DNA from: Synergistaceae bacterium
Lineage (GTDB): Bacteria > Synergistota > Synergistia > Synergistales > Synergistaceae
Assembly (NCBI GenBank): GCA_030533085.1
Contig: JAUNJZ010000009.1
Coordinates: forward strand, 1-64,000
Direction: 5' to 3'
DNA length: 64,000 nucleotides
Part shown: piece by piece, positions 1-64,000 of the stretch
How positions within the stretch are numbered: the first letter of the stretch is position 1
Layout of the letters: each line of letters begins with the position of its first letter
Made by a program: the position numbers and the translations under genes
The notes under the pieces: model-generated
What the model was told of the DNA's origin: nothing
What the model saw: only the letters and a program-made list of their open reading frames with translations
The model's database searches: none

Positions 1-44
1 GTGCCTGTTAAGGGCCTCTGGCACCGCTTCTTTCTCGTTTTTCA

Positions 45-227
45 GTGACGACTAATGTAAACAGAGATAAAATTGTGAAAAAGACGTTGAACTGTCAGAA
101 AGTCCGCGTTCTGGTGGTCTGGGAATGTACCATAAAACGCATGAAAAAAGATCCTGTATTTGAGGAAAATGTTTTAAATAATGTTTTGTCGTTTATGAGA
201 TCTGATGAAATATACGGTGAAATCTGA
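45..227 (+). pseudogene. 3' remnant of a very-short-patch-repair (Vsr) endonuclease gene
   Basis: The 60 codons resemble only the C-terminal end of Vsr mismatch endonucleases: an N-V-N-R-D element is followed by V-R-V-L-V-V-W-E-C, the last core strand of that fold, and a short helical tail. The N-terminal catalytic part is absent and the frame is closed by a stop at bases 9-11, so this is a relic rather than a gene cut by the window edge. Vsr normally travels with a cytosine methylase; none is visible here. Assignment rests on one motif and could be wrong. Confidence 0.5.
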
Positions 228-251
228 CCGTCGTTTTTTATCGGCCCGCTG

Positions 252-1517
252 TCAGTCTGCCGCTGTTTTTGCCGCGCGGAACCAGCCTTTTATGATCTCT
301 TTTTTATTTTTCAGGAACAGCGCGAGGCAGATGAAGGCGGTAAGGCCGCAGGCGGGGTAGCCGGCCCAGCCGCCGAGCAGCTGCATCACGGAGCCTGCGA
401 AGAAGTTGCCAACCGGCAGCGAGCCCTGCGTGAGGAAGGAGTAGACGCTCATCACGCGCCCGCGGTATTTATCAGGGGCGTATATCTGGAAGATCGAATT
501 TCCGGCGTTGAGAAAGACGAGGTTGAAAAAGCCTATCATCGCGACGAAGATCAGCGCCAGAGTGTAATTCCACGCCAGCGCCATCAGCAGCTGCAGCGAA
601 AGAGCGGCGGCCGCGCCGACGGCGAGCATCCACCTTCTGACCCCTTTTTTCGCCAGCGAGGCCATCGTCACGGCTCCGGCGAGCGAACCGGCTCCCGCCG
701 CCGAGAGCAGCTCCGTATAGGCCCCCGCCCCCATTTCGAGCACGGTCTTGGCGAATACCGGTATTATGACCTCTCCGTTCATCGCGAATGTGCAGACGAT
801 CGCGAGGAATATGGCGTTGATATAGAGCGTTTCGTCGTTTTTGATATAACTCAGCCCCTCTTTCACTTCAAGCAGCACATTTCTCTTTTCCGTGACCGCC
901 CTCTTTTCCTTTGTCCTGATGCGCGTAAGGCTGTAGATGACGGCGAGGAAGCTCAGCGCGTTGACGAAAAAGCAGGCCGCCGCTCCAAATTCCACCATCA
1001 CCAGACCGGCCGCGGCGGGGCCGATGATGCGGGCGAGGTTGACTATGGAGGAGTTGAGCGAGACGGCGTTCATCACATCTTTTTTGCCGACCAGCTCCAC
1101 GAAAAATGAGAGACGCGCCGGCATGTCTATAGTCGTCGTAACGCCGAGAAAGGCGCAGAGCGTCAGGAGCTGCCAGTATTGGGCGGAATTGGAGAAGGCG
1201 AGCAGAGCGAGCGCGAGCGCCTGTATCATCAGCAGCGACTGCGTGACGATGAGTATTCTGCGTTTGGGAAAGCGATCCACGACAGCGCCGGCGAAAAGCG
1301 TGAAAAAGAGCATCGGCAGAAACTGCGCCACCCCCACCAATCCGACGCGGAAGGGCGACTCCGTCATAGTGTAGACGAGCCAGACCAGAGCCGTGCGCTG
1401 CATCCAGGTCCCCATCAGCGAAACGCACTGACCGAGCCAGAATATTCTGAAATCCCTGTGTTTCAGCGAGGCAAATACCGTCTCAAACAGGGAGAGGCCC
1501 TTTTCCGTCAGAGACAT
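252..1517 (-). CDS. MFS exporter, EntS/DUF894-like
   Basis: About 421 residues with the twelve hydrophobic segments of a major facilitator. The opening F-R-I-F-W-L-G-Q, the motif R-T-A-L-V-W-L-V-Y in helix 1-2 and the loop V-D-R-F-P-K-R-R-I between helices 2 and 3 are typical of the EntS-like drug/siderophore exporter group. I chose the ATG at 1517 because GGGGGA lies six bases upstream; a longer reading adds 19 low-complexity residues without a ribosome site. It is monocistronic on the minus strand. The exported substrate cannot be inferred from context. Confidence 0.85.
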   Translation of the reverse strand: MSLTEKGLSLFETVFASLKHRDFRIFWLGQCVSLMGTWMQRTALVWLVYTMTESPFRVGLVGVAQFLPMLFFTLFAGAVVDRFPKRRILIVTQSLLMIQALALALLAFSNSAQYWQLLTLCAFLGVTTTIDMPARLSFFVELVGKKDVMNAVSLNSSIVNLARIIGPAAAGLVMVEFGAAACFFVNALSFLAVIYSLTRIRTKEKRAVTEKRNVLLEVKEGLSYIKNDETLYINAIFLAIVCTFAMNGEVIIPVFAKTVLEMGAGAYTELLSAAGAGSLAGAVTMASLAKKGVRRWMLAVGAAAALSLQLLMALAWNYTLALIFVAMIGFFNLVFLNAGNSIFQIYAPDKYRGRVMSVYSFLTQGSLPVGNFFAGSVMQLLGGWAGYPACGLTAFICLALFLKNKKEIIKGWFRAAKTAAD

Positions 1518-1664
1518 GAAAATCCCCCATCTACCCTTTGATTTGAAGCGCGCGCCTGCGCGCGACGCTCTCAATTATAGAGCATTTTCCGGCGCGCTGC
1601 GGCGAAAAATGCCGGATTTTGCCGCTCCGTATAGGCGAATGTCGCGGAGAGGCTTTCGCGGTCA

Positions 1665-1690
1665 TAAAAAAGCCCCGCCGAAGCGGGGCC
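1665..1690 (-). terminator. Rho-independent terminator of the aldehyde dehydrogenase gene
   Basis: On the minus strand a perfect GCCCCGC/GCGGGGC stem with a four-base loop is followed directly by six T residues, 22 bases beyond the stop codon of the dehydrogenase. Confidence 0.85.
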
Positions 1691-1711
1691 TTAGCGCTGT
1701 TTTCTGCTTCT

Positions 1712-3205
1712 TTACTTCTGCGGATAGAAGCCGCTCGGGGCTTCGCTGAGGTTTATCATTATGTTCTTCATCTGCGTGTAGTGTTCGAGAATCACCTTGT
1801 GCGTCTCGCGTCCGATGCCGCTGGCCTTGTAGCCGCCGAAGGGAGCGCCGGCCGGTATCGAGTTGTAGGTGTTGACCCACATGCGCCCCGTTTCGATGCC
1901 GCGGCATACGCGGATAGCGCGGTTGAGGTCGCGCGTCCAGACAGCGCCGCCGAGGCCGTATTCATTGTCGTTGGCCATAGCGACGACCTCTTCTTCTGTT
2001 TTGAATTTGATGACGCAGGCGACGGGGCCGAATATTTCATCCTGCGCCACATTCATGTCGTTCGTAACATTGGTGAGCAGCGTCGGGGCGTAGAAGCTGC
2101 CTTCCGCAAATTCACCTTCCGTGAGCGGATGGCCGCCGCATGCCAGCGTGGCCCCCTCCGCTATTCCGGCGTCTACGCACTGCTGTATCTTTTTGACCTG
2201 GTTTTTGTCTATCTGGCAGCCCATCTGGGTCGTCATTTCCCACGGCATGCCGACCTTTATTTTGTTGAAGGCCTCGACGGCGTCTTTGACGAATCTGTCA
2301 TAGATATCCTCATGGACGAATACGCGCGAGCCGGCGCAGCATACCTGCCCCTGGTTGAAGAGTATGCCGAGCTGCAGCCCGTCCATGGCCATATCCCATT
2401 TGCAGTCCGGGAAGTAGATATTCGCGGATTTGCCGCCCAGCTCCAGCGTCGATGGGATCAGCCGCGCCGCCGCCGCCTTCGCGACGTCTCCGCCGACGTC
2501 GGTGGAGCCGGTGAAGGCCAGCTTGCGGAAGCCGCTGTGCTCGAGCATGTACTGCCCCGCCTTGGAGCCCTTGCCGGTAACGACGTTGAATACGCCTGGG
2601 GGCAGTATCTCGCCGATAAGGCGCGCCAGCTCCAGCACGGAGAGCGGCGTGAGGCTCGACGGCTTGAATACGGTGCAGCATCCGGCGGCGAGCACCGGCG
2701 CGAGCTTCCACGCCCCCATCAGGAAGGGGAAGTTCCACGGCACTATCTGTCCGACGACGCCTATAGGCTCGCGGAGGACGATGGACATTGTGTTGGCGTC
2801 AAGCATCGCGGCGCTTCCCTCCTCGGTGCGCACAGCGCCCGCGAAGTAACGGAAGTGGTCTGATGAGAAGGGGACGTCTATCGCCATCGTTTCGCGTATC
2901 GGTTTGCCGTTGTCCAGCGACTCCACCATTGCCAGATGCTCTTTGTTCGCGTCGATCACGTCGGCGATTTTCAGCAGCAGGTCGGCGCGTACCGCCGGGT
3001 CGATATTTTTCCAGGATTTCCATGCCTCCCACGCCGCGTTGACGGCGAGGTCTACGTCTTCTCTCGTGGCTTCCGCGCACTCGGCAAGCTCTTCCCCGTT
3101 GGCGGGGCAGTATGTCTTGAAATACTTGCCGTCGCCGGAGGGCAGCCATCTTCCGTTGATGTAAAGGCCGTACTGCGAAAGAAGTTCCGGTTTTTTGAAC
3201 TGCAT
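1712..3205 (-). CDS. NAD(P)-dependent aldehyde dehydrogenase, betaine-aldehyde-dehydrogenase-like
   Basis: 497 residues, the usual length of the ALDH superfamily. It oxidises an aldehyde to the acid. Visible motifs are P-W-N-F-P near residue 156, the cofactor-loop F-T-G-S-T-D-V-G-G at 231-239, the general-base glutamate in E-L-G-G-K (E255) and the nucleophile in N-Q-G-Q-V-C (C289). The start has AAAGGAGGT seven bases upstream. It is transcribed alone, ending at the strong hairpin at 1665-1690. Similarity to betaine-aldehyde and amine-derived aldehyde dehydrogenases is a family impression; the substrate is not proven. Confidence 0.92.
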   Translation of the reverse strand: MQFKKPELLSQYGLYINGRWLPSGDGKYFKTYCPANGEELAECAEATREDVDLAVNAAWEAWKSWKNIDPAVRADLLLKIADVIDANKEHLAMVESLDNGKPIRETMAIDVPFSSDHFRYFAGAVRTEEGSAAMLDANTMSIVLREPIGVVGQIVPWNFPFLMGAWKLAPVLAAGCCTVFKPSSLTPLSVLELARLIGEILPPGVFNVVTGKGSKAGQYMLEHSGFRKLAFTGSTDVGGDVAKAAAARLIPSTLELGGKSANIYFPDCKWDMAMDGLQLGILFNQGQVCCAGSRVFVHEDIYDRFVKDAVEAFNKIKVGMPWEMTTQMGCQIDKNQVKKIQQCVDAGIAEGATLACGGHPLTEGEFAEGSFYAPTLLTNVTNDMNVAQDEIFGPVACVIKFKTEEEVVAMANDNEYGLGGAVWTRDLNRAIRVCRGIETGRMWVNTYNSIPAGAPFGGYKASGIGRETHKVILEHYTQMKNIMINLSEAPSGFYPQK

Positions 3206-3319
3206 AAAAATTACCTCCTTTTGTTGTTGCTCCCATTAAATAACAATCCGAGAATGATCACCAGCGCGATTTGCATTATTATCTGAATATTTATTCTACG
3301 CCTTTTTACATATTTTATT

Positions 3320-3335
3320 TGGGTATTATTACCCA
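3320..3335. promoter_or_regulatory. Inverted repeat upstream of the aldehyde dehydrogenase gene
   Basis: TGGGTA-TTAT-TACCCA is a perfect six-base inverted repeat 115 bases upstream of the dehydrogenase start, in AT-rich DNA. It has no T-run and is separate from the terminator of the upstream gene, so an operator is more likely than a terminator. No regulator gene sits beside it. Confidence 0.35.
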
Positions 3336-3379
3336 TTTATTATGAACTAAAGTGAGAAAAAGAGGCTAAAAAAAGACAG

Positions 3380-3406
3380 AAAATTTCCCCGTCCGTAAGG
3401 GCGGGG
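3380..3406 (-). terminator. Terminator of glutamine synthetase gene
   Basis: The minus strand reads CCCCGCCC-TTAC-GGACGGGG (one mismatch), followed by A and then AATTTTC. It begins 26 bases past the stop codon at 3432. Confidence 0.65.
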
Positions 3407-3431
3407 AAGGGGTGGAACGCGGATGGGTCTC

Positions 3432-5567
3432 TCAAGCTGAGAGGGAAAGAAGGTTGCGGTAAGTTGGATATGGTAAGTTTTCAGCGGAGAGGAAAATCTC
3501 TGCCGAGTCCGCAATCGCGCGTATTTCGCGCATCAGCGGCACGGCCTTTTTGACTATCTCCTCCGCATGTTCGCGTGTCGAGAGCCGCGCCATTTTGTCG
3601 CGCAGCTCGGTGAGCTCTTCGCTCTTCTCCAGCAGATCGAGCTTGGCTGAGGCCAGCTTCAGCAGGAGCTTCTTCCATCGGTCGAGGCCGGGCAGCGACA
3701 GCCCTTCAATGGCCGCGGACGACTCTTTTTCCAAAAGTATCTGCTTCGATATGGCGGGCAGAATCCCCTCCCATATCATATCGCGCAGCACGGACATCTC
3801 TATTTCCAGACTTTTGACAAAATGTTCCAGCCTGATGGTATGAAAGGCCGCCATCTCCTTTTTCGAGAAGACGCCAAGCTCTTCCAGCATCTTTATCGTT
3901 GACGGCTCCATGAAGAGGTCTATCCCCTCCGGGATGGTGCGCGCCTTTACGAGGCCGCGGCGCTCCGCCTCCTCCTGCCAGTTGAGGCTGTAGGAGTCGC
4001 CCTCGAAGCGGATGTTTCTGTTCAGCTCCGAGACCTTGCGTATTGTTTTTATTGCGGCTTCGACGGGGTCTTCGCCGTTGTCGATGCGCTGCTCAAAGAG
4101 GTCGATGAAGCGCTCCATTCCGGCGGCCCATACTGACAGCAGCGCCATTACTGGGACGGCCATCGCCTGAGAGGCGCCCGGCGCGCGGAACTCGAACTTG
4201 TTGCCGGTGAAGGCCAGAGCGCTCGTTCTGTTGCGGTCGCTGTCGAAGGCCACGATATCCGGCAGCTTGGGAAGCCCCAGGTCGAGCGTCCCCTTAGTCA
4301 CCTTCACGCTTTCGTCGTCAACGCCGTCGTCGATGGCGCGCAGCATACCGGCCACCGCGTCTCCGAGATATACGCTGATTATATTGGGCGGGGCCTCGTG
4401 GCCGCCGAGGCGGTACATGTTGCCCGGCGTGGATATCGAGGCTTGAAGCAGACCGAAATGGTCTGCCGCGCCGAGGATGAAGGACGAAAGGAATGAAAGG
4501 AATATGACATTCTTCCTGTGATTCGTCGAGGGCTTCAGCAGGTTGCGTCCCTCGCTGTCCTCCAGCGAAAAATTGATGTGCTTGCCGCTGCCGTTCATTC
4601 CGTTGAAGGGCTTTTCGTGGAAGAGCAGGCGCAGCTCGTGCTGGCGTGCCATCTTGCGCATTGTCTCCATAATGAGCTGATTCTGGTCGCAGGCGAGGTT
4701 GGCTTCGGTGAACTGCGGCGCGAACTCAAACTGACAGCGGGCGTTTTCGTTGTGCCGCGTAGCCAGGTCTACGCCGAGGCGCGCGAGGTCGCGCTGCACA
4801 TCCTCCATATAGGAGAGGACGCGCGTCGGGATCGCGCCGAAGTAGTGGTCTTCCATCTTCTGGTCGCGCGGCGGCGGCGAGCCGACGAGGGTGCGGCCGC
4901 AGAAACGGATATCCGGGCGCTTCTGCGCGCGCGGACGGTCAAGCAGGAAAAATTCCTGTTCGCCGCCGACGGTGGCGTGAACGTAGCGGACCCCCCTGTT
5001 GCCGAAGAGCTTGAGCATCTTCATCGCGCGCGTCTCAACGGCCTGCATCGCGCGCAGCAGATAGGTTTTCATGTCGAGAGGTGAGCCGTCGTAGGCTATA
5101 AAGATCGAGGGGATACAGAGGGTGCCCCCCTTCTTCGATTTTATGATAAAGGCGGGGCTTGTCGGATCCCATGCCGAATAGCCGCGCGCCTCAAAGGTGC
5201 TGCGCGTTCCGCCGGATGGGAAGGAAGAGGCGTCCGGCTCGCTCTGCATCAGATCTTTGCCGCGGAAGGAGTTCAGCGGATTGCCGTTTTCGTCGGCCAT
5301 CAGAAAGGCTGTATGCTTCTCCGCCGTCAGCTCAGTCAGCGGATGAAACCAGTGCGCCCAATGGTCGGCGCCCTTGCTCACAGCCCAGTCTTTCATTGCC
5401 AGAGCCACTGTGTCGGCGATGCCGGAGTCCAGCTTCTGACGTCCCTCTATCGCCCCCGCGAGGTTTTCAAAAACGTCGCGCGGCAGACGCTGTTTCATCT
5501 CTTTCTGGTCAAATACGAGCGACCCGTAAATATCCTTCATTTTAGGATACTCTCTCAATTCTGCCAT
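3432..5567 (-). CDS. glnN: Glutamine synthetase type III
   Basis: 711 residues, the characteristic long length of the GSIII class (GSI is about 450). It makes glutamine from glutamate, ammonia and ATP in the cytoplasm. The active-site signature G-G-E-Q-E-F-F-L-L-D lies at 201-210, with N-G-S-G-K-H-I-N-F and the substrate/ATP-loop E-F-R-A-P-G-A-S-Q downstream. The C-terminal 200 residues are helical, as in other GSIII proteins. GGGAGG precedes the ATG by eight bases. The gene is monocistronic and divergent from the ABC-F gene. GSIII is known from Bacteroidetes, cyanobacteria and several anaerobes. Confidence 0.95.
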   Translation of the reverse strand: MAELREYPKMKDIYGSLVFDQKEMKQRLPRDVFENLAGAIEGRQKLDSGIADTVALAMKDWAVSKGADHWAHWFHPLTELTAEKHTAFLMADENGNPLNSFRGKDLMQSEPDASSFPSGGTRSTFEARGYSAWDPTSPAFIIKSKKGGTLCIPSIFIAYDGSPLDMKTYLLRAMQAVETRAMKMLKLFGNRGVRYVHATVGGEQEFFLLDRPRAQKRPDIRFCGRTLVGSPPPRDQKMEDHYFGAIPTRVLSYMEDVQRDLARLGVDLATRHNENARCQFEFAPQFTEANLACDQNQLIMETMRKMARQHELRLLFHEKPFNGMNGSGKHINFSLEDSEGRNLLKPSTNHRKNVIFLSFLSSFILGAADHFGLLQASISTPGNMYRLGGHEAPPNIISVYLGDAVAGMLRAIDDGVDDESVKVTKGTLDLGLPKLPDIVAFDSDRNRTSALAFTGNKFEFRAPGASQAMAVPVMALLSVWAAGMERFIDLFEQRIDNGEDPVEAAIKTIRKVSELNRNIRFEGDSYSLNWQEEAERRGLVKARTIPEGIDLFMEPSTIKMLEELGVFSKKEMAAFHTIRLEHFVKSLEIEMSVLRDMIWEGILPAISKQILLEKESSAAIEGLSLPGLDRWKKLLLKLASAKLDLLEKSEELTELRDKMARLSTREHAEEIVKKAVPLMREIRAIADSAEIFLSAENLPYPTYRNLLSLSA

Positions 5568-5726
5568 GTAAGATCCTCCCTGATGGAGCCATGTTGTTTC
5601 TGTGTATCTTTATACAACCTTTTAAGCGCAAAATCAAGCCCTATTTTGTGCTTAGCAAAAGATAAACAATGCAAAACACGGAAGATTTTTTATTATTGGC
5701 TTTAATGGAACGACTTTTTCCAAATA

Positions 5727-5755
5727 TTTCCATAGGGAAATTTTGCGTCTATAAT
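5727..5755 (+). promoter_or_regulatory. Sigma-70-type promoter of the ABC-F gene
   Basis: TTTCCA and a perfect TATAAT are separated by 17 bases, with the -10 box 36 bases upstream of the chosen ATG. It sits in the 224-base divergent gap with glutamine synthetase. Confidence 0.55.
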
Positions 5756-5791
5756 ATGAGAATTGTTTATGATGGAGGGAAACATCTTCCG

Positions 5792-7762
5792 ATGATTGAG
5801 ATAAAAGGGCTAAAGGTAAATTTCGGCGAGCAGGAGGTGCTGCGCGGGATAGACTGGTTCATCACGCCGAGAAGCCGCATCGGGCTTGTCGGCGACAACG
5901 GCGCGGGCAAGACGACGCTGCTGCGCGTGCTGGCGGGCGAGGCCGATTGCGACGGACTCATCGCCATGCCGAAAGGGCACCGCGTCGGCTATCTGCCGCA
6001 GGACCTTGTCGAAGTAAAGGATATGCCGCTGCTCGATTACCTTCGCGAGCGCGCCGGGCTGACGGAGCTGTCGGCGGAGCTGGCCGGCTGCGAGCAGAGG
6101 ATGTCCGCCGCAGGCGAGAGCGACGCGGAGCTGCGGAGGCTTCTGGCGGAGCACGACCGCTTGCAGCGTCTCTTTGAGGCGAAGGGCGGTTTCAGCTTCG
6201 ACGTGGAGGCGAAGCAGGTGTTGAAGGGGCTGGGCTTTGCGCCGGAGCGAGACGCAGAACGCCGCACATCGGAATTTTCCGGCGGCTGGAAGATGCGCAT
6301 AGCGCTCGCCGCGCTGCTGCTGTCGCATTCCGATATACTGCTGCTCGACGAGCCGACGAACCATCTGGATACGGAGAGCATGGAGTGGCTGGAGGCGTGG
6401 CTGCGCGATTATCGCGGGACGATAATCGCCGTCTCGCACGACCGCCGCTTTCTTGACAAGATGGTCACATCCGTGGCGGAGCTGGCGAACGGCGAAATAC
6501 ATCTCTATTCCTGCGGCTACGGGAAATTCCTCACGGAGCGCGAGGAACGCCGCGCGCGGCTGGAGGCGGAGTGGGAGCAGCAGAAGGAGAAGATAGACGA
6601 GATACAGCGCTTCGTCGAACGCTTCCGCTACAAGGCGACGAAGGCGAAGCAGGTGCAGAGCCGGATAAAGCAGCTTGAAAAGATGGAGATAACGGAGCTT
6701 GAGGGGCCGTCGAAAAGCGTCAGCTTCCGCTTTCCCGAAAGCCCGCGCAGCGGCCGCGAGGTGATAAAGGCAGAGGGGCTGGAAAAGCGCTACGGCGACC
6801 ATACCGTATTCAGGGACGTCAGCTTCGTGATAGAGCGCGGGGAGCGCGTCGCGCTGGTCGGAGCCAACGGCGCAGGAAAATCCACGCTGATGCGGCTGCT
6901 CGACAGGATAGAGGAGCCGACGGCGGGAAGGGCCTCCCTCGGCCTCAATGTAAAAAAGGCCTACTTCTCGCAGGAGAGCGCGCGGAATCTGGACTACAGC
7001 CATACGATCTGGCAGGAGGTCAACAACTGCGGCTCCAAACTTCTTGAGGGGGAAAAGCGCAATCTGCTGGGGGCATTCCTCTTCTCCGGCGACGAGATAC
7101 ACAAGCCGGTCTCCGTCCTCTCCGGCGGCGAAAAGTCGCGTCTCGGGCTGCTGAAGATGCTGCTCTCGGAATCAAATCTGCTGATACTGGACGAGCCGAC
7201 GAACCATCTTGATTACGGGACGAAGGAGCTTTTTCAGAAGGCGCTGCTGCAATATGGCGGGACAGTGCTCATCGTCTCGCACGACCGCGCCTTCCTCGAC
7301 GATCTGGTAGGGCGCGTGCTGGAGATACGCGACGGCGCGATATACGACTACCCTGGAAATTATTCCTGGTTTATCGAAAAGAGAAGCGAGCGAGAGCTTC
7401 TCGCGCGGACGGCAAAGGCCGGCGCAGCGCGAAAGCCGGCCGGCGAGGCCGCCGCGGAAAAGGAGACGCCCCGCCCCGACGTCAGGACAAAGGAGCAGAA
7501 ACGGGCCGAGGCGGAGGAGCGCAACCGGCTCTACCGCGCGAAAAAAAGCTTTGTCGAGCGCCTTGAAAGCTGCGAAAGGGAGATAGCGGAGGGCGAAGGG
7601 CGCAAAGAGGAGATAAACGGCCTTCTCTGCTCTCAGGAGGTGCTGGCCGACTCTTCCCGCATCCAAAGGCTGATGATAGAGCTTAAAGAAAGGGAAGAAA
7701 AATTAAAAGAGCTTTATCAGGAATGGGAAGAGCTGAGCGTTAAAATAGAAGAGATAAAATAG
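5792..7762 (+). CDS. ABC-F family ATPase (Uup/YdiF-like), ribosome-associated
   Basis: 656 residues holding two ABC ATPase domains and no membrane segment. Walker A motifs are G-D-N-G-A-G-K-T-T (about 34-42) and G-A-N-G-A-G-K-S-T, and signature motifs are S-G-G-W-K-M-R and S-G-G-E-K-S-R. A charged linker rich in Glu, Lys and Arg follows domain 1, and the last 100 residues form a coiled coil as in Uup. ABC-F proteins act on translating ribosomes. The ATG at 5792 is preferred over two upstream in-frame ATGs because GGAGGG lies upstream and the fold starts immediately with M-I-E-I-K-G-L. Housekeeping and resistance ABC-Fs cannot be separated by eye. Confidence 0.92.
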   Translation: MIEIKGLKVNFGEQEVLRGIDWFITPRSRIGLVGDNGAGKTTLLRVLAGEADCDGLIAMPKGHRVGYLPQDLVEVKDMPLLDYLRERAGLTELSAELAGCEQRMSAAGESDAELRRLLAEHDRLQRLFEAKGGFSFDVEAKQVLKGLGFAPERDAERRTSEFSGGWKMRIALAALLLSHSDILLLDEPTNHLDTESMEWLEAWLRDYRGTIIAVSHDRRFLDKMVTSVAELANGEIHLYSCGYGKFLTEREERRARLEAEWEQQKEKIDEIQRFVERFRYKATKAKQVQSRIKQLEKMEITELEGPSKSVSFRFPESPRSGREVIKAEGLEKRYGDHTVFRDVSFVIERGERVALVGANGAGKSTLMRLLDRIEEPTAGRASLGLNVKKAYFSQESARNLDYSHTIWQEVNNCGSKLLEGEKRNLLGAFLFSGDEIHKPVSVLSGGEKSRLGLLKMLLSESNLLILDEPTNHLDYGTKELFQKALLQYGGTVLIVSHDRAFLDDLVGRVLEIRDGAIYDYPGNYSWFIEKRSERELLARTAKAGAARKPAGEAAAEKETPRPDVRTKEQKRAEAEERNRLYRAKKSFVERLESCEREIAEGEGRKEEINGLLCSQEVLADSSRIQRLMIELKEREEKLKELYQEWEELSVKIEEIK

Positions 7763-7796
7763 CCGGCGCGGCCAGCGAAAAAAGGAGCGCATAAGC

Positions 7797-8246
7797 ATGA
7801 TATACGATTCTGTGGATAATTTTATAAAGGAGCTGCCTAAGCTGCTGCCCCGCTGCGCGGAGCTGGCGGGATTTCTCGCGGCGGCGCGCGAAAAGAGCTT
7901 TGAAGAGCTGAAAGAAATGGACTTCTCCCCGCTCGACGCGCGCTTCGGCGAATATATCACCCGTCCGCGCGAGGCCGTTCCCTTCGAGGCGCACCGGAAA
8001 TACTGGGATTTGCAGCTCGTCCTTGAGGGCGAAGAGCTTATAGGCTGCGCCCCGCTGGAAATGCTGCGCGAAAGGACGCCCTACGACGAAGAAGAGGATA
8101 TCGCCTTCTACGACGGCGGCGGCCAATATTTTAAGCTGACGCGCGGCATGTCGGTATTGCTCGCGCCGTGGGACGGCCACGCCCCCGGCGTCACGGCGGA
8201 GGCTCCCTCGGCGGTGAAGAAGATAGTCGTCAAACTGCCGTGGTAG
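7797..8246 (+). CDS. YhcH/YjgK/YiaL family protein (DUF386)
   Basis: 149 residues, the full length of the family, a cupin-like single-domain protein linked to sugar or sialic-acid catabolism and biofilm control (TabA) in other bacteria. The conserved metal-site elements are visible: E-A-H-R in the first half, W-D-L-Q-L-V-L-E-G-E-E, and W-D-G-H-A-P-G near the end. It lies 34 bases after the ABC-F gene and 36 before a LysR gene on the same strand, so all three may be co-transcribed. Nothing nearby names the ligand. Confidence 0.88.
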   Translation: MIYDSVDNFIKELPKLLPRCAELAGFLAAAREKSFEELKEMDFSPLDARFGEYITRPREAVPFEAHRKYWDLQLVLEGEELIGCAPLEMLRERTPYDEEEDIAFYDGGGQYFKLTRGMSVLLAPWDGHAPGVTAEAPSAVKKIVVKLPW

Positions 8247-8282
8247 AGGCGTCGGACGAAGGGCGGGAGGGCGGAAGGTAAA

Positions 8283-9155
8283 ATGGATCTGAAAAAATGC
8301 AAAATACTGCTTGACGCGATAGATTACAGAAACCTCTCGAAGGTAGCCAGGGATTACGGCTACACCCCCTCCGGCATCTGGCGCATGATAAATTCCATAG
8401 AGGGAGAGCTTGGCTTTCCCCTTTTCGTCAGCGGCGGCAGCGGCGTCGTCCCCACAGACAACTGCCTGCGGCTGGCTCCCTCCCTGCGCGAGCTGCTGAA
8501 ATGCAACGAGCGGCTTGCCCAGACGATGTGCGATATAAAGGGCATGAAAAGCGGCAACATCACCATAGGCAGCTATCCCAGCGTCTCCATCCGCTGGCTG
8601 CCGCATGTGATAAAGGCCTTTCAGGCCGACTATCCCGGCGTCACGATCAACATACGCGAGGGCATCAGGCAGGAGCTTCAAGGCTGGCTCGACGAGATGA
8701 GCGTGGAGCTCTGCTTCTATACATGGCGTCCCGGCATGAAATGCCACTGGATACCGCTGAAGGAGGACCCCATCGTCGCGGTGCTGCCGCCGGGGCATCC
8801 GCTCGCCGGCGCCGTCTCCTATCCGCTTGCACGCTGCCGCGACGAACGCTTCATCATGCCCGCGCTCGGTCGCGACGAGGACATATACGCCGTCTTTGAG
8901 GAGGAGGGCATATCTCCCAGAATCGTCCTCTCTACCATTGAAAATTTCGCGGCTATATCAATGATAGAATGCGGCCTCGGCATGAGCATAATGAACGAGC
9001 TGATAACGAAGGGATATGTCAACAAGGCGGCGATACTGCCGCTTGACCCTCCGCGGAGCATAAAATTCGGCATAGCCATCCCCTCGCTGCAAAAGGCCTC
9101 GCCAGCCGCGCTGGAATTCGCCAGATATGCCCGCCGCATGATAGCGGAGATGTAA
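8283..9155 (+). CDS. LysR-family transcriptional regulator
   Basis: 290 residues: an N-terminal winged helix-turn-helix (about 1-60, with L-S-K-V-A-R-D-Y-G-Y-T-P-S-G recognisable) and a periplasmic-binding-protein-like effector domain. A segment I-G-S-Y-P-S-V-S-I-R-W-L-P near residue 97 also occurs, slightly changed, in the LysR genes at 21063 and 47074, so the three are close paralogues. GGAAGG lies just before the ATG. The target is unknown; the gene ends in a good terminator and is not divergent from a metabolic operon. Confidence 0.9.
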   Translation: MDLKKCKILLDAIDYRNLSKVARDYGYTPSGIWRMINSIEGELGFPLFVSGGSGVVPTDNCLRLAPSLRELLKCNERLAQTMCDIKGMKSGNITIGSYPSVSIRWLPHVIKAFQADYPGVTINIREGIRQELQGWLDEMSVELCFYTWRPGMKCHWIPLKEDPIVAVLPPGHPLAGAVSYPLARCRDERFIMPALGRDEDIYAVFEEEGISPRIVLSTIENFAAISMIECGLGMSIMNELITKGYVNKAAILPLDPPRSIKFGIAIPSLQKASPAALEFARYARRMIAEM

Positions 9156-9164
9156 ACGCCGCGC

Positions 9165-9200
9165 CGCTGTGAGAAAAATTCACAGCGCCTTTTATTTTTT
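9165..9200 (+). terminator. Rho-independent terminator after the LysR gene
   Basis: CGCTGTGA-GAAAAAT-TCACAGCG forms a perfect eight-base-pair stem followed by CC and a run TTTTATTTTTT. Confidence 0.85.
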
Positions 9201-9276
9201 GTCGCTTTATTAAACGGAAGAATGCCGATATCATTTAAGCTGAACTAACGGAAAACAGAGGGGGAGGCAGATAACG

Positions 9277-10278
9277 ATGATAGAAAAACTGCTGCTGCTT
9301 ACGCTCTTTGACTCGCTCTATCCATGCTGGACGGAAGAGATGCTTGTCAAAGAAGGGGTGGATATTCCGGCCGTCGCTTCGCTTGTGGAAGAGGGGCTGG
9401 TCGTTCTCGAAGACGGCGTTTACTCGCTCAGCGAGAGCGGACGCAAGGAGTTCGGGCGCATCGCGCTTGAAAATTTTATAGAAGAAAAGCCGGGGCGCGC
9501 GCCGCGCGACAGGGCGCGTTCGGCGAAAAGCGGCGCGCTGCTCAAGCTTCTTGACGGCGCTCATCAGCAGCGCTGGGGGATAAAGCAATACTATACCTCG
9601 CCGGAGCTGGCGATATTTCCGGCCGTCCTCAGCGACGGCGAGCTCTTCCGCGTCGAGGGAGACAGCCTGACATGGCCCTACATGGAAAGCGAGGCGTACC
9701 GGCGCATGACGGAGCGCTTCATCCCCTCCGGGCTGCGCGGCCGCAATCAGAGAATGGCCGCGGAGGCGGAGGCCGGGGCGGGCTGGCTTGAGGAAAACCG
9801 CCAGCTCACAGGCTGTTTTATCCCGGATATACTCTACGTCTGCCGCTACGATTATCTGCAATACGAGGACTTCAAAGGACATCCCAACGACCCGATGAGG
9901 CTGGTAAACACCGACCGCTTCGTCTTCGTACATGACAGCAGCTCCGAGGCGGAGGAGCTGCGCGATATCAGCGCCTTCAGAAGATGGATAACGCTCCAGC
10001 GTCTGGTGCTGCTTCCCGACTTCTTTGACATAGACACGCAGGAACAGGACAGCATCTGCCAGCTCCTTTTCGTCTCAGAGCGCGAGGAGGAGGCCGCCGC
10101 GAGGGCGGCGCGGCTTTCGCGCTTCGGCGCGGCGCTCACTGCCGGAGCGGAGCCATTTGAAATATGGACGATGTCGGTCGAGGCGCTTGCCGCCGTCACA
10201 GAAAAACGCGAGCTGATATGGGAGCTTCTTCCCGACATTGCTCACCCCGTTCGCCGCATGGCGGCGAGCGCGGGCTGA
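9277..10278 (+). CDS. Hypothetical protein with N-terminal winged-helix-like segment
   Basis: 333 residues, soluble, acidic and not recognised. The first 75 residues (an opening helix, then G-V-D-I-P-A-V-A-S-L-V-E-E-G-L-V and Y-S-L-S-E-S-G-R) read like a winged-helix module of the kind that begins many regulators. The rest contains aromatic-rich stretches around residues 100-150 and 200-225 and a Glu/Ala-rich helix near 265. There is no catalytic motif I can name. GGGGGAGG precedes the start. It is followed after 18 bases by an EamA transporter, so the two may be one operon. Confidence 0.75.
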   Translation: MIEKLLLLTLFDSLYPCWTEEMLVKEGVDIPAVASLVEEGLVVLEDGVYSLSESGRKEFGRIALENFIEEKPGRAPRDRARSAKSGALLKLLDGAHQQRWGIKQYYTSPELAIFPAVLSDGELFRVEGDSLTWPYMESEAYRRMTERFIPSGLRGRNQRMAAEAEAGAGWLEENRQLTGCFIPDILYVCRYDYLQYEDFKGHPNDPMRLVNTDRFVFVHDSSSEAEELRDISAFRRWITLQRLVLLPDFFDIDTQEQDSICQLLFVSEREEEAAARAARLSRFGAALTAGAEPFEIWTMSVEALAAVTEKRELIWELLPDIAHPVRRMAASAG

Positions 10279-10296
10279 CGGTAGAAAGGTTCTGCG

Positions 10297-11184
10297 GTGC
10301 GGAACATGGCTCTTTCAAAAGAAAAACTGCATGGAACACTTTGCGTGCTCGCGGCGGGCGTCTGCTGGGGAACGACCGGGACGATACAGGCCTACGCGCC
10401 GCCGGAGGCGTCGTCGCTCACCATCGGCGCGGCTCGCGTGCTCTTCGCCGGAATAATTCTGCTCGCGTACAGGCTGGCTAAAAAGGGGCCGGCCTTCCTC
10501 GGCGGAAGCTGGAGCAAAGCGGGGGTATTCTGGGCTGCCTTCGGCCTGGCCGCCTATCAGCTCACATTCTTTTCCGCCGTGCGCCTTACCGGCGTCGCTG
10601 TGGGAACGATGGTCGCCATCGGAGCGGCTCCGCCCGTCGCCGGCGCATTCGGCTATCTCTTCTTCAGGGAAAAGCTCTCCTGGCGCTGGCTTATCTCCAC
10701 GCTGCTCGCCGTCGGCGGCTGCACGCTGCTGATACTGGGCGGCAACAAAGGAAGCCTCAACGTTAGCCTCTTCGGCGTGCTGCTGGCATTCTGCGCCGCC
10801 GTCTCCTACGCTCTCGAAGGGCTTGGGCTGCGGCTTATCAAAGGCAAAGGGCCATACGACGTGATAGCCGTCGTCAGCTTCGTCAGCGGCCTGATGGCGC
10901 TGCCCTGGATGGGGTGGGAGATATGCTGGATGCTCACGCCGCGCGGCGCGCTCTGCATGGCGCTGCTGACCGTATTCAGCACCATTCTGCCCTATACCCT
11001 CTTCACCCTCGGCATAGCGAAAATATCGCTCGGCGCGGCCTATACGATGGGACTCAGCGAACCGCTCACGGCGTGGTTCCTTTCCGCCGTGCTGCTTGGC
11101 GAAAGCCTCTCCCTTATCGGCCTGACCGGCGTGGCGATGCTTTTCGCCGGAATATTGCTGCTGGCCTTCAGCAAAAACGCGTAG
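10297..11184 (+). CDS. EamA/DMT-superfamily metabolite exporter
   Basis: 295 residues with ten predicted membrane helices arranged as two EamA repeats. The repeats are marked by G-V-C-W-G-T-T-G-T near residue 20 and L-A-F-C-A-A-V-S-Y-A-L near 165. The family exports amino acids, amines or other small metabolites. I take the GTG at 10297 because AAAGG lies seven bases upstream; an in-frame ATG follows three codons later. The gene ends just before a long hairpin, after which base composition changes. Confidence 0.88.
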   Translation: MRNMALSKEKLHGTLCVLAAGVCWGTTGTIQAYAPPEASSLTIGAARVLFAGIILLAYRLAKKGPAFLGGSWSKAGVFWAAFGLAAYQLTFFSAVRLTGVAVGTMVAIGAAPPVAGAFGYLFFREKLSWRWLISTLLAVGGCTLLILGGNKGSLNVSLFGVLLAFCAAVSYALEGLGLRLIKGKGPYDVIAVVSFVSGLMALPWMGWEICWMLTPRGALCMALLTVFSTILPYTLFTLGIAKISLGAAYTMGLSEPLTAWFLSAVLLGESLSLIGLTGVAMLFAGILLLAFSKNA

Positions 11185-11190
11185 AGATCC

Positions 11191-11240
11191 GCCGGTTATA
11201 TGCGCCCTTCGCTCTTCAGCGGCCGGCGCATATGACCGGC
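11191..11240. other. Long imperfect hairpin between the EamA and phosphotransferase genes
   Basis: Two 16-base arms (11191-11206 and 11225-11240) pair with a single G-T wobble around an 18-base loop. No T-run follows on either strand, so this is not a classical intrinsic terminator. It lies exactly between GC-rich DNA and an AT-rich acquired gene. Confidence 0.6.
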
Positions 11241-11293
11241 AAAAGCGCCGCCTGTGATATGCTGCCGAAAACCTTACTTAAACAGAGGAAAAA

Positions 11294-12214
11294 ATGAAAG
11301 ATATAGCTGATTACGAAACATTTACAAAGATTGAAGCTATACACAAAGGCTGGTCAAGTGATAAAAAATATTATGTAGAAACGGCAGACGGCAAAAAACT
11401 TCTGCTGCGCATTTCTGATATTTCCGAATATGAAGATAAAAAACGTGAGTTTGATATTATAGGCCGTATGTCCGCTGTTGGGATAAATATGTATCATCAG
11501 GTTGATTTTGGAATATGCAATGACAAAAAGAGCGTCTATCAGCTTTTGACTTGGGTCGAGGGCGAAGAGGCGAAAGAATTATTGCCGTCCCTTTCTCAAA
11601 AAGAACAGTATGATTTTGGCTGGGAAGCGGGACAGATGATGCTTAAAATGCAAAGGGCAGAAAGCTATCCGCCGTCGTCGGAATGGGCAAAGATTTACGG
11701 AAAAAGGGTAGAAAAATATATAGAAGCATACAAAGCTTGTGGTGAAACATCAGCATGTGTTGATTTGCTCCTTTCTTTTCTGGAAAAGCGCCCTTCTTCT
11801 TTGGACAACCGCCCTATGTGTCTTTTACACGCCGACTTTCAGTCTGATAATATGATAATTTCTCCGAAGAAAGAGTTATATGCCATAGATTTTCAAGGAA
11901 GCGGTCCGGTTGACCCATATTATGCGCTGGGAGCCGTAATGGTAACGGCGGAGGTCAGTCCGCAGTTTTCAACAGGACAGCTTCACAGCTATTTTGGCGG
12001 TTCTGTACCGGATGATTTTTGGGAGCTTAATGCTTATTATATGGCTGCTGAAAGTATCAACGCATTTACTGTCGCAGCAGCGTTAGGGCAAGAAGAGAGA
12101 GACTGTTCAAATGAAATGATGAAAGCTATGCTTGATTGGTTCGATAATTTCAATAATCTCATTCCCTCCTGGTATGCGGATGCGAATGCGGCGGCGGAGA
12201 CAAATTCTAATTGA
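11294..12214 (+). CDS. Aminoglycoside phosphotransferase / choline-kinase-fold protein
   Basis: 306 residues with the APH fold. The catalytic loop H-A-D-F-Q-S-D-N (H179, D181, N186) and the metal-binding I-D-F-Q-G-S-G (D199) are both intact, and the N-terminal lobe has the expected ATP-binding lysine region around K36. Such kinases phosphorylate aminoglycosides, macrolides, amines or sugars, so resistance is only one option. The sequence is clearly more AT-rich than its neighbours, with AAA, GAA and TTT codons dominating, suggesting transfer. AGAGGA precedes the ATG. No mobility gene adjoins it. Confidence 0.85.
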   Translation: MKDIADYETFTKIEAIHKGWSSDKKYYVETADGKKLLLRISDISEYEDKKREFDIIGRMSAVGINMYHQVDFGICNDKKSVYQLLTWVEGEEAKELLPSLSQKEQYDFGWEAGQMMLKMQRAESYPPSSEWAKIYGKRVEKYIEAYKACGETSACVDLLLSFLEKRPSSLDNRPMCLLHADFQSDNMIISPKKELYAIDFQGSGPVDPYYALGAVMVTAEVSPQFSTGQLHSYFGGSVPDDFWELNAYYMAAESINAFTVAAALGQEERDCSNEMMKAMLDWFDNFNNLIPSWYADANAAAETNSN

Positions 12215-12431
12215 ATAGATTTGATGAACAATGGCAAATCATTCAGCATCACAGGCGCGGCCCTCCGCCTATAATTTTTATCAGACTGTTTTCAGCGCTG
12301 TATTACAACATAGCCTATCAAAAAACGGCTTAAAATCGCAGGTATATCGCGAAACGACATGCAATTTTTTTGAAAAATTTCCGCCTGCCGCGCCTTCAGC
12401 TTTGAGAAAAACGCTTTTTTAACTTTTATAC

Positions 12432-12459
12432 TTGACTTATTGACGGTTGACGTTATTAT
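12432..12459 (+). promoter_or_regulatory. Promoter of the transglycosylase gene, with three TTGAC repeats
   Basis: TTGACT and TATTAT are 16 bases apart. TTGAC occurs three times, starting at 12432, 12440 and 12447, so the true -35 box is uncertain and the repeats may also bind a protein. The rest of the 350-base gap from 12215 to 12564 is AT-rich and shows no gene. Confidence 0.45.
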
Positions 12460-12564
12460 ATTTTTTGCGTTTAGAGTGCCCGTGGACGGACTATTCAGAA
12501 AAATTTATTGTAATAATAAATTTGAGAAGAAGCTATCCGCGTTTTTACTCGCAAGGAGGTCAAT

Positions 12565-13410
12565 ATGCGGAAAATAATGAAAAAGCGGCGTCTCCATCTG
12601 TCGCAAATCGCAGTGATGACCCTGCTTCTGCTCTCGATAATATTGCATCCCGACGTATGTATGAGCAGCACGGGGCCGTCGCCGAAAACACATAGCACCC
12701 TCTCTGACGGCACGGTAATAACAACTGTGAGCGAAGTCGCTCTGACAGAGAATGTGTCAGCGGTTAGCAGCAAAACCGCGGTGATTTACAGCAGTGAAGC
12801 TGAAAAAACTCAGGAAAAAGAAGCGCCCCCCAGGTATGACAGCTCCGTCTACAACGCCCTCAGGCATCAGGGGCTGACGGAGGATCATATCTCGATATGG
12901 CGGCAGGAGCATCCGCTCAGCACGCTGAACAGGCTGGAAACGCTGCCCTCCGCGAAGCAGCGCGAAGTGGCGAATGCGGCGGCTTTCATCAGAAAGGTCA
13001 ACTCCGGAATTTCTCACAAGACGGCATGGCGGGAGGCCTGCGCGCTGATATTCTACAGCGTGAAGTATAAGGTTCCGTCCGACCTCGTCATAGGCATCGC
13101 CAAGGCGGAAAGCCGCTTCAACCCATCAGCGCAGAGCAAGGCCGGCGCTCTGGGCGTGATGCAGGTGATGTGGAAGGTTCATAACGGAATGCTCCGCGCA
13201 AAGGGCATAGCCCCGACGCGCGACCACATGTTCGACCCGGAGCGCGGCGTGGAGGCGGGAGTGCTGATCCTCTCGCGCTATATCGCGGCCTACGGGACTG
13301 TGCAGAAGGCGCTCAACCGCTATTACGGCGGCATATCCAAAAGCTATCTTAAAAAGGTGAACAACAACGTGGCAATGCTCCAGAAGCACGCTACAAAGAC
13401 CGGCTACTGA
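12565..13410 (+). CDS. Lytic transglycosylase, SLT domain, membrane-anchored or secreted
   Basis: 281 residues. A basic start (M-R-K-I-M-K-K-R-R) and a hydrophobic stretch at 15-27 form a signal peptide or anchor, followed by a low-complexity linker to about 90. The C-terminal 130 residues are a soluble-lytic-transglycosylase domain: catalytic glutamate in A-K-A-E-S-R-F-N-P (E182), then G-A-L-G-V-M-Q-V-M and N-R-Y-Y-G-G. It cleaves peptidoglycan in the envelope. AGGAGG precedes the ATG by five bases, and a strong terminator follows. It is a single-gene unit. Confidence 0.9.
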   Translation: MRKIMKKRRLHLSQIAVMTLLLLSIILHPDVCMSSTGPSPKTHSTLSDGTVITTVSEVALTENVSAVSSKTAVIYSSEAEKTQEKEAPPRYDSSVYNALRHQGLTEDHISIWRQEHPLSTLNRLETLPSAKQREVANAAAFIRKVNSGISHKTAWREACALIFYSVKYKVPSDLVIGIAKAESRFNPSAQSKAGALGVMQVMWKVHNGMLRAKGIAPTRDHMFDPERGVEAGVLILSRYIAAYGTVQKALNRYYGGISKSYLKKVNNNVAMLQKHATKTGY

Positions 13411-13441
13411 CAAAGACAAAAAACAAATCGCTCTGACGCAT

Positions 13442-13472
13442 CGGAGGGGAGAGATCCTCTCCGAATTTTTTA
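13442..13472 (+). terminator. Terminator after the transglycosylase gene
   Basis: CGGAGGGG-AGAGAT-CCTCTCCG (eight pairs, one G-T) is followed by AATTTTTT. It lies between convergent genes. Confidence 0.8.
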
Positions 13473-13479
13473 TCCGCCC

Positions 13480-15615
13480 TTACTCTTTGGCGCTCAGGTA
13501 CTTTTTCTCAAATTCCGCGACGGGGAGCGGCCTGTCGAATAAGAAGCCCTGCACCGCGTCGCAGCGGAAATTTTTCAGTATCGCAAGCTGCTCCTCCGTC
13601 TCGACCCCCTCCGCGATAACGGGAAGTCCGAGGCTGGCGCACAGCCCCATCATCATTTCGCAGATGATGTCCGCCGTTCTGTCCTCGCCGCCGAGCTGCG
13701 CTATCATACTGCGGTCGAATTTTATCTCCGCGAATTTCAGCGCGCTGAGCAGCGAGACGCAGGAATATTCCGAACAGAAATCGTCAAGGGAAAGCTCGAA
13801 GCCGCGCTCCATCAAAAGCCTCCCGATGGAGACGAAGGTATCTTTTTCCATGCGGCCGGCGGACTCCGTAATCTCGATGTATATGTACTTGCGCGGAATG
13901 CCGTATTTCTCCACGACCTCGTCGACGCTCTCCGATATGCCGCTCTCCAGCAGCGTTGCGCGCGAGAAATTCAGCGCTATCACCGGCGGCTCTATTCCAG
14001 CCGCGAGCCATTTCGCAATCAGTCCGCAGACTGTCTCAAGAACGAAGAAATCTATATAACGGATCAGCCCCTCCTTTTCAATCAGAGGGATGAATTTTCC
14101 CGGCGGGATGATGCCGTATTCCTGGCTGGAATAGCGGATAAGCGCCTCCGCTCCGTGAAGAGAGCCGTCCGAGAGGTTGATCTTCGGCTGAATATAGATG
14201 AGGAAATTTCCGGCGGCTATATTCGCCTTCAGATTCTCCAGAATCTGTTTGCTGTTGTATCTGGAATCCTCGTCCTTTGAGGCGTAATAGAGCTTTTTCT
14301 TTTCGACCATGTGCCGCTTGGCGGTATTGACCATCGCGCCGATCATAATATCCTCTTCCGCCCAGGTATGCCCTGTCGTGATGCCGCAGAGCGTCTTTTC
14401 GCTTATCTCCCTCTCCGCCTCCTCCACCCTTTTAATGAAGGGCTGGAAGGAGATATTCTCGCAGACGACGATGAACTCGTCTCCCTCAAAGCGGAAAAGC
14501 ATATCCTTGGAAAAATGCTTTTGCAGAATCGTCGCCGCCAGCTTTACCACGCCGTCGCCGTTTTCAACGCCGAAGTCGCGGTTCTGCCGGTCGAGGGAAT
14601 TGAGATTGCCGACGGCTACGCCGACGCGGCGCAGCTTTTCCTCTTCGAGTCCGCTTCTGTAATGGTTATAGCTGTTGCGGTTCCGCAGCCCCGTCAGCGC
14701 GTCGTGATATATCGCGTATTCCTGCCGGGAGCGCAGCCGGTACTGGTCTATCTGGTTGGAGACGAGCAGCGCCAGCGTCTTGAGCATGGAGAAGTTTCCC
14801 ATATTCAGAGTTGGGTTGTCTACGCCGACACAGCCGCGCATCTTCCCTTCGCTCTCATAGGGGACGCAATAAATGGCGTGAACTCCGCGCTTCTTCTGAC
14901 GCTCGTACTCCGCCGGGTCGCCCTCCCGCAGCATCTCGATATCCTTTATGATCATAGGCGTTCTCTCCGAGTGGCATTTCTGCCGGAGAGGGGAAAGATT
15001 CACGTCGGTGACGCGGTCGCTCTCGGCGGGAACCCCGTCGCGCAGCCATTCGTATGTCCGGCGCAGCGTTGTGGAGGAAGGCTCCAGCTCAAGCACATAG
15101 GCGCGGTCGGCAAAATAAAAGCTGCCGATTACCTCCAGAATTTTATCGACGCTCTTTTCCACGCCGTCGGGGCCGCTCTGGTTTGCCAGCGCGTCGATGC
15201 ACTCCAGCAGAGTGTTTTCCGTGTGTATCTTTGAAGTGACGAGCTGCCGCAGCTGCTCCCCGCTCTCAGCGACGGAGATAGTCTGCAAACGGCAGTCGCG
15301 GCCGTTCCAGCGGATAAGGCGGTCGCGCAGGACGACATGTTTGCCGAGAAGATTGTTGTCATGCTCCCAGACATGGTATCTGTTTTCCGACAGGCACTCC
15401 GGCCGGCAGAAAGCGCAGGGGGAATCGTAGCCGTGAAGCGTCTTATAACAGCTCTCTCCGCCGATATCAGCGTCGGGGGCGATACCGAAAAGCCGGCGGC
15501 AGACATTGTTCATATAAACCAGCCGGTGGCTCGTGAGCTCGCTGACATAGACGCCTTCGGGGTAGTCATCCAGCAGCCATAACGCCTCCGCTTTAAAGAT
15601 ATCGACTGAATTCAC
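13480..15615 (-). CDS. PAS-GAF-GGDEF-EAL cyclic-di-GMP signalling protein, probably a phosphodiesterase
   Basis: 711 residues. A PAS-like domain with Cys-rich S-P-C-A-F-C-R-P-E-C (about 70-80) is followed by a GAF-like domain (about 150-300), a GGDEF domain and an EAL domain. The cyclase domain looks disabled: its core reads E-G-D-E-F, the first metal-site Asp is replaced in V-G-N-L-N-S-L, and the inhibitory-site Arg is absent. The EAL domain keeps E-A-L, N-F-S, E-I-T-E, D-D-F, I-K-F-D, E-G-V-E-T and V-Q-G-F, as expected for an active enzyme. The GTG at 15615 is preferred because GGAGG lies ten bases upstream. Confidence 0.9.
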   Translation of the reverse strand: MNSVDIFKAEALWLLDDYPEGVYVSELTSHRLVYMNNVCRRLFGIAPDADIGGESCYKTLHGYDSPCAFCRPECLSENRYHVWEHDNNLLGKHVVLRDRLIRWNGRDCRLQTISVAESGEQLRQLVTSKIHTENTLLECIDALANQSGPDGVEKSVDKILEVIGSFYFADRAYVLELEPSSTTLRRTYEWLRDGVPAESDRVTDVNLSPLRQKCHSERTPMIIKDIEMLREGDPAEYERQKKRGVHAIYCVPYESEGKMRGCVGVDNPTLNMGNFSMLKTLALLVSNQIDQYRLRSRQEYAIYHDALTGLRNRNSYNHYRSGLEEEKLRRVGVAVGNLNSLDRQNRDFGVENGDGVVKLAATILQKHFSKDMLFRFEGDEFIVVCENISFQPFIKRVEEAEREISEKTLCGITTGHTWAEEDIMIGAMVNTAKRHMVEKKKLYYASKDEDSRYNSKQILENLKANIAAGNFLIYIQPKINLSDGSLHGAEALIRYSSQEYGIIPPGKFIPLIEKEGLIRYIDFFVLETVCGLIAKWLAAGIEPPVIALNFSRATLLESGISESVDEVVEKYGIPRKYIYIEITESAGRMEKDTFVSIGRLLMERGFELSLDDFCSEYSCVSLLSALKFAEIKFDRSMIAQLGGEDRTADIICEMMMGLCASLGLPVIAEGVETEEQLAILKNFRCDAVQGFLFDRPLPVAEFEKKYLSAKE

Positions 15616-15936
15616 CGGGTACACACCTCCGAAGAGACTTCCTCATTTTTGGGAACAAATGTTTACCGCGAAGATTTTACACGACAGTACGTAACTTTGT
15701 CCAGACATAAAAAATATACATTGTTCCATATTGGACGGCAGAATATATTATTGATAGCTATCTGAAGCTCTAAGCCACTTCTATCATGACCTCAGCCGTT
15801 TTCTGCCAAAAGCGTCTTCTCCTTTTTTTATTTTTATGATACAAAAGTCATTATTTTTATAACAATTATTGCGACCGGCACAATGTTGACACAATACGCC
15901 GGCCGCATCATTTCTATATTAAGAGTATTATACTTT
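15616..15936. other. Gap with a GC-rich hairpin
   Basis: No gene is visible. Bases 15871-15879 and 15898-15906 can form a nine-pair stem (GCGACCGGC/GCCGGCCGC, one G-T) around an 18-base loop. It lies beyond the end of the minus-strand decarboxylase cluster but lacks a convincing T-run. The rest is AT-rich and presumably holds the promoter of the c-di-GMP gene. Confidence 0.4.
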
Positions 15937-16707
15937 TTACAGAGTAGGCTTAATTAAAATGTCTACTACTTTTGCCCATCCATTTTCAACTGTCGAGTTG
16001 AATTCCCCACAGCTGTAGACAGCGCCTATAATCTTCGCAGAAGAGAACTCATCGAGTGGGTTTCTCCCATCGTAGCGCAAGGTAAGCGCAGCATCTCCTT
16101 TCAAGCATACACGACCTTTGTAGTCAGGGCTTGTGTCTCTACTCATCACACGTTTCAGATATATTCCTGGTCCGTCGCAATTTGGTACAACCTGTAATTG
16201 TAAGTGTGGATGCATTTGTACATCAGGCTCGGTGAAGTCTTTTAGATCTCTTCTATCTAGCTCAAGGTGTACGAATTCAATACCATTTTTTGTTGCAGTA
16301 GCAACAACCTTATCGACACCTTCAACCAAGTTCATTTCCGCATACACTTTTGGATATCCCCAAAGTTCTCTCCCTGCCCAAATTGCAAAATCTTCGCTTT
16401 CATATTCGAACATAGTATAGGCTCCGTAAATGTCTTTATACTTTACGGGGATACAGAAACTGCAATCATAGAAACCCATGAACCCGTCAGCATTCATAAA
16501 ATCCGATATGCTGATATTGAACACGTTGGAAACGTACTCAAAGGGTGTTGGTTCTAAGTATTTTTTGATTAAATCCGGGTCCGTTTCCGCCCAAACAGCC
16601 AAGCTCCTCATATTGGTGCATTTATACGGTACGAAAGGGGAGCGGAATAACGATGCCTGTATAGGATTATTATAGCCATCTTGTACCTTATATGGTCTTT
16701 CAATCAT
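15937..16707 (-). CDS. Acetoacetate-decarboxylase-superfamily protein, copy 1
   Basis: 256 residues, full length for the family. The Schiff-base lysine is visible in G-R-E-L-W-G-Y-P-K (K120). In classical acetoacetate decarboxylase that lysine is followed by a second Lys; here it is Val. Family members lacking the second Lys can catalyse other imine chemistry, so decarboxylation of a beta-keto acid is likely but not assured. AAAGGAGG precedes the ATG. It lies 21 bases after copy 2, last in an AT-rich five-gene minus-strand cluster of dehydrogenases and a betaine-type transporter. Confidence 0.88.
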   Translation of the reverse strand: MIERPYKVQDGYNNPIQASLFRSPFVPYKCTNMRSLAVWAETDPDLIKKYLEPTPFEYVSNVFNISISDFMNADGFMGFYDCSFCIPVKYKDIYGAYTMFEYESEDFAIWAGRELWGYPKVYAEMNLVEGVDKVVATATKNGIEFVHLELDRRDLKDFTEPDVQMHPHLQLQVVPNCDGPGIYLKRVMSRDTSPDYKGRVCLKGDAALTLRYDGRNPLDEFSSAKIIGAVYSCGEFNSTVENGWAKVVDILIKPTL

Positions 16708-16728
16708 AGGTTGAACCTCCTTTTATCT

Positions 16729-17511
16729 TTACTTAAACTCGTCTGGCCAAACAAGCGTATCTATCACGTGAGCCCAGCCATTGTACTCTGGAGTTGCTCT
16801 GTATTCCCCACAAGAATATGTACCACAAAGTACCTTAGCAGAAGAGAATTCATCCAATGGATTTGAGCCATCAAACCTCAATGTCAAGGCAGCGTTTCCA
16901 GTGATATTTATCCGGCCTCTATAGTCAGGCGATGTATCACGTTTCAAAACCCTTTTAATAAGCACGCCGCCAGGAGCTTCTCCACGGGGAATAACCTGGA
17001 GCAGTAAGTGTGGATACATTACGGCTTTAGGGGCCTGCAGTTCCTGCCCATGCTTGCGATCTACTTCAATATATACAAATTCGCGTCCGCGTTTTGAAAC
17101 GCTTGCCGTAACTTTATCAATACCCTCTGTGAATTGCATGTCAGCCAAAACTTTAGGATAGCCCCAAGCCTCACGGCCTAGGGCGACATAGTAGTCACCA
17201 CTTTCATACTCAAACATTGTGTAGCTACCATAAATGTTTTTGTACTTTACCGGAATTGTGAAAGAACAGTCATAGAATCCAGCAAAGCAGTTGGTAGCAT
17301 TCATATAGTCTGACACACTGATGTTAAAGACATTGGAAACATATTCAAAAGGTGTCGGCTCCAGATATTTTTTTATCAGTGCATCATCAACTTCTGCCCA
17401 AACAGATACGCTACGCATATTTGAACATGCATAAGGAACTAAAGGGTCAGTAAACAATGGTGCCTGAATTGGGTTATTACAACCGTTCTGTACTTCGTAT
17501 GGCCTTTTCAT
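16729..17511 (-). CDS. Acetoacetate-decarboxylase-superfamily protein, copy 2
   Basis: 260 residues, a tandem paralogue of copy 1, sharing long identical stretches such as K-K-Y-L-E-P-T-P-F-E-Y-V-S-N-V-F-N-I-S. The catalytic lysine is in G-R-E-A-W-G-Y-P-K (K120), again followed by Val. I chose the ATG at 17511 because AGGAGG lies seven bases upstream; a longer frame extends 28 residues without a ribosome site or family similarity. Keeping two diverged copies side by side suggests a hetero-oligomer or two related substrates. The gap to the next gene upstream is 125 bases. Confidence 0.88.
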   Translation of the reverse strand: MKRPYEVQNGCNNPIQAPLFTDPLVPYACSNMRSVSVWAEVDDALIKKYLEPTPFEYVSNVFNISVSDYMNATNCFAGFYDCSFTIPVKYKNIYGSYTMFEYESGDYYVALGREAWGYPKVLADMQFTEGIDKVTASVSKRGREFVYIEVDRKHGQELQAPKAVMYPHLLLQVIPRGEAPGGVLIKRVLKRDTSPDYRGRINITGNAALTLRFDGSNPLDEFSSAKVLCGTYSCGEYRATPEYNGWAHVIDTLVWPDEFK

Positions 17512-17636
17512 TACTTTTCCTCCTCTTATACTAGTTTTCTTGCTACATAAAAATACCTGCAATGTCAAGCATGTTATTTTATTACTGAAAATCACATATT
17601 ACATAGCAAGTATTTCTGTCCGAATAAACTGACCGT

Positions 17637-18410
17637 TTAAATACATGTGTGCCCACCATCAACAATAACATCAGACCCAGTTGTAAAGCTACTGGCATCA
17701 CTTGCCAAGTATATAAGAGCGCTTTGCAACTCCTCCGGATTACCCAGACGCCCCAGCGCAGTACGTTGAGTCCATATTTCGAAGAATTCATTTCCTTTAC
17801 AGTCATGGTCGAGCATTTCCGTATGCATGCTACCAGGACTTATGGAATTCACCCTGATGTTATATGGTCCCCACTCCCTAGCTACTGCCCTTGTAAAATT
17901 TAGCACGGCACTTTTGGCTGCACAGTAAGAACAGCTAGGTGAGTAGGCGGCGACATGGCCGTTCATTGACGAGATCGTAATGATAGATCCTTTTTTACGG
18001 GGGATCATAAGCCTTGCAGCGCCTCTAGCTGTTAAGAACACGCCTTCAACATCGACTGCGAATGTTTTCTTCCAATCTGCTAGAGGCATCTCATGGGCTA
18101 TGCCAGGGATGAAAACTCCGGCGTTGGCAACGCATATATCTAAAAAACGGAAAGCATTCTCAACCTCTTTGAACATTGTATCAACAGAAGCTTCATTTGT
18201 AACATCCACATACATTGGTAAAGTCTCTACCTTGCAATTAGCAGAAATCTCTTCAGCCACTATTTTTGCATTTTTAAGTCTAATATCTGCTACACAAACA
18301 TTTGCACCAGCTTCTGCTAAAGCGTGACAGAATATCCTTCCTAACCCTTGCCCTCCGCCAGTAACAAGTGCAGTCTTACCTTGTAGGTTTAATCTCTCAA
18401 TGATGCCCAT
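17637..18410 (-). CDS. SDR-family NAD(P)-dependent oxidoreductase, copy 1
   Basis: 257 residues, classical short-chain dehydrogenase. The cofactor motif T-G-G-G-Q-G-L-G is at 17-24, N-A-G at 96-98, catalytic Ser near 147 and Y-C-A-A-K (Y162, K166). It interconverts an alcohol and a ketone with NAD(H) or NADP(H). GAGGGG lies before the ATG, and it follows copy 2 by 22 bases. Only about a third of its residues match that neighbour, so the two probably act on different substrates or in opposite directions. In context it may supply or consume the keto compound handled by the decarboxylase-fold proteins. Confidence 0.9.
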   Translation of the reverse strand: MGIIERLNLQGKTALVTGGGQGLGRIFCHALAEAGANVCVADIRLKNAKIVAEEISANCKVETLPMYVDVTNEASVDTMFKEVENAFRFLDICVANAGVFIPGIAHEMPLADWKKTFAVDVEGVFLTARGAARLMIPRKKGSIITISSMNGHVAAYSPSCSYCAAKSAVLNFTRAVAREWGPYNIRVNSISPGSMHTEMLDHDCKGNEFFEIWTQRTALGRLGNPEELQSALIYLASDASSFTTGSDVIVDGGHTCI

Positions 18411-18432
18411 TTATTGACCCCTCTGCAAGCTC

Positions 18433-19248
18433 TTATTTTTTAGCATCTAACTTTGAATATGAATCCCACACAATCGTGTTTCCGCCATCAACGACCAATT
18501 CATGTCCATTGACATAGTCGGCGTCAGAAGATACGAGAAAGGCAACTGCATTGGCAATGTCTCTTGCCTCTCCAAGGCGGCCAGAGGGTGTGTCAGCAAT
18601 ATAGGCAGCTTCTCTTTCTTCTTGCCTGTTGAAGCGTTGCATAGAAGTGCGGGTCCAGCCAGGTGCTACCGCATTCACATTGATCCCGTAAGGGCCATAG
18701 TCTACAGCCATCTCTCTGGTTAATCCCGCCACGGCTGCCTTTGCTGCACAATATGCAGGTTGCCCACCGCAGCCTCGAAAAGCTGCAATTGACGAAGTGT
18801 TAACTATTTTCCCGCCAGTCCCTTGAGCAAGCATGATGCGACCTGCCTCTTGGCAACAATACCATGTTCCAACAAAGGTCACATTCATTACTGCTTCAAA
18901 CTCTGTGTCTGTTCTTTCATGCACCTTTGCGGAGCCTCGCGCATTTCCAGCGATGTTACAAACTATGTCAAGATGACCGTACTTATCCAGTGCAACTTTG
19001 AATGCATTCTGAACCTGAGCTTTATTTGAAACATCACATTGAACAAATATGGCATCTCCACATTTTGCGTTGATTAAATCCACAGTTGTTTTGTCAGCAT
19101 CAGACTCATAACCTCCCCTGTTTGCAATCTTTGATAAATCACAAGCCACAACCCTTGCTCCATCGGAAGCTAACCTCAATGCCACGGCTCTTCCAATACC
19201 AGAACTTGCGCCAGTTACAAGTGCAACTTTACCTTTTAAATCTGCCAC
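18433..19248 (-). CDS. SDR-family NAD(P)-dependent oxidoreductase, copy 2
   Basis: 271 residues. Cofactor motif T-G-A-S-S-G-I-G at 12-19, N-I-A-G near 98-101, catalytic Ser near 152 and Y-C-A-A-K (Y166, K170). An acidic residue after the second strand (A-C-D-L) favours NAD over NADP. The start is a GTG with GGGAGG nine bases upstream. The protein resembles the 3-oxoacyl-reductase/cyclitol-dehydrogenase branch of SDRs but no close function is recognisable. It lies 48 bases after the transporter gene in the same AT-rich cluster. Confidence 0.9.
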   Translation of the reverse strand: MADLKGKVALVTGASSGIGRAVALRLASDGARVVACDLSKIANRGGYESDADKTTVDLINAKCGDAIFVQCDVSNKAQVQNAFKVALDKYGHLDIVCNIAGNARGSAKVHERTDTEFEAVMNVTFVGTWYCCQEAGRIMLAQGTGGKIVNTSSIAAFRGCGGQPAYCAAKAAVAGLTREMAVDYGPYGINVNAVAPGWTRTSMQRFNRQEEREAAYIADTPSGRLGEARDIANAVAFLVSSDADYVNGHELVVDGGNTIVWDSYSKLDAKK

Positions 19249-19296
19249 AGTAATAGACCTCCCTTTCGTAAATTTAAGTTTTCTTACGCTATTTAG

Positions 19297-20871
19297 CTAA
19301 TTGCTAGTCGTCTCTGTGTTTCCCTTATACTCCACAGCATCATATTTTCCGGAAAGCATCATGGTAATTGCAATGATAAGCAGAACCATCAAAACATAGA
19401 ATGGCAAGCCGCAAGCGGCGCTCATGCTTTCAAGTGCTTTTGTTCCAGCATTTCCTAGAACAAAGAGGCATATTAGTGTCAGGGCGCAAATAACAACGGC
19501 CCAGAAGAAACGAAGGTATATGTCTGCCCCCTTCTCATTTTCATCAACAGTCTTTGAAGTAAGAGAAGCAATGGAGAATGTCATGTTATCTGTCATGGTG
19601 GTGAATGAAATCAACAGTGTGAACAACAACGTTATTCCTCCAAGACTACCAAGAGGGAATCGTTCGAGCAAGTGATAGACGGACATTGGCACGCCAACCT
19701 TGTTTAGCAAATCCATCATTTTTGCCCCCTCGAAAGCATCCAGCCAAATCGCGTTTCCACCCAGCGCCACAAACATTACCACAACCCACAGTGTTGGCGG
19801 AATGAGACTTAAAAGCAACATCTGGCGATATGTACGTCCTCTGGAAATCGTAACGAAGAACATGGATGTAACTGGGGTGTATACACAGGCCCAAACAAAA
19901 AACAGCGCAGACCAGTTCGTTGACCAGCCCTTATCAATGTTGAAAGGGTCAACATTTGTCATCATAGGGATAAAATTAGTAAACATGTCTCCCACTGCTT
20001 CCACATATAATCCTATTAAAAACTTAGTGGGTCCTGCAATGAAAAGGAAAAGAAACAATGCTATATAAAAATAGCCATTTAAGTCTGCTAATACTGTTAT
20101 GCCTTTTTTAATACCCCGAATGGAAGAGCATGTAAATACTGCAGAGATGAGCACAACAATCCAGAAATATACCATATTATTGGGTTTAATTCCAAATACA
20201 TATTCAACTCCTCCGGCCATTTGCATTGCACCAAAACCAAAGGACGTTACTATACCGCCAATTAAGGAGACAACGCAAACAATATCCACAACGCGCCCTG
20301 GCCACTTAAAAGTATATGCCTTTAGCAAAGGGTAAAGAGCAGAGCTTGGCTTGAATGGAAGACCTCTGTCAAAACACATATACCCGATTCCAACACTCCA
20401 AAGTGCAATACAGGCGAAAAATACATATGCCCAGTGAGTTGTGGCAAACCCAATAGCTGCAGAAGCTGCGGCAGGGGAAAGCGCGGCATTGCCAAATAAT
20501 GCTGGAGGATAATAGTAATGATATAGAGGCTCTGCTACTCCCCAAAACAGTATGCCTGAGCCGATAGAACCAGTTATTATCACCGCAAGATAAGAATATA
20601 TACCAACTACAGGTTTTTTGTACTTATCTCCTCCAACAATCCTGCTGGCAAAAGGCGTACATGCAAAAGCGTAAGTTGCAATTATAATTGCGCCAGAGAC
20701 AGGCAAGTAAAACCATGTAAACTGGCCTAAACAGAAACTTACAACAACTTTTGAACAATCAATAAATAGCTGCTCAAAAAATATCCCTACAAAAACCACA
20801 ACTCCAAGAATTGACACTATTGGATAAAATGTCTTAGTATCAACTCCATTCAAAAAATTAGCTTTCTGCAT
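19297..20871 (-). CDS. BCCT-family transporter with atypical substrate box
   Basis: 524 residues with about twelve membrane helices. The family motif I-S-R-G-R-T-Y-R follows helix 8, marking a betaine/carnitine/choline transporter. Aligned by eye to BetP, the helix-8 aromatic cluster (W-A-W-W-I-S-W-S-P) is W-x-A-x-x-Y here, and in helix 4 only one of the three box aromatics is kept (T-H-W-A-Y-V-F-F-A). The cargo or mode (symport or antiport) may therefore differ. The ATG at 20871 has AGAGG eight bases upstream. It is the first gene of the cluster, divergent from a LysR gene. Confidence 0.9.
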   Translation of the reverse strand: MQKANFLNGVDTKTFYPIVSILGVVVFVGIFFEQLFIDCSKVVVSFCLGQFTWFYLPVSGAIIIATYAFACTPFASRIVGGDKYKKPVVGIYSYLAVIITGSIGSGILFWGVAEPLYHYYYPPALFGNAALSPAAASAAIGFATTHWAYVFFACIALWSVGIGYMCFDRGLPFKPSSALYPLLKAYTFKWPGRVVDIVCVVSLIGGIVTSFGFGAMQMAGGVEYVFGIKPNNMVYFWIVVLISAVFTCSSIRGIKKGITVLADLNGYFYIALFLFLFIAGPTKFLIGLYVEAVGDMFTNFIPMMTNVDPFNIDKGWSTNWSALFFVWACVYTPVTSMFFVTISRGRTYRQMLLLSLIPPTLWVVVMFVALGGNAIWLDAFEGAKMMDLLNKVGVPMSVYHLLERFPLGSLGGITLLFTLLISFTTMTDNMTFSIASLTSKTVDENEKGADIYLRFFWAVVICALTLICLFVLGNAGTKALESMSAACGLPFYVLMVLLIIAITMMLSGKYDAVEYKGNTETTSN

Positions 20872-21009
20872 CACAGTCACCTCTTCATAATATTTTTAAT
20901 TATTTGTTGCCATTTGAACTTGCCAATACTGAAAAGTTTTTTGCGAAACATTTTTCAGATCAATTTTTTATCACCTCCTAAAACAGCTCTGGATTTTGCG
21001 TAAATACCC

Positions 21010-21024
21010 TTATAGCATTTATAA
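21010..21024. promoter_or_regulatory. LysR-type box in the divergent transporter/regulator promoter
   Basis: TTATA-GCATT-TATAA is a perfect five-base inverted repeat with T-N11-A spacing, 38 bases upstream of the LysR start and 138 bases upstream of the transporter start. That is a usual place for a LysR autoregulatory site. Confidence 0.4.
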
Positions 21025-21062
21025 TTAAGTAAATTACAACTACAAGAGGGGGGAAGTTACGC

Positions 21063-21956
21063 ATGGAAAATTTACGCTACAAGGCATTTGTCCGTTCCGT
21101 AGAGACAGGAAGCTTTACTAAAGCAGCAAGTAATATGAGCTATACACCAGCCGGGGTCTTTCGACTTGTTAATGCTTTCGAAGATGAAATTGGCATTCAA
21201 CTGTTTATCAGGGACAACACGGGTGTGCGTTTAACAAAAGAGGGAAGTTTGATATACCAGCAAGTCAAAAAAGTGCAATTTCAAGAAAATAATCTGCTTA
21301 CATTGATTAACGATATTAAAGGAATAACAACAGGTGAGATAACAATAGGAGCTTATTCAAGTATCGCAGTCTGTTGGTTGCCTAGTATTATCAAACGTTT
21401 CAATGATCGTTTCCCTTCTGTTATACTTCACATCTGGGAAAGTGCAAATTATGAAGAACTTTATGGTTGGCTTGAAAGTAATATTATCGATATATGTTTT
21501 TTTAGTCGCGGAGAACTTGACCAATTTTTTGACTGGATTCCACTGAGTGACGATCCTTTGTTAGCAATTCTGCCACAGTCTCATCCGTATGCACAAAGCG
21601 CATCGTTTCCCATTGAACGTTTTAAGGAAGAAAAGCTAATAGTGCAAAGCAATGGGAATGATGATTTGGTTATTAACATCTTGCAAAGACATGATGTCTT
21701 ACCACAGATTACCCACACAACCCTGAGTAGCCTTGCCGCCCTAAGCCTTGTAGAAAAGGGACTTGGCGTATGTCTGATGAATAAGCTCTTTATTCAAAAA
21801 CAGTCTTTTAATGTGCAGGCAATTCCATTGCTCCCTCCTCAGTTTATAACCATGGGCATAGCAGTAACAAATTTAGAAACAGCTTCACCTTCGGTAAGAA
21901 AATTTATACAGGTTGCTCGTGAAACACTACATGCGGAAAAAGTGGAGGGAATTTGA
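21063..21956 (+). CDS. LysR-family regulator of the decarboxylase/BCCT cluster
   Basis: 297 residues: winged helix-turn-helix at about 1-60 (F-T-K-A-A-S-N-M-S-Y-T-P-A-G) and a LysR effector domain with I-G-A-Y-S-S-I-A-V-C-W-L-P near residue 97. GAGGGG precedes the ATG. It is transcribed away from the BCCT transporter across a 190-base gap, the classical layout of a LysR regulator and its target. It is as AT-rich as the cluster and probably arrived with it. The inducer would be predicted to be the transported compound. Confidence 0.9.
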   Translation: MENLRYKAFVRSVETGSFTKAASNMSYTPAGVFRLVNAFEDEIGIQLFIRDNTGVRLTKEGSLIYQQVKKVQFQENNLLTLINDIKGITTGEITIGAYSSIAVCWLPSIIKRFNDRFPSVILHIWESANYEELYGWLESNIIDICFFSRGELDQFFDWIPLSDDPLLAILPQSHPYAQSASFPIERFKEEKLIVQSNGNDDLVINILQRHDVLPQITHTTLSSLAALSLVEKGLGVCLMNKLFIQKQSFNVQAIPLLPPQFITMGIAVTNLETASPSVRKFIQVARETLHAEKVEGI

Positions 21957-22602
21957 TGTAAAAAATTAACGTAAATATCTATGTTTTTCGATTATTGTGA
22001 AACAAGATGTTTTTGCGTGCCTCCTTTCCTGCTTGGATATAGTTTCAGCATGCCCCTATTCACTGACATATTGCAGACAAATATTCTTCCATTCATATCA
22101 AGAAATTATTTCAAGAACATATTGTACGCTAACAACCGCATTGAAACACAAACAACCTAAGAAATTAAATCAAATATTTAATTTTCATAGTACGTGTCAA
22201 TATAATTAATTTTGCATATACTATTATTGTTTACACAAATACATATTGTATAAACAACAACTATTTTCTTTTACAATTTTAGAATACATGCATATGAATA
22301 TTCTGTAAATTGATATCTTGATAAGGTTGCTTTTACAAAATATTAAAATGATGGCTACTCTCGCCTTTGATACATTCCAGCATAAAAAATTTCCTAAAGC
22401 CGTGCTGTTAAGACATTATGGGGTCTTTAGTCTTTTCGTGAAAGAGAGTTTCTTTTTATGCAATTTCGGTTTCCTGTTATTACTGGTTTGATAGCCTGTC
22501 CTGAAGTCGAATCTTCCGCCGCCTTCTGGGAAAAATCAAAAGGCGCGCTTCGGGTGATATAATGAATCCGCTGTCATTTTGTCGGGGGAATGGAGTGTCG
22601 TC
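21957..22602. other. AT-rich gap, no gene seen
   Basis: 646 bases, very AT-rich to about 22480 and then abruptly GC-rich. Short frames here have no ribosome site or recognisable similarity. The composition step near 22480 marks the right limit of the AT-rich island. Confidence 0.6.
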
Positions 22603-23331
22603 ATGGAGGATAATAAGGAAACGAACGCGCGCGGATTTTTCAACGGCGTGAAGAAGAGTCTGCCCATCGTTATCGGCATCGTGCCCAGCGGAGTGGCCTT
22701 CGGGATACTGGCTAAGACCGCGGGGCTGACGCTGTGGGAGAGCCTTTTCATGTCGGCGGTCGTATTTGCCGGCGCAAGCCAGTTCGCGGCGCTTAATCTG
22801 ATGATGATAGGGGCCTCCGCCGCCGATATAATAATTACCACCGCGCTGCTCAACGCCCGCCATATCATGATGGCCTCCTCGCTTTCGCGCCGTCTCGCTC
22901 CCGGCCTCGGCACTCCGGCGAAGATCCCCCTCTTCCTCACCCTGACCGACGAGAGCTTCAGCATCGCGTCGCTGCAAAGAGAGAGGCTGATTGCAGGCAG
23001 CTTTATATACGGACTTCAATTCCCGCTCTATCTTAGCTGGAGCGCGACGACGCTCTGCGGCTATCTGGGGACTTCCGTAATGCCGCAAACGGTGCGGGAC
23101 AGCATGGGCATCGCCATCTACGCGCTCTTTATAGCGCTCATCATCCCGGCGACGCGCAAAAGCCGCGCCGCACTCACCGTTACGCTGGCGGCAATGGCGC
23201 TCTCCGCCCTCTTTAAGTTCACGCCGGGCCTATCGCAGATAAACCGCGGCGTCGCGATAATAATATCGGCCGGCGGCTCGGCTCTGCTCGGCGCGCTGCT
23301 CTATCCGACCGCAGAAAAGGAGGGCGAATGA
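22603..23331 (+). CDS. azlC: AzlC-family permease, large subunit of a branched-chain amino acid exporter
   Basis: 242 residues with about eight hydrophobic helices. The AzlC signature regions G-I-V-P-S-G-V-A-F-G-I-L near the N-terminus and V-F-A-G-A-S-Q-F-A-A-L after helix 2 are plain, as is L-T-D-E-S-F near residue 120. With AzlD it forms an inner-membrane exporter of branched-chain or related amino acids. The ATG at 22603 is preferred, with GGAG seven bases upstream, over a TTG eight codons earlier. Its stop overlaps the AzlD start by four bases. Confidence 0.92.
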   Translation: MEDNKETNARGFFNGVKKSLPIVIGIVPSGVAFGILAKTAGLTLWESLFMSAVVFAGASQFAALNLMMIGASAADIIITTALLNARHIMMASSLSRRLAPGLGTPAKIPLFLTLTDESFSIASLQRERLIAGSFIYGLQFPLYLSWSATTLCGYLGTSVMPQTVRDSMGIAIYALFIALIIPATRKSRAALTVTLAAMALSALFKFTPGLSQINRGVAIIISAGGSALLGALLYPTAEKEGE

Positions 23332-23636
23332 TGCCTGAGATAATTTACATATCCATCCTGATGATGCTCGTTACCGCGCCTTCGCGGCTGCTGCCCCCCT
23401 TCCTGCTTGCGGGGCGCAGGCTGCCGCCGCTTCTGGTCTCCGTGCTGAATTATATTCCCTTCGCGGTGATCGGTTCGATGATTTTTCCTGACAGCTTCAG
23501 CGCGACCGGCAGCTTTTACAGCTCCGCCGCCGGTACGATAGCGGCCTTTGTCATGGGCTGGTACAACGGAAATATTCTTGTCGTCCTCGCCTCCTCGATA
23601 GCCGCCGCATTCATCGCCGCACAGCTCGGCTTCTAG
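23328..23636 (+). CDS. azlD: AzlD-family small subunit of the amino acid exporter
   Basis: 102 residues with three or four membrane helices and the short AzlD pattern (T-A-P-S-R-L-L-P-P near residue 20, Y-I-P-F-A-V-I-G in the middle). The start overlaps the azlC stop in an ATGA arrangement, so the two are translationally coupled. In an amino-acid-fermenting cell, export of surplus or unusual amino acids is a sensible role, but the substrate is not visible in the sequence. Confidence 0.9.
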   Translation: MMPEIIYISILMMLVTAPSRLLPPFLLAGRRLPPLLVSVLNYIPFAVIGSMIFPDSFSATGSFYSSAAGTIAAFVMGWYNGNILVVLASSIAAAFIAAQLGF

Positions 23637-23673
23637 CGCGCGCCCGCCTGCTGCTCAAAAATATATAAAACAC

Positions 23674-23716
23674 GTGCATATGCACATTGACAAGCGTGCA
23701 TATGCACAATTATAAT
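23674..23716 (+). promoter_or_regulatory. Promoter with two identical 12-bp palindromic operators
   Basis: TTGACA (23687-23692) and TATAAT (23711-23716) are both perfect and 18 bases apart. The palindrome GTGCATATGCAC occurs twice, at 23674-23685 (abutting the -35 box) and 23696-23707 (filling the spacer), 22 bases apart centre to centre, so both sit on the same helix face. A protein bound there would block RNA polymerase. The likely ligand is the DNA-binding product of the gene that starts 33 bases downstream. Confidence 0.8.
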
Positions 23717-23748
23717 ATTCTCAGTAAGAACGGCTGGGAGTGATGACG

Positions 23749-24546
23749 ATGGCCGGAACGACAAAATGCCGCAGGGTATGCTGCGCTCCGTCGGCTTTGC
23801 GCTTCATGCCGGAAGAGGCCGCGGAGATAGTGGAGCTTTCGCTTGAAGAGCTGGAGAGCCTGCGCCTCTGCGACCTCGAAGGACTGGAGCAGGAGACGGC
23901 GGCACGCTCCATGGAGGTATCGCGCGGCACGCTGCAGCGCATTCTGTATTCCGCGCGCGGCAAGGTGGCTGAGGCGCTCTGCGCCGGCAAAGGCATACAT
24001 ATCAGCGGCGGCAACTACGAGCTGGCGGAAAAATGGTGCGGAGGGCGGGCAAAATGCCGCCGCTGCCGTTTCACCGGCAGCCCGGGCGGAGATATTGGCG
24101 GAGATGTGATCACAGAAAAGGAAAGGACGGAAGAAAAGATGAAAGATGGAATCATCGCGGTAACTGAGGAAAATGGGGAGATTTTTCAGCACTTCGGACA
24201 TACGCGCTACTTCGCGCTCTATGAAATTAAGGATGGCGCCGTAGCCTCGCGCCGCATAATCGACGCGGCCGGCAGCGGACACTCGGCGCTCGGCGGTTTC
24301 CTGCGCGCGAACGGCGTGAATCTGCTGATATGCGGAGGCATCGGCGGCGGCGCGAAGAATGTCCTCGCGGAGGCCGGCATAGAGCTTATATCAGGCGTAA
24401 GCGGAGCCATCGACGACGCTGTGAAAAACTTCCTTGCAGGCGAGCTGAAAGACGACCCGGCGGCGGAGTGCGACCACCATCATCACGAGGAGCTTTCCGG
24501 CAGCTGCCACGGCTGCGGAGAGGGCAATGCGCACAGCTGCCACTAA
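23749..24546 (+). CDS. DUF134 HTH regulator fused to a NifX/NifB-type iron-molybdenum cofactor-binding domain
   Basis: 265 residues. Residues 1-95 are a DUF134 domain with clustered cysteines (C-R-R-V-C-C) and a sigma-factor-like helix-turn-helix (E-T-A-A-R-S-M-E-V-S-R-G-T-L). Four further cysteines (W-C-G-G-R-A-K-C-R-R-C) lie in the linker. Residues 135-240 are a dinitrogenase-cofactor-type domain (F-Q-H-F-G-H-T-R-Y-F). The tail is His/Cys-rich (D-H-H-H-H, C-H-G-C). GGGAG lies eight bases before the ATG at 23749. It is probably a metal- or Fe-S-responsive autoregulator; no nitrogenase genes are near. Confidence 0.88.
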   Translation: MAGTTKCRRVCCAPSALRFMPEEAAEIVELSLEELESLRLCDLEGLEQETAARSMEVSRGTLQRILYSARGKVAEALCAGKGIHISGGNYELAEKWCGGRAKCRRCRFTGSPGGDIGGDVITEKERTEEKMKDGIIAVTEENGEIFQHFGHTRYFALYEIKDGAVASRRIIDAAGSGHSALGGFLRANGVNLLICGGIGGGAKNVLAEAGIELISGVSGAIDDAVKNFLAGELKDDPAAECDHHHHEELSGSCHGCGEGNAHSCH

Positions 24547-24711
24547 GCGGCAGTCGATTAAATAATATCTGTATATAGATATTGCAATCGCGGCTGCTTA
24601 AAGCGGCGGAGAGCCGTATCTTTACACAATATCGACCTTTTAAGCCGAGGGGCTGAAAGGGCCGGCGCGCCTCTATGTGCCTTTGCCTGTCAGTCCCCCG
24701 GCTGTTTTTTA

Positions 24712-24740
24712 TTGACCATTCACGAATGATCGTTTATTAT
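24712..24740 (+). promoter_or_regulatory. Promoter and operator of the TetR gene
   Basis: TTGACC (24712-24717) and TATTAT (24735-24740) are 17 bases apart. The spacer contains ACGAATGATCGT (24722-24733), which recurs with small changes before the flavin oxidoreductase gene. The -10 box ends six bases before the ATG, implying a leaderless transcript. Confidence 0.65.
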
Positions 24741-24746
24741 TCCCTC

Positions 24747-25319
24747 ATGAGACAGAGAGATGAGAACAAAAGAGAGGCAATATTTGAGGCGACTGTCGGG
24801 CTGTTGAACGAAGTCGGCTACGACGGCGTCTCCATGTCAAAGATAGCGGCGGCGGCCGGCGTGTCGCCTTCGACGATTTATGTCTATTTTGACAACAAGG
24901 ACGATATGCTGAAAAAGGTCTACCTCGACGTTAAAAAGAAGCTGTTCTGCGCGATGACTCGCGGGCTGACGGCTGACATGCCGGTGCGGAGCGCGGTGTC
25001 GCTTATCTGCCATAATCTTCTGGATTTCATGCGGGGAAACGAAGGCTATCTCCTATTCCTTGAACAGTCGGCCGGTTCGCCGCGTATTGACGCGCTGTGG
25101 CAGGACGAAGTAAAGAGCCTTTTCGAGCCGATATTCGCCCTCTTTGAGCGTGGAGCGGCGGAGGGCGTGCTGAAAAAGGCGCCGCCGCTGCTGCTTTGCA
25201 GCTTCTGCTTTCATCCGGTCGCGCAGATATATAAACAGCAGTGCCGCTCGCGCTTTGCTGTCAGCGGGCTTGATTATGAGCTTGTCTTTCGTATGTGCTG
25301 GGACGCGGTTAGGGCGTAG
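24747..25319 (+). CDS. TetR/AcrR-family repressor
   Basis: 190 residues: an N-terminal TetR helix-turn-helix (I-F-E-A-T-V-G-L-L-N-E-V-G-Y near residue 12, S-P-S-T-I-Y-V-Y-F-D-N-K-D as recognition helix) and a helical ligand domain. The ATG at 24747 is the first plausible start; earlier ATGs lie within or upstream of the -35/-10 elements. No Shine-Dalgarno is present, in keeping with leaderless translation. It is likely an autorepressor that also controls the flavin oxidoreductase next door. Confidence 0.9.
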   Translation: MRQRDENKREAIFEATVGLLNEVGYDGVSMSKIAAAAGVSPSTIYVYFDNKDDMLKKVYLDVKKKLFCAMTRGLTADMPVRSAVSLICHNLLDFMRGNEGYLLFLEQSAGSPRIDALWQDEVKSLFEPIFALFERGAAEGVLKKAPPLLLCSFCFHPVAQIYKQQCRSRFAVSGLDYELVFRMCWDAVRA

Positions 25320-25340
25320 TTTTCTTTGTCTGTTTATAAA

Positions 25341-25350
25341 CGAATGTTCG
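25341..25350. promoter_or_regulatory. Second copy of the TetR operator
   Basis: CGAATGTTCG is palindromic except at its centre and matches the site in the TetR promoter within the shared consensus ACGAATGWTCGKTTA. It lies 28 bases upstream of the oxidoreductase start. Confidence 0.55.
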
Positions 25351-25377
25351 GTTAATAAAGAAAAGGGAGGAATGGAA

Positions 25378-26460
25378 ATGGAACAAGAGAGAGGAGCGGC
25401 GGAGCGCGGGCGGGTCATCTTTGAGCGGGCGCGCATCGGAAAGCTGGAAGTGAAGAACCGCCTGATCCGCGCGGCCACCGGCGACGTTCACGCGGTCGGC
25501 GGCCATTATACGGAGCGGGACTTTGAAAATTATGAACGGCTGGCGGCCGGCGGGGTCGGCACGATTATCTCCGGTTTCGCCTATGCGGCGGATTACCCTC
25601 TGTCGCCGGAAAGCGGGATGCTCGGTATCTACGATGATTCTTTTATCTCGGAGTATCGGAGGCTGACGGAAATGACGCGCCGTTACGATACGAAGCTTCT
25701 GTTGCAGCTCGTACATTGCGGCTCGTATACTTACGCCGGCGATGATGTCAGGGTGATTGCGCCGAGCGCGGTCGCGAATCTGGTCAGCGGACGGCTACCG
25801 GAGGCGATGTCGCGGGAGGATATTGGCCGCGTTCAATGCGCCTTTGCCGAGGCCGCCGAGCGCGCGTGGCTCGCCGGTTTTGACGGCGTGGAGCTGCACG
25901 CGGGGCACGGCTTTCTGTTGAGCGAGTTTCTGACCCCATATTATAACCGCCGTGACGACGAGTATGGCGGCAGCGACGAAAACAGGGCGCGAATGCTTTT
26001 CGAGTGCTGCCGCCGCATAAGGGAAAGTACAGGGGCGGATTTTCCTGTCTTTGTAAAGCTCAACTGTCAGGACGGCTTTGATGGCGGGATAACTCCCGAA
26101 GGCTTCCTCGCCGCCTGCCGCGGGTTGAAGCAAAGCGGCGCGAGCGCCGTTGAGGTAAGCGGAGCGTGGTATACGATGAAGCGGCGGCGTCCATATTTTC
26201 TGGCCGAGACGGAGCTGGCGGCGGAGGCAAGCGGCCTGCCGGCGATTCTTGTCGGCGGCGTGCGCGGCGCGGAAGAGATCGAGGGTATTCTTAACAGCTC
26301 TAAAGTCGAATATTTTGCCATGAGCCGCCCATTCATCGCAGAGCCGGAGCTGCCGAAACGCTGGCTGGCGGGAGACCGCCGCCGCTCCCGCTGCCTCTCC
26401 TGCAATGCCTGCTCAAAGCCTGAGAGCGAGCTGCAATGTGTTTTGAATAAAAAGAAATAA
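25378..26460 (+). CDS. Old-yellow-enzyme-type NADH:flavin oxidoreductase with C-terminal Cys cluster
   Basis: 360 residues, an FMN-binding TIM barrel. The family signature is clear: H-A-G-H-G-F-L-L-S-E-F, then Y-N-R-R-D-D-E-Y-G-G-S near 175-195, and the phosphate-site G-G-V near 290. The C-terminus C-L-S-C-N-A-C is the start of the Fe-S-ligand region seen in 2,4-dienoyl-CoA reductase-type enzymes, but the following FAD/NAD domain is absent, so this is the short form. It probably reduces activated C=C bonds. The ATG at 25378 is chosen because GGGAGG lies seven bases upstream. Confidence 0.88.
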   Translation: MEQERGAAERGRVIFERARIGKLEVKNRLIRAATGDVHAVGGHYTERDFENYERLAAGGVGTIISGFAYAADYPLSPESGMLGIYDDSFISEYRRLTEMTRRYDTKLLLQLVHCGSYTYAGDDVRVIAPSAVANLVSGRLPEAMSREDIGRVQCAFAEAAERAWLAGFDGVELHAGHGFLLSEFLTPYYNRRDDEYGGSDENRARMLFECCRRIRESTGADFPVFVKLNCQDGFDGGITPEGFLAACRGLKQSGASAVEVSGAWYTMKRRRPYFLAETELAAEASGLPAILVGGVRGAEEIEGILNSSKVEYFAMSRPFIAEPELPKRWLAGDRRRSRCLSCNACSKPESELQCVLNKKK

Positions 26461-26550
26461 GGAGCTTTTTCGCGGCGGCGGCCCTGACATTTCTTGCCGC
26501 CGTCGTGATGTGCAGACTTTCACCCAGTCTTCGAGGCTTGACCGCCATGC

Positions 26551-26586
26551 AAAGAAAAGGGCTTAGACAAAATCATCTAAGCCCTT
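26551..26586 (-). terminator. Terminator of the tRNA-Thr locus
   Basis: AAGGGCTTAGA and TCTAAGCCCTT pair perfectly over 11 bases with an eight-base loop. On the minus strand the stem runs into TTTTCTTT. It lies nine bases beyond the CCA end of the tRNA fragment. Confidence 0.8.
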
Positions 26587-26594
26587 GATATCAC

Positions 26595-26647
26595 TGGAGC
26601 CGGCGAGGGGATTCGAACCTCCGACCTGCTGATTACAAGTCAGCTGC
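26595..26647 (-). pseudogene. 3' part of tRNA-Thr(TGT), candidate integration attachment site
   Basis: On the minus strand this reads from the anticodon arm (stem GCTGA/TCAGC, loop CTTGTAA, anticodon TGT) through a T arm with TTCGAAT to an acceptor strand CGCCGGC, discriminator T and CCA. The matching 5' acceptor strand and D arm are absent: bases beyond 26650 are unrelated AT-rich DNA. The T stem also has an A-C mismatch. A 3' tRNA fragment beside an integrase gene is the classical footprint of an integrated element; no intact copy was found elsewhere in the window. Confidence 0.75.
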
Positions 26648-26816
26648 ACAATACAGCAATACACTCCATTTGTATGCATAAATTTCTCATTTATATACCT
26701 ACAGGGCAGAAATACAAGGAAAAAATGGATAATAACGAGAACTTGCGCGTAAGCCAGCCTATGTGTTATCTTAATCATAGCTTAATCAATAACTTAATCT
26801 CAGGAGGGCAAAAGGA

Positions 26817-28055
26817 ATGGCATTAACTCAAGTGATAATCAATAAAATAAAACCAACGCAAAAAATAGAAATGCACTGGGATGACGGCTCAGGAGGGGTA
26901 TCAAATCTTGCTATAAAAATTCGTCCAACTGGTAAACGCTCATGGCACTTGTATTATAAAAATCCAACGGATGGCAAGGAAAGACAAGATAAAATCGCAC
27001 CGGGAACCATACCGCTACAGCGCGCGCGTGAAATCGCGGTTTTATGGAATGGAGAAATAGCCAGAGGCAAAGATCCGCGCAATGTAATGAAGCCTCAGCA
27101 AGCGGCGCCCCCTGCAGCCGTAATAAAAGATCCAACACTAGGCGAAATCCGCGCTGCATATGAAGCCTGGCTTTTGCCTGACGACGGCGGCGAACCTCCG
27201 CTGAAAAGCGGCAAGACGACCTTACGCACAATAGATAGCTTCAAGGCATATTACCAGATACCTCTTTCTCAGTTCACTGTCGCTGAAATCAGAGATTGGA
27301 TAGCGAACTGCCGAGCCAGAAATAACAAAGGAATATCTATCAATCGGCGTATCGCGACTCTTCAAGCAATGCTGAGTTGGGCAAAAAGGGAAGGATTGAT
27401 ATCCCAGGACTATAGATTTCCCCGAATCGCCAAGCAAGCAACGACCGACAGCGACGTTAAGATAAGATACCTGCATGATGATGAGCGTAAGCGCCTATAT
27501 GCCGCTTTGAAAGAACGCGAGCAGAAGCAAGGCAAGGATTACCTTAAAATCGCCGTAATCATTGCAAATTATTCCGGCATTCGCAGGGGCGCGCTGCTGG
27601 GGCTGCGCTGGGGAGATATTAAAACACTGCTCGACGGCAGCCAATCTATACACTTATCGCCAAGGGCGGCAAAATCGAAAAAAAGCTATGATTTGCCGCT
27701 TTCCAACACTGTGATAAAAGCTCTTGAAGAATGGCGCGTATACAGTGAACAGACATGGGGGGCAATTAAACCGGATGATTATATAATTCGCTATGGAAAA
27801 GCCGGCACGCCGATAACAGACTTAAAACACGCTTGGCATTCTATTTTAAAAGAGGCAAATATACAGAATTTCCGCTGGCACGATTTGAGACACGACTTTG
27901 CCAGCCAGCTTGTTATGAAGGGGAGCGATCTCTATATGGTACAGCGCTTATTGACCCACGAATCGATTCAAATGACACAGCGATATGCTCACTTAGCACC
28001 AAAAGAGCAGCAAGCCGCCGTGAATAAATTAAACGACCTCCTGCCCAACCAATAA
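26817..28055 (+). CDS. Tyrosine-recombinase integrase
   Basis: 412 residues in the P4/CP4-57-like layout: an N-terminal DUF4102-type arm-binding domain (about 1-90), a SAM-like core-binding domain (about 105-200) and the catalytic domain. Catalytic residues are visible as R256 in S-G-I-R-R-G, H355-x-x-R358 in H-D-L-R-H, H381 and nucleophile Y390 in Q-R-Y-A-H-L. GGAGGG precedes the ATG. It lies 170 bases from the tRNA-Thr fragment, consistent with tRNA-targeted integration. All key residues are intact, so the enzyme may be active. Confidence 0.95.
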   Translation: MALTQVIINKIKPTQKIEMHWDDGSGGVSNLAIKIRPTGKRSWHLYYKNPTDGKERQDKIAPGTIPLQRAREIAVLWNGEIARGKDPRNVMKPQQAAPPAAVIKDPTLGEIRAAYEAWLLPDDGGEPPLKSGKTTLRTIDSFKAYYQIPLSQFTVAEIRDWIANCRARNNKGISINRRIATLQAMLSWAKREGLISQDYRFPRIAKQATTDSDVKIRYLHDDERKRLYAALKEREQKQGKDYLKIAVIIANYSGIRRGALLGLRWGDIKTLLDGSQSIHLSPRAAKSKKSYDLPLSNTVIKALEEWRVYSEQTWGAIKPDDYIIRYGKAGTPITDLKHAWHSILKEANIQNFRWHDLRHDFASQLVMKGSDLYMVQRLLTHESIQMTQRYAHLAPKEQQAAVNKLNDLLPNQ

Positions 28056-28510
28056 GTCAGAGCCGCAGTTCAGGCTGATAGGAAAGTCCGCGAGCCAACC
28101 TGGCATCGGAGTAGCACGGTGTATGATGAATAAGCTCGGCACGCTTAACCAAGAGAATCCCATTGTGCCGATCTGGATAACATGGCAGAGAAGTTTCAAA
28201 TGAGAATCGTAAGCGGTTCTCTCTGCTCCGCACATCTCCCAGCCATGTGTCTGTGAGCTGACGCATGTGATTGACGAGGAGGAAATGCAATCCCGGACGC
28301 TTTTTCAGGCGGTTTTATCCCGGTATTATACCGGAAATTTATGGGTGTTATTAGTCCCGATATATACCAATAGCGCGGCTCATATATTTCGATAAAAACT
28401 TATGTCCCCGACCATGAGAATATTGAAGGAAGAAAAGACTGTTGCATGCTCTTATTTAACAAACTCCCTGCCGGCCTTCTTCGGTACGGCAATAATGGTA
28501 AATACCTTTG
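28056..28510. other. Gap after the integrase, no gene supported
   Basis: 455 bases of mixed composition. Two short minus-strand frames overlap here in different frames, without family similarity, and neither is convincing. A small hairpin CCGGTA-TTA-TACCGG sits near 28323-28337. No second copy of the tRNA fragment was found. Confidence 0.45.
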
Positions 28511-29065
28511 CTATAGAGGCCAGATTTTATTATCAAAATCATCTTTATTTTTCCCCGCTATTACCCATATGGCTTTAGCGGTTTTTCTTGTAATATCTAT
28601 TTCGCCGTTACGGGCTTTCATGATTATGTCAACAATTCGCAGACAATGGATATCATCTATTCCGGTGTTCAATCTTGAATCAATGATTTGCTGCAAATTA
28701 TTCTCATCTGTAGCGAATATAGTAATCCCCGTTGCTTTGGCGTACGCCAGCGAGCAAACTTCGCCTTTGTTCTTATTCGGCCTGCCTGGATCGAGCGTCA
28801 CCGCGGCCAGCATGTTATAAGAGAGGTTATATACGACAAGATCATTATTACTGAGTTCCCTTTCGTCGACGATCTTCACAGTACCGTCTTCCACAAGTTT
28901 TTTCAGCTGTTTCACGGCGCTAGGCGGCATTTTTACCTCGTTGTATGCGCATGTGTGCATATATATATCATCGGCTGCAAGGGGCAATACGTTTAAAAGA
29001 AACTTGTATTTATCGCTGCCGCCAAGTTTAATGCACAGATCCGCATCGATTATGATCCTACTCAA
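28511..29065 (-). CDS. PIN-domain protein, third gene of the Xre-ImmA module
   Basis: 184 residues. A PIN-like nuclease is suggested by the opening I-I-I-D-A-D-L-C-I-K-L with an early acidic pair, a central glutamate in G-E-V-C-S-L-A-Y-A and a late F-A-T-D-E. A TTG start at 29065 is preferred: GGAGGGG lies seven bases upstream and the TTG overlaps the stop of the preceding gene by eight bases. An upstream frame would add 42 residues read from inside the ImmA gene. A nuclease toxin or effector is likely; the exact PIN subfamily is not identified. Confidence 0.75.
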   Translation of the reverse strand: MSRIIIDADLCIKLGGSDKYKFLLNVLPLAADDIYMHTCAYNEVKMPPSAVKQLKKLVEDGTVKIVDERELSNNDLVVYNLSYNMLAAVTLDPGRPNKNKGEVCSLAYAKATGITIFATDENNLQQIIDSRLNTGIDDIHCLRIVDIIMKARNGEIDITRKTAKAIWVIAGKNKDDFDNKIWPL

Positions 29066-29906
29066 GCTCTCGCCCCTCCATAATAATATCGAGTTCCTCT
29101 TCGGAGGGCGGATCGTATATGGCCGGCGACGAAGCGCCGATATCCTCCGGCTTGAGGTCATTGACGCGCAGCAGATATTCAAGCTTTTCATAAGTTATGA
29201 GTCCCGCTTCATAAGCGTTGGCCGCCAATTCAACCATATTGTCAATGGCGATACGTTCATCCGCTTCAGGCGTCGGTATGGAGTAAATCTTTCTGTATTT
29301 CGCTATGTTTTCGTCTGTTTCAGCAAGGAAACACCCTCTGGCTTTTTTGTCAATCACGCCGCTTTCATGCAGGCGTTTTACCATGGTGCGGTACGGAACG
29401 GTGAACAGGGCAGCCATAACTAAAATATCCTTAATTGTAATCCTGGCTGGGTCGATATCATAAAATCTCATCTCCTGCGACAGCATATCAGCATCGACAA
29501 GAAATTCGGCGGCAAAACGATTTGCTTTCAGCTCATTACGATTTTCGCCGGCTTCAGCCAGAACAGCTTCCGTAACAGCATCGTCAGAGCTGTCATACCA
29601 GATATGATACAGCTCATGCGCCGCAGCGAATATCTGACAATCAATGGGTATGGAGGTATTTATCGCCACAAACGGCTTTTCACTTGCCGCTCCGCCGCTG
29701 GAGCCGCGCATATGAGTAAAGCCCCACGGAGCCTTTTTGCCTAACGGGTAATAGATAACTCTGGCGTACATGCTTAGGATGTGAAAAAGCTGTACGCCGA
29801 TAACGTCATATGTTTTTTTACATTCGCCAAGCTTCGACCGCGCTTTTGTTTTGATCTCCTCAATTTCACAGGCAGTCAGCTCCGGAAGCGCATTCTCTCT
29901 ATCCAT
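29058..29906 (-). CDS. ImmA/IrrE-family metallopeptidase
   Basis: 282 residues with the zinc-peptidase motif H-E-L-Y-H (H97, E98, H101) in the context F-A-A-A-H-E-L-Y-H-I-W-Y-D. The family (COG2856) cleaves a partner Xre repressor in phage, ICEBs1-like elements and Deinococcus, and also occurs as a toxin-antitoxin component. The C-terminal 120 residues (about 140-282) are helical and acidic with no known fold. It overlaps the upstream Xre gene by eight bases and the downstream PIN gene by eight, so all three are translationally coupled. Confidence 0.88.
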   Translation of the reverse strand: MDRENALPELTACEIEEIKTKARSKLGECKKTYDVIGVQLFHILSMYARVIYYPLGKKAPWGFTHMRGSSGGAASEKPFVAINTSIPIDCQIFAAAHELYHIWYDSSDDAVTEAVLAEAGENRNELKANRFAAEFLVDADMLSQEMRFYDIDPARITIKDILVMAALFTVPYRTMVKRLHESGVIDKKARGCFLAETDENIAKYRKIYSIPTPEADERIAIDNMVELAANAYEAGLITYEKLEYLLRVNDLKPEDIGASSPAIYDPPSEEELDIIMEGRELE

Positions 29907-30249
29907 TCACAAGCTCCTCCAACAAATGAATTTCGTCGATAGCCGAGCGAATAAGATCGACCTTCTGCCTCGTTTCAATATCTGAAATCTTCCCCATGAA
30001 ACTCAGATCGCGGTCATTGGCCGAATTTACATCATCGCTCATAAGCAGAAGCGAGTCTGTCGTGACTCCAAGGATAGAGGCAATTCGCGCCAACTCGTTC
30101 ACATTGATCGCCTTATATCCCTTGATTATTTTATTCATCACCTGCTTGGATATCGAAAGGGCGTTCGCCAGCTCCTGCTGACTCATTCCTTTTAACTGTA
30201 AGCGTTCCTGAATATTAGCTCCAACCTGAGCAAAATCCGTCGCGTACAT
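29899..30249 (-). CDS. Xre-family HTH repressor
   Basis: 116 residues with an N-terminal helix-turn-helix (G-M-S-Q-Q-E-L-A-N-A-L-S-I-S, about 19-32) and the usual helices through V-T-T-D-S-L-L near 70. The C-terminal 45 residues are a short helical extension that may dimerise or be the cleavage target of the downstream metallopeptidase. GGAGGG lies upstream of the ATG and a good promoter lies 30 bases upstream. It is the first gene of the operon and the presumed autorepressor/antitoxin. Confidence 0.9.
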   Translation of the reverse strand: MYATDFAQVGANIQERLQLKGMSQQELANALSISKQVMNKIIKGYKAINVNELARIASILGVTTDSLLLMSDDVNSANDRDLSFMGKISDIETRQKVDLIRSAIDEIHLLEELVNG

Positions 30250-30278
30250 AACATTCCCTCCCCTCTTTCTGTCTTCGT

Positions 30279-30308
30279 ATTGTAGCGCATATAAGAATAG
30301 TGAGTCAA
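30279..30308 (-). promoter_or_regulatory. Promoter of the Xre-ImmA-PIN operon
   Basis: On the minus strand TTGACT and TACAAT are separated by 18 bases, ending 30 bases before the Xre ATG. Confidence 0.7.
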
Positions 30309-30346
30309 CATATCATGGACTATCATCTTAAATCAGCATTATTATT

Positions 30347-30365
30347 TATTGACTGACAATCAATA
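30347..30365. promoter_or_regulatory. Inverted repeat, candidate Xre operator
   Basis: TATTGA-CTGACAA-TCAATA is a perfect six-base inverted repeat with a seven-base centre, located 39 bases upstream of the -35 box of the Xre promoter. Confidence 0.4.
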
Positions 30366-30438
30366 TCTGAAAACGCGGCAGCGTTGCCTTACGCTCCCTT
30401 TTCCTGTCAGACGGGCGGCGGAAAAGCGGGGCTTATTT

Positions 30439-32154
30439 TTAGTCGCCCCGCTTAACCTGCGTTATTTGGTTCGCTATATAAAAATTCTCACAATGATAAC
30501 CTATCTTGTATATTTCCTGCCGATCTGCCAGGGCGAGCTCACAGAGAAGCTTTTCTCCCAGAGAGGTCAGTTCGCTCCATCCTCTGACGTGCGTTATGAT
30601 TTCCTGCGCGGCTTTCTGCGCGGAGTTGTCAAGCGTTATCTTCCCTTCTGTCCCCAGCGCGCGCGCCCGGCGGGCCAAACCGGACAGGAATGTCTCCAGA
30701 AGACGCGGCCTGCAGGCGCTCGCGTCTTCACTGGAAAAGCAAAGCAGCGCACAGTCGCGTCCTATAATAGCTCTCAACAGCTGTTCATCTTCAAATGTCA
30801 GCCCTGATGCTTTTCCGCCGCTCTTTTCCGGATTGAAGCCCAGGCAGGCGCGTTTCTGCTCTTTTTCCGTCTCATAAATAACGAATACCGGTATAGATGA
30901 GCAGTTCACAGCGCGTCCCTCCAGGTCCGCCCAAACGCCATCGCACAAAAGCTGAGAGAGCCGCGCAGCGCTGCCCTCGCTGAGTCCAGTTCCGGAAAGG
31001 CCTTTAAAGATCAGGACTCTGCTTTGGCCGTTTATTATCCGCGCAGCCAGTCTGTTGCTATATCCCACAGCGCTTTCCAGTCCGCAGGTTAATATTTCCC
31101 TGTCAGTATAGCCCATCAGCGCGGCAGTTTGTCTCGCTATCCACTCAAGCAAACTTGCGTCTTCTCCGGCAAGGGTTACGGCTATGAGAGGGCCTCTGTG
31201 TCGTGCGGTTCTGGTAACGGCTCTCATGATAGCCTCTTTGTATTCCGAGATTGCCGGCCAGGAGGATAAGAGGTCATTCAGCTTATCCGGCAAGTCACGG
31301 TAGCGTTGCCTGCCCGCTGCCGTCAACGCCGCCGCGCCTTGACTGTTTCCAAAGCGTACTGCAAGCGCTTTGTTTACCGCTTCCGCGCCGAGTTCGCTGC
31401 TTTGTCCGAGCGAACGCAGCCAGCCTGCGCTGAAGTCCAGCAAGGATATCGCCCGATCCGGGTCGTTGCGTTCAGGCAGGTATTTCCTGCCAGCGTTGAC
31501 GAGCTTTTCCGCAGCCTCCTCCGACAGCGCTATTCCTGGATATCTGGCCTCGCAGACGTTTCTCAGAATCTGGAGGACCCTGTCTTTACTCGGCGCCGCG
31601 ATACGCACCGCCTCAAAACGTCGTGAGAGGGCGGCGTCACCTTCAACGTACTTTCTGTACTCATCAACTGTCGTCGCTGTGATCACCTGGATATCGCCGC
31701 GGGTCAGGAACGGTTTGGCAATGTTGCCAACAGAATCCGCTCCGTTTGAACAGAGGCGATGCCCCTCGTCTATGAAGAGTATAAGTTCGCTGCGCGCCGC
31801 CTCTTCAAAGAGGTTTTTGAGCAGAACGCCTGCGTCGTAGGGGCCGCGGCAGTCTTTCAACAGCCCGTCGAGCGATATTTCCACGATGCGTCTGCCTCGT
31901 AATCCAGGATACCCGCCGCGGACAAGTTCGCGGCCGAAGGCTTCAACAAGCGCGGTTTTGCCTACTCCGGCTCCTCCTGTCAAAATCGCGTTGTTGTGCG
32001 CGTGGCTGGCGAGAATGCCGGCCAGCCTGTCCATCAGAGTTCGCTCTATCAGGTATTCGTCTTTTCCATATGACGGGAGAGTCAGTTCTCTTCCGAATTT
32101 TCCAGCCAGAGGCGGGAGCACCGCACCAGTGTTCCTGTTTGTGTATGTCTGCAT
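30439..32154 (-). CDS. ClpA/ClpB-like AAA+ protein with active first ring and degenerate second ring
   Basis: 571 residues, shorter than ClpB (about 860): the N-domain and middle coiled coil are missing. Ring 1 is complete, with Walker A G-G-A-G-V-G-K-T (60-67), Walker B L-I-L-F-I-D-E (124-130) and arginine finger A-L-S-R-R-F-E (near 178). Ring 2 (from about 280) aligns in outline with ClpB D2 but lacks both nucleotide motifs: Walker A is replaced by L-A-G-E-D-A-S and Walker B by V-L-I-F-K-G. AGGAGG precedes the ATG. It lies 89 bases after the VirD4-like gene. It is presumably a remodelling ATPase with a dedicated partner; no ClpP-binding loop is recognisable. Confidence 0.85.
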   Translation of the reverse strand: MQTYTNRNTGAVLPPLAGKFGRELTLPSYGKDEYLIERTLMDRLAGILASHAHNNAILTGGAGVGKTALVEAFGRELVRGGYPGLRGRRIVEISLDGLLKDCRGPYDAGVLLKNLFEEAARSELILFIDEGHRLCSNGADSVGNIAKPFLTRGDIQVITATTVDEYRKYVEGDAALSRRFEAVRIAAPSKDRVLQILRNVCEARYPGIALSEEAAEKLVNAGRKYLPERNDPDRAISLLDFSAGWLRSLGQSSELGAEAVNKALAVRFGNSQGAAALTAAGRQRYRDLPDKLNDLLSSWPAISEYKEAIMRAVTRTARHRGPLIAVTLAGEDASLLEWIARQTAALMGYTDREILTCGLESAVGYSNRLAARIINGQSRVLIFKGLSGTGLSEGSAARLSQLLCDGVWADLEGRAVNCSSIPVFVIYETEKEQKRACLGFNPEKSGGKASGLTFEDEQLLRAIIGRDCALLCFSSEDASACRPRLLETFLSGLARRARALGTEGKITLDNSAQKAAQEIITHVRGWSELTSLGEKLLCELALADRQEIYKIGYHCENFYIANQITQVKRGD

Positions 32155-32243
32155 TTTTATTTTCCTCCTCTGTAACTATTTTTACTTATAGTCTGATTCC
32201 GGTTTTTCGTTTTTGATGCTGTCGTTCAATCTCGCCGCTGACC

Positions 32244-33650
32244 TTAGGAAGCGTCCTTCCATACCTTTGCCTGGCCGCCGTCGGCAATTACTTCTATATC
32301 GCTTTGGGGGCTGTTCATCTCCGTCCGCGCGGGAGGAAGAGCGTACCAGAGCGGCGCTCTTTTTTTCTTTATTGCTGAAAACGGTCTTTTGACGCATTTT
32401 TTCTCGGAGACCGGCGGTTCCCCGCGCGTCAGGTATTCCAGCCCGCCTCGCCGGTCGTCGCGCACGAGTATACCGCCGAACAGCTGGCTCAACTCGTAAT
32501 ATCGGTTTTGCACGCTGCCGCGACTCGCGAAGAGCCCCTCAAGGGCAACGTCTGGCGTAATATGCCAGAATGTCAGTTCCGTTTTGCCTTCTATCGCTGC
32601 CACCGCGTCCTCTTTGCTAACGGCGGAGTCCCTCGCCACATACTCTAAATCTGTGCAAGCAAGCAGCGCATTCAAAACACCTGGGAAGAGTCCCTGTATG
32701 CGTTCAAAGGGATGTAGGATATTCCAGTATCCCGGATCTGAAGCCAACACGTTGACTTTCGCTCCAAGCCCTGCCGCCGCCGCAGCCGCGCCAAGCAGCA
32801 GCAACGATGCGCTTCCGCGGTCGGCGTCTCCGTTCCCGGAGTTTCCGACACAGAGTATCCTTTTTTCTGTATAGCCGGTGATAAATTCTTCCAGGTCAAA
32901 GTTACCGCTGCGATCAGCAATATCCGCGCCGTTTCTTTCCAGTACACGCAGCGCGGCCAGGAATGCAGAGGCATTGGATTCATAGGATTGCAATATACAA
33001 CGCTGCGTATTGCTGCTACTACTTACGCTGGAACCACGCGCCAGAGTACCTTCAAAGAGACGTCTGTGCCAGAAAGCTCCGTCATCTTCCATTGCCTGTT
33101 GCAGCCTATGCTCATACCCCAGGAGTAAGCCGCTCGAATCCCCCTCAGCGGCAGAACCCATGGCCATGGTCAACTCTGTTGTTTGCCGCGCGAAAGACAG
33201 CAGACAGTTGTGTCCCTTGCTTGAGACGCGGTAATCCTCGCGCGCCATTAGGGCCGCATAGTAGATGTGCTGAGCCGCCAATCTTTTTGACGAAGTCGTC
33301 CAGAACTGATCATTGCTGCCCTTGTCCGCCTTAGTCACACAAAATATCTCCGCAAGCCGTGAAATAAGCGATGGGATATCCCGTCCGAATTCATCATGTT
33401 TGAAAACCGGGGCCAGACAGTCAGGAGCGACGCTTTCTGTGCTGCGCCAGTCCACAAGATACAACTGGTCGCCGAATTCTTCATAGATGTCGCCGTCCTT
33501 GTCAAAAACTATGAATAGGTCCTCACCTCCGCCGTGCAAAGCGTCAAAAACAAGCGCGCGCAGCGTCCGGCGCTGTTCCTGGCTGTCGCCAAACATACAG
33601 CTGTTTTTATTCAAAAGGTCGTTTACTGTTATTCTGCGAAATTCTTCCAT
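32244..33650 (-). CDS. Unknown protein resembling a VirD4/TraG coupling ATPase with degenerate P-loop
   Basis: 468 residues, not confidently recognised. The segment L-F-I-V-F-D-K-D-G-D-I-Y-E-E followed by an acidic L-V-D-W-R, then N-D-Q-F-W-T-T-S-S-K-R-L-A-A-Q, follows the order of the VirD4/TraG core after its Walker A (D-P-K-G-E-x-Y, then W-E-x-A-A). Where the P-loop should be it reads F-G-D-S-Q-E-Q-R-R-T-L, which cannot bind phosphate normally, and no Walker B is evident. A G/A-rich hydrophobic stretch lies near 275-290. The next gene encodes an AAA+ ATPase, so this may be its adaptor. Homology is an eye-level inference. Confidence 0.6.
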   Translation of the reverse strand: MEEFRRITVNDLLNKNSCMFGDSQEQRRTLRALVFDALHGGGEDLFIVFDKDGDIYEEFGDQLYLVDWRSTESVAPDCLAPVFKHDEFGRDIPSLISRLAEIFCVTKADKGSNDQFWTTSSKRLAAQHIYYAALMAREDYRVSSKGHNCLLSFARQTTELTMAMGSAAEGDSSGLLLGYEHRLQQAMEDDGAFWHRRLFEGTLARGSSVSSSSNTQRCILQSYESNASAFLAALRVLERNGADIADRSGNFDLEEFITGYTEKRILCVGNSGNGDADRGSASLLLLGAAAAAAGLGAKVNVLASDPGYWNILHPFERIQGLFPGVLNALLACTDLEYVARDSAVSKEDAVAAIEGKTELTFWHITPDVALEGLFASRGSVQNRYYELSQLFGGILVRDDRRGGLEYLTRGEPPVSEKKCVKRPFSAIKKKRAPLWYALPPARTEMNSPQSDIEVIADGGQAKVWKDAS

Positions 33651-33709
33651 TACTGTTCACCTGCCAAAAGGTAATATTCATCCAGTACCGACAGGACATC
33701 AAAGCAAGA

Positions 33710-33781
33710 GGTTCCGTCCGGTATAAAAGTTTTTCAACTCGGAACCACACGGCGGGATGACCAGTCATCCAGCCTGTTCCG
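33710..33781 (-). promoter_or_regulatory. Structured leader of the VirD4-like gene with two mutually exclusive hairpins
   Basis: Three complementary blocks are present: 33710-33716 (GGTTCCG), 33740-33746 (CGGAACC) and 33776-33781 (GTTCCG). The middle block can pair with either outer block. The pairing with 33776-33781 encloses a perfect seven-pair hairpin (33755-33761 with 33764-33770). On the minus strand this lies 60-130 bases upstream of the gene start. Confidence 0.5.
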
Positions 33782-34377
33782 GTCGTTTTATTTTTATCTG
33801 TCGTTGATTAGATCAGCCGATGCGCCCAGGAAGAGGAATCAGAGAAACTGAGAAAGCCCAGCCATGAGCGTCACGGAGATACAAATATGCCTTCCTGACC
33901 AGTTACATCCCGGCATTCGATTGTCCCTACACATCATAGCTGTCTTCCCCCTTTTGACTTTTGTTATTCAGCCATAGATATTTTAATACTACTTCCGGCG
34001 ATATTGCCTTCACAGCTCCTTGAAGTTCGATATCACCCAATGATTGCATTATACAACGCGGTTGAAGAAGAAAACAATAGCTAGTGAAGGGTAATTTGTA
34101 TTTTATGTCGTTTTCCGTTATATATTTATGATTCCCAAGAACGCGGCGCAGGCGATAGTATTGCCGCCAAAGGCGTGAACGCCGATGGTGAAAGGCTTCT
34201 AGTTCCGTCATGAAGCCATAAACATTTTATTGTCTATAAAAACAGTTTTGTTCGCATGTACCCGCAGAAGCCAGGGGCAGCCAGCTTCTGTTACATATGC
34301 AAACTTTCAGCGACTTATAATTAATAGACAGCCTGCTCACGTGAAAAAATGACATATCAAGAGGGAGTGCATAAAGA
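33782..34377. other. Gap with no convincing gene
   Basis: 596 bases. A 94-residue minus-strand frame at 33927-34211 has an ATG but no ribosome site and no recognisable similarity, so I do not call it. Composition is mixed, as expected for decayed DNA between the mobile region and the methyltransferase locus. Confidence 0.4.
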
Positions 34378-34718
34378 TGAAAGAGAGTAAGTGCAAGATC
34401 TTCCTTTTATCGGGTTTTCTTGGCAGCGGCAAGACGACGTTGCTTAAACATCTTCTTAAGGCCCATCCCGAGGAAGAACGGGCAGTCGTGCTCATGAATG
34501 AGTTCGGCAAGTCCGGTGTCGATAGCGACGTAGTGCGTAGGAACGACTTGGGGATCATCAAGATAAGCAGTGGGGCAATCTTTTGCGCCTGTGCGAATGG
34601 AGATTTTTTGCGTGGCCTTTACACGATTCCCAAAGATTACAAACCGACAATTCTGCTGGTTGAGGCAAGCGGCGTAGCTGACGCCACTGATATGAAAAAT
34701 GCCGCCCTTTTCAATTGA
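34378..34718 (+). pseudogene. N-terminal fragment of a CobW/COG0523-type GTPase
   Basis: 113 codons. The P-loop G-F-L-G-S-G-K-T-T-L-L-K is at about 13-24, M-N-E-F-G follows near 40, and a Cys motif (F-C-A-C-A-N) near 67 replaces the usual C-I-C-C. It stops at a position that is only the first third of a normal CobW-type GTPase (300 or more residues). A good ribosome site (GAGGGAG) and ATG remain, so a short product could still be made. CobW-like GTPases accompany corrinoid methyltransferase loci, which fits the adjoining relic on the other strand. Confidence 0.7.
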
Positions 34719-34727
34719 TAAGCATCG

Positions 34728-35164
34728 TCAGTTGTGCAGAAACGCCGGGCTTCTGCGTCCTGCTAATACCGGCAGGATCTTGATGAGAGATTCTTTACAC
34801 GTGAGTTTGTCTCCGTATTTGCCGGCGACGTTCGTCACGGCTTCGACCATGTACTGGCAGGGGGCGCAGCCCTCAGAGTCTAGAATTACGATCTTCACAA
34901 AGACGCGCCCCTTGTTCGATTTCAGTGATTTTGCTCTTTTCGTCTCCCTCGCCGCACTGGCTCAGCGCCTCTTCAAGCGACATGAAGCCGGCGGACGCCT
35001 CGGGTTCTTTGCCTTCCTGCACATAATCGCCGATTGCCTCAAGGTTGTATAGTGGAGTGTCAAACGGCAGGCCGCATCCGTGCAAGAGAATGCAGCCTCT
35101 TCACCGTCTCAAATTTCAACGCTGCTCTTACCTGCTCTTTGCCGTTTACTGAAGAATCATCCTC
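34728..35164 (-). pseudogene. Relic of a UroD-type corrinoid methyltransferase and a thioredoxin-like gene
   Basis: Read on the minus strand from 35164, one frame gives V-R-A-A-L-K-F-E-T-V-K-R, then a frameshift, then G-C-I-L-L-H-G-C-G-L-P-F-D-T-P-L-Y-N. That is the C-terminal zinc-ligand region of UroD/MtaA-type proteins. It ends near 34873. It is followed by a 56-codon frame (34728-34898, GTG) starting V-K-I-V-I-L-D-S-E-G-C-A-P-C-Q-Y, a thioredoxin-like domain with a C-x-x-C site that stops early. The N-terminal two thirds of the methyltransferase are gone. Confidence 0.65.
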
Positions 35165-35188
35165 TTATTTGTTTTTCGGCACGTGACT

Positions 35189-36820
35189 CTAATGTGTGTA
35201 TCCCATGCTTTCGCGGTCCGCATCGGTGATGGAATCATCAAGCTCCTTCAGCTCCCTTATTTCGGCAAGACGAATCTGCTTGCGGTAGATATTCAGGTAA
35301 TCCGCCCGCATTGCCCTCATGAAAGCGATGAACATCAGCGGAATAAGGAAGAACATCGGCAGCGCCGCAATGCCCTGTATATTCTGGATAGCCTTGGCAC
35401 CGCCGACTACGAAAATCGTAGCGAAGCCCCCCATTACGATGGCCCATACCACGCGAACAATGGCCGGCGGGTCAATCTCGCCGCGGCAGGAGAGAACGCT
35501 GATACAGTAATCGCCAGAGTCGCACGAGGTCAGGATAAATGTGACGCAGAGTATCAGCGCAATCACAGAAAATGCGATCGTCAGCGGCATATTCTGGAAC
35601 AGAACAAAGAGGCATGTTGACCACTGTCCGTTGATTGCCTTCATCAATCCGCCGCCGCTCCCCAAGTCCATGACGATAGCCGAGGTGCCGATGACCGTAT
35701 TCCAGACCAGCGCGAAAAGGGCGGGCAGGAATATAGCGCCGAATACGAATTCCCTGATCGTTCGTCCGCGCGAGACCTTGGCGATGAAGATACCTACGAA
35801 TGGAGTCCAGGCCATGAAGAAAGCCAGCAGCATGACCGGCCAGTCCCGTGCGAAATCCCAGCCAAGCGCGGCCTGCGTCTCACCGGTGGCGTCCATGAAG
35901 AAGGACATTGGGATGAAATAGATAAGGACGTCTCCAAATCCCTGGATGATGCCCTTCAATATCTTTACCGTCGGTCCAAAGACGACGACCATAGCCATCA
36001 GCAGATAGCAGAGCCGGAGGTTCCAGTCGCTCATCAGCGCCATGCCTTTACTGACGCCGCTGTTGCAGGAGAGACAGAGGATAACGCTGCATATCGCCAG
36101 GATAATCAGCCTGAGAGCCATATTATGTTCTATGTCAAAGACCTGGTGGAGGCCAGAGCCAATCATCGCGCAAGCGATGGCATAGGAAGCGCAGATGCCG
36201 ACCAGCGTCAGGATAATTACGTAAACGTCGATAAGTTTGCCGTACCATACCTCGGTCTTCAGCGTACCGTCAGCGTTTTTCGTGCCAAAGAGGCTGACCA
36301 GCGGCGTACTGAAAAGTCCCCCCACATTTCTGTTATAGGCGAAATAGGCGATAATCAGACCGACGATCGCATAGCCGGCCCACGGGTGCAGCGCATGATA
36401 CCATGTAGCGTATGTCATACCGACCCTCCAGGCGTCACTGCTCTGCGGAGCGAGGGCAAATGGAGGCGCGTAATAATGATCGAGCGTGACATAGATGCCG
36501 TAATATGTCAGCCCCACGCCGAGGCCAGACGCGAACATCATTGCCACCCAGGTCATAAGTTTATACTGCGGCGCGTCGTTATAATTTTTGCAAAGGCGAA
36601 CCTTGCCGTACTTGCTTAAGGCCAGTGCGAGCAGAGCCACAACGAAGAAATTATATCCCGCCATGAACAGCCAGCCGAAGGCGCCGTTCATAGCGTTGAA
36701 TATAGCGCCGGTAACTTCCGTGAAATGGCTGCTGGCCATTCCATTCCAGGTAACAAGAGCAATACTTATGATAATACTTGAGAAAAATATCGTTTTGTCT
36801 ACTTTGTCAAACATTTTCAT
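35189..36820 (-). CDS. BCCT-family betaine/quaternary amine transporter
   Basis: 543 residues, twelve predicted helices. The helix-8 motif ends W-T-P-F-V-G-I-F-I-A-K-V-S-R-G-R-T, close to the family consensus, although two of the tryptophans in the BetP box are Phe here; helix 4 keeps H-P-W-A-G-Y. It imports betaines, carnitine or choline-like compounds. GGAGG lies upstream of the ATG. It is the last gene of the minus-strand methyltransferase operon, 107 bases after the MetH-activation-like gene, and is presumably the importer of the substrate demethylated there. Confidence 0.92.
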   Translation of the reverse strand: MKMFDKVDKTIFFSSIIISIALVTWNGMASSHFTEVTGAIFNAMNGAFGWLFMAGYNFFVVALLALALSKYGKVRLCKNYNDAPQYKLMTWVAMMFASGLGVGLTYYGIYVTLDHYYAPPFALAPQSSDAWRVGMTYATWYHALHPWAGYAIVGLIIAYFAYNRNVGGLFSTPLVSLFGTKNADGTLKTEVWYGKLIDVYVIILTLVGICASYAIACAMIGSGLHQVFDIEHNMALRLIILAICSVILCLSCNSGVSKGMALMSDWNLRLCYLLMAMVVVFGPTVKILKGIIQGFGDVLIYFIPMSFFMDATGETQAALGWDFARDWPVMLLAFFMAWTPFVGIFIAKVSRGRTIREFVFGAIFLPALFALVWNTVIGTSAIVMDLGSGGGLMKAINGQWSTCLFVLFQNMPLTIAFSVIALILCVTFILTSCDSGDYCISVLSCRGEIDPPAIVRVVWAIVMGGFATIFVVGGAKAIQNIQGIAALPMFFLIPLMFIAFMRAMRADYLNIYRKQIRLAEIRELKELDDSITDADRESMGYTH

Positions 36821-36927
36821 TGTAAAACTATCCTCCGTTTCATATTATTTTTAAGTGTAGCGCTTTATTAAGATTGCTGCGTATTCAACAAAGCGCCTCC
36901 TTGTCCGATTTCCAGTTCAGCTCAACG

Positions 36928-37752
36928 TCAGGATATGCGCTCTATGTTAAGCCAGGGCTGGCATTCCCTGGGCAGGTGGCAGCCGTTGAATTGAGCTGCC
37001 AGACATTTCTTGCCTGCGCAGTTGGAACATGGTACGGTGTTGAAGGCAAGATGTTCGCTCGTTCCTTCTTTGCCGACAAAGAACATCGAGCATTGCGTTT
37101 TGAGTGGATACATAACGCCGGAGTTGTGGAGAGAAAATACCGGACGGCGCTCAGAGTCTGTCCTCGTCCATGGTTCCACAAGCAGAGCCAGGCGCGGATC
37201 GATCTCAACATCTGAGCCGTTGTCATGGCACAGCTCAGGAATGTATTCTCCTATCAGTACAAAGGCCTCGTCCCCGCAGAATGCTTCCGACGTCAGGAAG
37301 CGCCGTATTTCATTGCGTATCATGGCAAGCAGGAGCGTGCCGGCGATATCCAGGAACATGGCCTGCATGGCGCTTTTCTTTATAACATTGAAGGCTTTTT
37401 CCTCTAATTCTCCGCCGATCGTCCACACAGCGGCGTATCCGCAAAGACAGCTTTCCCTGAGCTTTTGCCTTAGCGCGCCGTTCTGGAAATGAACCGCAAA
37501 GTCCTTCTCAAGCTCCTCCCTTTTCCAGCTGATAATGCCAGCCTGAGGGCGCGGCAGATGCTGCCATCTGTTGTTCCAATCCTCGGTAAATTGTTCGAAG
37601 GCTTTCTTCATCGCCGGTTTTTTCGCGTAATAGCTCTGCCACATACGGCGCACATCAAAATTCTCAAGAGGCAGACGACACTCTCTGATATCGTTCCTGC
37701 TTATAGCGGTATGATCGTCGGCGAGAAACAGAGACAGATCCATATTCGTCAC
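36928..37752 (-). CDS. Unknown protein resembling a MetH-activation domain, with C-terminal Cys cluster
   Basis: 274 residues, not firmly recognised. Near the end M-Y-P-L-K-T-Q-C-S-M-F-F-V-G is followed by C-S-N-C-A-G-K-K-C. This order (P-x-K-S-like loop, then C-x2-C-x4-C) resembles the small proteins annotated as B12-dependent methionine synthase activation domains found in corrinoid loci. A second protein of this layout is encoded at 57882. The start may be GTG at 37752 (three bases after the RACo stop) or ATG at 37743 (AGGAT nine bases upstream). A role in handling the corrinoid protein is inferred from position. Confidence 0.6.
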   Translation of the reverse strand: MTNMDLSLFLADDHTAISRNDIRECRLPLENFDVRRMWQSYYAKKPAMKKAFEQFTEDWNNRWQHLPRPQAGIISWKREELEKDFAVHFQNGALRQKLRESCLCGYAAVWTIGGELEEKAFNVIKKSAMQAMFLDIAGTLLLAMIRNEIRRFLTSEAFCGDEAFVLIGEYIPELCHDNGSDVEIDPRLALLVEPWTRTDSERRPVFSLHNSGVMYPLKTQCSMFFVGKEGTSEHLAFNTVPCSNCAGKKCLAAQFNGCHLPRECQPWLNIERIS

Positions 37753-37755
37753 ATC

Positions 37756-39381
37756 CTAAGCGTCAAAATTCAGATAGTGGACGAATTTTTGCTGGAAGTC
37801 GTCGGCCGCGGCAAGGTTGATTGATTGGCAGTTCGCTTCGATATACGAGAATGCGCGGTCAGCTTCCGGGTCAAAGGCGCTGCGGCAGACTCCGAGTCCG
37901 GCGCAGTTGCCCACCGGCAGAACCCTTTCAAGCGGGACGCGCGGCAATATACCCATCCTCATGGCGTTGCTCCGGTCGATGTAATTGCCGAAAGCGCCGC
38001 CAAGATATATCCTGTCCAGCTCCGCAGTCGTTATACCGGCCTGCTCCGTCAGTTTCTTTATACCTACGGCGATGGCGCTTTTAGCCAGCTGTACCTCGCG
38101 CACATCCTTTTGTGTCAGCACCAGGTCGGAGGCAGCGCCGTACTCCCCGGCGAAACAGTATACAAACTCGCTGAAATTTCTTTTTCCTTTGCGCAGACGG
38201 CGCGCGAGATCCGCATTCTCCACATTTTCCGAAGCGGCGAATCTTCCGGCGGGGAGGATCACTCCGTTGTTCAGAAGTACGGCTATCATGTCGATAATGC
38301 CTGATCCGCACAGGCCGATTGGCGGCGAGTCTTCGATAGCCGCAAGATGCAGTCCGTTGCTGTCGGCCCAGACCTTCTCAACAGCCCCTTCCATCGCACG
38401 AACGCCGGTGCTTACCTGCGCCCCTTCGAGGGCCGGACCGGCAGCCGCCGAACAGGCGTAGAGGCTTCCTCCGCGACAGACGACCATCTCGGAATTCGTA
38501 CCGATATCAATGAAAAGAGAGGCCCCATCGTTATTGACGATATCTGTGTGATAAAGTCCGGCTGTAATATCCCCTCCTACAAAAGCGGAGATATTGGGTG
38601 TCAGGCTGACAGTCGCCTCCGCGGGTAAATCCAGCTTCAGCGATGCCGCCGTTCTGTCCGCCGCCCGCAGAAATGTGGGCTTGAACGGGCTGCGCCCGAT
38701 CGGCCCGGGGTCTTCTCCTAACAGGAGATGTTCCATGGTGGTGTTGCCAGCCGCGTACATAGCGCCGATATCCGCCGTATTTACGCCGCTCTTTTCCGTT
38801 ATCCCGCGGATTAGCCCGTTTAGTGTGCCGATAATTTCATCCTGCAGGAGTTCCCGATTACGCCGGTCTGTGTCAGCTGAGAAAATACGTGAAATCACGT
38901 CTGCTCCGAATTTGACCTGGGAGTTGCCGGCAGAGGCTGTGGCGACGATATGTCCGTCCTTGGGATGCAGCAGATAAACGACGACGGTCGTCGTGCCGAT
39001 ATCCGCGGCAAGGCGGTATTTTCCGTCCGCAGCGGGACGCAGCCCTCCGCCATTTCTGGCCTCGCCCGCCGCTAAAATGTGCCCATCCTTTTGCCTGTTG
39101 TCGCGAAAAGAGACAATCATACCAGGAAGCGCCGGCGCTGCACAGGAGAGGCGCCAACCCGCAGCCAGCTCTTCCGTGCCGATAGCGGCGCGTTCCGCCT
39201 CCGTAGGTTCCGCCGCCGGAGAAACCAGCACCAGGCATTTTCCGCATTTTCCGCGCCCTCCGCATGGGTGGTCCATTGGCACGCCTCCCCTTGCCAGCAC
39301 GTCGGAAATCGTCTCGCCGGGACGCGGCGTAAGGGAGTTGGCGCTGAAATCAAAGCGAATCGCGCGAGAATCATCAGCCAT
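37756..39381 (-). CDS. RACo-type reductive activator of corrinoid proteins
   Basis: 541 residues. An N-terminal [2Fe-2S] ferredoxin domain has C40, C46, C49 and C80 in the plant-type spacing (C-G-G-R-G-K-C-G-K-C). A linker follows, then a large actin-like ATPase domain with D-I-G-T-T-T-V-V near 130 and D-I-G-T-N-S-E near 255. RACo proteins use ATP to drive electron transfer to the inactive Co(II) corrinoid. The ribosome site AAGGAGG overlaps the stop of the upstream HyuA-like gene, so translation is coupled. It services the corrinoid protein encoded two genes upstream. Confidence 0.93.
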   Translation of the reverse strand: MADDSRAIRFDFSANSLTPRPGETISDVLARGGVPMDHPCGGRGKCGKCLVLVSPAAEPTEAERAAIGTEELAAGWRLSCAAPALPGMIVSFRDNRQKDGHILAAGEARNGGGLRPAADGKYRLAADIGTTTVVVYLLHPKDGHIVATASAGNSQVKFGADVISRIFSADTDRRNRELLQDEIIGTLNGLIRGITEKSGVNTADIGAMYAAGNTTMEHLLLGEDPGPIGRSPFKPTFLRAADRTAASLKLDLPAEATVSLTPNISAFVGGDITAGLYHTDIVNNDGASLFIDIGTNSEMVVCRGGSLYACSAAAGPALEGAQVSTGVRAMEGAVEKVWADSNGLHLAAIEDSPPIGLCGSGIIDMIAVLLNNGVILPAGRFAASENVENADLARRLRKGKRNFSEFVYCFAGEYGAASDLVLTQKDVREVQLAKSAIAVGIKKLTEQAGITTAELDRIYLGGAFGNYIDRSNAMRMGILPRVPLERVLPVGNCAGLGVCRSAFDPEADRAFSYIEANCQSINLAAADDFQQKFVHYLNFDA

Positions 39382-39386
39382 TGAAC

Positions 39387-41405
39387 TTACCTCCTTGAAG
39401 TATCTTTTTCATCAAAGACGGTGAATGAGAGCTGTGTCCAAAGATGCAGCTTCCTGACGCCTCCGCTGATAACGGCCTCTTCGTCCATTCGTTCACACTC
39501 AACAGTCGGAAGCTTTGCGCCGGCCTTCTTTGCCCTGTCCACTATCCATGGTTTCATAAAGGCCCGCGTCTCAGCCACAGCGGTCTCCAGGTCATCATAG
39601 TCGGTTATTCCGAGCGGATGATGCACGCGGTATATTCCGTCATTATGCGGCGTGATACGCACCGCGTAATGCAGAGAGAAGGAGCCGACAGCGGCGCCGA
39701 TCGCTCCCGCTACATCCGCGTCGACCGGCTGAATGGCCTCCGTATTAAGCGACTTTCCGACATCCTTAATGAAAGCCCAGGTCGGCGCTCCGACGCCGAC
39801 CAGATCAGCGCATAGCGACAGCGCTATCTGAGGGCCGCTTTCAAAACGCGCGTCAAGCGCCATGTCGATTATCTGCCGCAGCTCGCCGCATCCTCTTGTG
39901 TCGTTGTTAAAGGTCATACTTTTATAAAAGACGTTGGAGCTTATGCTGTGTTCCGCTAATCGGCAGACTCTCTCCGCCAGCAGCTCAGGGCTGGCTTTAT
40001 CATTATCATATGACAACAGGATGGCCCCAAGTCTCGACGCCTCTCCGTTCCACTTGTCCAGGCGTCCCAGGATATGAAGCGCGTCTGTTGGCGTAAAGGA
40101 GGCGAAAACCACGACGCCGCGCGACTCCATCTGTTCGATCTCATTGCGGCAGAGATTCACAGTCCTCTCGCTCTCCAGCAGCTTTTCAAGGGGCTGAGGG
40201 CCGCCGGCCAGCTTCTCCGTCACTCGCTTTTCAAAGGAGCTCTCCGGACGCCCCCTGCCAGGCAGAATGATTAACGGCTCGCAGCTCATGCCGCATTCCA
40301 CCATTACCTTTAAGGCTTCCACGATCCCGGGGTATTCGACAGCTGTCGAGCAGAGAGGACGGACGCGGCGCGGCCCAAGCGAAAGTTTTCTTTCTCTGTC
40401 ATAATGAACGCGGCTGTCCCCGCCCAGACCGAATGTATAGATATCGATGGCTTTGACGAGTGTCTTGTGGTTTCCAACCGTCGCGCCTTCCTGCAGCAGT
40501 ATCGGCTTGCCGTTTTTCGCTAGGTGGATGATATCCGTTGTGGTGCCGCCGATATCGACTACCCAGCTGTCTCTTTCCACTTTTGCGGAGGAGGCTAAAA
40601 AACATGCCCCGCATGCGCTGCCGGCAGGGCCGGAAAGAATCATCTCCACTGGGTGCGACTTCGCCCATTCCGCTCCGACCAGGGAACCGTCGCCGCGGAC
40701 GACTGTGACCGGCGCATCCATGCCGCAGTCATGACATACCTGTTCAACAGAAGCCAGCAGATCCATAACGATGGGTATCAGCCCCGCGTTAAGCACCGTG
40801 GTCGTCGCCCTCTTGATGGCGTCGAGCTCAGAGGCGAGTTCGTGCCCGCAGGTCACATGAATATGCGGCAGCTTCTCCTGCGCCGCGCGCATGGCCCTCA
40901 GCTCGTGAGCCGTATTGCGTACGGAGAAATAGCCTGATATCGCGATGCCTTCGACATTCGGCCCAAAGGCTTCAAGAGCCTTTTCCAGCGCTTCCATATC
41001 CAGAGGCTCCAGCTCGTTGCCGGCAGGGTCGTGCCCCCCCGCGACGCAAGCTACCATATTCGTGCCGAAGAGCTTGTTTCTGACAGCTCTTTCTACGATA
41101 TCTTCATCGTAGCCTATAAGAATAAGACCGACCGGCCTCAGCTTATCCTCTACAATGGCATTTGTGGCCAGCGTCGTGGCCAGATTGACAGAGCGAACCT
41201 GACGGACGTCAACCTGTCCTAAAATAAGATTGATTCCCCTGCGTATAGTTGAAATAAGATCGTTATGTTCTGTAGGAGTCTTGACTTTCGCACGCAAACG
41301 CATATCATCGCCGCTGATGAACACCAGGTCGGTGAATGTCCCGCCGGCGTCGATACCGAGGATCCCTGTTGCAGGCTTATCATTTTCTTGATTATCATAC
41401 GACAT
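39387..41405 (-). CDS. Hydantoinase/oxoprolinase (HyuA) family protein
   Basis: 672 residues. The ASKHA-type phosphate motif G-I-D-A-G-G-T-F-T-D (about 17-26) opens the N-terminal domain, and V-V-D-I-G-G-T-T-T-D near 280 opens the second, as in HyuA and the acetone carboxylase beta subunit. The family uses ATP to activate amides or ketones. No HyuB partner is encoded here, so it may work alone or be a second corrinoid-activation ATPase. It sits between the corrinoid protein and RACo genes. The SD is weak (GGGAC). Confidence 0.88.
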   Translation of the reverse strand: MSYDNQENDKPATGILGIDAGGTFTDLVFISGDDMRLRAKVKTPTEHNDLISTIRRGINLILGQVDVRQVRSVNLATTLATNAIVEDKLRPVGLILIGYDEDIVERAVRNKLFGTNMVACVAGGHDPAGNELEPLDMEALEKALEAFGPNVEGIAISGYFSVRNTAHELRAMRAAQEKLPHIHVTCGHELASELDAIKRATTTVLNAGLIPIVMDLLASVEQVCHDCGMDAPVTVVRGDGSLVGAEWAKSHPVEMILSGPAGSACGACFLASSAKVERDSWVVDIGGTTTDIIHLAKNGKPILLQEGATVGNHKTLVKAIDIYTFGLGGDSRVHYDRERKLSLGPRRVRPLCSTAVEYPGIVEALKVMVECGMSCEPLIILPGRGRPESSFEKRVTEKLAGGPQPLEKLLESERTVNLCRNEIEQMESRGVVVFASFTPTDALHILGRLDKWNGEASRLGAILLSYDNDKASPELLAERVCRLAEHSISSNVFYKSMTFNNDTRGCGELRQIIDMALDARFESGPQIALSLCADLVGVGAPTWAFIKDVGKSLNTEAIQPVDADVAGAIGAAVGSFSLHYAVRITPHNDGIYRVHHPLGITDYDDLETAVAETRAFMKPWIVDRAKKAGAKLPTVECERMDEEAVISGGVRKLHLWTQLSFTVFDEKDTSRR

Positions 41406-41576
41406 AGTCTTTTGTCCCGTTCAGGTTTTCAGCGCGGGAGGAGGCAAGGATATGGCGGCCAGATTAAACAGAAGCGGAAAAATAAGGTTAGACGCTATTT
41501 TTCCGCTTGGGCTTTCGGCTGAATACCGCTATAAATCCTGCGCCGCCCCCGCTGATTTTATTAAGCCTATATAAGC

Positions 41577-42227
41577 CTAGGCGCGCCCCATAAGCTTATC
41601 AGCTTCGACGACCGCCGCCGAAGCGTCTTCAGAGAAACCGTCGGCTCCCACCTTCATAGCCCAGTCGCGGGAGACGGGCGCGCCGCCGAGCAACACCTTT
41701 ATCTGGTCGCGAATGCCGGCCTCTTTGGCCATTTCGATAAACTGGGACTGCGCGGTCATGGTGGTCAGCAGAAGAGCTGAGAGTCCTACGAGGTCGGGCT
41801 TATGCTTCTTGACAAGCTCGATCATTTTCGTGTTGGGAACATCCTTTCCGGCATCTATGACCTCATACCCGCAGGCCTTCATGACCATTGCGACGAGAGA
41901 CTTGCCTATATCGTGTACGTCGCCTTCGACTGTGGCGAGAAGCACTGTGCCGCGTTTTTCGAGCTTGTCCTCTCCCTTGAGCGAATCTTCCAGCCTCACC
42001 ATCACGCCAAGCGTGATGTCGGCCGCTATCAGAAGCTCCGGCAGGAATATTTCCTCTTCGGCGAACAGCTCGCCAAGCTCCTGCAGCGCGGCCGCAAGTC
42101 CTTTGTTAAGGATGTCAATCGGGTCTATGCCGTTTTCAATAGCCTTGTCCACGTATTCATTTACTGTCTCTTCATCCTGATCCATCAGTGCCGAACGCAG
42201 CTTCTCGAGTATATCTTCTTTATTCAT
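41577..42227 (-). CDS. Methyltransferase corrinoid protein (MttC/MtbC-like)
   Basis: 216 residues: a helical cap domain (about 1-90) and a Rossmann-type B12-binding domain. The cobalt-ligand motif G-D-V-H-D-I-G is at 102-108 (H105), with S-A-L-L-L-T-T and G-G-A-P-V following. It carries the methyl group between the MttB-like enzyme and the UroD-type methyltransferase. I chose the ATG at 42227, with AGGAGG seven bases upstream. A 171-base gap separates it from the next gene downstream. Confidence 0.95.
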   Translation of the reverse strand: MNKEDILEKLRSALMDQDEETVNEYVDKAIENGIDPIDILNKGLAAALQELGELFAEEEIFLPELLIAADITLGVMVRLEDSLKGEDKLEKRGTVLLATVEGDVHDIGKSLVAMVMKACGYEVIDAGKDVPNTKMIELVKKHKPDLVGLSALLLTTMTAQSQFIEMAKEAGIRDQIKVLLGGAPVSRDWAMKVGADGFSEDASAAVVEADKLMGRA

Positions 42228-42333
42228 AACTCTTCCTCCTGTCAAAAATCAAATATCTGGTTTTTCCGGGGGACGCCCCCATTATATCACGCTGTCGGAT
42301 GCGGCGTTCCAGTGAAGTCGCTCCGAAAATTTC

Positions 42334-43788
42334 TTATGCCTTGCCGCTGTAATCCGCTTCGATAATTTCCTGAATCCTCTGTTTGCACTCTTCGGAAAGC
42401 TGAGGTCCTACATAGCTCTGCATAAGCTTGTGATAGTGTTTCTTCGCGCGCTTGCGCATAAGCTTCTTCTCCGGGTCTTTATCAATGGCGAGGAAGCCGC
42501 GGTCGAGAATAGAGGGAATAAACTGCTCGCTCTTGTAATGCTCATAGGTATGCTTGTTGTTGAGGAAGTCTCCGCCGGGGCCGACTTCGCGGATGACATT
42601 GATATCCAGCGTGTCTTCGTTTACGCGAATGCCTTCTACGGCGCGCTTTATCCAGCCGGCGATTTCATTGTCAACGACATAGGACTCGAGGCTGATTGCG
42701 TTTTCGTCCGCGAACTGTCCCATGCCGCACATCATGTTGATTCCACCAAGGGCGCAGAGAAGGGCGTTCCCCATTTTTTCAAGCCCGTACTGGACATCTA
42801 TTGCTTTGGTGTCGCTGAGCATACAGCCGCCGCCGGTGGGAAGTCCGTAGTATTTGCCAAGCTGGCTGAGAGCCAGACGCTGTAGGGAGAACTCCGGTCC
42901 GCCGTGAGCGCAGGCGGCGAACTTCATGTCGATGATACGCGCCCAGCTGCAATAAACGAGCGGGACCTCCGGGTTGACTGCTTTGGCGAGGATGAAGGCT
43001 CCGAGTATTTCAGCGTTGGCAAGAGCTACATTGGTCGCCAGCGTGGCCGGGCCGGTGCCGCAGGACATGGGGCCTGATTCGATGAAAGCGCCTATACCGC
43101 GTTTACCGCCTTCGATGAGACCGAAGCAGACGTCGTCGCGGAGATGGAGAGGGCTGGTCAGGGTTATCTGAAGTGCCGCGAAGGGCTTGCGGACAAAATT
43201 TTCCTGTCCGCCGGAGACCTCGAATATCATATCGCAGCATTTGATCGTGTTTTCCTTTGAATAAACCTCAAAGAAGAAAGGCTTGCTGCTGTAAAGAAGC
43301 TGCGCCTTACATTCGTAAAGGTCGGCCGTCATCGGAGGAAGCTCGGCCGGCGTTCCGTGAGGAAGAAGGAAATCCAGGTTTGGAAGAACGTCGCAGAGCT
43401 TTGTCGTGTCGTTGATATCCTGCTCTGAGACGACGCGGAAAGTATCCGTGTCAATGTCGTACGCATAGCTGGCTACGCCGACGGAACCGAAGTTGACCTT
43501 GTCTCCTCCGAAGACGACAGGCTTTCCCGTTTCACGGTTGTAAAGATAGACTGTCGGACTGCATAGAGACAGCATCTTGTTTACAACATGGTCAGGGATG
43601 TAAATCATAGCAGCCTTCTTGCCGTGTTCATCCGTAAAGCGCTCCACTTTGCAGCCGATATTCTCGTAGATGTCGAAAGCCTCTTCATAGTGGCAGAGAG
43701 TTCCCACTTCCCACAGCAACGCCCGCGACGCTCCGTCGATTCGCCTGATCTCGTCCTCTGACAGTACTTGAATCGTGTTAATCTTCAT
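42334..43788 (-). CDS. MttB-superfamily methyltransferase without pyrrolysine
   Basis: 484 residues, full length for the trimethylamine methyltransferase superfamily, a TIM-barrel protein that moves a methyl group from a quaternary amine to Co(I). The frame runs uninterrupted, so there is no in-frame amber codon for pyrrolysine as in genuine MttB. That places it with the glycine-betaine (MtgB), proline-betaine (MtpB) and carnitine (MtcB) enzymes. G-G-E-T-G-type loops of pyrrolysine enzymes were not found. GGGAG precedes the ATG. The substrate cannot be read off; the neighbouring pyrroline-5-carboxylate dehydrogenase hints at proline betaine. Confidence 0.92.
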   Translation of the reverse strand: MKINTIQVLSEDEIRRIDGASRALLWEVGTLCHYEEAFDIYENIGCKVERFTDEHGKKAAMIYIPDHVVNKMLSLCSPTVYLYNRETGKPVVFGGDKVNFGSVGVASYAYDIDTDTFRVVSEQDINDTTKLCDVLPNLDFLLPHGTPAELPPMTADLYECKAQLLYSSKPFFFEVYSKENTIKCCDMIFEVSGGQENFVRKPFAALQITLTSPLHLRDDVCFGLIEGGKRGIGAFIESGPMSCGTGPATLATNVALANAEILGAFILAKAVNPEVPLVYCSWARIIDMKFAACAHGGPEFSLQRLALSQLGKYYGLPTGGGCMLSDTKAIDVQYGLEKMGNALLCALGGINMMCGMGQFADENAISLESYVVDNEIAGWIKRAVEGIRVNEDTLDINVIREVGPGGDFLNNKHTYEHYKSEQFIPSILDRGFLAIDKDPEKKLMRKRAKKHYHKLMQSYVGPQLSEECKQRIQEIIEADYSGKA

Positions 43789-43863
43789 TTGTTACCACTC
43801 CCTTATAATATGTGATGCGTAATATGTAAAAAACTTTCTGATATCTCTTTTATTCGCGGCAGC

Positions 43864-44883
43864 CTATATAAGTCCGTGCTCTTTGTTGAAATCGCTGCAT
43901 ACGCTGAACATTGCCTCGACATTCTCCAGAGGGGCGATCGCCGGGATATCGCATCCGGAAGAGAAGACGAAGTTCGGGAATTTTGCCGTAGCTTCCAGCA
44001 GCTTTTTTCCCTCGGCGTATATTTCCTCGGGAGTTCTCGTCGTGATAACCGCCGGGTTGATATTGCCAAAAATCAGTACGTCGGCAGGAAGTCCGGCCAG
44101 AATTTCAGGCATATTAGCCACATTTCCAAAATGCAGTCCCTTGGCGCCCGTTTCATACATCTGATCGTATGTCTTACTGACATAGCCGCAGTTATGCAAG
44201 ATGACATAGAATGAGCTGTCCTGTACCGCTTCAACCAGCTTTTTCGTATAGATGGTGGAAAAACGTCTGAACTGCTTAGGGGCGAGCAGACCTGCCGTCG
44301 GCTCGGCTATCAGCACGCCGTTAGCGCCGGCTTCTTTGTAGCTCTTCGCGCGTTCGATAAGAAAATCAGTGGCTTTTTCGAGCAGCACCTCCAACAGCTT
44401 CGGCTCTTTGACTGTGAGCAGCAGCGATTTTTGTACATCCAGGAAGTTTGCCGTTAAGGAGAAGGGGCCTAATTGCCCGCCAAAGATAGGACGGTCCGTG
44501 ATCAGCTCCTGAGACTTTTTTACCGCCTCCAGAAAAACATCAAGGCGCGCGGCGTGGGCGTCCGGCACCGCGAGCTTCTCCGCCTCTTCCATATTAGATA
44601 CTATCGGCCCGGCAAGCGTTGGCGCTTCCGTATCCTTGAACTTTACCTCGGCCCCGAAAGCCTCCGCGTCCGCGGTAAGATCCATTCCTGTCATCGCGCC
44701 GATCATTGTCGGGAATCTTTCGACTGTGGCAGCCATGATCTCCGCCATCTTCGCGCCGTCATGCACCGTCTCAATAACTCCCATTCCCTTGAGACAAAGG
44801 CATGGGAAGTAAAGGATGGGGAGAAAACGGCGATCTTTCGCCGCGATAATTTCTTCTGACCACGAATCCATATTAAATAACAT
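43864..44883 (-). CDS. UroD-family methylcobamide methyltransferase (MtaA/MtbA-like)
   Basis: 339 residues with the uroporphyrinogen-decarboxylase TIM-barrel fold. The zinc ligands of the methyltransferase branch are visible: H230-x-C232 in L-H-N-C-G and C311 in S-S-G-C-D-I-P. Such proteins take the methyl group from the corrinoid protein; in methanogens the acceptor is coenzyme M, whereas in bacteria it is often tetrahydrofolate or unknown. No pterin-binding methyltransferase lies in the operon. AGGAGGG precedes the ATG. It is the first gene of the operon, with a strong promoter 150 bases upstream. Confidence 0.9.
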   Translation of the reverse strand: MLFNMDSWSEEIIAAKDRRFLPILYFPCLCLKGMGVIETVHDGAKMAEIMAATVERFPTMIGAMTGMDLTADAEAFGAEVKFKDTEAPTLAGPIVSNMEEAEKLAVPDAHAARLDVFLEAVKKSQELITDRPIFGGQLGPFSLTANFLDVQKSLLLTVKEPKLLEVLLEKATDFLIERAKSYKEAGANGVLIAEPTAGLLAPKQFRRFSTIYTKKLVEAVQDSSFYVILHNCGYVSKTYDQMYETGAKGLHFGNVANMPEILAGLPADVLIFGNINPAVITTRTPEEIYAEGKKLLEATAKFPNFVFSSGCDIPAIAPLENVEAMFSVCSDFNKEHGLI

Positions 44884-45034
44884 TGATATCCCTCCTGATA
44901 TTTTCTAAAAAATCCGGCGTTGTCCGCAATTTATTTTGGCATGACAACAACAGTTACCACGAAGCGCGCTGCCCTCCTTAGCATTTTATATTTGGTGTAT
45001 TAATATCGTACACAATAAATATCCTCTAGAGCTT

Positions 45035-45062
45035 ATTATAGAGTAAATTCTATTAAAGTCAA
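45035..45062 (-). promoter_or_regulatory. Promoter of the corrinoid methyltransferase operon
   Basis: On the minus strand TTGACT and a perfect TATAAT are 16 bases apart, giving a leader of about 145 bases before the UroD-type gene. The gap from 44884 to 45213 is otherwise AT-rich and shows no gene; no cobalamin riboswitch was recognised in the leader. Confidence 0.7.
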
Positions 45063-45204
45063 GCATAAAAATAATTTACTTTGTCATTTAAATTGTCTGT
45101 ATATTTGAATATTTTATGTTTTTGCCCTTGGGGCTGCTTGAAAAAAACTTATATTTAGAGATCGCAAATGTTAAAACGATTATTTGACCGTATGACGATA
45201 AAAG

Positions 45205-45238
45205 AATAAAAAACTCGCCGCGTTTGTTGCGCGGCGAG
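45205..45238 (-). terminator. Terminator of the pyrroline-5-carboxylate dehydrogenase gene
   Basis: CTCGCCGCG/CGCGGCGAG form a perfect nine-pair stem with a seven-base loop, followed on the minus strand by TTTTTTATTC. Confidence 0.9.
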
Positions 45239-45313
45239 CCTGTGCTTTGTGTAGTTTGCGTATATTGAAATGATGTCTTGTGTAGTGTGTCTGTTTTTGA
45301 AATGCCGAGCCGA

Positions 45314-46933
45314 CTAGCCTTCCATGTGCGGGTAACGATAATCTTCGACGGGATCGAGAGTTTCTTTGATCGTGAAGAGAGAGACCCAGCGCATAAGATT
45401 CAGGATGCCGACCTTGTCGTTTGTGCCGGATTTTCTCACGCCGCCGAAGGGAGCCTGCATGATGGGAGCGCCTATCGTCCAGCCGTTGACATAGAGGTTG
45501 CCGGCCGCATGGGCGAGGCCTCTTCTGATTTTAGCGATGGCGGCTCTGTCCTGGCCGTAGATACCGCCGGTGAGGCCGTAAGGCGACGTCTCGTCGGCAA
45601 TCTTTATCGCTTCGTCAAGTTTGTCGTCATCGTAAACATAGATGGAGAGCACGGGGCCAAATATCTCTTCTTCCATGGTTTTGAATTTCGGGTTTGTCGT
45701 CACGATGAGCGTGGGTTCAATGAAGTAGCCCACAGAATCGTCGCTGCCGCCGCCGACGATGACTTCCGCTTCCGGCGATTCCTTGGCGTATTTGATGTAT
45801 TCGTTTATCTTGTCGAAGGCCGCCTTATCGGTGATAGCGCCCATGAAGTTTGTGAAGTCCTCGATGGGCCCCATTTTGATGCTCTTCACTTCGTCCACCA
45901 TCATCTGCTTCAGTTCAGGCCATATGCTCGCGGGAATGTACGCTCTGGACGCGCAGGAGCACTTCTGTCCCTGATGCTCAAAGGCGCTGCGGATGGCGTT
46001 GGCGACGAAGGCTTTTTTATTGACCGAGTTATGGACGAACATGAAATCTTTGCCGCCCGTCTCGCCGACTATGCGCGGATAACCCTTGTAGTTATGAATG
46101 TTATTTCCGACCTCTTTCCACATCGTCTGGAGCGTGTCTGTGGAGCCGGTGAAGTTGATTCCGGCCATCATCGGATGCGTAAGGACGGGGCTCATCTCAC
46201 GGCCGCTGCAGGGGATAAAGTTGATGACTCCGGCGGGAAGTCCGGCTTCCATCAGGACCTTGAGGATGATGTAGTTTGAATAGACCGCCGTTGAGGAGGG
46301 CTTCCAGACTACAGTGTTGCCGACCATTGTCGGCAGTGTGGCAAGCAGCGCCACGCAGGCGGCGAAATTGAAGGGACTGATAGCGAGGACGAAGCCCTCA
46401 AGCGGCAGATACTCGACCTGGTTCCAGGTGCCGGAGGGCGACGGCGGCTGGGTCTCATACATTCTCTTTGTGAGATAGGTCATGTATTTGAAGATATCGA
46501 CGCTTTCAGCGGAGGCGTCGCCGTCTGCCTGCTGTATGGTCTTGCTCTGCTCCAGCATTGTAGCTGCATCGATGAGAGCGCGGTATTTGCCGCCTATCAG
46601 CTCCGCGGCGCGGAGGAAGATGGCAGACCTTTCATTCCAGTCCATGTTCTCCCATTCAGCTTTGGCAGCAAGAGCCGCGTCGATCGCCATCATCATCTCT
46701 TTTTTGCTGGCTACATGGTAGTCGCAAAGGACATGCTTGTGGTCGTGCGGAATGTACATCTGCCTGACCTTGTCAGTCTTTATTTCCTTGCCTCCGATGA
46801 CAAGGGGGATCTCCATACGCTGCGCTCTGAGTTCAGCGAGCTTTTCTTCCAGCTGCTTCCGTTCGGGGCTTCCGGGACGGCATTCCCATAAGGGTTCGTT
46901 TACCGGACGCGGATAGTCGAAAAATGCGTTCAT
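45314..46933 (-). CDS. 1-pyrroline-5-carboxylate (glutamate semialdehyde) dehydrogenase, ALDH4 type
   Basis: 539 residues, the long ALDH4A1-like form. It oxidises glutamate-5-semialdehyde to glutamate with NAD in proline and arginine breakdown. F-T-G-S-T-D-T-L near 261, the glutamate in G-E-T-G-G-K (E291) and the nucleophile in H-Q-G-Q-K-C-S (C325) are characteristic of this family rather than generic ALDHs. AGAGG precedes the ATG. It is monocistronic, ending in a strong terminator, and is divergent from a LysR gene likely to control it. The matching dehydrogenase that makes pyrroline-5-carboxylate may be the flavin complex at 58.7-62 kb. Confidence 0.92.
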   Translation of the reverse strand: MNAFFDYPRPVNEPLWECRPGSPERKQLEEKLAELRAQRMEIPLVIGGKEIKTDKVRQMYIPHDHKHVLCDYHVASKKEMMMAIDAALAAKAEWENMDWNERSAIFLRAAELIGGKYRALIDAATMLEQSKTIQQADGDASAESVDIFKYMTYLTKRMYETQPPSPSGTWNQVEYLPLEGFVLAISPFNFAACVALLATLPTMVGNTVVWKPSSTAVYSNYIILKVLMEAGLPAGVINFIPCSGREMSPVLTHPMMAGINFTGSTDTLQTMWKEVGNNIHNYKGYPRIVGETGGKDFMFVHNSVNKKAFVANAIRSAFEHQGQKCSCASRAYIPASIWPELKQMMVDEVKSIKMGPIEDFTNFMGAITDKAAFDKINEYIKYAKESPEAEVIVGGGSDDSVGYFIEPTLIVTTNPKFKTMEEEIFGPVLSIYVYDDDKLDEAIKIADETSPYGLTGGIYGQDRAAIAKIRRGLAHAAGNLYVNGWTIGAPIMQAPFGGVRKSGTNDKVGILNLMRWVSLFTIKETLDPVEDYRYPHMEG

Positions 46934-47058
46934 TCATGACACCTCTTTCATATTATTTTTAGAACCTGGTCGATTTGCAAATCTATCCTTGATCCTTGAT
47001 TGATTGCATTATAAGATATAAAATAGTATAAGTAAAATGCAAGTAAAATATATACATT

Positions 47059-47073
47059 ATTCTATTTTAGAAT
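47059..47073. promoter_or_regulatory. Palindromic LysR-type operator
   Basis: ATTCTA-TTT-TAGAAT is a perfect inverted repeat with T-N11-A spacing that ends at the base before the GTG start of the LysR gene, in the divergent promoter shared with the ALDH4 gene. Confidence 0.55.
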
Positions 47074-47952
47074 GTGAGTGATCGCAAATTGTTGACGAAA
47101 TATGAAGCGCTTTTAACGATAATAGACAGCGGAGGGCTTTCAAGCGCGGCGGCAAAGCTGGGCTATTCCCAGCCCGGTATCAGCCATATGCTTGCGTCGC
47201 TTGAGGAAACATTGGGGCTGAGCCTGCTGATACGCGCGAAAAACGGCGTCAGCCTGACATCGGACGGCATTCGGCTCTTACCCTATATTCGCGATATTTG
47301 CAATAGACAGCGGGAGCTTATGCGTATTGTGGACGACATGCACGGCGTGCAGACGGGACTTGTCAGGATCGGCGCTTTCCCCAGCGTCGCCATTAACTGG
47401 CTGCCAAATATCATCAAGCATTTTCACCGGGATCATCCCAGGGTCGATTTTGAAATATTATACGGCGATTACTCGACCATTGAGAACTGGATACGGAGCG
47501 GACGTATTGACTGCGGCTTTCTCCGCTATCCTCCCAAGGACGGGCTTGACGGCGTGATGCTCGGAGAAGATCAGATGGTGGCAGTTCTGCCGGAGGGGCA
47601 CAGTCTGGCTTCATACGAGGAGGTTCCTGTGGAACTGCTCGCGGAGGAGCGTTTCATACTTCTCAGGGAGGGATTGGAGAATGAATTCACCGAAATATTT
47701 GAGGAGCTGAACATCACTCCTAAGGTATGTTTTTCGGCGTGGGACTGCCAGATGATTGCCGCAATGGTCGAAAACGGGCTGGGTGTGAGCATTCTGCCTG
47801 AACTGACAGTTAGGAAAACACCGCATAATATAATACGCCGGCGGCTTAGCAGGCAATACTTCCGCAAGCTTGGGATAGTTTTCCGCAACCTGGCGCATGC
47901 CTCGGTATTGATGAAGACACTTCTGGATTATATGAGCTATAAAGAGGCGTGA
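47074..47952 (+). CDS. LysR-family regulator, probably of the ALDH4 gene
   Basis: 292 residues: helix-turn-helix at about 1-60 (L-S-S-A-A-A-K-L-G-Y-S-Q-P-G-I) and a LysR effector domain with I-G-A-F-P-S-V-A-I-N-W-L-P near 97, nearly the same segment as in the regulators at 8283 and 21063. The GTG at 47074 matches the family start, but there is no Shine-Dalgarno and a palindrome abuts the codon, so initiation is unusual or the start lies a few codons later. Divergent arrangement with the ALDH4 gene points to that as target. Confidence 0.9.
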   Translation: MSDRKLLTKYEALLTIIDSGGLSSAAAKLGYSQPGISHMLASLEETLGLSLLIRAKNGVSLTSDGIRLLPYIRDICNRQRELMRIVDDMHGVQTGLVRIGAFPSVAINWLPNIIKHFHRDHPRVDFEILYGDYSTIENWIRSGRIDCGFLRYPPKDGLDGVMLGEDQMVAVLPEGHSLASYEEVPVELLAEERFILLREGLENEFTEIFEELNITPKVCFSAWDCQMIAAMVENGLGVSILPELTVRKTPHNIIRRRLSRQYFRKLGIVFRNLAHASVLMKTLLDYMSYKEA

Positions 47953-47962
47953 GGCGCAGCAT

Positions 47963-47988
47963 GGCGGCGCGGCATTTTTCACGCCGCC
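47963..47988. terminator. Hairpin between convergent LysR and TetR genes
   Basis: GGCGGCG and CGCCGCC form a perfect seven-pair stem around a 12-base loop. It has no immediate T-run on either side, so terminator function is only probable. Confidence 0.4.
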
Positions 47989-48028
47989 AGTTCCGCGTTT
48001 TTCGTTTGTGAGGAGCTTTTCTGCCGCT

Positions 48029-48667
48029 CTATCGTTCCCGCGCGGCCATCATGCTTTGCATAAATTCCCACAAAAGGTCGGAATAGTCGTTTGTGGAAAA
48101 AGCTCCGCGGCTCATAAACCAGCGCTCGTCGATGCCGTTGGAAAAAAGCGACAGAATGGACAAAAGCTCTTCGTCGCTCTTGTCCGTGCGTATCTCGCCG
48201 CTTTCCTGCCCCTCTTTTATCAGCTTTTTGCAGATGCGGGCAAAGGGCCTGTCCGGATCGAGCATATATTTGTAGGCAGCCGCTCCCGTCTCCTCACGCA
48301 AAAGATAGGCCATCGCGATGCGAAGAAATTCTTCGCCGCCAACCTGCGTAAGAGTCAGCGAGAAAAGCACAAAATCATGCAGCCGCTTTAACGGGGAGAC
48401 AGACGCGTCCGCCGGGGTCGCCAGCGCGTCCTTTTCGTAGTCCTCGTAATAGGCGTGCGCAAATGTATTCAGAAAGAGAATCAAAAGCTCTTCTTTGCAC
48501 TTGAAATAATAATAAAAGGTTCCGACCGACGTTCTTGAAGCGTTGACAATATCCTCTATGGATACTTTATGGTAGCCATACTTGCGGAACAGGTAGATTG
48601 CGCAGTCAAAAATCATTTTCTTGTTCTTCTCAGATTTTTGCTGGCGCTTATTAAGCTTAATTTCCAT
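48029..48667 (-). CDS. TetR/AcrR-family regulator
   Basis: 212 residues. A Lys-rich start (M-E-I-K-L-N-K-R-Q-Q-K-S) precedes the TetR helix-turn-helix (I-F-D-C-A-I-Y-L-F-R-K-Y-G-Y, then V-G-T-F-Y-Y-Y-F-K-C-K-E-E), and a helical ligand domain follows. I chose the ATG at 48667, with AAGGGG eight bases upstream; a longer frame adds 28 residues with no ribosome site. Its target is unclear: the nearest gene upstream is the FMN reductase, and convergent transcription excludes the LysR gene. Confidence 0.88.
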   Translation of the reverse strand: MEIKLNKRQQKSEKNKKMIFDCAIYLFRKYGYHKVSIEDIVNASRTSVGTFYYYFKCKEELLILFLNTFAHAYYEDYEKDALATPADASVSPLKRLHDFVLFSLTLTQVGGEEFLRIAMAYLLREETGAAAYKYMLDPDRPFARICKKLIKEGQESGEIRTDKSDEELLSILSLFSNGIDERWFMSRGAFSTNDYSDLLWEFMQSMMAARER

Positions 48668-49034
48668 CGAATAACCCCTTAATCTATAAGAGAAATGAGC
48701 CGGATTGTCAGGCGCGCAACTCTGCGCGGCGGCGAAGAAGCCCATAGCCACATATTGTTACATTATACACTAATGATTATCAGAGCAAATCAACGCATAA
48801 ATGATTTTTAAAAAACTTTAGTAACGGGCGGATCTCCTCGCGTTCTGTTCTCAGGAACAGGCGGCACGGATATTATAGGGGAGCGGCCTGTATTTGTGCT
48901 GATACAGGCCGCTCAGAGTGTGGTGTGAGGTGATTGGGGTTTATAGGATACATGCCGGCAGGGCAGAGCCGGAGTATCATCTTTGCTTCGGCGGAGGCCG
49001 CGCCGCAGCGGCGGCAGACGGCTCAACCGCGAAA
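48668..49034. other. Gap with a 13-pair perfect hairpin
   Basis: No gene is seen. GAGCGGCCTGTAT (48881-48893) and ATACAGGCCGCTC (48902-48914) pair perfectly around an eight-base loop, with no T-run on either strand. The gap also carries the promoter region of the TetR gene and the end of the FMN reductase transcript. Confidence 0.6.
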
Positions 49035-49598
49035 CTACAGTCTCATGCCAAGCTTTTCCGTCGCTTCAAGCCATTCGGGAGCTTTGGCCGTTATCTCGCC
49101 GGCATGATGAACGCCGGGGATACATATCTCTCCGAGCATATTCCATTTAAGGTACTTTATCGCAAGCCTGAAAGAATATTTCAGTCCGGTAAACGCTTCC
49201 ATATCCTTATCTCCGGCCGCGGACAGCAATATTACGTCTTTCCCGGCGAGGCGGCTCTTCGAGTCCTGGTGATAAAAGGCGAGGAGCCTGTCCCAGACGG
49301 CTTTTATCTGCCAAGACCATGAATAGAAGTATAGTGGAGAGGCAAAGGCCACAACGTCCGCCGCTTCGATATCCTTATAGACAAGATCCATATCGTCTGC
49401 CAGGATACACGGCTTCCCCGCGCTCCAGCATTTTCCGCATCCGATACAGCCCTTCAGATTCAATGCGGAAAGGCGCGCTTTACGAACTTCACATCCCGCC
49501 GCCAGAGCGCCTCGCTCAAGAGCAAGGGCAAGCTCCTCGGAGTTGCCTCCGTTACGCGGGCTGCCAAGCAGGATAGTCAATATTCTTCCGGTTTTCAT
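49035..49598 (-). CDS. NADPH-dependent FMN reductase / iron-sulfur flavoprotein family
   Basis: 187 residues with a flavodoxin-like fold. The FMN phosphate loop G-S-P-R-N-G-G-N-S is at 12-20, the Cys pair C-I-G-C-G-K-C near 50-56 fits an iron-sulfur flavoprotein ligand set, and F-A-S-P-L-Y-F-Y-S-W binds the isoalloxazine ring. It moves electrons between reduced carriers and flavin. GGGAGG precedes the ATG. It follows the PFOR gene by 22 bases, so it probably exchanges electrons with ferredoxin. Confidence 0.88.
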   Translation of the reverse strand: MKTGRILTILLGSPRNGGNSEELALALERGALAAGCEVRKARLSALNLKGCIGCGKCWSAGKPCILADDMDLVYKDIEAADVVAFASPLYFYSWSWQIKAVWDRLLAFYHQDSKSRLAGKDVILLSAAGDKDMEAFTGLKYSFRLAIKYLKWNMLGEICIPGVHHAGEITAKAPEWLEATEKLGMRL

Positions 49599-49620
49599 GC
49601 GATAATACCTCCCTGTTTCG

Positions 49621-53148
<3,528 letters not shown>

Positions 53149-53163
53149 AAAGCCTCATTCCTT

Positions 53164-54357
53164 TCAGTCTAATTGTTTCAGGGCCGCGTCAAGCTGCCCG
53201 AGTCCCTTTTCTATATTGCTCAGCGAATTTGAATAGGCGAAACGGACGTTATTCGGCGATGCAAAAGCTTCTCCCGGAACTACCGCTATATGCGCCGCCT
53301 CAAGCATGAACTCCGCCGTGCCGGCGGAATCCGCCAGTTTTTTCCCCTTATAGCTCTTTTCAAACAACGCTGAGATGTTGGGCATCACATAAAATGCTCC
53401 TTTGGGAGTTTTGCAGGAGAATCCCATCTCGTTGAGACGCCGCGAGAGGTATTTTCGACGTTCGTCAAACTGAACAAGCATTGTTTTCAGCGAATCCTGC
53501 GGCCCATTCAGGGCTTCTATGCAGGCCCATTGCACCGGTGTGGAAGCGTTTGAGGTCGAGTGCCCCTGAAAGCCGTTTATCTTGCCGATGATATCCGCAG
53601 GTCCGGCGACATAGCCTGCGCGCCATCCGGTCATCGCGTACGCTTTGGAAAAACCGTTTACAATGAATGAGAGCGCCTTCACTTCCTCCGATATTGAGGC
53701 GATGCAGAAATGTTTTTCTCCGTCGTAGATAAGTTTTTCATATACCTCGTCCGAAATAATGTAAAAACGGCAGGTAAGTGCAAGTTCAGCGAGCTGGCGC
53801 AGCGACGCCTCGTCATAAACGGCGCCGCTTGGGTTGTTGGGCGTATTGATAATTATCGCCTTCGTTTTGTCAGTAACGGCGGCTGCTATCGCGTCGATAT
53901 CCAGCGAGAAACCGTCTTCTTCCTTGCAGGAAACCAGGACCGGCACGCCGCCGCAGAGCTTGACCATATCGACATAGCTCACCCAGCAGGGGGTCGGTAT
54001 GATTACCTCGTCTCCCGGATTTACCGTCATGAAAAGCGTATTGAAGATAGGCTGCTTGGCTCCGGTACCGAAAGATATTTCCGAAACTCCGTAACGGACG
54101 TTGTTGTCGCGTTCAAGCTTATCGCAGATGGCACGGCGCAGCTCAACGATCCCAGGCGCCGGGGTGTACCTCGTCTTCCCGTCGTCCAGCGCCTTTTTAC
54201 AGGCGTTCCTGATATTTACCGGCGTATCGAAATCCGGTTCGCCAATGTTGAATTTAATTACCTCGATTCCTGCGTGGGTCATCTCCGAGACCTTCGCCGT
54301 AAGCTGGAGTGTGGCCGAAGGCTGCATATTCGCCGCTCTTTCGCTGATTCCTAACAT
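53164..54357 (-). CDS. Class I PLP-dependent aminotransferase, aspartate-aminotransferase-like
   Basis: 397 residues. The PLP lysine is K238 in N-G-F-S-K-A-Y-A-M-T-G-W-R, with N-N-P-S-G near 174 and D-E-V-Y near 203, all in place. It is of the AspC/AatA subfamily with broad specificity for aspartate, aromatic or branched amino acids. The spacing to MoaD-like and PFOR genes (39 and 15 bases) suggests one operon: amino acid to 2-oxo acid, then oxidative decarboxylation by a ferredoxin enzyme, with stray aldehydes removed by AOR. Confidence 0.93.
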   Translation of the reverse strand: MLGISERAANMQPSATLQLTAKVSEMTHAGIEVIKFNIGEPDFDTPVNIRNACKKALDDGKTRYTPAPGIVELRRAICDKLERDNNVRYGVSEISFGTGAKQPIFNTLFMTVNPGDEVIIPTPCWVSYVDMVKLCGGVPVLVSCKEEDGFSLDIDAIAAAVTDKTKAIIINTPNNPSGAVYDEASLRQLAELALTCRFYIISDEVYEKLIYDGEKHFCIASISEEVKALSFIVNGFSKAYAMTGWRAGYVAGPADIIGKINGFQGHSTSNASTPVQWACIEALNGPQDSLKTMLVQFDERRKYLSRRLNEMGFSCKTPKGAFYVMPNISALFEKSYKGKKLADSAGTAEFMLEAAHIAVVPGEAFASPNNVRFAYSNSLSNIEKGLGQLDAALKQLD

Positions 54358-54396
54358 TTTTTATCACCCTTTCTGAGTTTATTTTTCCTAAAAAAT

Positions 54397-54594
54397 TTAT
54401 CCGCCGGCAAACATGTGGATTACATGTATTACGCTTTTATCAGCTACTTGTGTTGATTCCAAATCGCTGACCGCTATCGGCTCTTCGTTTATCCAGACCG
54501 CAATCATGTATTTGTCGTAGTTCATAGACAGCAGAACGTCCTCCGCCGTCATTCCCTCCCTCCACTCAACATTTCTCTGGTTTACGGTTATCAT
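54397..54594 (-). CDS. MoaD/ThiS-like sulfur-carrier protein of the AOR operon
   Basis: 65 residues with a beta-grasp pattern and the diagnostic C-terminal F-A-G-G, whose terminal glycines are thiocarboxylated in this family. Such small proteins accompany AOR genes and are thought to supply sulfur for the pyranopterin of the tungsten or molybdenum cofactor. GGGAGGG precedes the ATG by five bases. It follows the 53-residue Cys-rich gene by 12 bases. Confidence 0.88.
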   Translation of the reverse strand: MITVNQRNVEWREGMTAEDVLLSMNYDKYMIAVWINEEPIAVSDLESTQVADKSVIHVIHMFAGG

Positions 54595-54606
54595 CGTATC
54601 CCTCCC

Positions 54607-54768
54607 TTATCCCCTGACCTTCCCGTCGCGACAGCGGTAAGTTTCCAGCCATTTGCATCTGTCGCAAAGGACGCCGTAATTCGAGCATACGCGGCCGTAA
54701 TAATCATATTCGCCGCTGAACACAAAGCAATCTTCCCTTTTCGCACTGTCTTTCTCGTCTGACGCCAT
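54607..54768 (-). CDS. 53-residue Cys-rich protein of the AOR operon
   Basis: A short frame between the AOR and MoaD-like genes with a textbook GGAGG seven bases before its ATG. Five cysteines (C14, C28, C35, C38, C46) and aromatic residues (Y-D-Y-Y-G, C-D-R-C-K-W-L) suggest a small zinc- or Fe-S-binding knuckle. It lies 17 bases after AOR and 12 before the MoaD-like gene, so it is co-transcribed. No family is recognised. A chaperone, cofactor-insertion or electron-transfer role would be guesses. Confidence 0.75.
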   Translation of the reverse strand: MASDEKDSAKREDCFVFSGEYDYYGRVCSNYGVLCDRCKWLETYRCRDGKVRG

Positions 54769-54785
54769 TGGTAGACCTCCTTCAG

Positions 54786-57371
54786 CTACATCTCTTCGTA
54801 TTTAGAGTATTCGGGAGCAGAGGGCCAGTATCCCTCTTCCTTTAGATAAGGGCGTACTGTGCGAACCAGCTCAGGCATATCCATTCCCATCTCAATAAGC
54901 TTTTCCAGCCTGACGATGCCGTCGGGCGTCCAGCCGCGGCGTGTATAAGCAGCGTCAGCCAGCTTTTCATATTCGCTCATCCTGTACTCGCGAAGCATCG
55001 CGATTTTCTCATCAACGCTCTTCGACGCTGGGTCTATGCCGTAAACTTCTTCTATCTGCCTGTCGTAATAGCGATCGGCGCGCGATAGATATTCTTCCCT
55101 CGTGACCGGCCCCACGGAGCGATAGGGCGGCATGTCGTCCTTCCGCCGGCCGCTTCCCATTCGGAGGATGAAGCAGCGCTGGAAGTTATAGACGCGCTCG
55201 CTCTGTTCAAGCAGCGTTTTCTCCGTAAGTTTGACTCCGGTGACTCCCTCGACAATCTCGGTGTAGTTCTTTATATGTTCGGGAACCGTATTGGCGCGCT
55301 TTTGGCGGAAATTATCCATCGGTTCAACGTCATTCCATGGCAGTTTGCAGAGGCCGTGCAGCCCAAACCAGGTGCGAATCATCGGAAAATACCAGAGCGC
55401 CTCAGCCTTATCCTCAAAGGTTGGAATCTGCCTGTTTACCATATCCATGAAGATGAGCCACGCCTCGTCGTGCTGCGGCCCCTTGACCGCCATCGCAAAG
55501 CCGGCCTGTTGGGCAAGAGATTCCTTGGAGACATATTCCGCGTATTCCAGTCCCTTAACCTCCATGCCGATATCATTCATAAAATCTATCTGTTCCTGAT
55601 TCATCTTCACCCATGGACGCCCGTTGTCATACGGACAGGCGGGGTCATCGCAGTAATAGGGCTTGCCGACCGGCCACGCCTGGATCTCCGAGCGCGTAAT
55701 CGTCGGGATGCCGTCAATCTTCTCCCAGCATGCGGGATGAGCGACATAAGGGTCTGGATTGTTGGCGCCCGGGCGATATAGCGGCGTTCCCTCAAGTTCG
55801 GCGAGGACCTTTTCGTCGTCATAGCCGATATCATTCAGGTAGCTGCATTTATTTATCTCAGGGGTAAACACCGCGGTGGGAACGGTTTTTTCGTGCGGCG
55901 TCTCTATACTGCTCCATTTTTTACCTTTAAGCATATATTCATATTCGGGGGCGACTTTGCCAAAACGCTCTGCAAAGACGCGCTTCATCTCCCTCACCCC
56001 CATACCGACAATCATTCCGAACCCATCGCCTCGGGCCATCTGGTGCATAAGCTCAAGCAGAGCGGGGCCGTTGCCCCATCTCATATCAAGCCCTTCCGTA
56101 TCATCGAAGTTGTAGAAGCCGCGATTGAAGCATTCAAGGGCGAAGGCCGTCATCGTTCCCATGGAGATTGTATCGAGGCCGTAGGTGTCGCAATAAAAAT
56201 TGGCCTCCAGCAGCCAGTGCGGGTCAAAGACCGCTACATTCGAGCCAAGGGCGGCCTCCGTTTCATATTCGGGGCCGTCTACGCAGACCTCGCCGCCCGC
56301 ATAGGGGCCGCTGCGCGGCACAAACCTGCTGGCAGCCTTGGCGCAGCTCATTGAACAGCCATACCAGCAGCCGTCCGGAACCTTCTGCATAAGATAGACG
56401 TCGCGGTAGATGACGGAGCTTATCTTATCCATCTCGGGGTGGCAGCCATACTGAAAGTTCATTGTCGGCAGAAGGTCGTATCTGTTCATAACGTCGGTAA
56501 CGTGGCCTGTTCCGGTGTCGCGCATCGTCGATTGTATCGCGTCGTTGTATGTCATCTCGCGGTGGACGCGAAGCCCAGCTTCATTCAGCAGCCGCTTGCA
56601 GTAGGGATTGTTGAGATCTCCGTGCGTTCCGCGATAGCGAATGACGACCGCCTTGATGTTTTTATGTCTGAACACCCGACCGATGCCGCCGCGTCCGGCC
56701 TGTTTGAGACGCGCGCAATTCCTGCGCTTATCCCAGAAGCTGAAGTTAAGTATCCCGATATTGGAATTTCTTGCGGCGCTTCCGGCCGCAATGACGGAGA
56801 TATTGATTTTGTCGTCGTCATCCAAAGCGTACATCTCCGCCATTTCTTCGGACAGGACAGCGGCGTCTACGGAGTCTTCCGGCGCCGCTTCAATCGTAAT
56901 TATGTTTTCATTTCCATCTATAAAAATGATGATCTCCTCGTCGCTGATTCCCTGAAGCTCAAGCGCGTCAAAACCGGCAAACTTCAGATAAGGGCCAAAG
57001 AATCCGCCGACATTGCTGTCTATCGGCAGCCCTGTGATGGGAGATATCGTGCAGACCAGCGATTTGCCCGCGCCCGGATACTGAGTAATTCCGGCTAACG
57101 GCCCCGGCGAGATTACAATGTCGTTCTCGGCGTCGCTCCATTTGGTTTTTTCCGTGACGGCATTCCAGAGATGCCAGAGACAGAAGCCCTTGCCGCCGGT
57201 GAACTTTTCCTTCATAAAATCCGTCACCGGCTTTTCGGTAAAGCGGCGTCCGCCGACGTCTATATGAAGCGAACGGTTATTATATCCCCAGTGAATATCG
57301 GTATGCTCATATTTATATTCTGCCAACAGCCTACGGGAGGCCTTTATCTTTTCTATTCTGTCATTTGTCAT
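54786..57371 (-). CDS. Aldehyde:ferredoxin oxidoreductase family tungsten/molybdenum enzyme, long form
   Basis: 861 residues, longer than archaeal AOR (about 605). The N-terminal domain holds G-G-K-G-F and the G-P-L-A-G-I motif; A-G-R-G-G-I-G marks the cofactor region. Cysteines C-W-Y-G-C-S-M-S-C near 345 and a later L-C-K-L-P-W-N-D ligate the [4Fe-4S] cluster; the usual C-x2-C spacing is C-x3-C here. Extra sequence lies around 520-640 and at the C-terminus. It oxidises an aldehyde or reduces an acid with ferredoxin. The ATG at 57371 has GGGAGG upstream. Substrate unknown. Confidence 0.88.
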   Translation of the reverse strand: MTNDRIEKIKASRRLLAEYKYEHTDIHWGYNNRSLHIDVGGRRFTEKPVTDFMKEKFTGGKGFCLWHLWNAVTEKTKWSDAENDIVISPGPLAGITQYPGAGKSLVCTISPITGLPIDSNVGGFFGPYLKFAGFDALELQGISDEEIIIFIDGNENIITIEAAPEDSVDAAVLSEEMAEMYALDDDDKINISVIAAGSAARNSNIGILNFSFWDKRRNCARLKQAGRGGIGRVFRHKNIKAVVIRYRGTHGDLNNPYCKRLLNEAGLRVHREMTYNDAIQSTMRDTGTGHVTDVMNRYDLLPTMNFQYGCHPEMDKISSVIYRDVYLMQKVPDGCWYGCSMSCAKAASRFVPRSGPYAGGEVCVDGPEYETEAALGSNVAVFDPHWLLEANFYCDTYGLDTISMGTMTAFALECFNRGFYNFDDTEGLDMRWGNGPALLELMHQMARGDGFGMIVGMGVREMKRVFAERFGKVAPEYEYMLKGKKWSSIETPHEKTVPTAVFTPEINKCSYLNDIGYDDEKVLAELEGTPLYRPGANNPDPYVAHPACWEKIDGIPTITRSEIQAWPVGKPYYCDDPACPYDNGRPWVKMNQEQIDFMNDIGMEVKGLEYAEYVSKESLAQQAGFAMAVKGPQHDEAWLIFMDMVNRQIPTFEDKAEALWYFPMIRTWFGLHGLCKLPWNDVEPMDNFRQKRANTVPEHIKNYTEIVEGVTGVKLTEKTLLEQSERVYNFQRCFILRMGSGRRKDDMPPYRSVGPVTREEYLSRADRYYDRQIEEVYGIDPASKSVDEKIAMLREYRMSEYEKLADAAYTRRGWTPDGIVRLEKLIEMGMDMPELVRTVRPYLKEEGYWPSAPEYSKYEEM

Positions 57372-57390
57372 ATTGCGTACCTCCCGTTCT

Positions 57391-57777
57391 TTATTCTTCA
57401 ACGATCTCAAGCGCACCGACCGGACATGCCTTTACGCATAGTCCGCAGGCTACGCATTTAAATACGTAACGTTCGTCATTGTGGTAATGCATACAGTCTT
57501 TCAGGCACTCGGCTACGCACATAAGGCAGCCGACGCACTTTTTCTTATCTATCGTATAAACGCCGTTGGGCAATTTTCTTATCGCCATCGGGGCGCACAT
57601 CACAGTGCAGTCTCCGCACTGGTCGCAGATATCCACACGGCGGCTGCCGTCCAGTCTCTGCGATACCCTGATCGCGCTCTTCATTTTGTCCTCTGTTTTG
57701 AAAAAGGCCATAGAACATGTTTTTTCACAATTTCCGCAGCCGATACACAATTCCGCATGAGCAACTATTTTCTTCAT
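57391..57777 (-). CDS. Four-cluster ferredoxin-like electron-transfer subunit of AOR
   Basis: 128 residues with four [4Fe-4S] binding sets: C-I-G-C-G-N-C-E-K-T-C near 11, C-D-Q-C-G-D-C-T-V-M-C near 51, C-V-G-C-L-M-C-V-A-E-C near 81 and C-V-A-C-G-L-C near 108. This HycB/AorA layout is the partner that connects AOR to the cell's electron carriers. GGGGGG precedes the ATG. It ends 19 bases before the AOR start. Confidence 0.9.
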   Translation of the reverse strand: MKKIVAHAELCIGCGNCEKTCSMAFFKTEDKMKSAIRVSQRLDGSRRVDICDQCGDCTVMCAPMAIRKLPNGVYTIDKKKCVGCLMCVAECLKDCMHYHNDERYVFKCVACGLCVKACPVGALEIVEE

Positions 57778-57881
57778 CTGAAAGATCCCCCCAAAAGATC
57801 CTTTTGTTGTTTAGATAAAAGTGAAGCCCTTTTCTCCCAATATTCACCGCCGAGGCGGCAGTCGGTTCTTTTCCGCCCCTG

Positions 57882-58595
57882 TCAAATCGTTTCTTGCTTA
57901 ACGTTTTCCCTCCTCCATAGGCAGCTATCGTACCTGTCACATTCATGGCAGAGAGAGCCCACATTATGGCCGGCGTAGTGCGCCCCGATCCCAATCAGCA
58001 TGGAGCTGGATATGTGAGGGACAAGCATGGAAGCTCCGTTGATGGAAAGCCCCAGCATATCTCCGCGTCCCAAGCGGTAAAGGTCGCGCTGACCGCGCAC
58101 CTCCCAGCCCTTTACAGAACCGGGCTGCATAGATGGCCCAGCTCCCCAGCTTTTGGAATGCGCGTAATCGCCAACCTGTTTTCTCACCGCGTCTGAAAGC
58201 TCCGAAAGCGCCGTCACGCCGAAAAGGTCAAGGTAGTAGGCTGTCATTCCGTCGCCGCTGTCGCTGTATCTGTGAATGGCGTCGGCGATGGCCTTTCCGG
58301 CGGTGGAGATAGCTATAACGATTTCCTGTGCCGGCGTCAGGATACCGGCACGCGGGCCGATATATATTTTTTCTTCTGTATCGCCAACGGCAATAACAAG
58401 GTGCTCTCCGTCAACGTCAACCTTTGGGTAGAATTCAAGCGCGGCGCGCAGTTCAATAAGTGACAGCCCCTCGCCGTATGCCGCACGGGCCGCGCGCAGC
58501 ATCGCAGCCGTCGGCTCTCTCCTGCGTTTTGCCTTAACATCGCGGAGCATATCTTCACAACTGAAATCTATCTTCCGGAGTTCTATCGTTTGCAT
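57882..58595 (-). CDS. MetH-activation-domain-like protein with C-terminal Cys cluster
   Basis: 237 residues. The C-terminal third reads L-V-P-H-I-S-S-S-M-L-I-G-I-G followed by C-H-E-C-D-R-Y-D-S-C-L-W-R, the pattern of stand-alone B12-dependent methionine synthase activation-like proteins. The N-terminal half is a mixed alpha/beta domain with no enzyme motif. It resembles, at this pattern level only, the protein at 36928 in the corrinoid operon. Here it heads the AOR operon, 104 bases upstream of the ferredoxin gene, where no corrinoid protein is encoded. AAGGAG precedes the ATG. Confidence 0.65.
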   Translation of the reverse strand: MQTIELRKIDFSCEDMLRDVKAKRRREPTAAMLRAARAAYGEGLSLIELRAALEFYPKVDVDGEHLVIAVGDTEEKIYIGPRAGILTPAQEIVIAISTAGKAIADAIHRYSDSGDGMTAYYLDLFGVTALSELSDAVRKQVGDYAHSKSWGAGPSMQPGSVKGWEVRGQRDLYRLGRGDMLGLSINGASMLVPHISSSMLIGIGAHYAGHNVGSLCHECDRYDSCLWRRENVKQETI

Positions 58596-58676
58596 TTGTT
58601 TCGCCGCTCCTTCTCAGAATTTCCTTCGATACAGCCCCGGACGCCTGAAGCAAAGCCCGGCCGGAATTTTCTTAAA

Positions 58677-58710
58677 GGCTGAACCCCGCGTCGGCCGCGA
58701 GGTCTCAGCC
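58677..58710 (-). terminator. Terminator of the aconitase X / flavin dehydrogenase operon
   Basis: GGCTGA and TCAGCC plus an inner ACCTCGCG/CGCGGGGT pairing (one bulged G, one G-T) give about 14 pairs with a five-base loop, followed on the minus strand by TTTAAG. It separates this operon from the AOR operon. Confidence 0.65.
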
Positions 58711-58744
58711 GTCAGAATTTATACAACAATCAATCACGCAGCCG

Positions 58745-59905
58745 CTAAAGCGCCATCGGCTCCAACAGCAGGTCGCCGCTCTTGAAGCGCTCGACTCTGA
58801 ACTTATTGATATCAATAGTGTCGCTTTCGCCGCATATTTTTCTGGCAACCATAACGGCGGTGCGCGGCGCAATCATGAAACCATGGCCAGAGAAGCCGCA
58901 TATCGTCAAAAGTCCCTCGGCATTCTTTGAAAAGCTGATGATCGGCGTATGATCCGGACTCATATCAAAGTGCCCCGCCCAGTGGCGAAGTACGCGCAGG
59001 CTGCGCAGCGCGGGCAGTGTGGTCGTAATCGTATGACAGTTCGACTCCAGATAATCCCAGTTTGCATCAGAGGCGGTCGTGGGGACCGCTTCTATCTCGC
59101 CCATGATGAAGGAACCGTGAAGCGTCTGCTGGCAGAAAAAGCGGCGCTGCCACGACATGACCATCGGCATCGCGCCGTTGTCATAGCCCATGGGCGCGAC
59201 CGGCTCGGTGATGACGGCCTGATGGCGTTCCGGAACGATCGGTATTTCATCGCCGACTTGAGCGGATAGAGCCGCTGCCCATTGATTAGCGCAGTTTATG
59301 ACCAACGGCGCGTTGAAATCCCCGTTTGTGGTACGGACGCCCTTTATCCGGCCGCCCTCAGCCGCCAGCTCCGTTACCGTCGCGTAGGTCATTACTTCGA
59401 CACCGAGGCGCTTTGCCCCCTGCATGTAGGCCAGCGTACAGTGGAACGGATCCGCGCTGCCATCTTCATGGCAATAAACGGCGCCGACAAGCCCATCTGT
59501 GTTGATATGCGGGACAATCTTGAAGATATCCTTCTCCAGATCCACAGTATACGATTTGATCCCTATCTTATGCTGGACGGGAATGTTAGCCTGGAACTGC
59601 CGCCATTCGGCGTCGTTGCATGCGATGAGAAGATAGCCCGTCTGATTCAGCCCGCAGCTGTGGTTGTAGCCCGTGTACTCTTCCAGATGCTCGAAGATGT
59701 TCGTGCTCTCATAGGCGAGCGTCGCGTTAAGCTCCGAGCCCCACTGCTGGCGGATACCTGCGCCGCACTTCCCGGTATTGCCGGAAGTCGCATATTTGCG
59801 TTCGATAATAAGTATATTTTTCATTCCGCGGGTCGCCAGTTCGAAGGCGACAGAGCAGCCTACGATACCACCGCCGATAATTATCGCATCATAATTTTTT
59901 CCCAT
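58745..59905 (-). CDS. DAO-family FAD subunit of a heteromeric amino acid dehydrogenase (HcnC/PDH-beta-like)
   Basis: 386 residues. The FAD Rossmann motif G-G-G-I-V-G-C-S near residue 12 and E-R near 37 open the protein, and I-C-G-F-S-G-H-G-F near 340 is the C-terminal FAD motif of the sarcosine oxidase/D-amino-acid-oxidase family. In archaeal proline dehydrogenases and octopine or hydroxyproline dehydrogenases this subunit carries the substrate site. It is last in the operon, three bases after the BFD gene. Proline, hydroxyproline or N-methylproline are likely substrates given the neighbours. Confidence 0.9.
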   Translation of the reverse strand: MGKNYDAIIIGGGIVGCSVAFELATRGMKNILIIERKYATSGNTGKCGAGIRQQWGSELNATLAYESTNIFEHLEEYTGYNHSCGLNQTGYLLIACNDAEWRQFQANIPVQHKIGIKSYTVDLEKDIFKIVPHINTDGLVGAVYCHEDGSADPFHCTLAYMQGAKRLGVEVMTYATVTELAAEGGRIKGVRTTNGDFNAPLVINCANQWAAALSAQVGDEIPIVPERHQAVITEPVAPMGYDNGAMPMVMSWQRRFFCQQTLHGSFIMGEIEAVPTTASDANWDYLESNCHTITTTLPALRSLRVLRHWAGHFDMSPDHTPIISFSKNAEGLLTICGFSGHGFMIAPRTAVMVARKICGESDTIDINKFRVERFKSGDLLLEPMAL

Positions 59906-59908
59906 AGC

Positions 59909-60199
59909 TTACGCATCTCCTCCATGCTCTTCGACATAGGCGTCAGCAAGCATTCCCATGCTGATTGGTTTTACCGGCGGACGGAATGTCGGCATAAGCA
60001 CCTCTTCCATTGGAATGCCGTAAATCTTTGAAAGCTCCTGCGCGATCAGCAGGCGGCAGGTTCTGCCCTGACACGGCCCCATCCCCGCTCTGGTGGCGCG
60101 CTTTATCTCGTCGATCGTCCGGTATCCCTGGCTGATGACCTCCAACAGCTTTTCTCTCGTTATATCTTCGCAGCGGCAAACAACTGTCTGGTCAGACAT
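59909..60199 (-). CDS. BFD-like [2Fe-2S] subunit
   Basis: 96 residues. Four cysteines in the bacterioferritin-associated-ferredoxin arrangement are visible: C-R-C-E near residue 8 and G-M-G-P-C-Q-G-R-T-C near 40-48. It corresponds to the gamma-type subunit of heteromeric proline/hydroxyproline dehydrogenases. Its ATG overlaps the stop of the ferredoxin-like gene by one base (TAATG). Confidence 0.92.
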   Translation of the reverse strand: MSDQTVVCRCEDITREKLLEVISQGYRTIDEIKRATRAGMGPCQGRTCRLLIAQELSKIYGIPMEEVLMPTFRPPVKPISMGMLADAYVEEHGGDA

Positions 60200-60693
60200 T
60201 ATTTATACCCCCCGACTTTGATATTGCGCACTTCCATTGCCAACTCCTGCGGAACCTTGAGCGCTATGGCGTGCGTCATATTCGTCCCGCCTCCTGAAAT
60301 CACCTGCGTGACTTCAAACCAGCCAAGCTCTTTTCCTTCCCTGTCCAGGCCGCAGGCAAGCTGCCCCTTTTCCGGAAGAGGTATATACTCAAACGGAATC
60401 TTCACAATCGCGAATTCCTTACTGCAGCTCTTATCCACCACAAAGATGGCAAGCCCAGGGCAGCGCAGGATGCAGATCCCGCAGCCGTTGCATTTTGCGT
60501 CGTCCAGCGAGGGAACATTATTGATATCGCAGCCGATATCTATCGCGCCGCGCGGACATGCCTTGACGCATGGGTTGCAGGGAATCTTCTGGAAACATTC
60601 AATGACTGATACAGGACCTTTAGCCATCCGCTCTTCGCTGGGAAATACCTTCTCAAGATCTTCTTTTGTCGGTACGCCGTCATTAATAAGCAT
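60199..60693 (-). CDS. Two-cluster [4Fe-4S] ferredoxin subunit of the dehydrogenase
   Basis: 164 residues. Cluster sets C-N-P-C-V-K-A-C-P near 39 and C-N-G-C-G-I-C-I-L-R-C-P near 68 are clear; the rest is a C-terminal extension including G-L-D-R-E-G-K-E-L-G-W. It overlaps the upstream FAD/NAD gene and the downstream BFD gene by one base each, so the subunits are made in step. Confidence 0.9.
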   Translation of the reverse strand: MLINDGVPTKEDLEKVFPSEERMAKGPVSVIECFQKIPCNPCVKACPRGAIDIGCDINNVPSLDDAKCNGCGICILRCPGLAIFVVDKSCSKEFAIVKIPFEYIPLPEKGQLACGLDREGKELGWFEVTQVISGGGTNMTHAIALKVPQELAMEVRNIKVGGYK

Positions 60694-61787
60694 TATTTAA
60701 CACTCCCCATCTCTGCCACTTTCTGCTGTCCCAGGCGAATCTTTTCGCCCATGGGGCCGGAACGGAGCGCCGTCAGCTCTGCTCTTGCCTCTTCCTGCTT
60801 TGCGGCTGCCGTCCCCTCCCCGTAACCAAGACTCCCGGCGGCGCTGAAGCCTGCGAGACGCCCTTCAACCATAGCCGCCGAGGCCTCTTCTATGCCGCCG
60901 ACATCGCCGGCGCAGTACAGACCGGGGACGCTCGTCTCCAGATTGCTGTCGACGTAAGGAACGTGCCCGCTCAGCTCTCTGACAAAGGCCATTTTGCAGC
61001 CCGCCTGCCAGCAAAGCTCTGAGAGCGGCGTAAGGCCTACCGCGAGACAGATAACGTCGCATTTGACATCTTCTTCCGTTCCGGCTATCGGCTGCCAGTT
61101 GGCGTCTATTTTGGCGATCTTAGCGCCTTCAAGCTTATCGGTTCCGTAGGCCTCGAGTATCGTATAGCATGTTTTAATGGGAATTCCAGCGCGGCGTATT
61201 TTGCTCGCGTGAACCAGATACCCGCCGATCCTCGGCGTAGCCTCAATAACAGCTGCGACTTCAACGTCAGCCTGTTTCAGCTGATAACTTACGATCAGAC
61301 CGATATTGCCGGCTCCGACCATCAGCACCCGCTCCGCCGGTTTGATGCCGCCGACATTCATCAGCGTCTGCACCGCGCCCGCGCCGTAAATTCCGGGCAG
61401 GTCATTCCCGGGGAAGGTGAGGAACTTTTCCGCCGCGCCGGTGGCGATTATGGTGCGCTGCGGCTTTATCTTGCAGTGCCTGCCGTCATGTTCGCAAGTT
61501 ATAACGCCGTCCGGATATATGCCAAGTACTGTCGTATCGGTCCAAATCTCGATATTTGGGTCGCTGTTCGCGCTGTCGAGAAGCATCTTTCCGATATGGA
61601 AGCCGCGCGTGCCTGCGTGCTGCTTTTCACTGCCAAAGAATTTATGAGTCTGCTTTACCAGCTGACCTCCAGGAAGCTCGTCACGCTCGCAAAGAAGCAC
61701 CTTCGCCCCAAGAGAGCTGGCGGAAAGCGCCGCGCTCAGGCCGGCCGGGCCGGCCCCTATAATGAGGATCTCAATTTCCTTAATCAT
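60693..61787 (-). CDS. FAD/NAD(P)-binding oxidoreductase subunit (HcnB/PDH-alpha-like)
   Basis: 364 residues. Two Rossmann folds are visible: I-I-G-A-G-P-A-G-L-S near residue 8 for FAD, and V-G-A-G-N-I-G-L near 155 for NAD(P). The C-terminal A-G-D-V-G-G motif near 290 is the thioredoxin-reductase-type FAD contact. It passes electrons to or from NAD(H) in the complex. The start is the ATG at 61787, with GAGGGG upstream and an eight-base overlap with the end of the [2Fe-2S] gene. Confidence 0.92.
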   Translation of the reverse strand: MIKEIEILIIGAGPAGLSAALSASSLGAKVLLCERDELPGGQLVKQTHKFFGSEKQHAGTRGFHIGKMLLDSANSDPNIEIWTDTTVLGIYPDGVITCEHDGRHCKIKPQRTIIATGAAEKFLTFPGNDLPGIYGAGAVQTLMNVGGIKPAERVLMVGAGNIGLIVSYQLKQADVEVAAVIEATPRIGGYLVHASKIRRAGIPIKTCYTILEAYGTDKLEGAKIAKIDANWQPIAGTEEDVKCDVICLAVGLTPLSELCWQAGCKMAFVRELSGHVPYVDSNLETSVPGLYCAGDVGGIEEASAAMVEGRLAGFSAAGSLGYGEGTAAAKQEEARAELTALRSGPMGEKIRLGQQKVAEMGSVK

Positions 61788-62091
61788 ACCGCACAACCCC
61801 TCTTCCGTGCTGTTCTTCGACCTTCATGCCCTCCCTGCACTTGATGACACAGACGCGCATATTCGCCTGTCCGTCCACCGTCATAAAACAGCTTGAACAG
61901 TTGCCTATCGCGCAGAAAAGCCCCCTTGGACGGTGCAGCTCAGGAGATGTTCCCAGCTTGCGTATCCCCGCCGCGTGCAGCGCGTCTACAATAGTCTCGT
62001 TCGTGTATCCCTCTATCTCCTTACCGTTGTAGAAAAAAGTCACCTTTTCCCCACGCTCGAAATTCAATATCGGATGATTTTCGATTCGCAC
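61780..62091 (-). CDS. [2Fe-2S] ferredoxin-like subunit (HcnA/sarcosine-oxidase-alpha N-terminal type)
   Basis: 103 residues. Four cysteines (C-A-I-G-N-C-S-S-C near 60-68 and C near 81) have the spacing of the plant-type ferredoxin domain found at the N-terminus of sarcosine oxidase alpha and in HcnA. It is the first gene of the five-subunit dehydrogenase block and overlaps the next gene by eight bases. The gap from the aconitase X small subunit is 49 bases. Confidence 0.9.
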   Translation of the reverse strand: MRIENHPILNFERGEKVTFFYNGKEIEGYTNETIVDALHAAGIRKLGTSPELHRPRGLFCAIGNCSSCFMTVDGQANMRVCVIKCREGMKVEEQHGRGVVRYD

Positions 62092-62140
62092 AGTCTCTGC
62101 CTTCTTTCTTATGCATTAAATTTTTATACAATGCAAAAAG

Positions 62141-62557
62141 CTACTGAAATACGCTGATTACGCTGCTGTCAAGGTCTACCTCTACCGTGTCTCCCGTCTT
62201 TATAATCCTGGTAACGTCCTGATCCGGCTTGTCGAGAAGCGGAACTTCCCCCATGATACAGCCGACCACCGTGACCTGTTCTATCTTAAGATTCAGCATA
62301 CAGAGAGGCCCGTTTCCATTGCAGACCGTATCATAAATGAGATAAGAACCGCCGGTCGACCCCTTGCCAGTAGGAAAAACAAGCACGACATCTTTGATGC
62401 ACTGACCGAGAAGCGGATGACCTTTTTCCGTGATATTTCCGGTTTTGACGTCAACGCCTCCGAGGAAACAGATAGGTTCAGTTGTCACAAGCGCTTTGCC
62501 CTTGATTTTTCCGCCATTTTTGCTGCCGATTACAACATGTGACTTAATGCTGATCAT
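62141..62557 (-). CDS. Aconitase X, swivel (small) subunit
   Basis: 138 residues, the DUF126 swivel domain of aconitase X. The loop P-T-G-K-G-S-T-G-G-S near residue 65 is characteristic. With the large subunit it forms a dehydratase: in bacteria cis-3-hydroxy-L-proline dehydratase is the described activity, in archaea mevalonate-5-phosphate dehydratase. I chose the ATG at 62557, overlapping the large-subunit stop by 14 bases, with GGGG nine bases upstream. Context favours the hydroxyproline reaction. Confidence 0.9.
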   Translation of the reverse strand: MISIKSHVVIGSKNGGKIKGKALVTTEPICFLGGVDVKTGNITEKGHPLLGQCIKDVVLVFPTGKGSTGGSYLIYDTVCNGNGPLCMLNLKIEQVTVVGCIMGEVPLLDKPDQDVTRIIKTGDTVEVDLDSSVISVFQ

Positions 62558-63791
62558 TTTCAAAAACCCCTTTCAGAGCGGCATTCACGCACTGTTCCGT
62601 CGTTCCGTAATAGGTGGGGATATTCCACTGGCCTGGGGCGTAGTGCGCCAACTTCGCGGAGTTCGTCGCCATTGCCGTCATGCCTGTCCTCCTCATGGGC
62701 TCCGCCATTTCGCCAAGCACCGTGCATGTATCCACAACGAGCTTCGCGCCGGCCGCCTCTATAATCTGCGCGTAACCGCTTCTTTCCGCCAGATGCTTGA
62801 TCGGCTGCGATGTGAGCACCCAGAAGTGCGCTTTGACCTTCTTATCCTTCAACAGCTCCGCAATTCTGATTATTTCCCTTAAAGAGGAATGCGGGCAGCC
62901 AAGCGCGACGAGCGAGACAGGCTGTCCGCTGTGCTTGTTAAGCTGGCGGTTTGCCTCGTCCATCTCTTTTTTTGTAAACTCATAGACTTCAACAGCCTTA
63001 TTCCCGCCCATAGCCGCTTCGAGCGTCGGTGCTTCGGGGGTCAGCCCTACGACATGGAAAAGCGCCACAGAACCGGATGAGGCAAGCGCCGCGCTGAGCA
63101 TCTTCAGCTGGTCGAGATCCGTATCGGCGGGAATGCCGGTGAATACGGGTACGCCGCTCTCAACACGCTTTCCGACCCAGTATCCAAGCGAGCCGAAATC
63201 GGATACATCGGAAAGTTCGCACCTTACATTGATGATAAAGTTTCCCTTACGGTTCTCATCAAGATGATAACCGTAAGCAGGCACACGGCCGGTAATCGCC
63301 GCCGCCAGCGCGGCGGGGCCGCCTTCGCGGTTCGTGCGAGCGCCGAGAACTGAATTCACAAAGGCAATTGCCGAAGACTCGCCCCAGGCGAGGTGCTCGC
63401 CCTTCTTGGGAACGTGCCCGATAAAATAAGGCGTGCATGTATGGCAGGCAATAGCCCCCATCTTCTCATAGGCGCAGGTAAGACGCTGCTGCTTTTTGAC
63501 CGCCTCTTCACTGAAGCCAACCTCTTCCGGCCTGTCCATGTCAACCGCGCCGGTGTTGAGAGTGGTAAAGGCGGCGAACTTTTCACAATGATTGCCCATC
63601 TCCTCAATGAATTTGAGCGCTCCGTCGCCGGCGACAACTATCGAAGCGCCGGGCATGTGGGCGCTCTTGACCGGAATCATACATTCCGCGCCGTAAATCT
63701 CTCCCAGCTGTACCTGAATTTCCATCGCTTTTTGTACGCTTGGGCCGCGTTCTCCATTCAACATCAGCTGTTCTTCTTCAGTTAAACGCAC
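62544..63791 (-). CDS. Aconitase X, catalytic (large) subunit
   Basis: 415 residues, DUF521-type aconitase X. M-L-N-G-E-R-G-P-S-V-Q near residue 10, a Cys-containing C-H-T-C-T-P-Y near 125, the N-R-E-G-G-P motif near 172 and D-T-C-T-V-L near 360 are the expected cluster and active-site regions. The frame has no upstream ATG with a ribosome site; a GTG at 63791 has AGGAGGA six bases upstream. It most likely dehydrates cis-3-hydroxyproline to pyrroline-2-carboxylate, feeding the flavin dehydrogenase operon downstream. The reductase for pyrroline-2-carboxylate is not in view. Confidence 0.9.
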   Translation of the reverse strand: MRLTEEEQLMLNGERGPSVQKAMEIQVQLGEIYGAECMIPVKSAHMPGASIVVAGDGALKFIEEMGNHCEKFAAFTTLNTGAVDMDRPEEVGFSEEAVKKQQRLTCAYEKMGAIACHTCTPYFIGHVPKKGEHLAWGESSAIAFVNSVLGARTNREGGPAALAAAITGRVPAYGYHLDENRKGNFIINVRCELSDVSDFGSLGYWVGKRVESGVPVFTGIPADTDLDQLKMLSAALASSGSVALFHVVGLTPEAPTLEAAMGGNKAVEVYEFTKKEMDEANRQLNKHSGQPVSLVALGCPHSSLREIIRIAELLKDKKVKAHFWVLTSQPIKHLAERSGYAQIIEAAGAKLVVDTCTVLGEMAEPMRRTGMTAMATNSAKLAHYAPGQWNIPTYYGTTEQCVNAALKGVFENDQH

Positions 63792-63829
63792 ATTGACTCC
63801 TCCTAATTTTCTATGCGGCAAAGCCGCCC

Positions 63830-64000
63830 TTAATCCAGTATTTCAAAGCCCAGCCGTTCGATTTCCCTGTTTACCATCGTGAGAAGCGGACTCTCCTCTT
63901 CCCATCGCCCTTCCTCGATCAGCCGTCCCATCAGCGTCTCCTTTTCTAGAACCGCTGCCAGTTTCGCGCTTATGTCAAGGGCATCATCCTGCCGTATCAC
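63830..64000 (-). CDS. C-terminal part of an unidentified gene cut by the window edge
   Basis: An open frame of 56 codons runs off the window and ends at a TAA at 63830. The tail is acidic and helical (E-K-E-T-L-M-G-R-L-I-E-E-G-R-W, then V-N-R-E-I-E-R-L-G-F-E). It lies 38 bases before the aconitase X start on the same strand, so it is probably the preceding operon member. No family was recognised from this fragment. Confidence 0.6.
   Translation of the reverse strand: MIRQDDALDISAKLAAVLEKETLMGRLIEEGRWEEESPLLTMVNREIERLGFEILD

Follow-up and report, generated by a model that had tools for sequence, protein, structure and literature searches.

RESULTS

Gene content and base composition of the island

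The window analyzed here, a 64,000-nucleotide stretch from the start of contig JAUNJZ010000009.1 of a Synergistaceae bacterium (GCA_030533085.1), contains six intact genes between positions 15937 and 21956, each scoring above the Pfam cut-off of its own family. Five are co-oriented on the minus strand with gaps of 21 to 125 nt between them. These encode a type A protein of the acetoacetate decarboxylase (ADC) fold, ADC1 (15937..16707; 256 amino acids), its tandem paralogue ADC2, located 21 nt upstream (16729..17511; 260 amino acids), two SDR enzymes, SDR1 (17637..18410; 257 amino acids) and SDR2 (18433..19248; 271 amino acids), and a BCCT-family transporter (19297..20871; 524 amino acids). The sixth gene is divergent, on the plus strand, and encodes a LysR-type regulator of 297 amino acids (21063..21956; PF00126 and PF03466); a divergent promoter region (20872..21062) lies between it and the operon. 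Profile scores were 104 and 91 bits for ADC1 and ADC2 on PF06314 (cut-off, 29.8), 207 and 210 bits for SDR1 and SDR2 on PF13561, and 359 bits for the transporter on PF02028. A Shine-Dalgarno-like sequence precedes all five minus-strand genes, the weakest being that of SDR1. The most likely start of ADC2, whose ORF can be extended to a GTG at 17595, is the ATG at 17511, which has AGGAGG upstream, and the BCCT gene most likely starts at the ATG at 20871.

The island genes have a GC content of 0.39 to 0.46 and a GC3 of 0.32 to 0.41, compared with a mean GC of 0.551 and a mean GC3 of 0.652 (standard deviation, 0.087) for the 34 other window ORFs of at least 200 amino acids, and the 6-kb stretch of lowest GC in the window begins at 16401. 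Gene positions, reading frames, Pfam matches, and GC3 all agree with the first-pass annotation of this DNA, which had described an AT-rich island of five co-oriented genes with a divergent LysR gene. Its statement that the enzymes of each type are duplicated holds for the ADCs, which are 63 to 64% identical and group as sisters in the ADC tree with support of 100/99, but not for the SDRs, which share 31% identity.

No inverted repeat above chance was found in the divergent promoter region. A candidate LysR-box palindrome at 20929-20958 was rejected, the region's best inverted repeat score having been reached by 108 of 200 shuffles. Sigma-70-like sites were near expectation (23 versus 18.9 expected; standard deviation, 4.6), while terminator-like sites were fewer than expected (2 versus 5.1). 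Rfam and tRNA scans of the whole window gave no match.

Residues and fold of the ADC-fold proteins

Judged by their sequences, ADC1 and ADC2 are a tandem duplication inside a rare, scattered branch of the ADC family, the type A branch; six rows were left out of the underlying tree as repeats of the same genomic places. In the numbering of the Clostridium enzyme, the Schiff-base lysine of acetoacetate decarboxylase is Lys115, and Glu76 is a further functional residue of the true enzyme. In ADC1, Lys120 occupies the Schiff-base position, Arg34 the position of Arg29, and Asp81 the position of Glu76, and the alignment places an equivalent of Lys120 in ADC2. Lysine at position 120 is found in 34 of the 35 other type A rows, as is Asp81 (34/35). 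Both window ADCs carry Asp81 where a true acetoacetate decarboxylase is marked by Glu76. The residue that follows the catalytic lysine is a valine in both proteins, whereas a second lysine stands there in 28 of the 35 other type A rows.

An AlphaFold model of ADC1 (pLDDT, 90.3) is matched best in the PDB by 3bgt, 3c8w, and 3bh2, all of which bear the name acetoacetate decarboxylase (Z, 26.2 to 26.9; 19 to 22% identity to the window ADC), of which 3bgt aligns with Z of 26.9 and an rmsd of 2.2 over 223 residues. Two ADC-like non-decarboxylases, MppR (4jm3-4jme) and the aldolase-dehydratase of Streptomyces bingchenggensis (4zbt/6eej), and also Swit_4259 (5upb) have this fold in common with ADC1, and Schiff-base chemistry is stated in the titles of some of these entries, but the structural match is weaker (Z, 22.7 to 24.7; 11 to 14% identity). 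MppR and the aldolase-dehydratase (Z, 22.7 to 23.6) fall below the three ADC-named entries, while a fourth entry with that name, 3cmb (Z, 23.9), does no better than the aldolase-dehydratase (23.6). A sequence search with a window ADC returned matches that were all entries named acetoacetate decarboxylase, and on the NCBIfam acetoacetate decarboxylase model PRK02265, ADC1 and ADC2 scored 63 and 42.3 bits, under the cut-off of 150. Profile, residues, model, and PDB matches agree on an ADC fold with a Schiff-base lysine, as the first-pass annotation had it. Decarboxylation by the window ADCs is nevertheless not assured, since Glu76 is replaced by Asp and the catalytic lysine is followed by Val.

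SDR enzymes and an atypical BCCT transporter

The classical SDR motifs TGxxxGxG and YxxxK are present in both SDRs, as TGGGQGLG and YCAAK in SDR1 and as TGASSGIG and YCAAK in SDR2. Each protein also has an Asp at the end of beta-2, which we take to be a sequence mark of NAD(H) SDRs, and both enzymes are predicted to be of the NAD(H) type. Together with the Pfam matches, these features bear out the assignment of two SDR enzymes. No NCBIfam model was above its cut-off for SDR1 among the best 25 of 233, and the broad subfamily PRK07231 was the sole model above its cut-off for SDR2 among the best 25 of 231.

The transporter belongs to the same family as CaiT, BetT, BetP, DddT, and TmaT and has Trp at CaiT positions 142 and 323, but it differs from CaiT at four other positions. 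We compared it with 28 other BCCTs; of the 28 phylum loci drawn on, which are a fetched subset of the profile matches, L080 and L091 had no BCCT ORF and were dropped, and the L079 row is partial. At CaiT positions 142, 147, 150, 323, and 324, the window BCCT has W, F, I, W, and A. The equivalents of Tyr150 and Trp324, here Ile and Ala, are each kept in 27 of the 28 other BCCTs; when two more BCCTs from the same genome are added, Tyr150 is kept in 29/30 and Trp324 in 28/30. Of the aromatic box that marks quaternary-amine BCCTs (the equivalents of CaiT Trp142, Tyr150, and Trp324), only Trp142 is thus kept. The Phe at the Trp147 position counts little against a betaine substrate, because 15 of the 28 others have Tyr there. 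In CaiT, Arg262 takes the place of sodium; the window BCCT has Asn at this position, as do 26 of the 28 others. It also scores under the cut-offs of all five NCBIfam BCCT models that it matched, including the L-carnitine/gamma-butyrobetaine antiporter model (185 bits versus a cut-off of 541). Work on TmaT, a transporter of trimethylamine (PMC11708041), found that the two lost aromatic-box residues are conserved only in quaternary-ammonium carriers. This rule is not absolute, since a second window BCCT, located beside an MttB-type cluster, also deviates from the classical box. The altered box residues support the earlier description of the BCCT as atypical. The Asn at the Arg262 position makes the CaiT-like exchange that had been suggested for it unlikely.

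The nearest relatives of the window BCCT are 35 to 36% identical to it and in G025 adjoin a glycyl-radical enzyme, its activase, and an SDR. The same arrangement seems to occur in the genome studied here, across a contig break. In these clusters of the same bacterial family (L094, and contigs C12 and C45 of this genome), the BCCTs are altered at the same two box positions, to Gln and Thr, and have a neighboring SDR as in the island. The clusters differ from the island in that the place of the ADCs is taken by a glycyl-radical enzyme with its activase; their SDR is 27 to 30% identical to the window SDRs, and their LysR is 23% identical to the window LysR. The best PDB match of the glycyl-radical enzyme is HplG, and its scores on the hydroxyproline-dehydratase model are 529 and 549 bits, against a cut-off of 1100.

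Type A ADC loci in other genomes

Genes for type A ADCs were found in the window's family, in Bacillota, in Alphaproteobacteria, and in a Desulforhopalus; a scan of genome contigs with two peptide patterns matched 96 stretches, of which 22 were confirmed. We tabulated the neighbors within 8 kb at 29 type A loci, some with spans cut by contig or locus ends. In raw counts, which are not independent because the loci include two Brevibacillus reuszeri strains and many Rhizobiaceae, these neighbors were a second ADC (20 loci; type A, type B, or a His-bearing sister branch), an SDR (12), a PutP-like symporter (9), a sigma-54 regulator (8), an aldehyde dehydrogenase (7), a ProC-like gene (7), and a YkvI-like permease (5). 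The table also holds six alcohol-dehydrogenase matches, one of them at 24% identity. For the two symporters tested, PutP was the best-matching NCBIfam model, below its cut-off. The seven ProC-like genes lie downstream of the type A ADC in Hyphomicrobiales loci. Several alphaproteobacterial loci look catabolic, since they add genes for an aldehyde dehydrogenase, an acyl-CoA ligase, and enoyl-CoA-hydratase-like proteins. For a Shinella strain with ADC genes, a link between these genes and the compound that the strain degrades was considered at first; the two papers naming the strain concern acesulfame.

A BCCT gene lies within 8 kb of a type A ADC in the window only; at L042, part of a BCCT ORF lies just past that distance. 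In the neighborhood comparison proposed with the first-pass annotation, the exact set ADC-ADC-SDR-SDR-BCCT is present at no other examined locus, while the combination of two ADCs and a transporter, in some cases with an SDR, recurs in distant phyla. A second ADC and an SDR occur near the type A ADC at 9 other loci, including some in Bacillota and Alphaproteobacteria. The modules of these two groups (among L040-L061, L114, and L115) resemble the window in having a type A ADC, accompanied in many by an SDR, a transporter, or another ADC gene, but their recognized carriers are PutP-like or YkvI-like, with ABC genes in some, and where there is a second ADC it is often of type B and has Glu at position 76. 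The window instead combines a BCCT with two SDRs and a pair of type A ADCs. At six of the 29 loci (L033, L034, L045, L050, L059, and L114), a transporter accompanies the type A ADC but neither an SDR nor a second ADC lies within 8 kb, so the proposed order of SDR oxidation before ADC decarboxylation is not general.

DISCUSSION

We consider the island to be best explained, with a probability of roughly 45%, as a horizontally acquired, LysR-controlled catabolic operon that takes up an amino, imino, or oxo acid without a quaternary amine and converts it with SDRs of the NAD(H) type and by decarboxylation through a Schiff base; its base composition looks foreign. The carrier would import a small, non-trimethylated acid of this kind, probably by ion symport; one SDR would turn a secondary alcohol into a ketone, a type A ADC would form a Schiff base through Lys120 and remove CO2, and the second SDR would regenerate the oxidized cofactor. 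The two ADC paralogues may each handle a different but related substrate, or they may assemble into one mixed oligomer. Our best guess for the substrate is a proline- or hydroxyproline-related compound, because a ProC-like gene or PutP-like symporter genes accompany type A genes elsewhere, and the BCCTs closest to that of the window have for a neighbor a glycyl-radical enzyme resembling hydroxyproline dehydratases; the proline link draws on neighbors and below-cut-off scores, and the BCCT behind the glycyl-radical link is only 36% identical. Tropane or hygrine alkaloids, stachydrine, ectoine, and Amadori products were also considered as substrates and found no support. We found no description of this gene set, or of an ADC paired with a BCCT, in our searches of the open-licence literature; the first-pass annotation had likewise stated that it knew of no described pathway with these genes.

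That statement had accompanied a different proposal, in which a hydroxy-betaine such as carnitine enters through the BCCT, is oxidized by an SDR, decarboxylated by an ADC, and reduced, with CaiT-like exchange generating a membrane potential. The gene set is chemically compatible with this route, the genome seems equipped for methylated amines (at 35 to 45 kb it has the MttB-type cluster and that cluster's BCCT), and a Citrobacter study found trimethylaminoacetone to be more abundant in carnitine-grown than in glucose-grown cells. We nonetheless regard carnitine or another betaine as a very improbable substrate on the transporter residues and the partners of type A loci: the BCCT lacks the equivalents of Tyr150 and Trp324, which PMC11708041 describes as conserved in quaternary-ammonium carriers, and of Arg262; the BCCTs nearest to it are encoded next to an SDR and a glycyl-radical enzyme; and the carriers that accompany the ADC relatives are PutP-like or YkvI-like, a BCCT being present within 8 kb at 0/28 other loci. 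Also against a quaternary amine, no BKACE for a carnitine route by beta-keto-acid cleavage was found (0/1) in this 95%-complete genome, and the known carnitine dehydrogenase is described as resembling 3-hydroxyacyl-CoA dehydrogenase rather than an SDR.

It is possible, if rather doubtful, that the ADC-fold proteins use their Schiff base otherwise, for aldol cleavage, dehydration, beta-elimination, or a reaction on a cyclic imine, in the manner of MppR and the Streptomyces aldolase-dehydratase. The ADC-like fold does host such reactions (the aldolase-dehydratase and MppR are among the structural matches), the window pair has Asp for Glu76 and Val for the second lysine, and the ProC-like gene downstream in the seven Hyphomicrobiales loci would suit a cyclic imine. 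The change from Glu to Asp is conservative, however, the sequence search gives solely ADC-named entries, and three such entries, though not 3cmb, match the model better than MppR or the aldolase-dehydratase. A biosynthetic or detoxifying module, in which a small ketone or cyclic compound is produced or removed by the ADCs and SDRs while the BCCT, as a carrier of osmolytes, is adjacent by chance, is unlikely: ADC-like proteins do serve natural-product pathways, and none of the 28 other loci shares the BCCT, but the island has no further biosynthetic genes, a transporter often adjoins the type A gene in relatives, and several alphaproteobacterial loci look catabolic. Quite unlikely, too, is the view that foreign genes with no common function came together by chance or are decaying here. 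The AT-rich foreign block and an exact gene set found at no other examined locus speak for it; against it stand six intact frames, close spacing of the five co-oriented genes with recognizable ribosome-binding sites, and the recurrence, at 9 other loci, of a type A ADC with an SDR and another ADC close by.

Beyond the preferred reading of the island as a catabolic operon for a non-quaternary acid, we tentatively suggest that the type A ADCs may form a distinct, undescribed branch of Schiff-base lyases for imported non-quaternary amino or imino acids, in which the importer is swapped (PutP-like, YkvI-like, ABC, or BCCT) while the lyase is kept, and that in the window's family the BCCT branch may be common to the ADC and glycyl-radical routes. 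If true, this would point to an unrecorded fermentation of proline-related or other cyclic amino acids and to a BCCT family reaching further beyond methylated compounds, and it would mean that an altered aromatic box goes with other substrates in BCCT carriers. To our knowledge, reactions are established for only a small part of the ADC-like superfamily, so each newly known one helps to predict the rest; the island would assign a function to a rare branch of the ADC family and would offer a small, testable operon for an unrecorded catabolic route.

Gene content and origin of the island

All six genes that the first-pass annotation had placed at 15937-21956 were located with intact reading frames, and Pfam matches, all above cut-off, identified them as two genes of the acetoacetate-decarboxylase (ADC) fold, two SDRs, a BCCT transporter and a LysR regulator. 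On the minus strand, gaps of 21 to 125 nt separate the five genes, each of which is preceded by a Shine-Dalgarno-like sequence, the weakest being that of SDR1. No equivalog model exceeded its cut-off for any island protein in the NCBIfam lists (the best 25 models for the SDRs and LysR), and SDR2 exceeded that of one broad subfamily model. The AT-richness of the island was borne out: its genes have GC3 values of 0.32-0.41, whereas the 34 non-island window ORFs of at least 200 aa average 0.652 (sd 0.087), and the block therefore looks acquired. Both PF06314 genes of the genome (76 contigs totaling 2.63 Mb, 95% completeness) lie in the island. A tyrosine-recombinase integrase of the phage-integrase family is encoded about 5 kb away at 26817-28055 (plus strand), and no tRNA genes were found in the window. 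We found no account of the island gene set in the open-licence literature searched, and relative to that literature the island is an undescribed combination of known folds.

The ADC pair

ADC1 (15937-16707) and ADC2 (16729-17511), both on the minus strand, are 64% identical and are sisters (support 100/99) within a 31-row clade (95/93). We defined type A as this clade plus its six-row sister branch (37 rows together, 95/88); it includes proteins of Bacillota, Thermodesulfobacteriota, Pseudomonadota and the bacterial family to which the window belongs. Type A proteins have Asp where classical ADC has Glu76, whereas Glu is found there in type B, a second ADC group present in many of the type A loci. 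The Schiff-base residue Lys120 and the Asp at the Glu76 position, Asp81, are each kept in 34 of the 35 other type A rows. The residue after the catalytic lysine is Val in ADC1 and ADC2 alike and Lys (28/35), His (6/35) or Met (1/35) in the other rows, the six His rows being the sister branch. An AlphaFold model of ADC1 (pLDDT 90.3, pTM 0.86) best matched PDB entries named acetoacetate decarboxylase (3bgt and 3c8w, Z 26.9; 3bh2, Z 26.2), followed by Swit_4259 (Z 24.7) and 3cmb, also named ADC (Z 23.9). Aldolase-dehydratase and MppR structures followed (Z 22.7-23.6), the aldolase-dehydratase (Z 23.6) being matched about as well as 3cmb. This ranking of a predicted structure leans towards decarboxylation without settling the reaction. 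In Desulforhopalus singaporensis, tandem ADC-fold genes (locus L109, 10894-12505) lie beside a sigma-54 regulator and an MFS carrier; the Schiff-base lysine is replaced by Asp in one of the two copies, which may be an inactive partner.

Proposed route and its substrate

In the best-supported of the proposed routes, the BCCT-family carrier would import the substrate, one SDR would oxidize it, ADC1, ADC2 or both, which have the Schiff-base lysine and the ADC fold, would decarboxylate via a Schiff base, and the other SDR would carry out a reduction. In both SDRs the second strand ends in an Asp, which usually marks NAD(H) enzymes, and a redox-neutral loop through the two is possible from their sequences.

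The island BCCT is 28% identical to Escherichia coli BetT and 21% to CaiT, and it has W, F, I, W and A at the positions of CaiT Trp142, Trp147, Tyr150, Trp323 and Trp324. Among 28 other BCCTs (CaiT, BetT and 26 from the phylum known from sequence alone), Tyr150 and Trp324 are each kept in 27; Trp occupies the Trp147 position in 12 and the Trp323 position in 11, so these two are little informative. According to a study of TmaT, conservation of Trp146, Tyr154, Trp326 and Trp329 is confined to BCCTs that transport quaternary ammonium compounds, several mutants, W326A and Y154A among them, are largely impaired, and other BCCTs carry DMSP or ectoine (PMC11708041). These residues correspond to CaiT Trp142, Tyr150, Trp324 and Tyr327 by identical spacing rather than by alignment of TmaT. 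By that rule, the island BCCT keeps Trp146 and lacks Tyr154 and Trp326, and at Trp329 it has Tyr, as does CaiT. The second window BCCT (35189-36820), encoded next to a cluster with an MttB methyltransferase, deviates from the classical box as well (H, W, Y, F, F), and the aromatic-box rule is therefore not absolute. The first-pass annotation had cast a hydroxy-betaine such as carnitine as the substrate; carnitine is unlikely, because the transporter is a misfit, no BKACE was detectable in the genome, and the known carnitine dehydrogenase belongs to a family other than SDR (PMC12482172).

A compact methylamine-type cluster at 35189-44883 (minus strand) includes this second BCCT, MttB-family and URO-D-type methyltransferases, a corrinoid protein, a RACo-like activator, a hydantoinase-A-like protein and one protein without a Pfam match. 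It looks like a system that demethylates a quaternary amine anaerobically and, its unusual BCCT box notwithstanding, is likelier than the island to be the window's betaine locus. An aldehyde ferredoxin oxidoreductase-like gene at 54786-57416 (minus strand) encodes 876 aa, above the usual length for such enzymes.

The BCCTs nearest to that of the island (35-36% identity) are one in another genome of the same bacterial family, G025, and one elsewhere in the same genome, themselves 65% identical. In G025 (locus L094), genes for the BCCT, an SDR, an activase, a glycyl-radical enzyme and a LysR regulator are intact and consecutive on one strand. In the island's own genome, the relative BCCT opens contig C45 (L108), the glycyl-radical enzyme and activase close C12 (L128), and fragments of a G025-like SDR lie at both ends, as if the contigs adjoined with the break inside the SDR gene. 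The best PDB match of the cluster's glycyl-radical enzyme was HplG (528 bits), whose substrate is hydroxyproline. The hydroxyproline-dehydratase model gave 529 and 549 bits, below its cut-off of 1100, and the enzyme is therefore an unnamed relative. The PFL-like glycyl-radical family has seven matches in the genome (C71, two on C20, C23, C66, C17 and C12); one of the five scanned, on C71, passed that cut-off as a trans-4-hydroxyproline dehydratase (1134.8 versus 1100). One match on C20 and one on C23 have identical scores and similar starts. The genes on C23 and C17 adjoin three genes resembling a TRAP transporter, with an MttB gene nearby on C23 and a ProC-like gene on C17. Because a hydroxyproline-dehydratase-like enzyme accompanies the nearest BCCTs and the genome holds a hydroxyproline dehydratase match, a proline-like island substrate is plausible.

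Distribution and neighborhoods of type A genes

A search of the phylum with ADC2 (E 1e-10) found relatives in 3 of 185 genomes, including the island's own. The type A profile (E 1e-25) matched 1/398, 1/297 and 3/249 genomes in three further draws, each counting a center genome picked for already having a match, and 22 loci came from a single scan of named genomes. In genome G020 of the phylum, a symporter gene lies between two ADC genes that are about 2 kb from each other; in G028, two type A genes at separate sites adjoin a PutP-like and a YkvI-like permease, respectively.

We surveyed genes within 8 kb of the type A gene at 29 loci, including the window. The ADC-ADC-SDR-SDR-BCCT neighborhood was matched elsewhere only in part: ADC and SDR partners recur, but a BCCT occurs in the window only (1/29). 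A second ADC was present at 20 loci, an SDR at 12 (a raw count for a common kind of gene) and both at 10; two SDRs were found only in the window and in Seinonella. Also present were enoyl-CoA-hydratase-like genes (11/29), acyl-CoA ligases (9/29), sigma-54 regulators (8/29), ProC-like genes and aldehyde dehydrogenases (7/29 each) and alcohol dehydrogenases (6/29). Five alphaproteobacterial loci (L048, L049, L052, L053 and L060) share an SDR, a type B ADC, aldehyde and alcohol dehydrogenases, an acyl-CoA ligase, an enoyl-CoA-hydratase-like gene and the type A ADC, and some relatives add a ProC-like gene. This set looks like a complete catabolic pathway, and we know of none that corresponds to it. 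Near the Brucella haematophila locus is a gene of the proline-racemase family, perhaps in a different operon; its highest-scoring NCBIfam model was trans-3-hydroxyproline dehydratase, at 440 bits against a cut-off of 550.

Transporters at these loci included PutP-like symporters (9/29), the two scored against NCBIfam having PutP as best model with 324 and 377 bits, under the cut-off of 515, and a permease (5/29) that we take to be of the YkvI family and that matched no Pfam or NCBIfam model at the limits used. Six of the 29 loci pair the type A gene with a recognized transporter and have neither an SDR nor a second ADC within 8 kb. The common theme across type A loci is thus an imported compound and a type A enzyme, to which SDRs are an optional addition.

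Follow-up and report, generated by a model that had tools for sequence, protein, structure and literature searches.

What does a Clp-type ATPase with a dead second ring do beside a protein that resembles a conjugative coupling protein but has no P-loop? The question is raised by two adjacent genes in a 64,000-nucleotide stretch of DNA from a Synergistaceae bacterium, hereafter the window. The answer preferred here, to which a probability of roughly 40% is assigned, is that the two genes would encode a single Clp-derived machine, in which the VirD4-fold protein acts as an adaptor and the dead ring docks the protease ClpP.

Both genes lie on the reverse strand at the places given in the preliminary description of this DNA, and their open reading frames are confirmed. 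The first gene of the pair (32244-33650) encodes a soluble protein of 468 aa, a putative pseudo-ATPase of the VirD4/TrwB fold as judged from its reading frame, a TrwB fold match, and its relatives. The second (30439-32154) encodes a 571-aa AAA+ protein whose NCBIfam and PDB matches mark it as Clp-derived. The two are separated by a gap of 89 nt, and the ATG of the second gene is preceded by the Shine-Dalgarno sequence GAGGAGG (32164-32170, reverse strand). The pair was described as lying in an integrase-associated region next to an Xre/ImmA/PIN module, and so it does. A tyrosine integrase with an N-terminal arm domain (26817-28055, forward strand; PF13356 and PF00589) marks one end of the region, and the Xre, ImmA/M78, and PIN-like genes (28511-30249, reverse strand) match the three PADLOC models (A, B, and C) for the candidate defense system PDC-M69 with E-values of 2e-41, 4e-102, and 7e-76, respectively. 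No tRNA gene was found beside the integrase, and the search for att repeats around the island returned only short, low-grade repeats and no convincing att pair. Among the window's open reading frames, no relaxase or type IV secretion genes were noticed. A CobW-like gene shortened to 113 aa (34377-34718, forward strand) may have been truncated at the opposite boundary of the insertion. Farther away, positions 16000-22000 show a G+C content of 38-45%, compared with about 50-57% elsewhere, and contain dehydrogenase-like and LysR-like genes.

The N-terminal part of the AAA+ protein, ring 1 (residues 1-275; 31330-32154, reverse strand), is of the Clp type over residues 12-275, with E-values of 1e-43 to 1e-36 against the NCBIfam ClpV, ClpB, and ClpA families and of 6e-36 against ClpB in the PDB. 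Its nucleotide motifs are intact in the alignment, as previously described: the Walker A motif GGAGVGKT occupies residues 60-67 (31954-31977), the Walker B motif LILFIDEGH carries its Asp-Glu pair at residues 129-130 (31765-31770), and the arginine fingers are present as SRRF. The absence of the Clp N-domain and of the middle coil is confirmed as well. What ring 1 has lost is the pore-loop aromatic (KYRG in ClpC), and this residue is missing in all four lineages of the family described below. In addition, an N-terminal motif of the form LPPLxxK[FY]Gxx[LI] (residues 13-24 in the window copy) is kept in the window protein, in genome G039, and in the Synergistaceae copies, and is not found in ClpB or ClpC; it may be a contact site for the partner.

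The C-terminal half of the protein (residues 276-571; 30442-31329, reverse strand) is far less recognizable. Pfam gives no matches in it, and direct HMM and hhalign comparison with the ring 2 of ClpC-type proteins is borderline (hhalign P 0.037). Its origin is made clear by a bridging relative, the 593-aa AAA+ protein of genome G027, which aligns collinearly with the window protein. The ring 2 of this relative matches ClpB with 39% identity over 151 aa (E 1e-22), its similarity to ClpC is also clear, and its motifs are already odd—GPRGCGKRT in place of Walker A and VVIVDVHED in place of Walker B. Along the same alignment, which extends to ClpB and ClpC, the window copy has AGEDASLLEW where Walker A reads GPTGVGKTEL, and VLIFKGLSG where Walker B reads VILFDEIEK. 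The ring-2 pore loop GYVG is lost in both proteins. Hence, the second ring appears no longer able to use ATP, in agreement with the earlier observation that both of its nucleotide motifs are gone. The structural model of the 571-aa protein points in the same direction: the top Foldseek match is ClpC from ClpC-ClpP complexes, over the full length and with an E-value of 3e-20, with the reservation that ring 2 is modeled poorly and the model as a whole superimposes badly.

The 468-aa partner has no family match in Pfam, NCBIfam, PHROGs, or PADLOC, including none to the coupling-protein families PF02534 and PF10412, and searches of PDB sequences by phmmer and hmmsearch gave nothing meaningful. It belongs to a VirD4-like family absent from all the protein-family libraries searched; no profile search assigned it to an unrelated family. 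An hhalign comparison of the family with the type IV coupling proteins of Synergistota was also empty, which is weak evidence against a VirD4 identity because the coupling-protein alignment is shallow (Neff 1.5). The VirD4 likeness claimed for this protein has thus no support at the level of sequence similarity and is supported by the predicted fold. A structure model built from five sequences reaches moderate confidence (pLDDT 61, pTM 0.67), and its four best PDB matches in Foldseek are all TrwB, a relative of VirD4 (best E-value 6.6e-6, probability 1.00; TM 0.45-0.49 on superposition), followed at lower confidence by VirB4 and then by HerA of SIR2-HerA. The model therefore supports a VirD4/TrwB fold. 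As previously noted, the P-loop is broken in the window copy, where the site reads FGDSQEQRR (33567-33593, reverse strand). This is not a peculiarity of the copy: the aligned site reads LGDDEEKER in G039, LGAREGVAA in G027, and LGxSERKxAS-like in the Synergistaceae copies, and GxxxxGK[ST] is found in none of the four lineages. The loss is therefore a trait of the whole family and probably ancestral to it.

Relatives of the 468-aa protein occur in 12 of 188 Synergistota genomes. They make up 13 loci, the genome of the window having another pair on its contig C75, and at every one of these loci the AAA+ gene follows the VirD4-like gene directly and on the same strand. The genes were described as a two-gene system, and this co-occurrence, in each genome with a relative, bears the description out. 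Four lineages can be distinguished. The first is the window copy. The second comprises ten chromosomal operons of Synergistaceae, in all of which the AAA+ protein has a single ring (about 272 aa) and a third gene, for a protein of about 190 aa, is present. The third is G039, with a single-ring AAA+ gene followed by clpP. The fourth is G027, from another family of the same order as the window organism, whose AAA+ protein has two rings and which also has an HTH protein upstream. In ring-1 trees, the four lineages form one clade apart from the ClpB and ClpC proteins of Synergistota (support 100/99, and 100/100 with G027), the window, G039, and G027 proteins being long branches. The window shows no third gene matching either the 190-aa protein or the HTH domain of G027 and G039, and the similarity of the 190-aa protein to these HTH proteins is not significant. 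The second pair of the window genome (L027:9870-12729, contig C75) is chromosomal; it has a 193-aa third gene of unknown family and adjoins an eut/grd-like cluster. In the G039 operon (L035:4561-10156), a VirD4-like gene whose frame is broken twice is followed by the single-ring AAA+ gene, the extra clpP, and a gene for an 894-aa protein, the N-terminal HTH of which resembles a 249-aa protein adjoining the G027 pair. A scan of genome contigs with the motifs DANDKFF and QRCIKMQ gave four hits, all in Synergistota; because these motifs are specific to the chromosomal type, the result does not restrict how far the wider family may extend. Searches of openly licensed papers found the pair described nowhere. 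The combination, which the preliminary description did not recognize, appears to be a conserved gene pair of Synergistota that had not been filed before.

The ClpP-binding Clp ATPases ClpA, ClpC, and ClpX dock the protease through a loop containing the tripeptide [LIV]G[FL], which ClpB does not do. The 571-aa protein of the window has exactly one such tripeptide, LGF at residues 438-440 (30835-30843, reverse strand), found by tripeptide scan within the dead ring 2 and aligned with the ClpP-docking loop of ClpC. In G027, too, there is a single one, IGF, aligned with the same loop, and the single-ring protein of G039 has one, VGF, near its C terminus. All ClpC-type proteins checked contain LGF or MGF, and the host ClpB does not. 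When the window protein is shuffled, a tripeptide falls within five residues of the docking place in 3.3% of cases, and 63% of the shuffles hold one anywhere; the agreement between lineages is the stronger argument for a docking tripeptide. A tripeptide at the ClpC docking place of a ring without nucleotide motifs appears to be new here. The earlier statement that no ClpP gene is nearby is true of the window locus, which has none, the organism's one ordinary clpP being located elsewhere; it does not extend to all relatives, as G039 has a clpP about 20 nt after the AAA+ gene (PF00574, E 4e-77) in addition to its housekeeping copy. The Ser, His, and Asp residues of this extra ClpP are apparently in place. 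Docking to ClpP is not a function of the whole family, because the tripeptide is absent from all nine Synergistaceae single-ring copies scanned; none of these has a clpP neighbor, and the third gene is found instead. The loss of the pore-loop aromatics from both rings argues furthermore against ordinary threading of substrates into ClpP.

In the preferred reading, the AAA+ protein would run on ring 1 alone, and ring 2, dead as a motor, would be kept in some lineages as a docking surface for ClpP by way of the LGF loop. The soluble 468-aa pseudo-ATPase would be the adaptor or substrate receptor, replacing what the AAA+ protein has lost—the Clp N-domain, the M-domain, and the pore-loop aromatics. 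At the level of sequence, this proposal is built on the pair and its constant gene order, the ring-1 motifs, the losses in ring 2 and in the P-loop, the tripeptides LGF, IGF, and VGF, and the extra clpP in the operon of one relative. From these we infer a physical complex, docking of ClpP in the window organism, the adaptor role, and a target. Several observations count against the proposal: the structure model behind the TrwB match is of moderate confidence, clpP is missing from the window locus, and the VirD4-like frames of G039 and G027 are broken. As to the target, components of incoming conjugative elements are a guess, made plausible by the partner's retained resemblance in shape to conjugative coupling proteins. 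Such a pseudo-coupling protein would take the place of the Clp adaptor domains, read the signals addressed to coupling proteins, and feed a Clp/ClpP-type complex, thereby providing proteolytic immunity to conjugation; in this full form the idea is improbable. With PF02534 absent from the ten Synergistaceae carriers and PF10412 from all 12 carriers, the partner does not serve as an accessory to resident conjugation systems of these types.

Almost as likely as the ClpP-docking machine is a switch or remodeling complex that is independent of ClpP. Herein, ATP use by ring 1 would alter a VirD4-fold scaffold that binds nucleic acid or protein, and the ClpP of G039 would be a lineage-specific addition. 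AAA+ proteins act as such switches in several defense and transposition systems. The retention of the ring-1 ATPase motifs alongside the loss of pore-loop aromatics in all lineages speaks for a switch, and the single-ring Synergistaceae copies, with their constant 190-aa third gene and no docking tripeptide, as well as a VirD4 fold left without a motor by the family-wide loss of the P-loop, agree with it. It leaves unexplained, however, why LGF and IGF are found at the ClpP place of a motif-less ring 2 in the window copy and in G027, and why G039 has an extra clpP.

A defense role is possible under either mechanism. As an explanation in its own right, an anti-phage or anti-plasmid module, with the partner as the sensor of invading DNA or of a conjugation apparatus and the AAA+ protein as the executor or trigger of the response, is rather unlikely. 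The evidence in its favor is largely positional: the window copy, a divergent second pair in its genome, lies between host genes and the integrase with its candidate defense module. Furthermore, the family is sporadic among Synergistota, and the pair has an HTH protein as a neighbor in both G027 and G039. However, no PADLOC model matches the 468-aa family, those that the ATPase matches are generic AAA models with weak scores, and neither a nuclease nor another obvious effector accompanies the pair. The 468-aa protein has no relatives in phages, plasmids, or viral contigs, and the 571-aa protein has no close relative in viral contigs and only ordinary Clp-like matches in phage records. Most copies are, moreover, located at recurring chromosomal sites beside metabolic genes.

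These sites lead to another doubtful alternative, namely that the pair serves Synergistaceae in quality control or regulation within the cell, unrelated to mobile elements, and that the window copy was acquired horizontally. Ten of the 13 loci are chromosomal and recur in the same host-gene contexts, on the pepF side or the eut/grd side; the operons show short gene overlaps, extend over six genera, and are under purifying selection in those compared (dN/dS 0.06-0.22). Placement and selection would suit an accessory system of the cell no less than a mobile defense island. Against a cellular system stand its patchy presence even within Synergistaceae (10 of 53 genomes) and the fold of the partner, which points to DNA-transfer machinery. 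That the pair is a degenerate remnant of a ClpC and a coupling protein, both in decay and kept side by side by chance, would account for the many lost catalytic motifs and for the broken frames in G039 and G027, which are assembly errors or decay, but is very improbable given identical losses and gene order in four lineages and open frames in 11 of 13 copies, and decay of the pair is rejected on the grounds of its conservation and of the dN/dS of the chromosomal genes.

Among the known systems that come closest to the pair are the counter-invader systems anchored by HerA/FtsK proteins, related to DndFGH and to BREX, in which a protein of the HerA/FtsK-VirD4 superfamily is likewise found beside AAA+ and HTH proteins (PMC10853773, PMC12839542). 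There, a translocase function is ascribed to the HerA/FtsK protein, whose partners are ORC/Cdc6-type ATPases and nucleases (PMC10853773, PMC12839542), whereas the VirD4-fold protein of the pair has no P-loop and its partner is of the Clp type. A term search in PMC12839542 gave no mention of VirD4 or Clp. A dead and a live AAA+ domain are also combined in one protein of a multigene system in the vWA-MoxR FtsH ternary systems (PMC7159879). Their domains are of the FtsH type, unlike those described here, and their vWA and MoxR partners have no counterpart in the Synergistota pair.

With VirD4, TraG, and TrwB, the 468-aa protein shares the order of the core segments and a predicted fold with a helical insertion that resembles the all-alpha domain. 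It differs from them by having no membrane helices, no P-loop, and no detectable sequence similarity, and a Clp-type ATPase is its neighbor instead of a relaxase or secretion channel, neither of which was seen near the pair. With ClpC, ClpA, and ClpB, the AAA+ protein shares the ring-1 sequence, the lid, and the arginine fingers, and in the window and G027 also the two-ring layout and, as in ClpC, the LGF or IGF loop. Unlike them, the family has neither N- nor M-domain and no pore aromatic in ring 1, its ring 2 (where present) contains neither Walker motifs nor a pore loop, its ring 1 forms a separate clade, and a VirD4-like partner gene always adjoins. In Clp ATPases, substrates are usually bound by N-domains and adaptors, and an active second ring docks ClpP; to our knowledge, these ATPases are not known to work together with VirD4-type machines. 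In the pair, a dead ring would retain the docking loop alone, and a look-alike of a coupling protein would take the place of the adaptors. The pair offers a natural case in which to ask whether a protease can be retained by a pseudo-ATPase ring alone and whether motors of DNA transfer have been converted into receptors.
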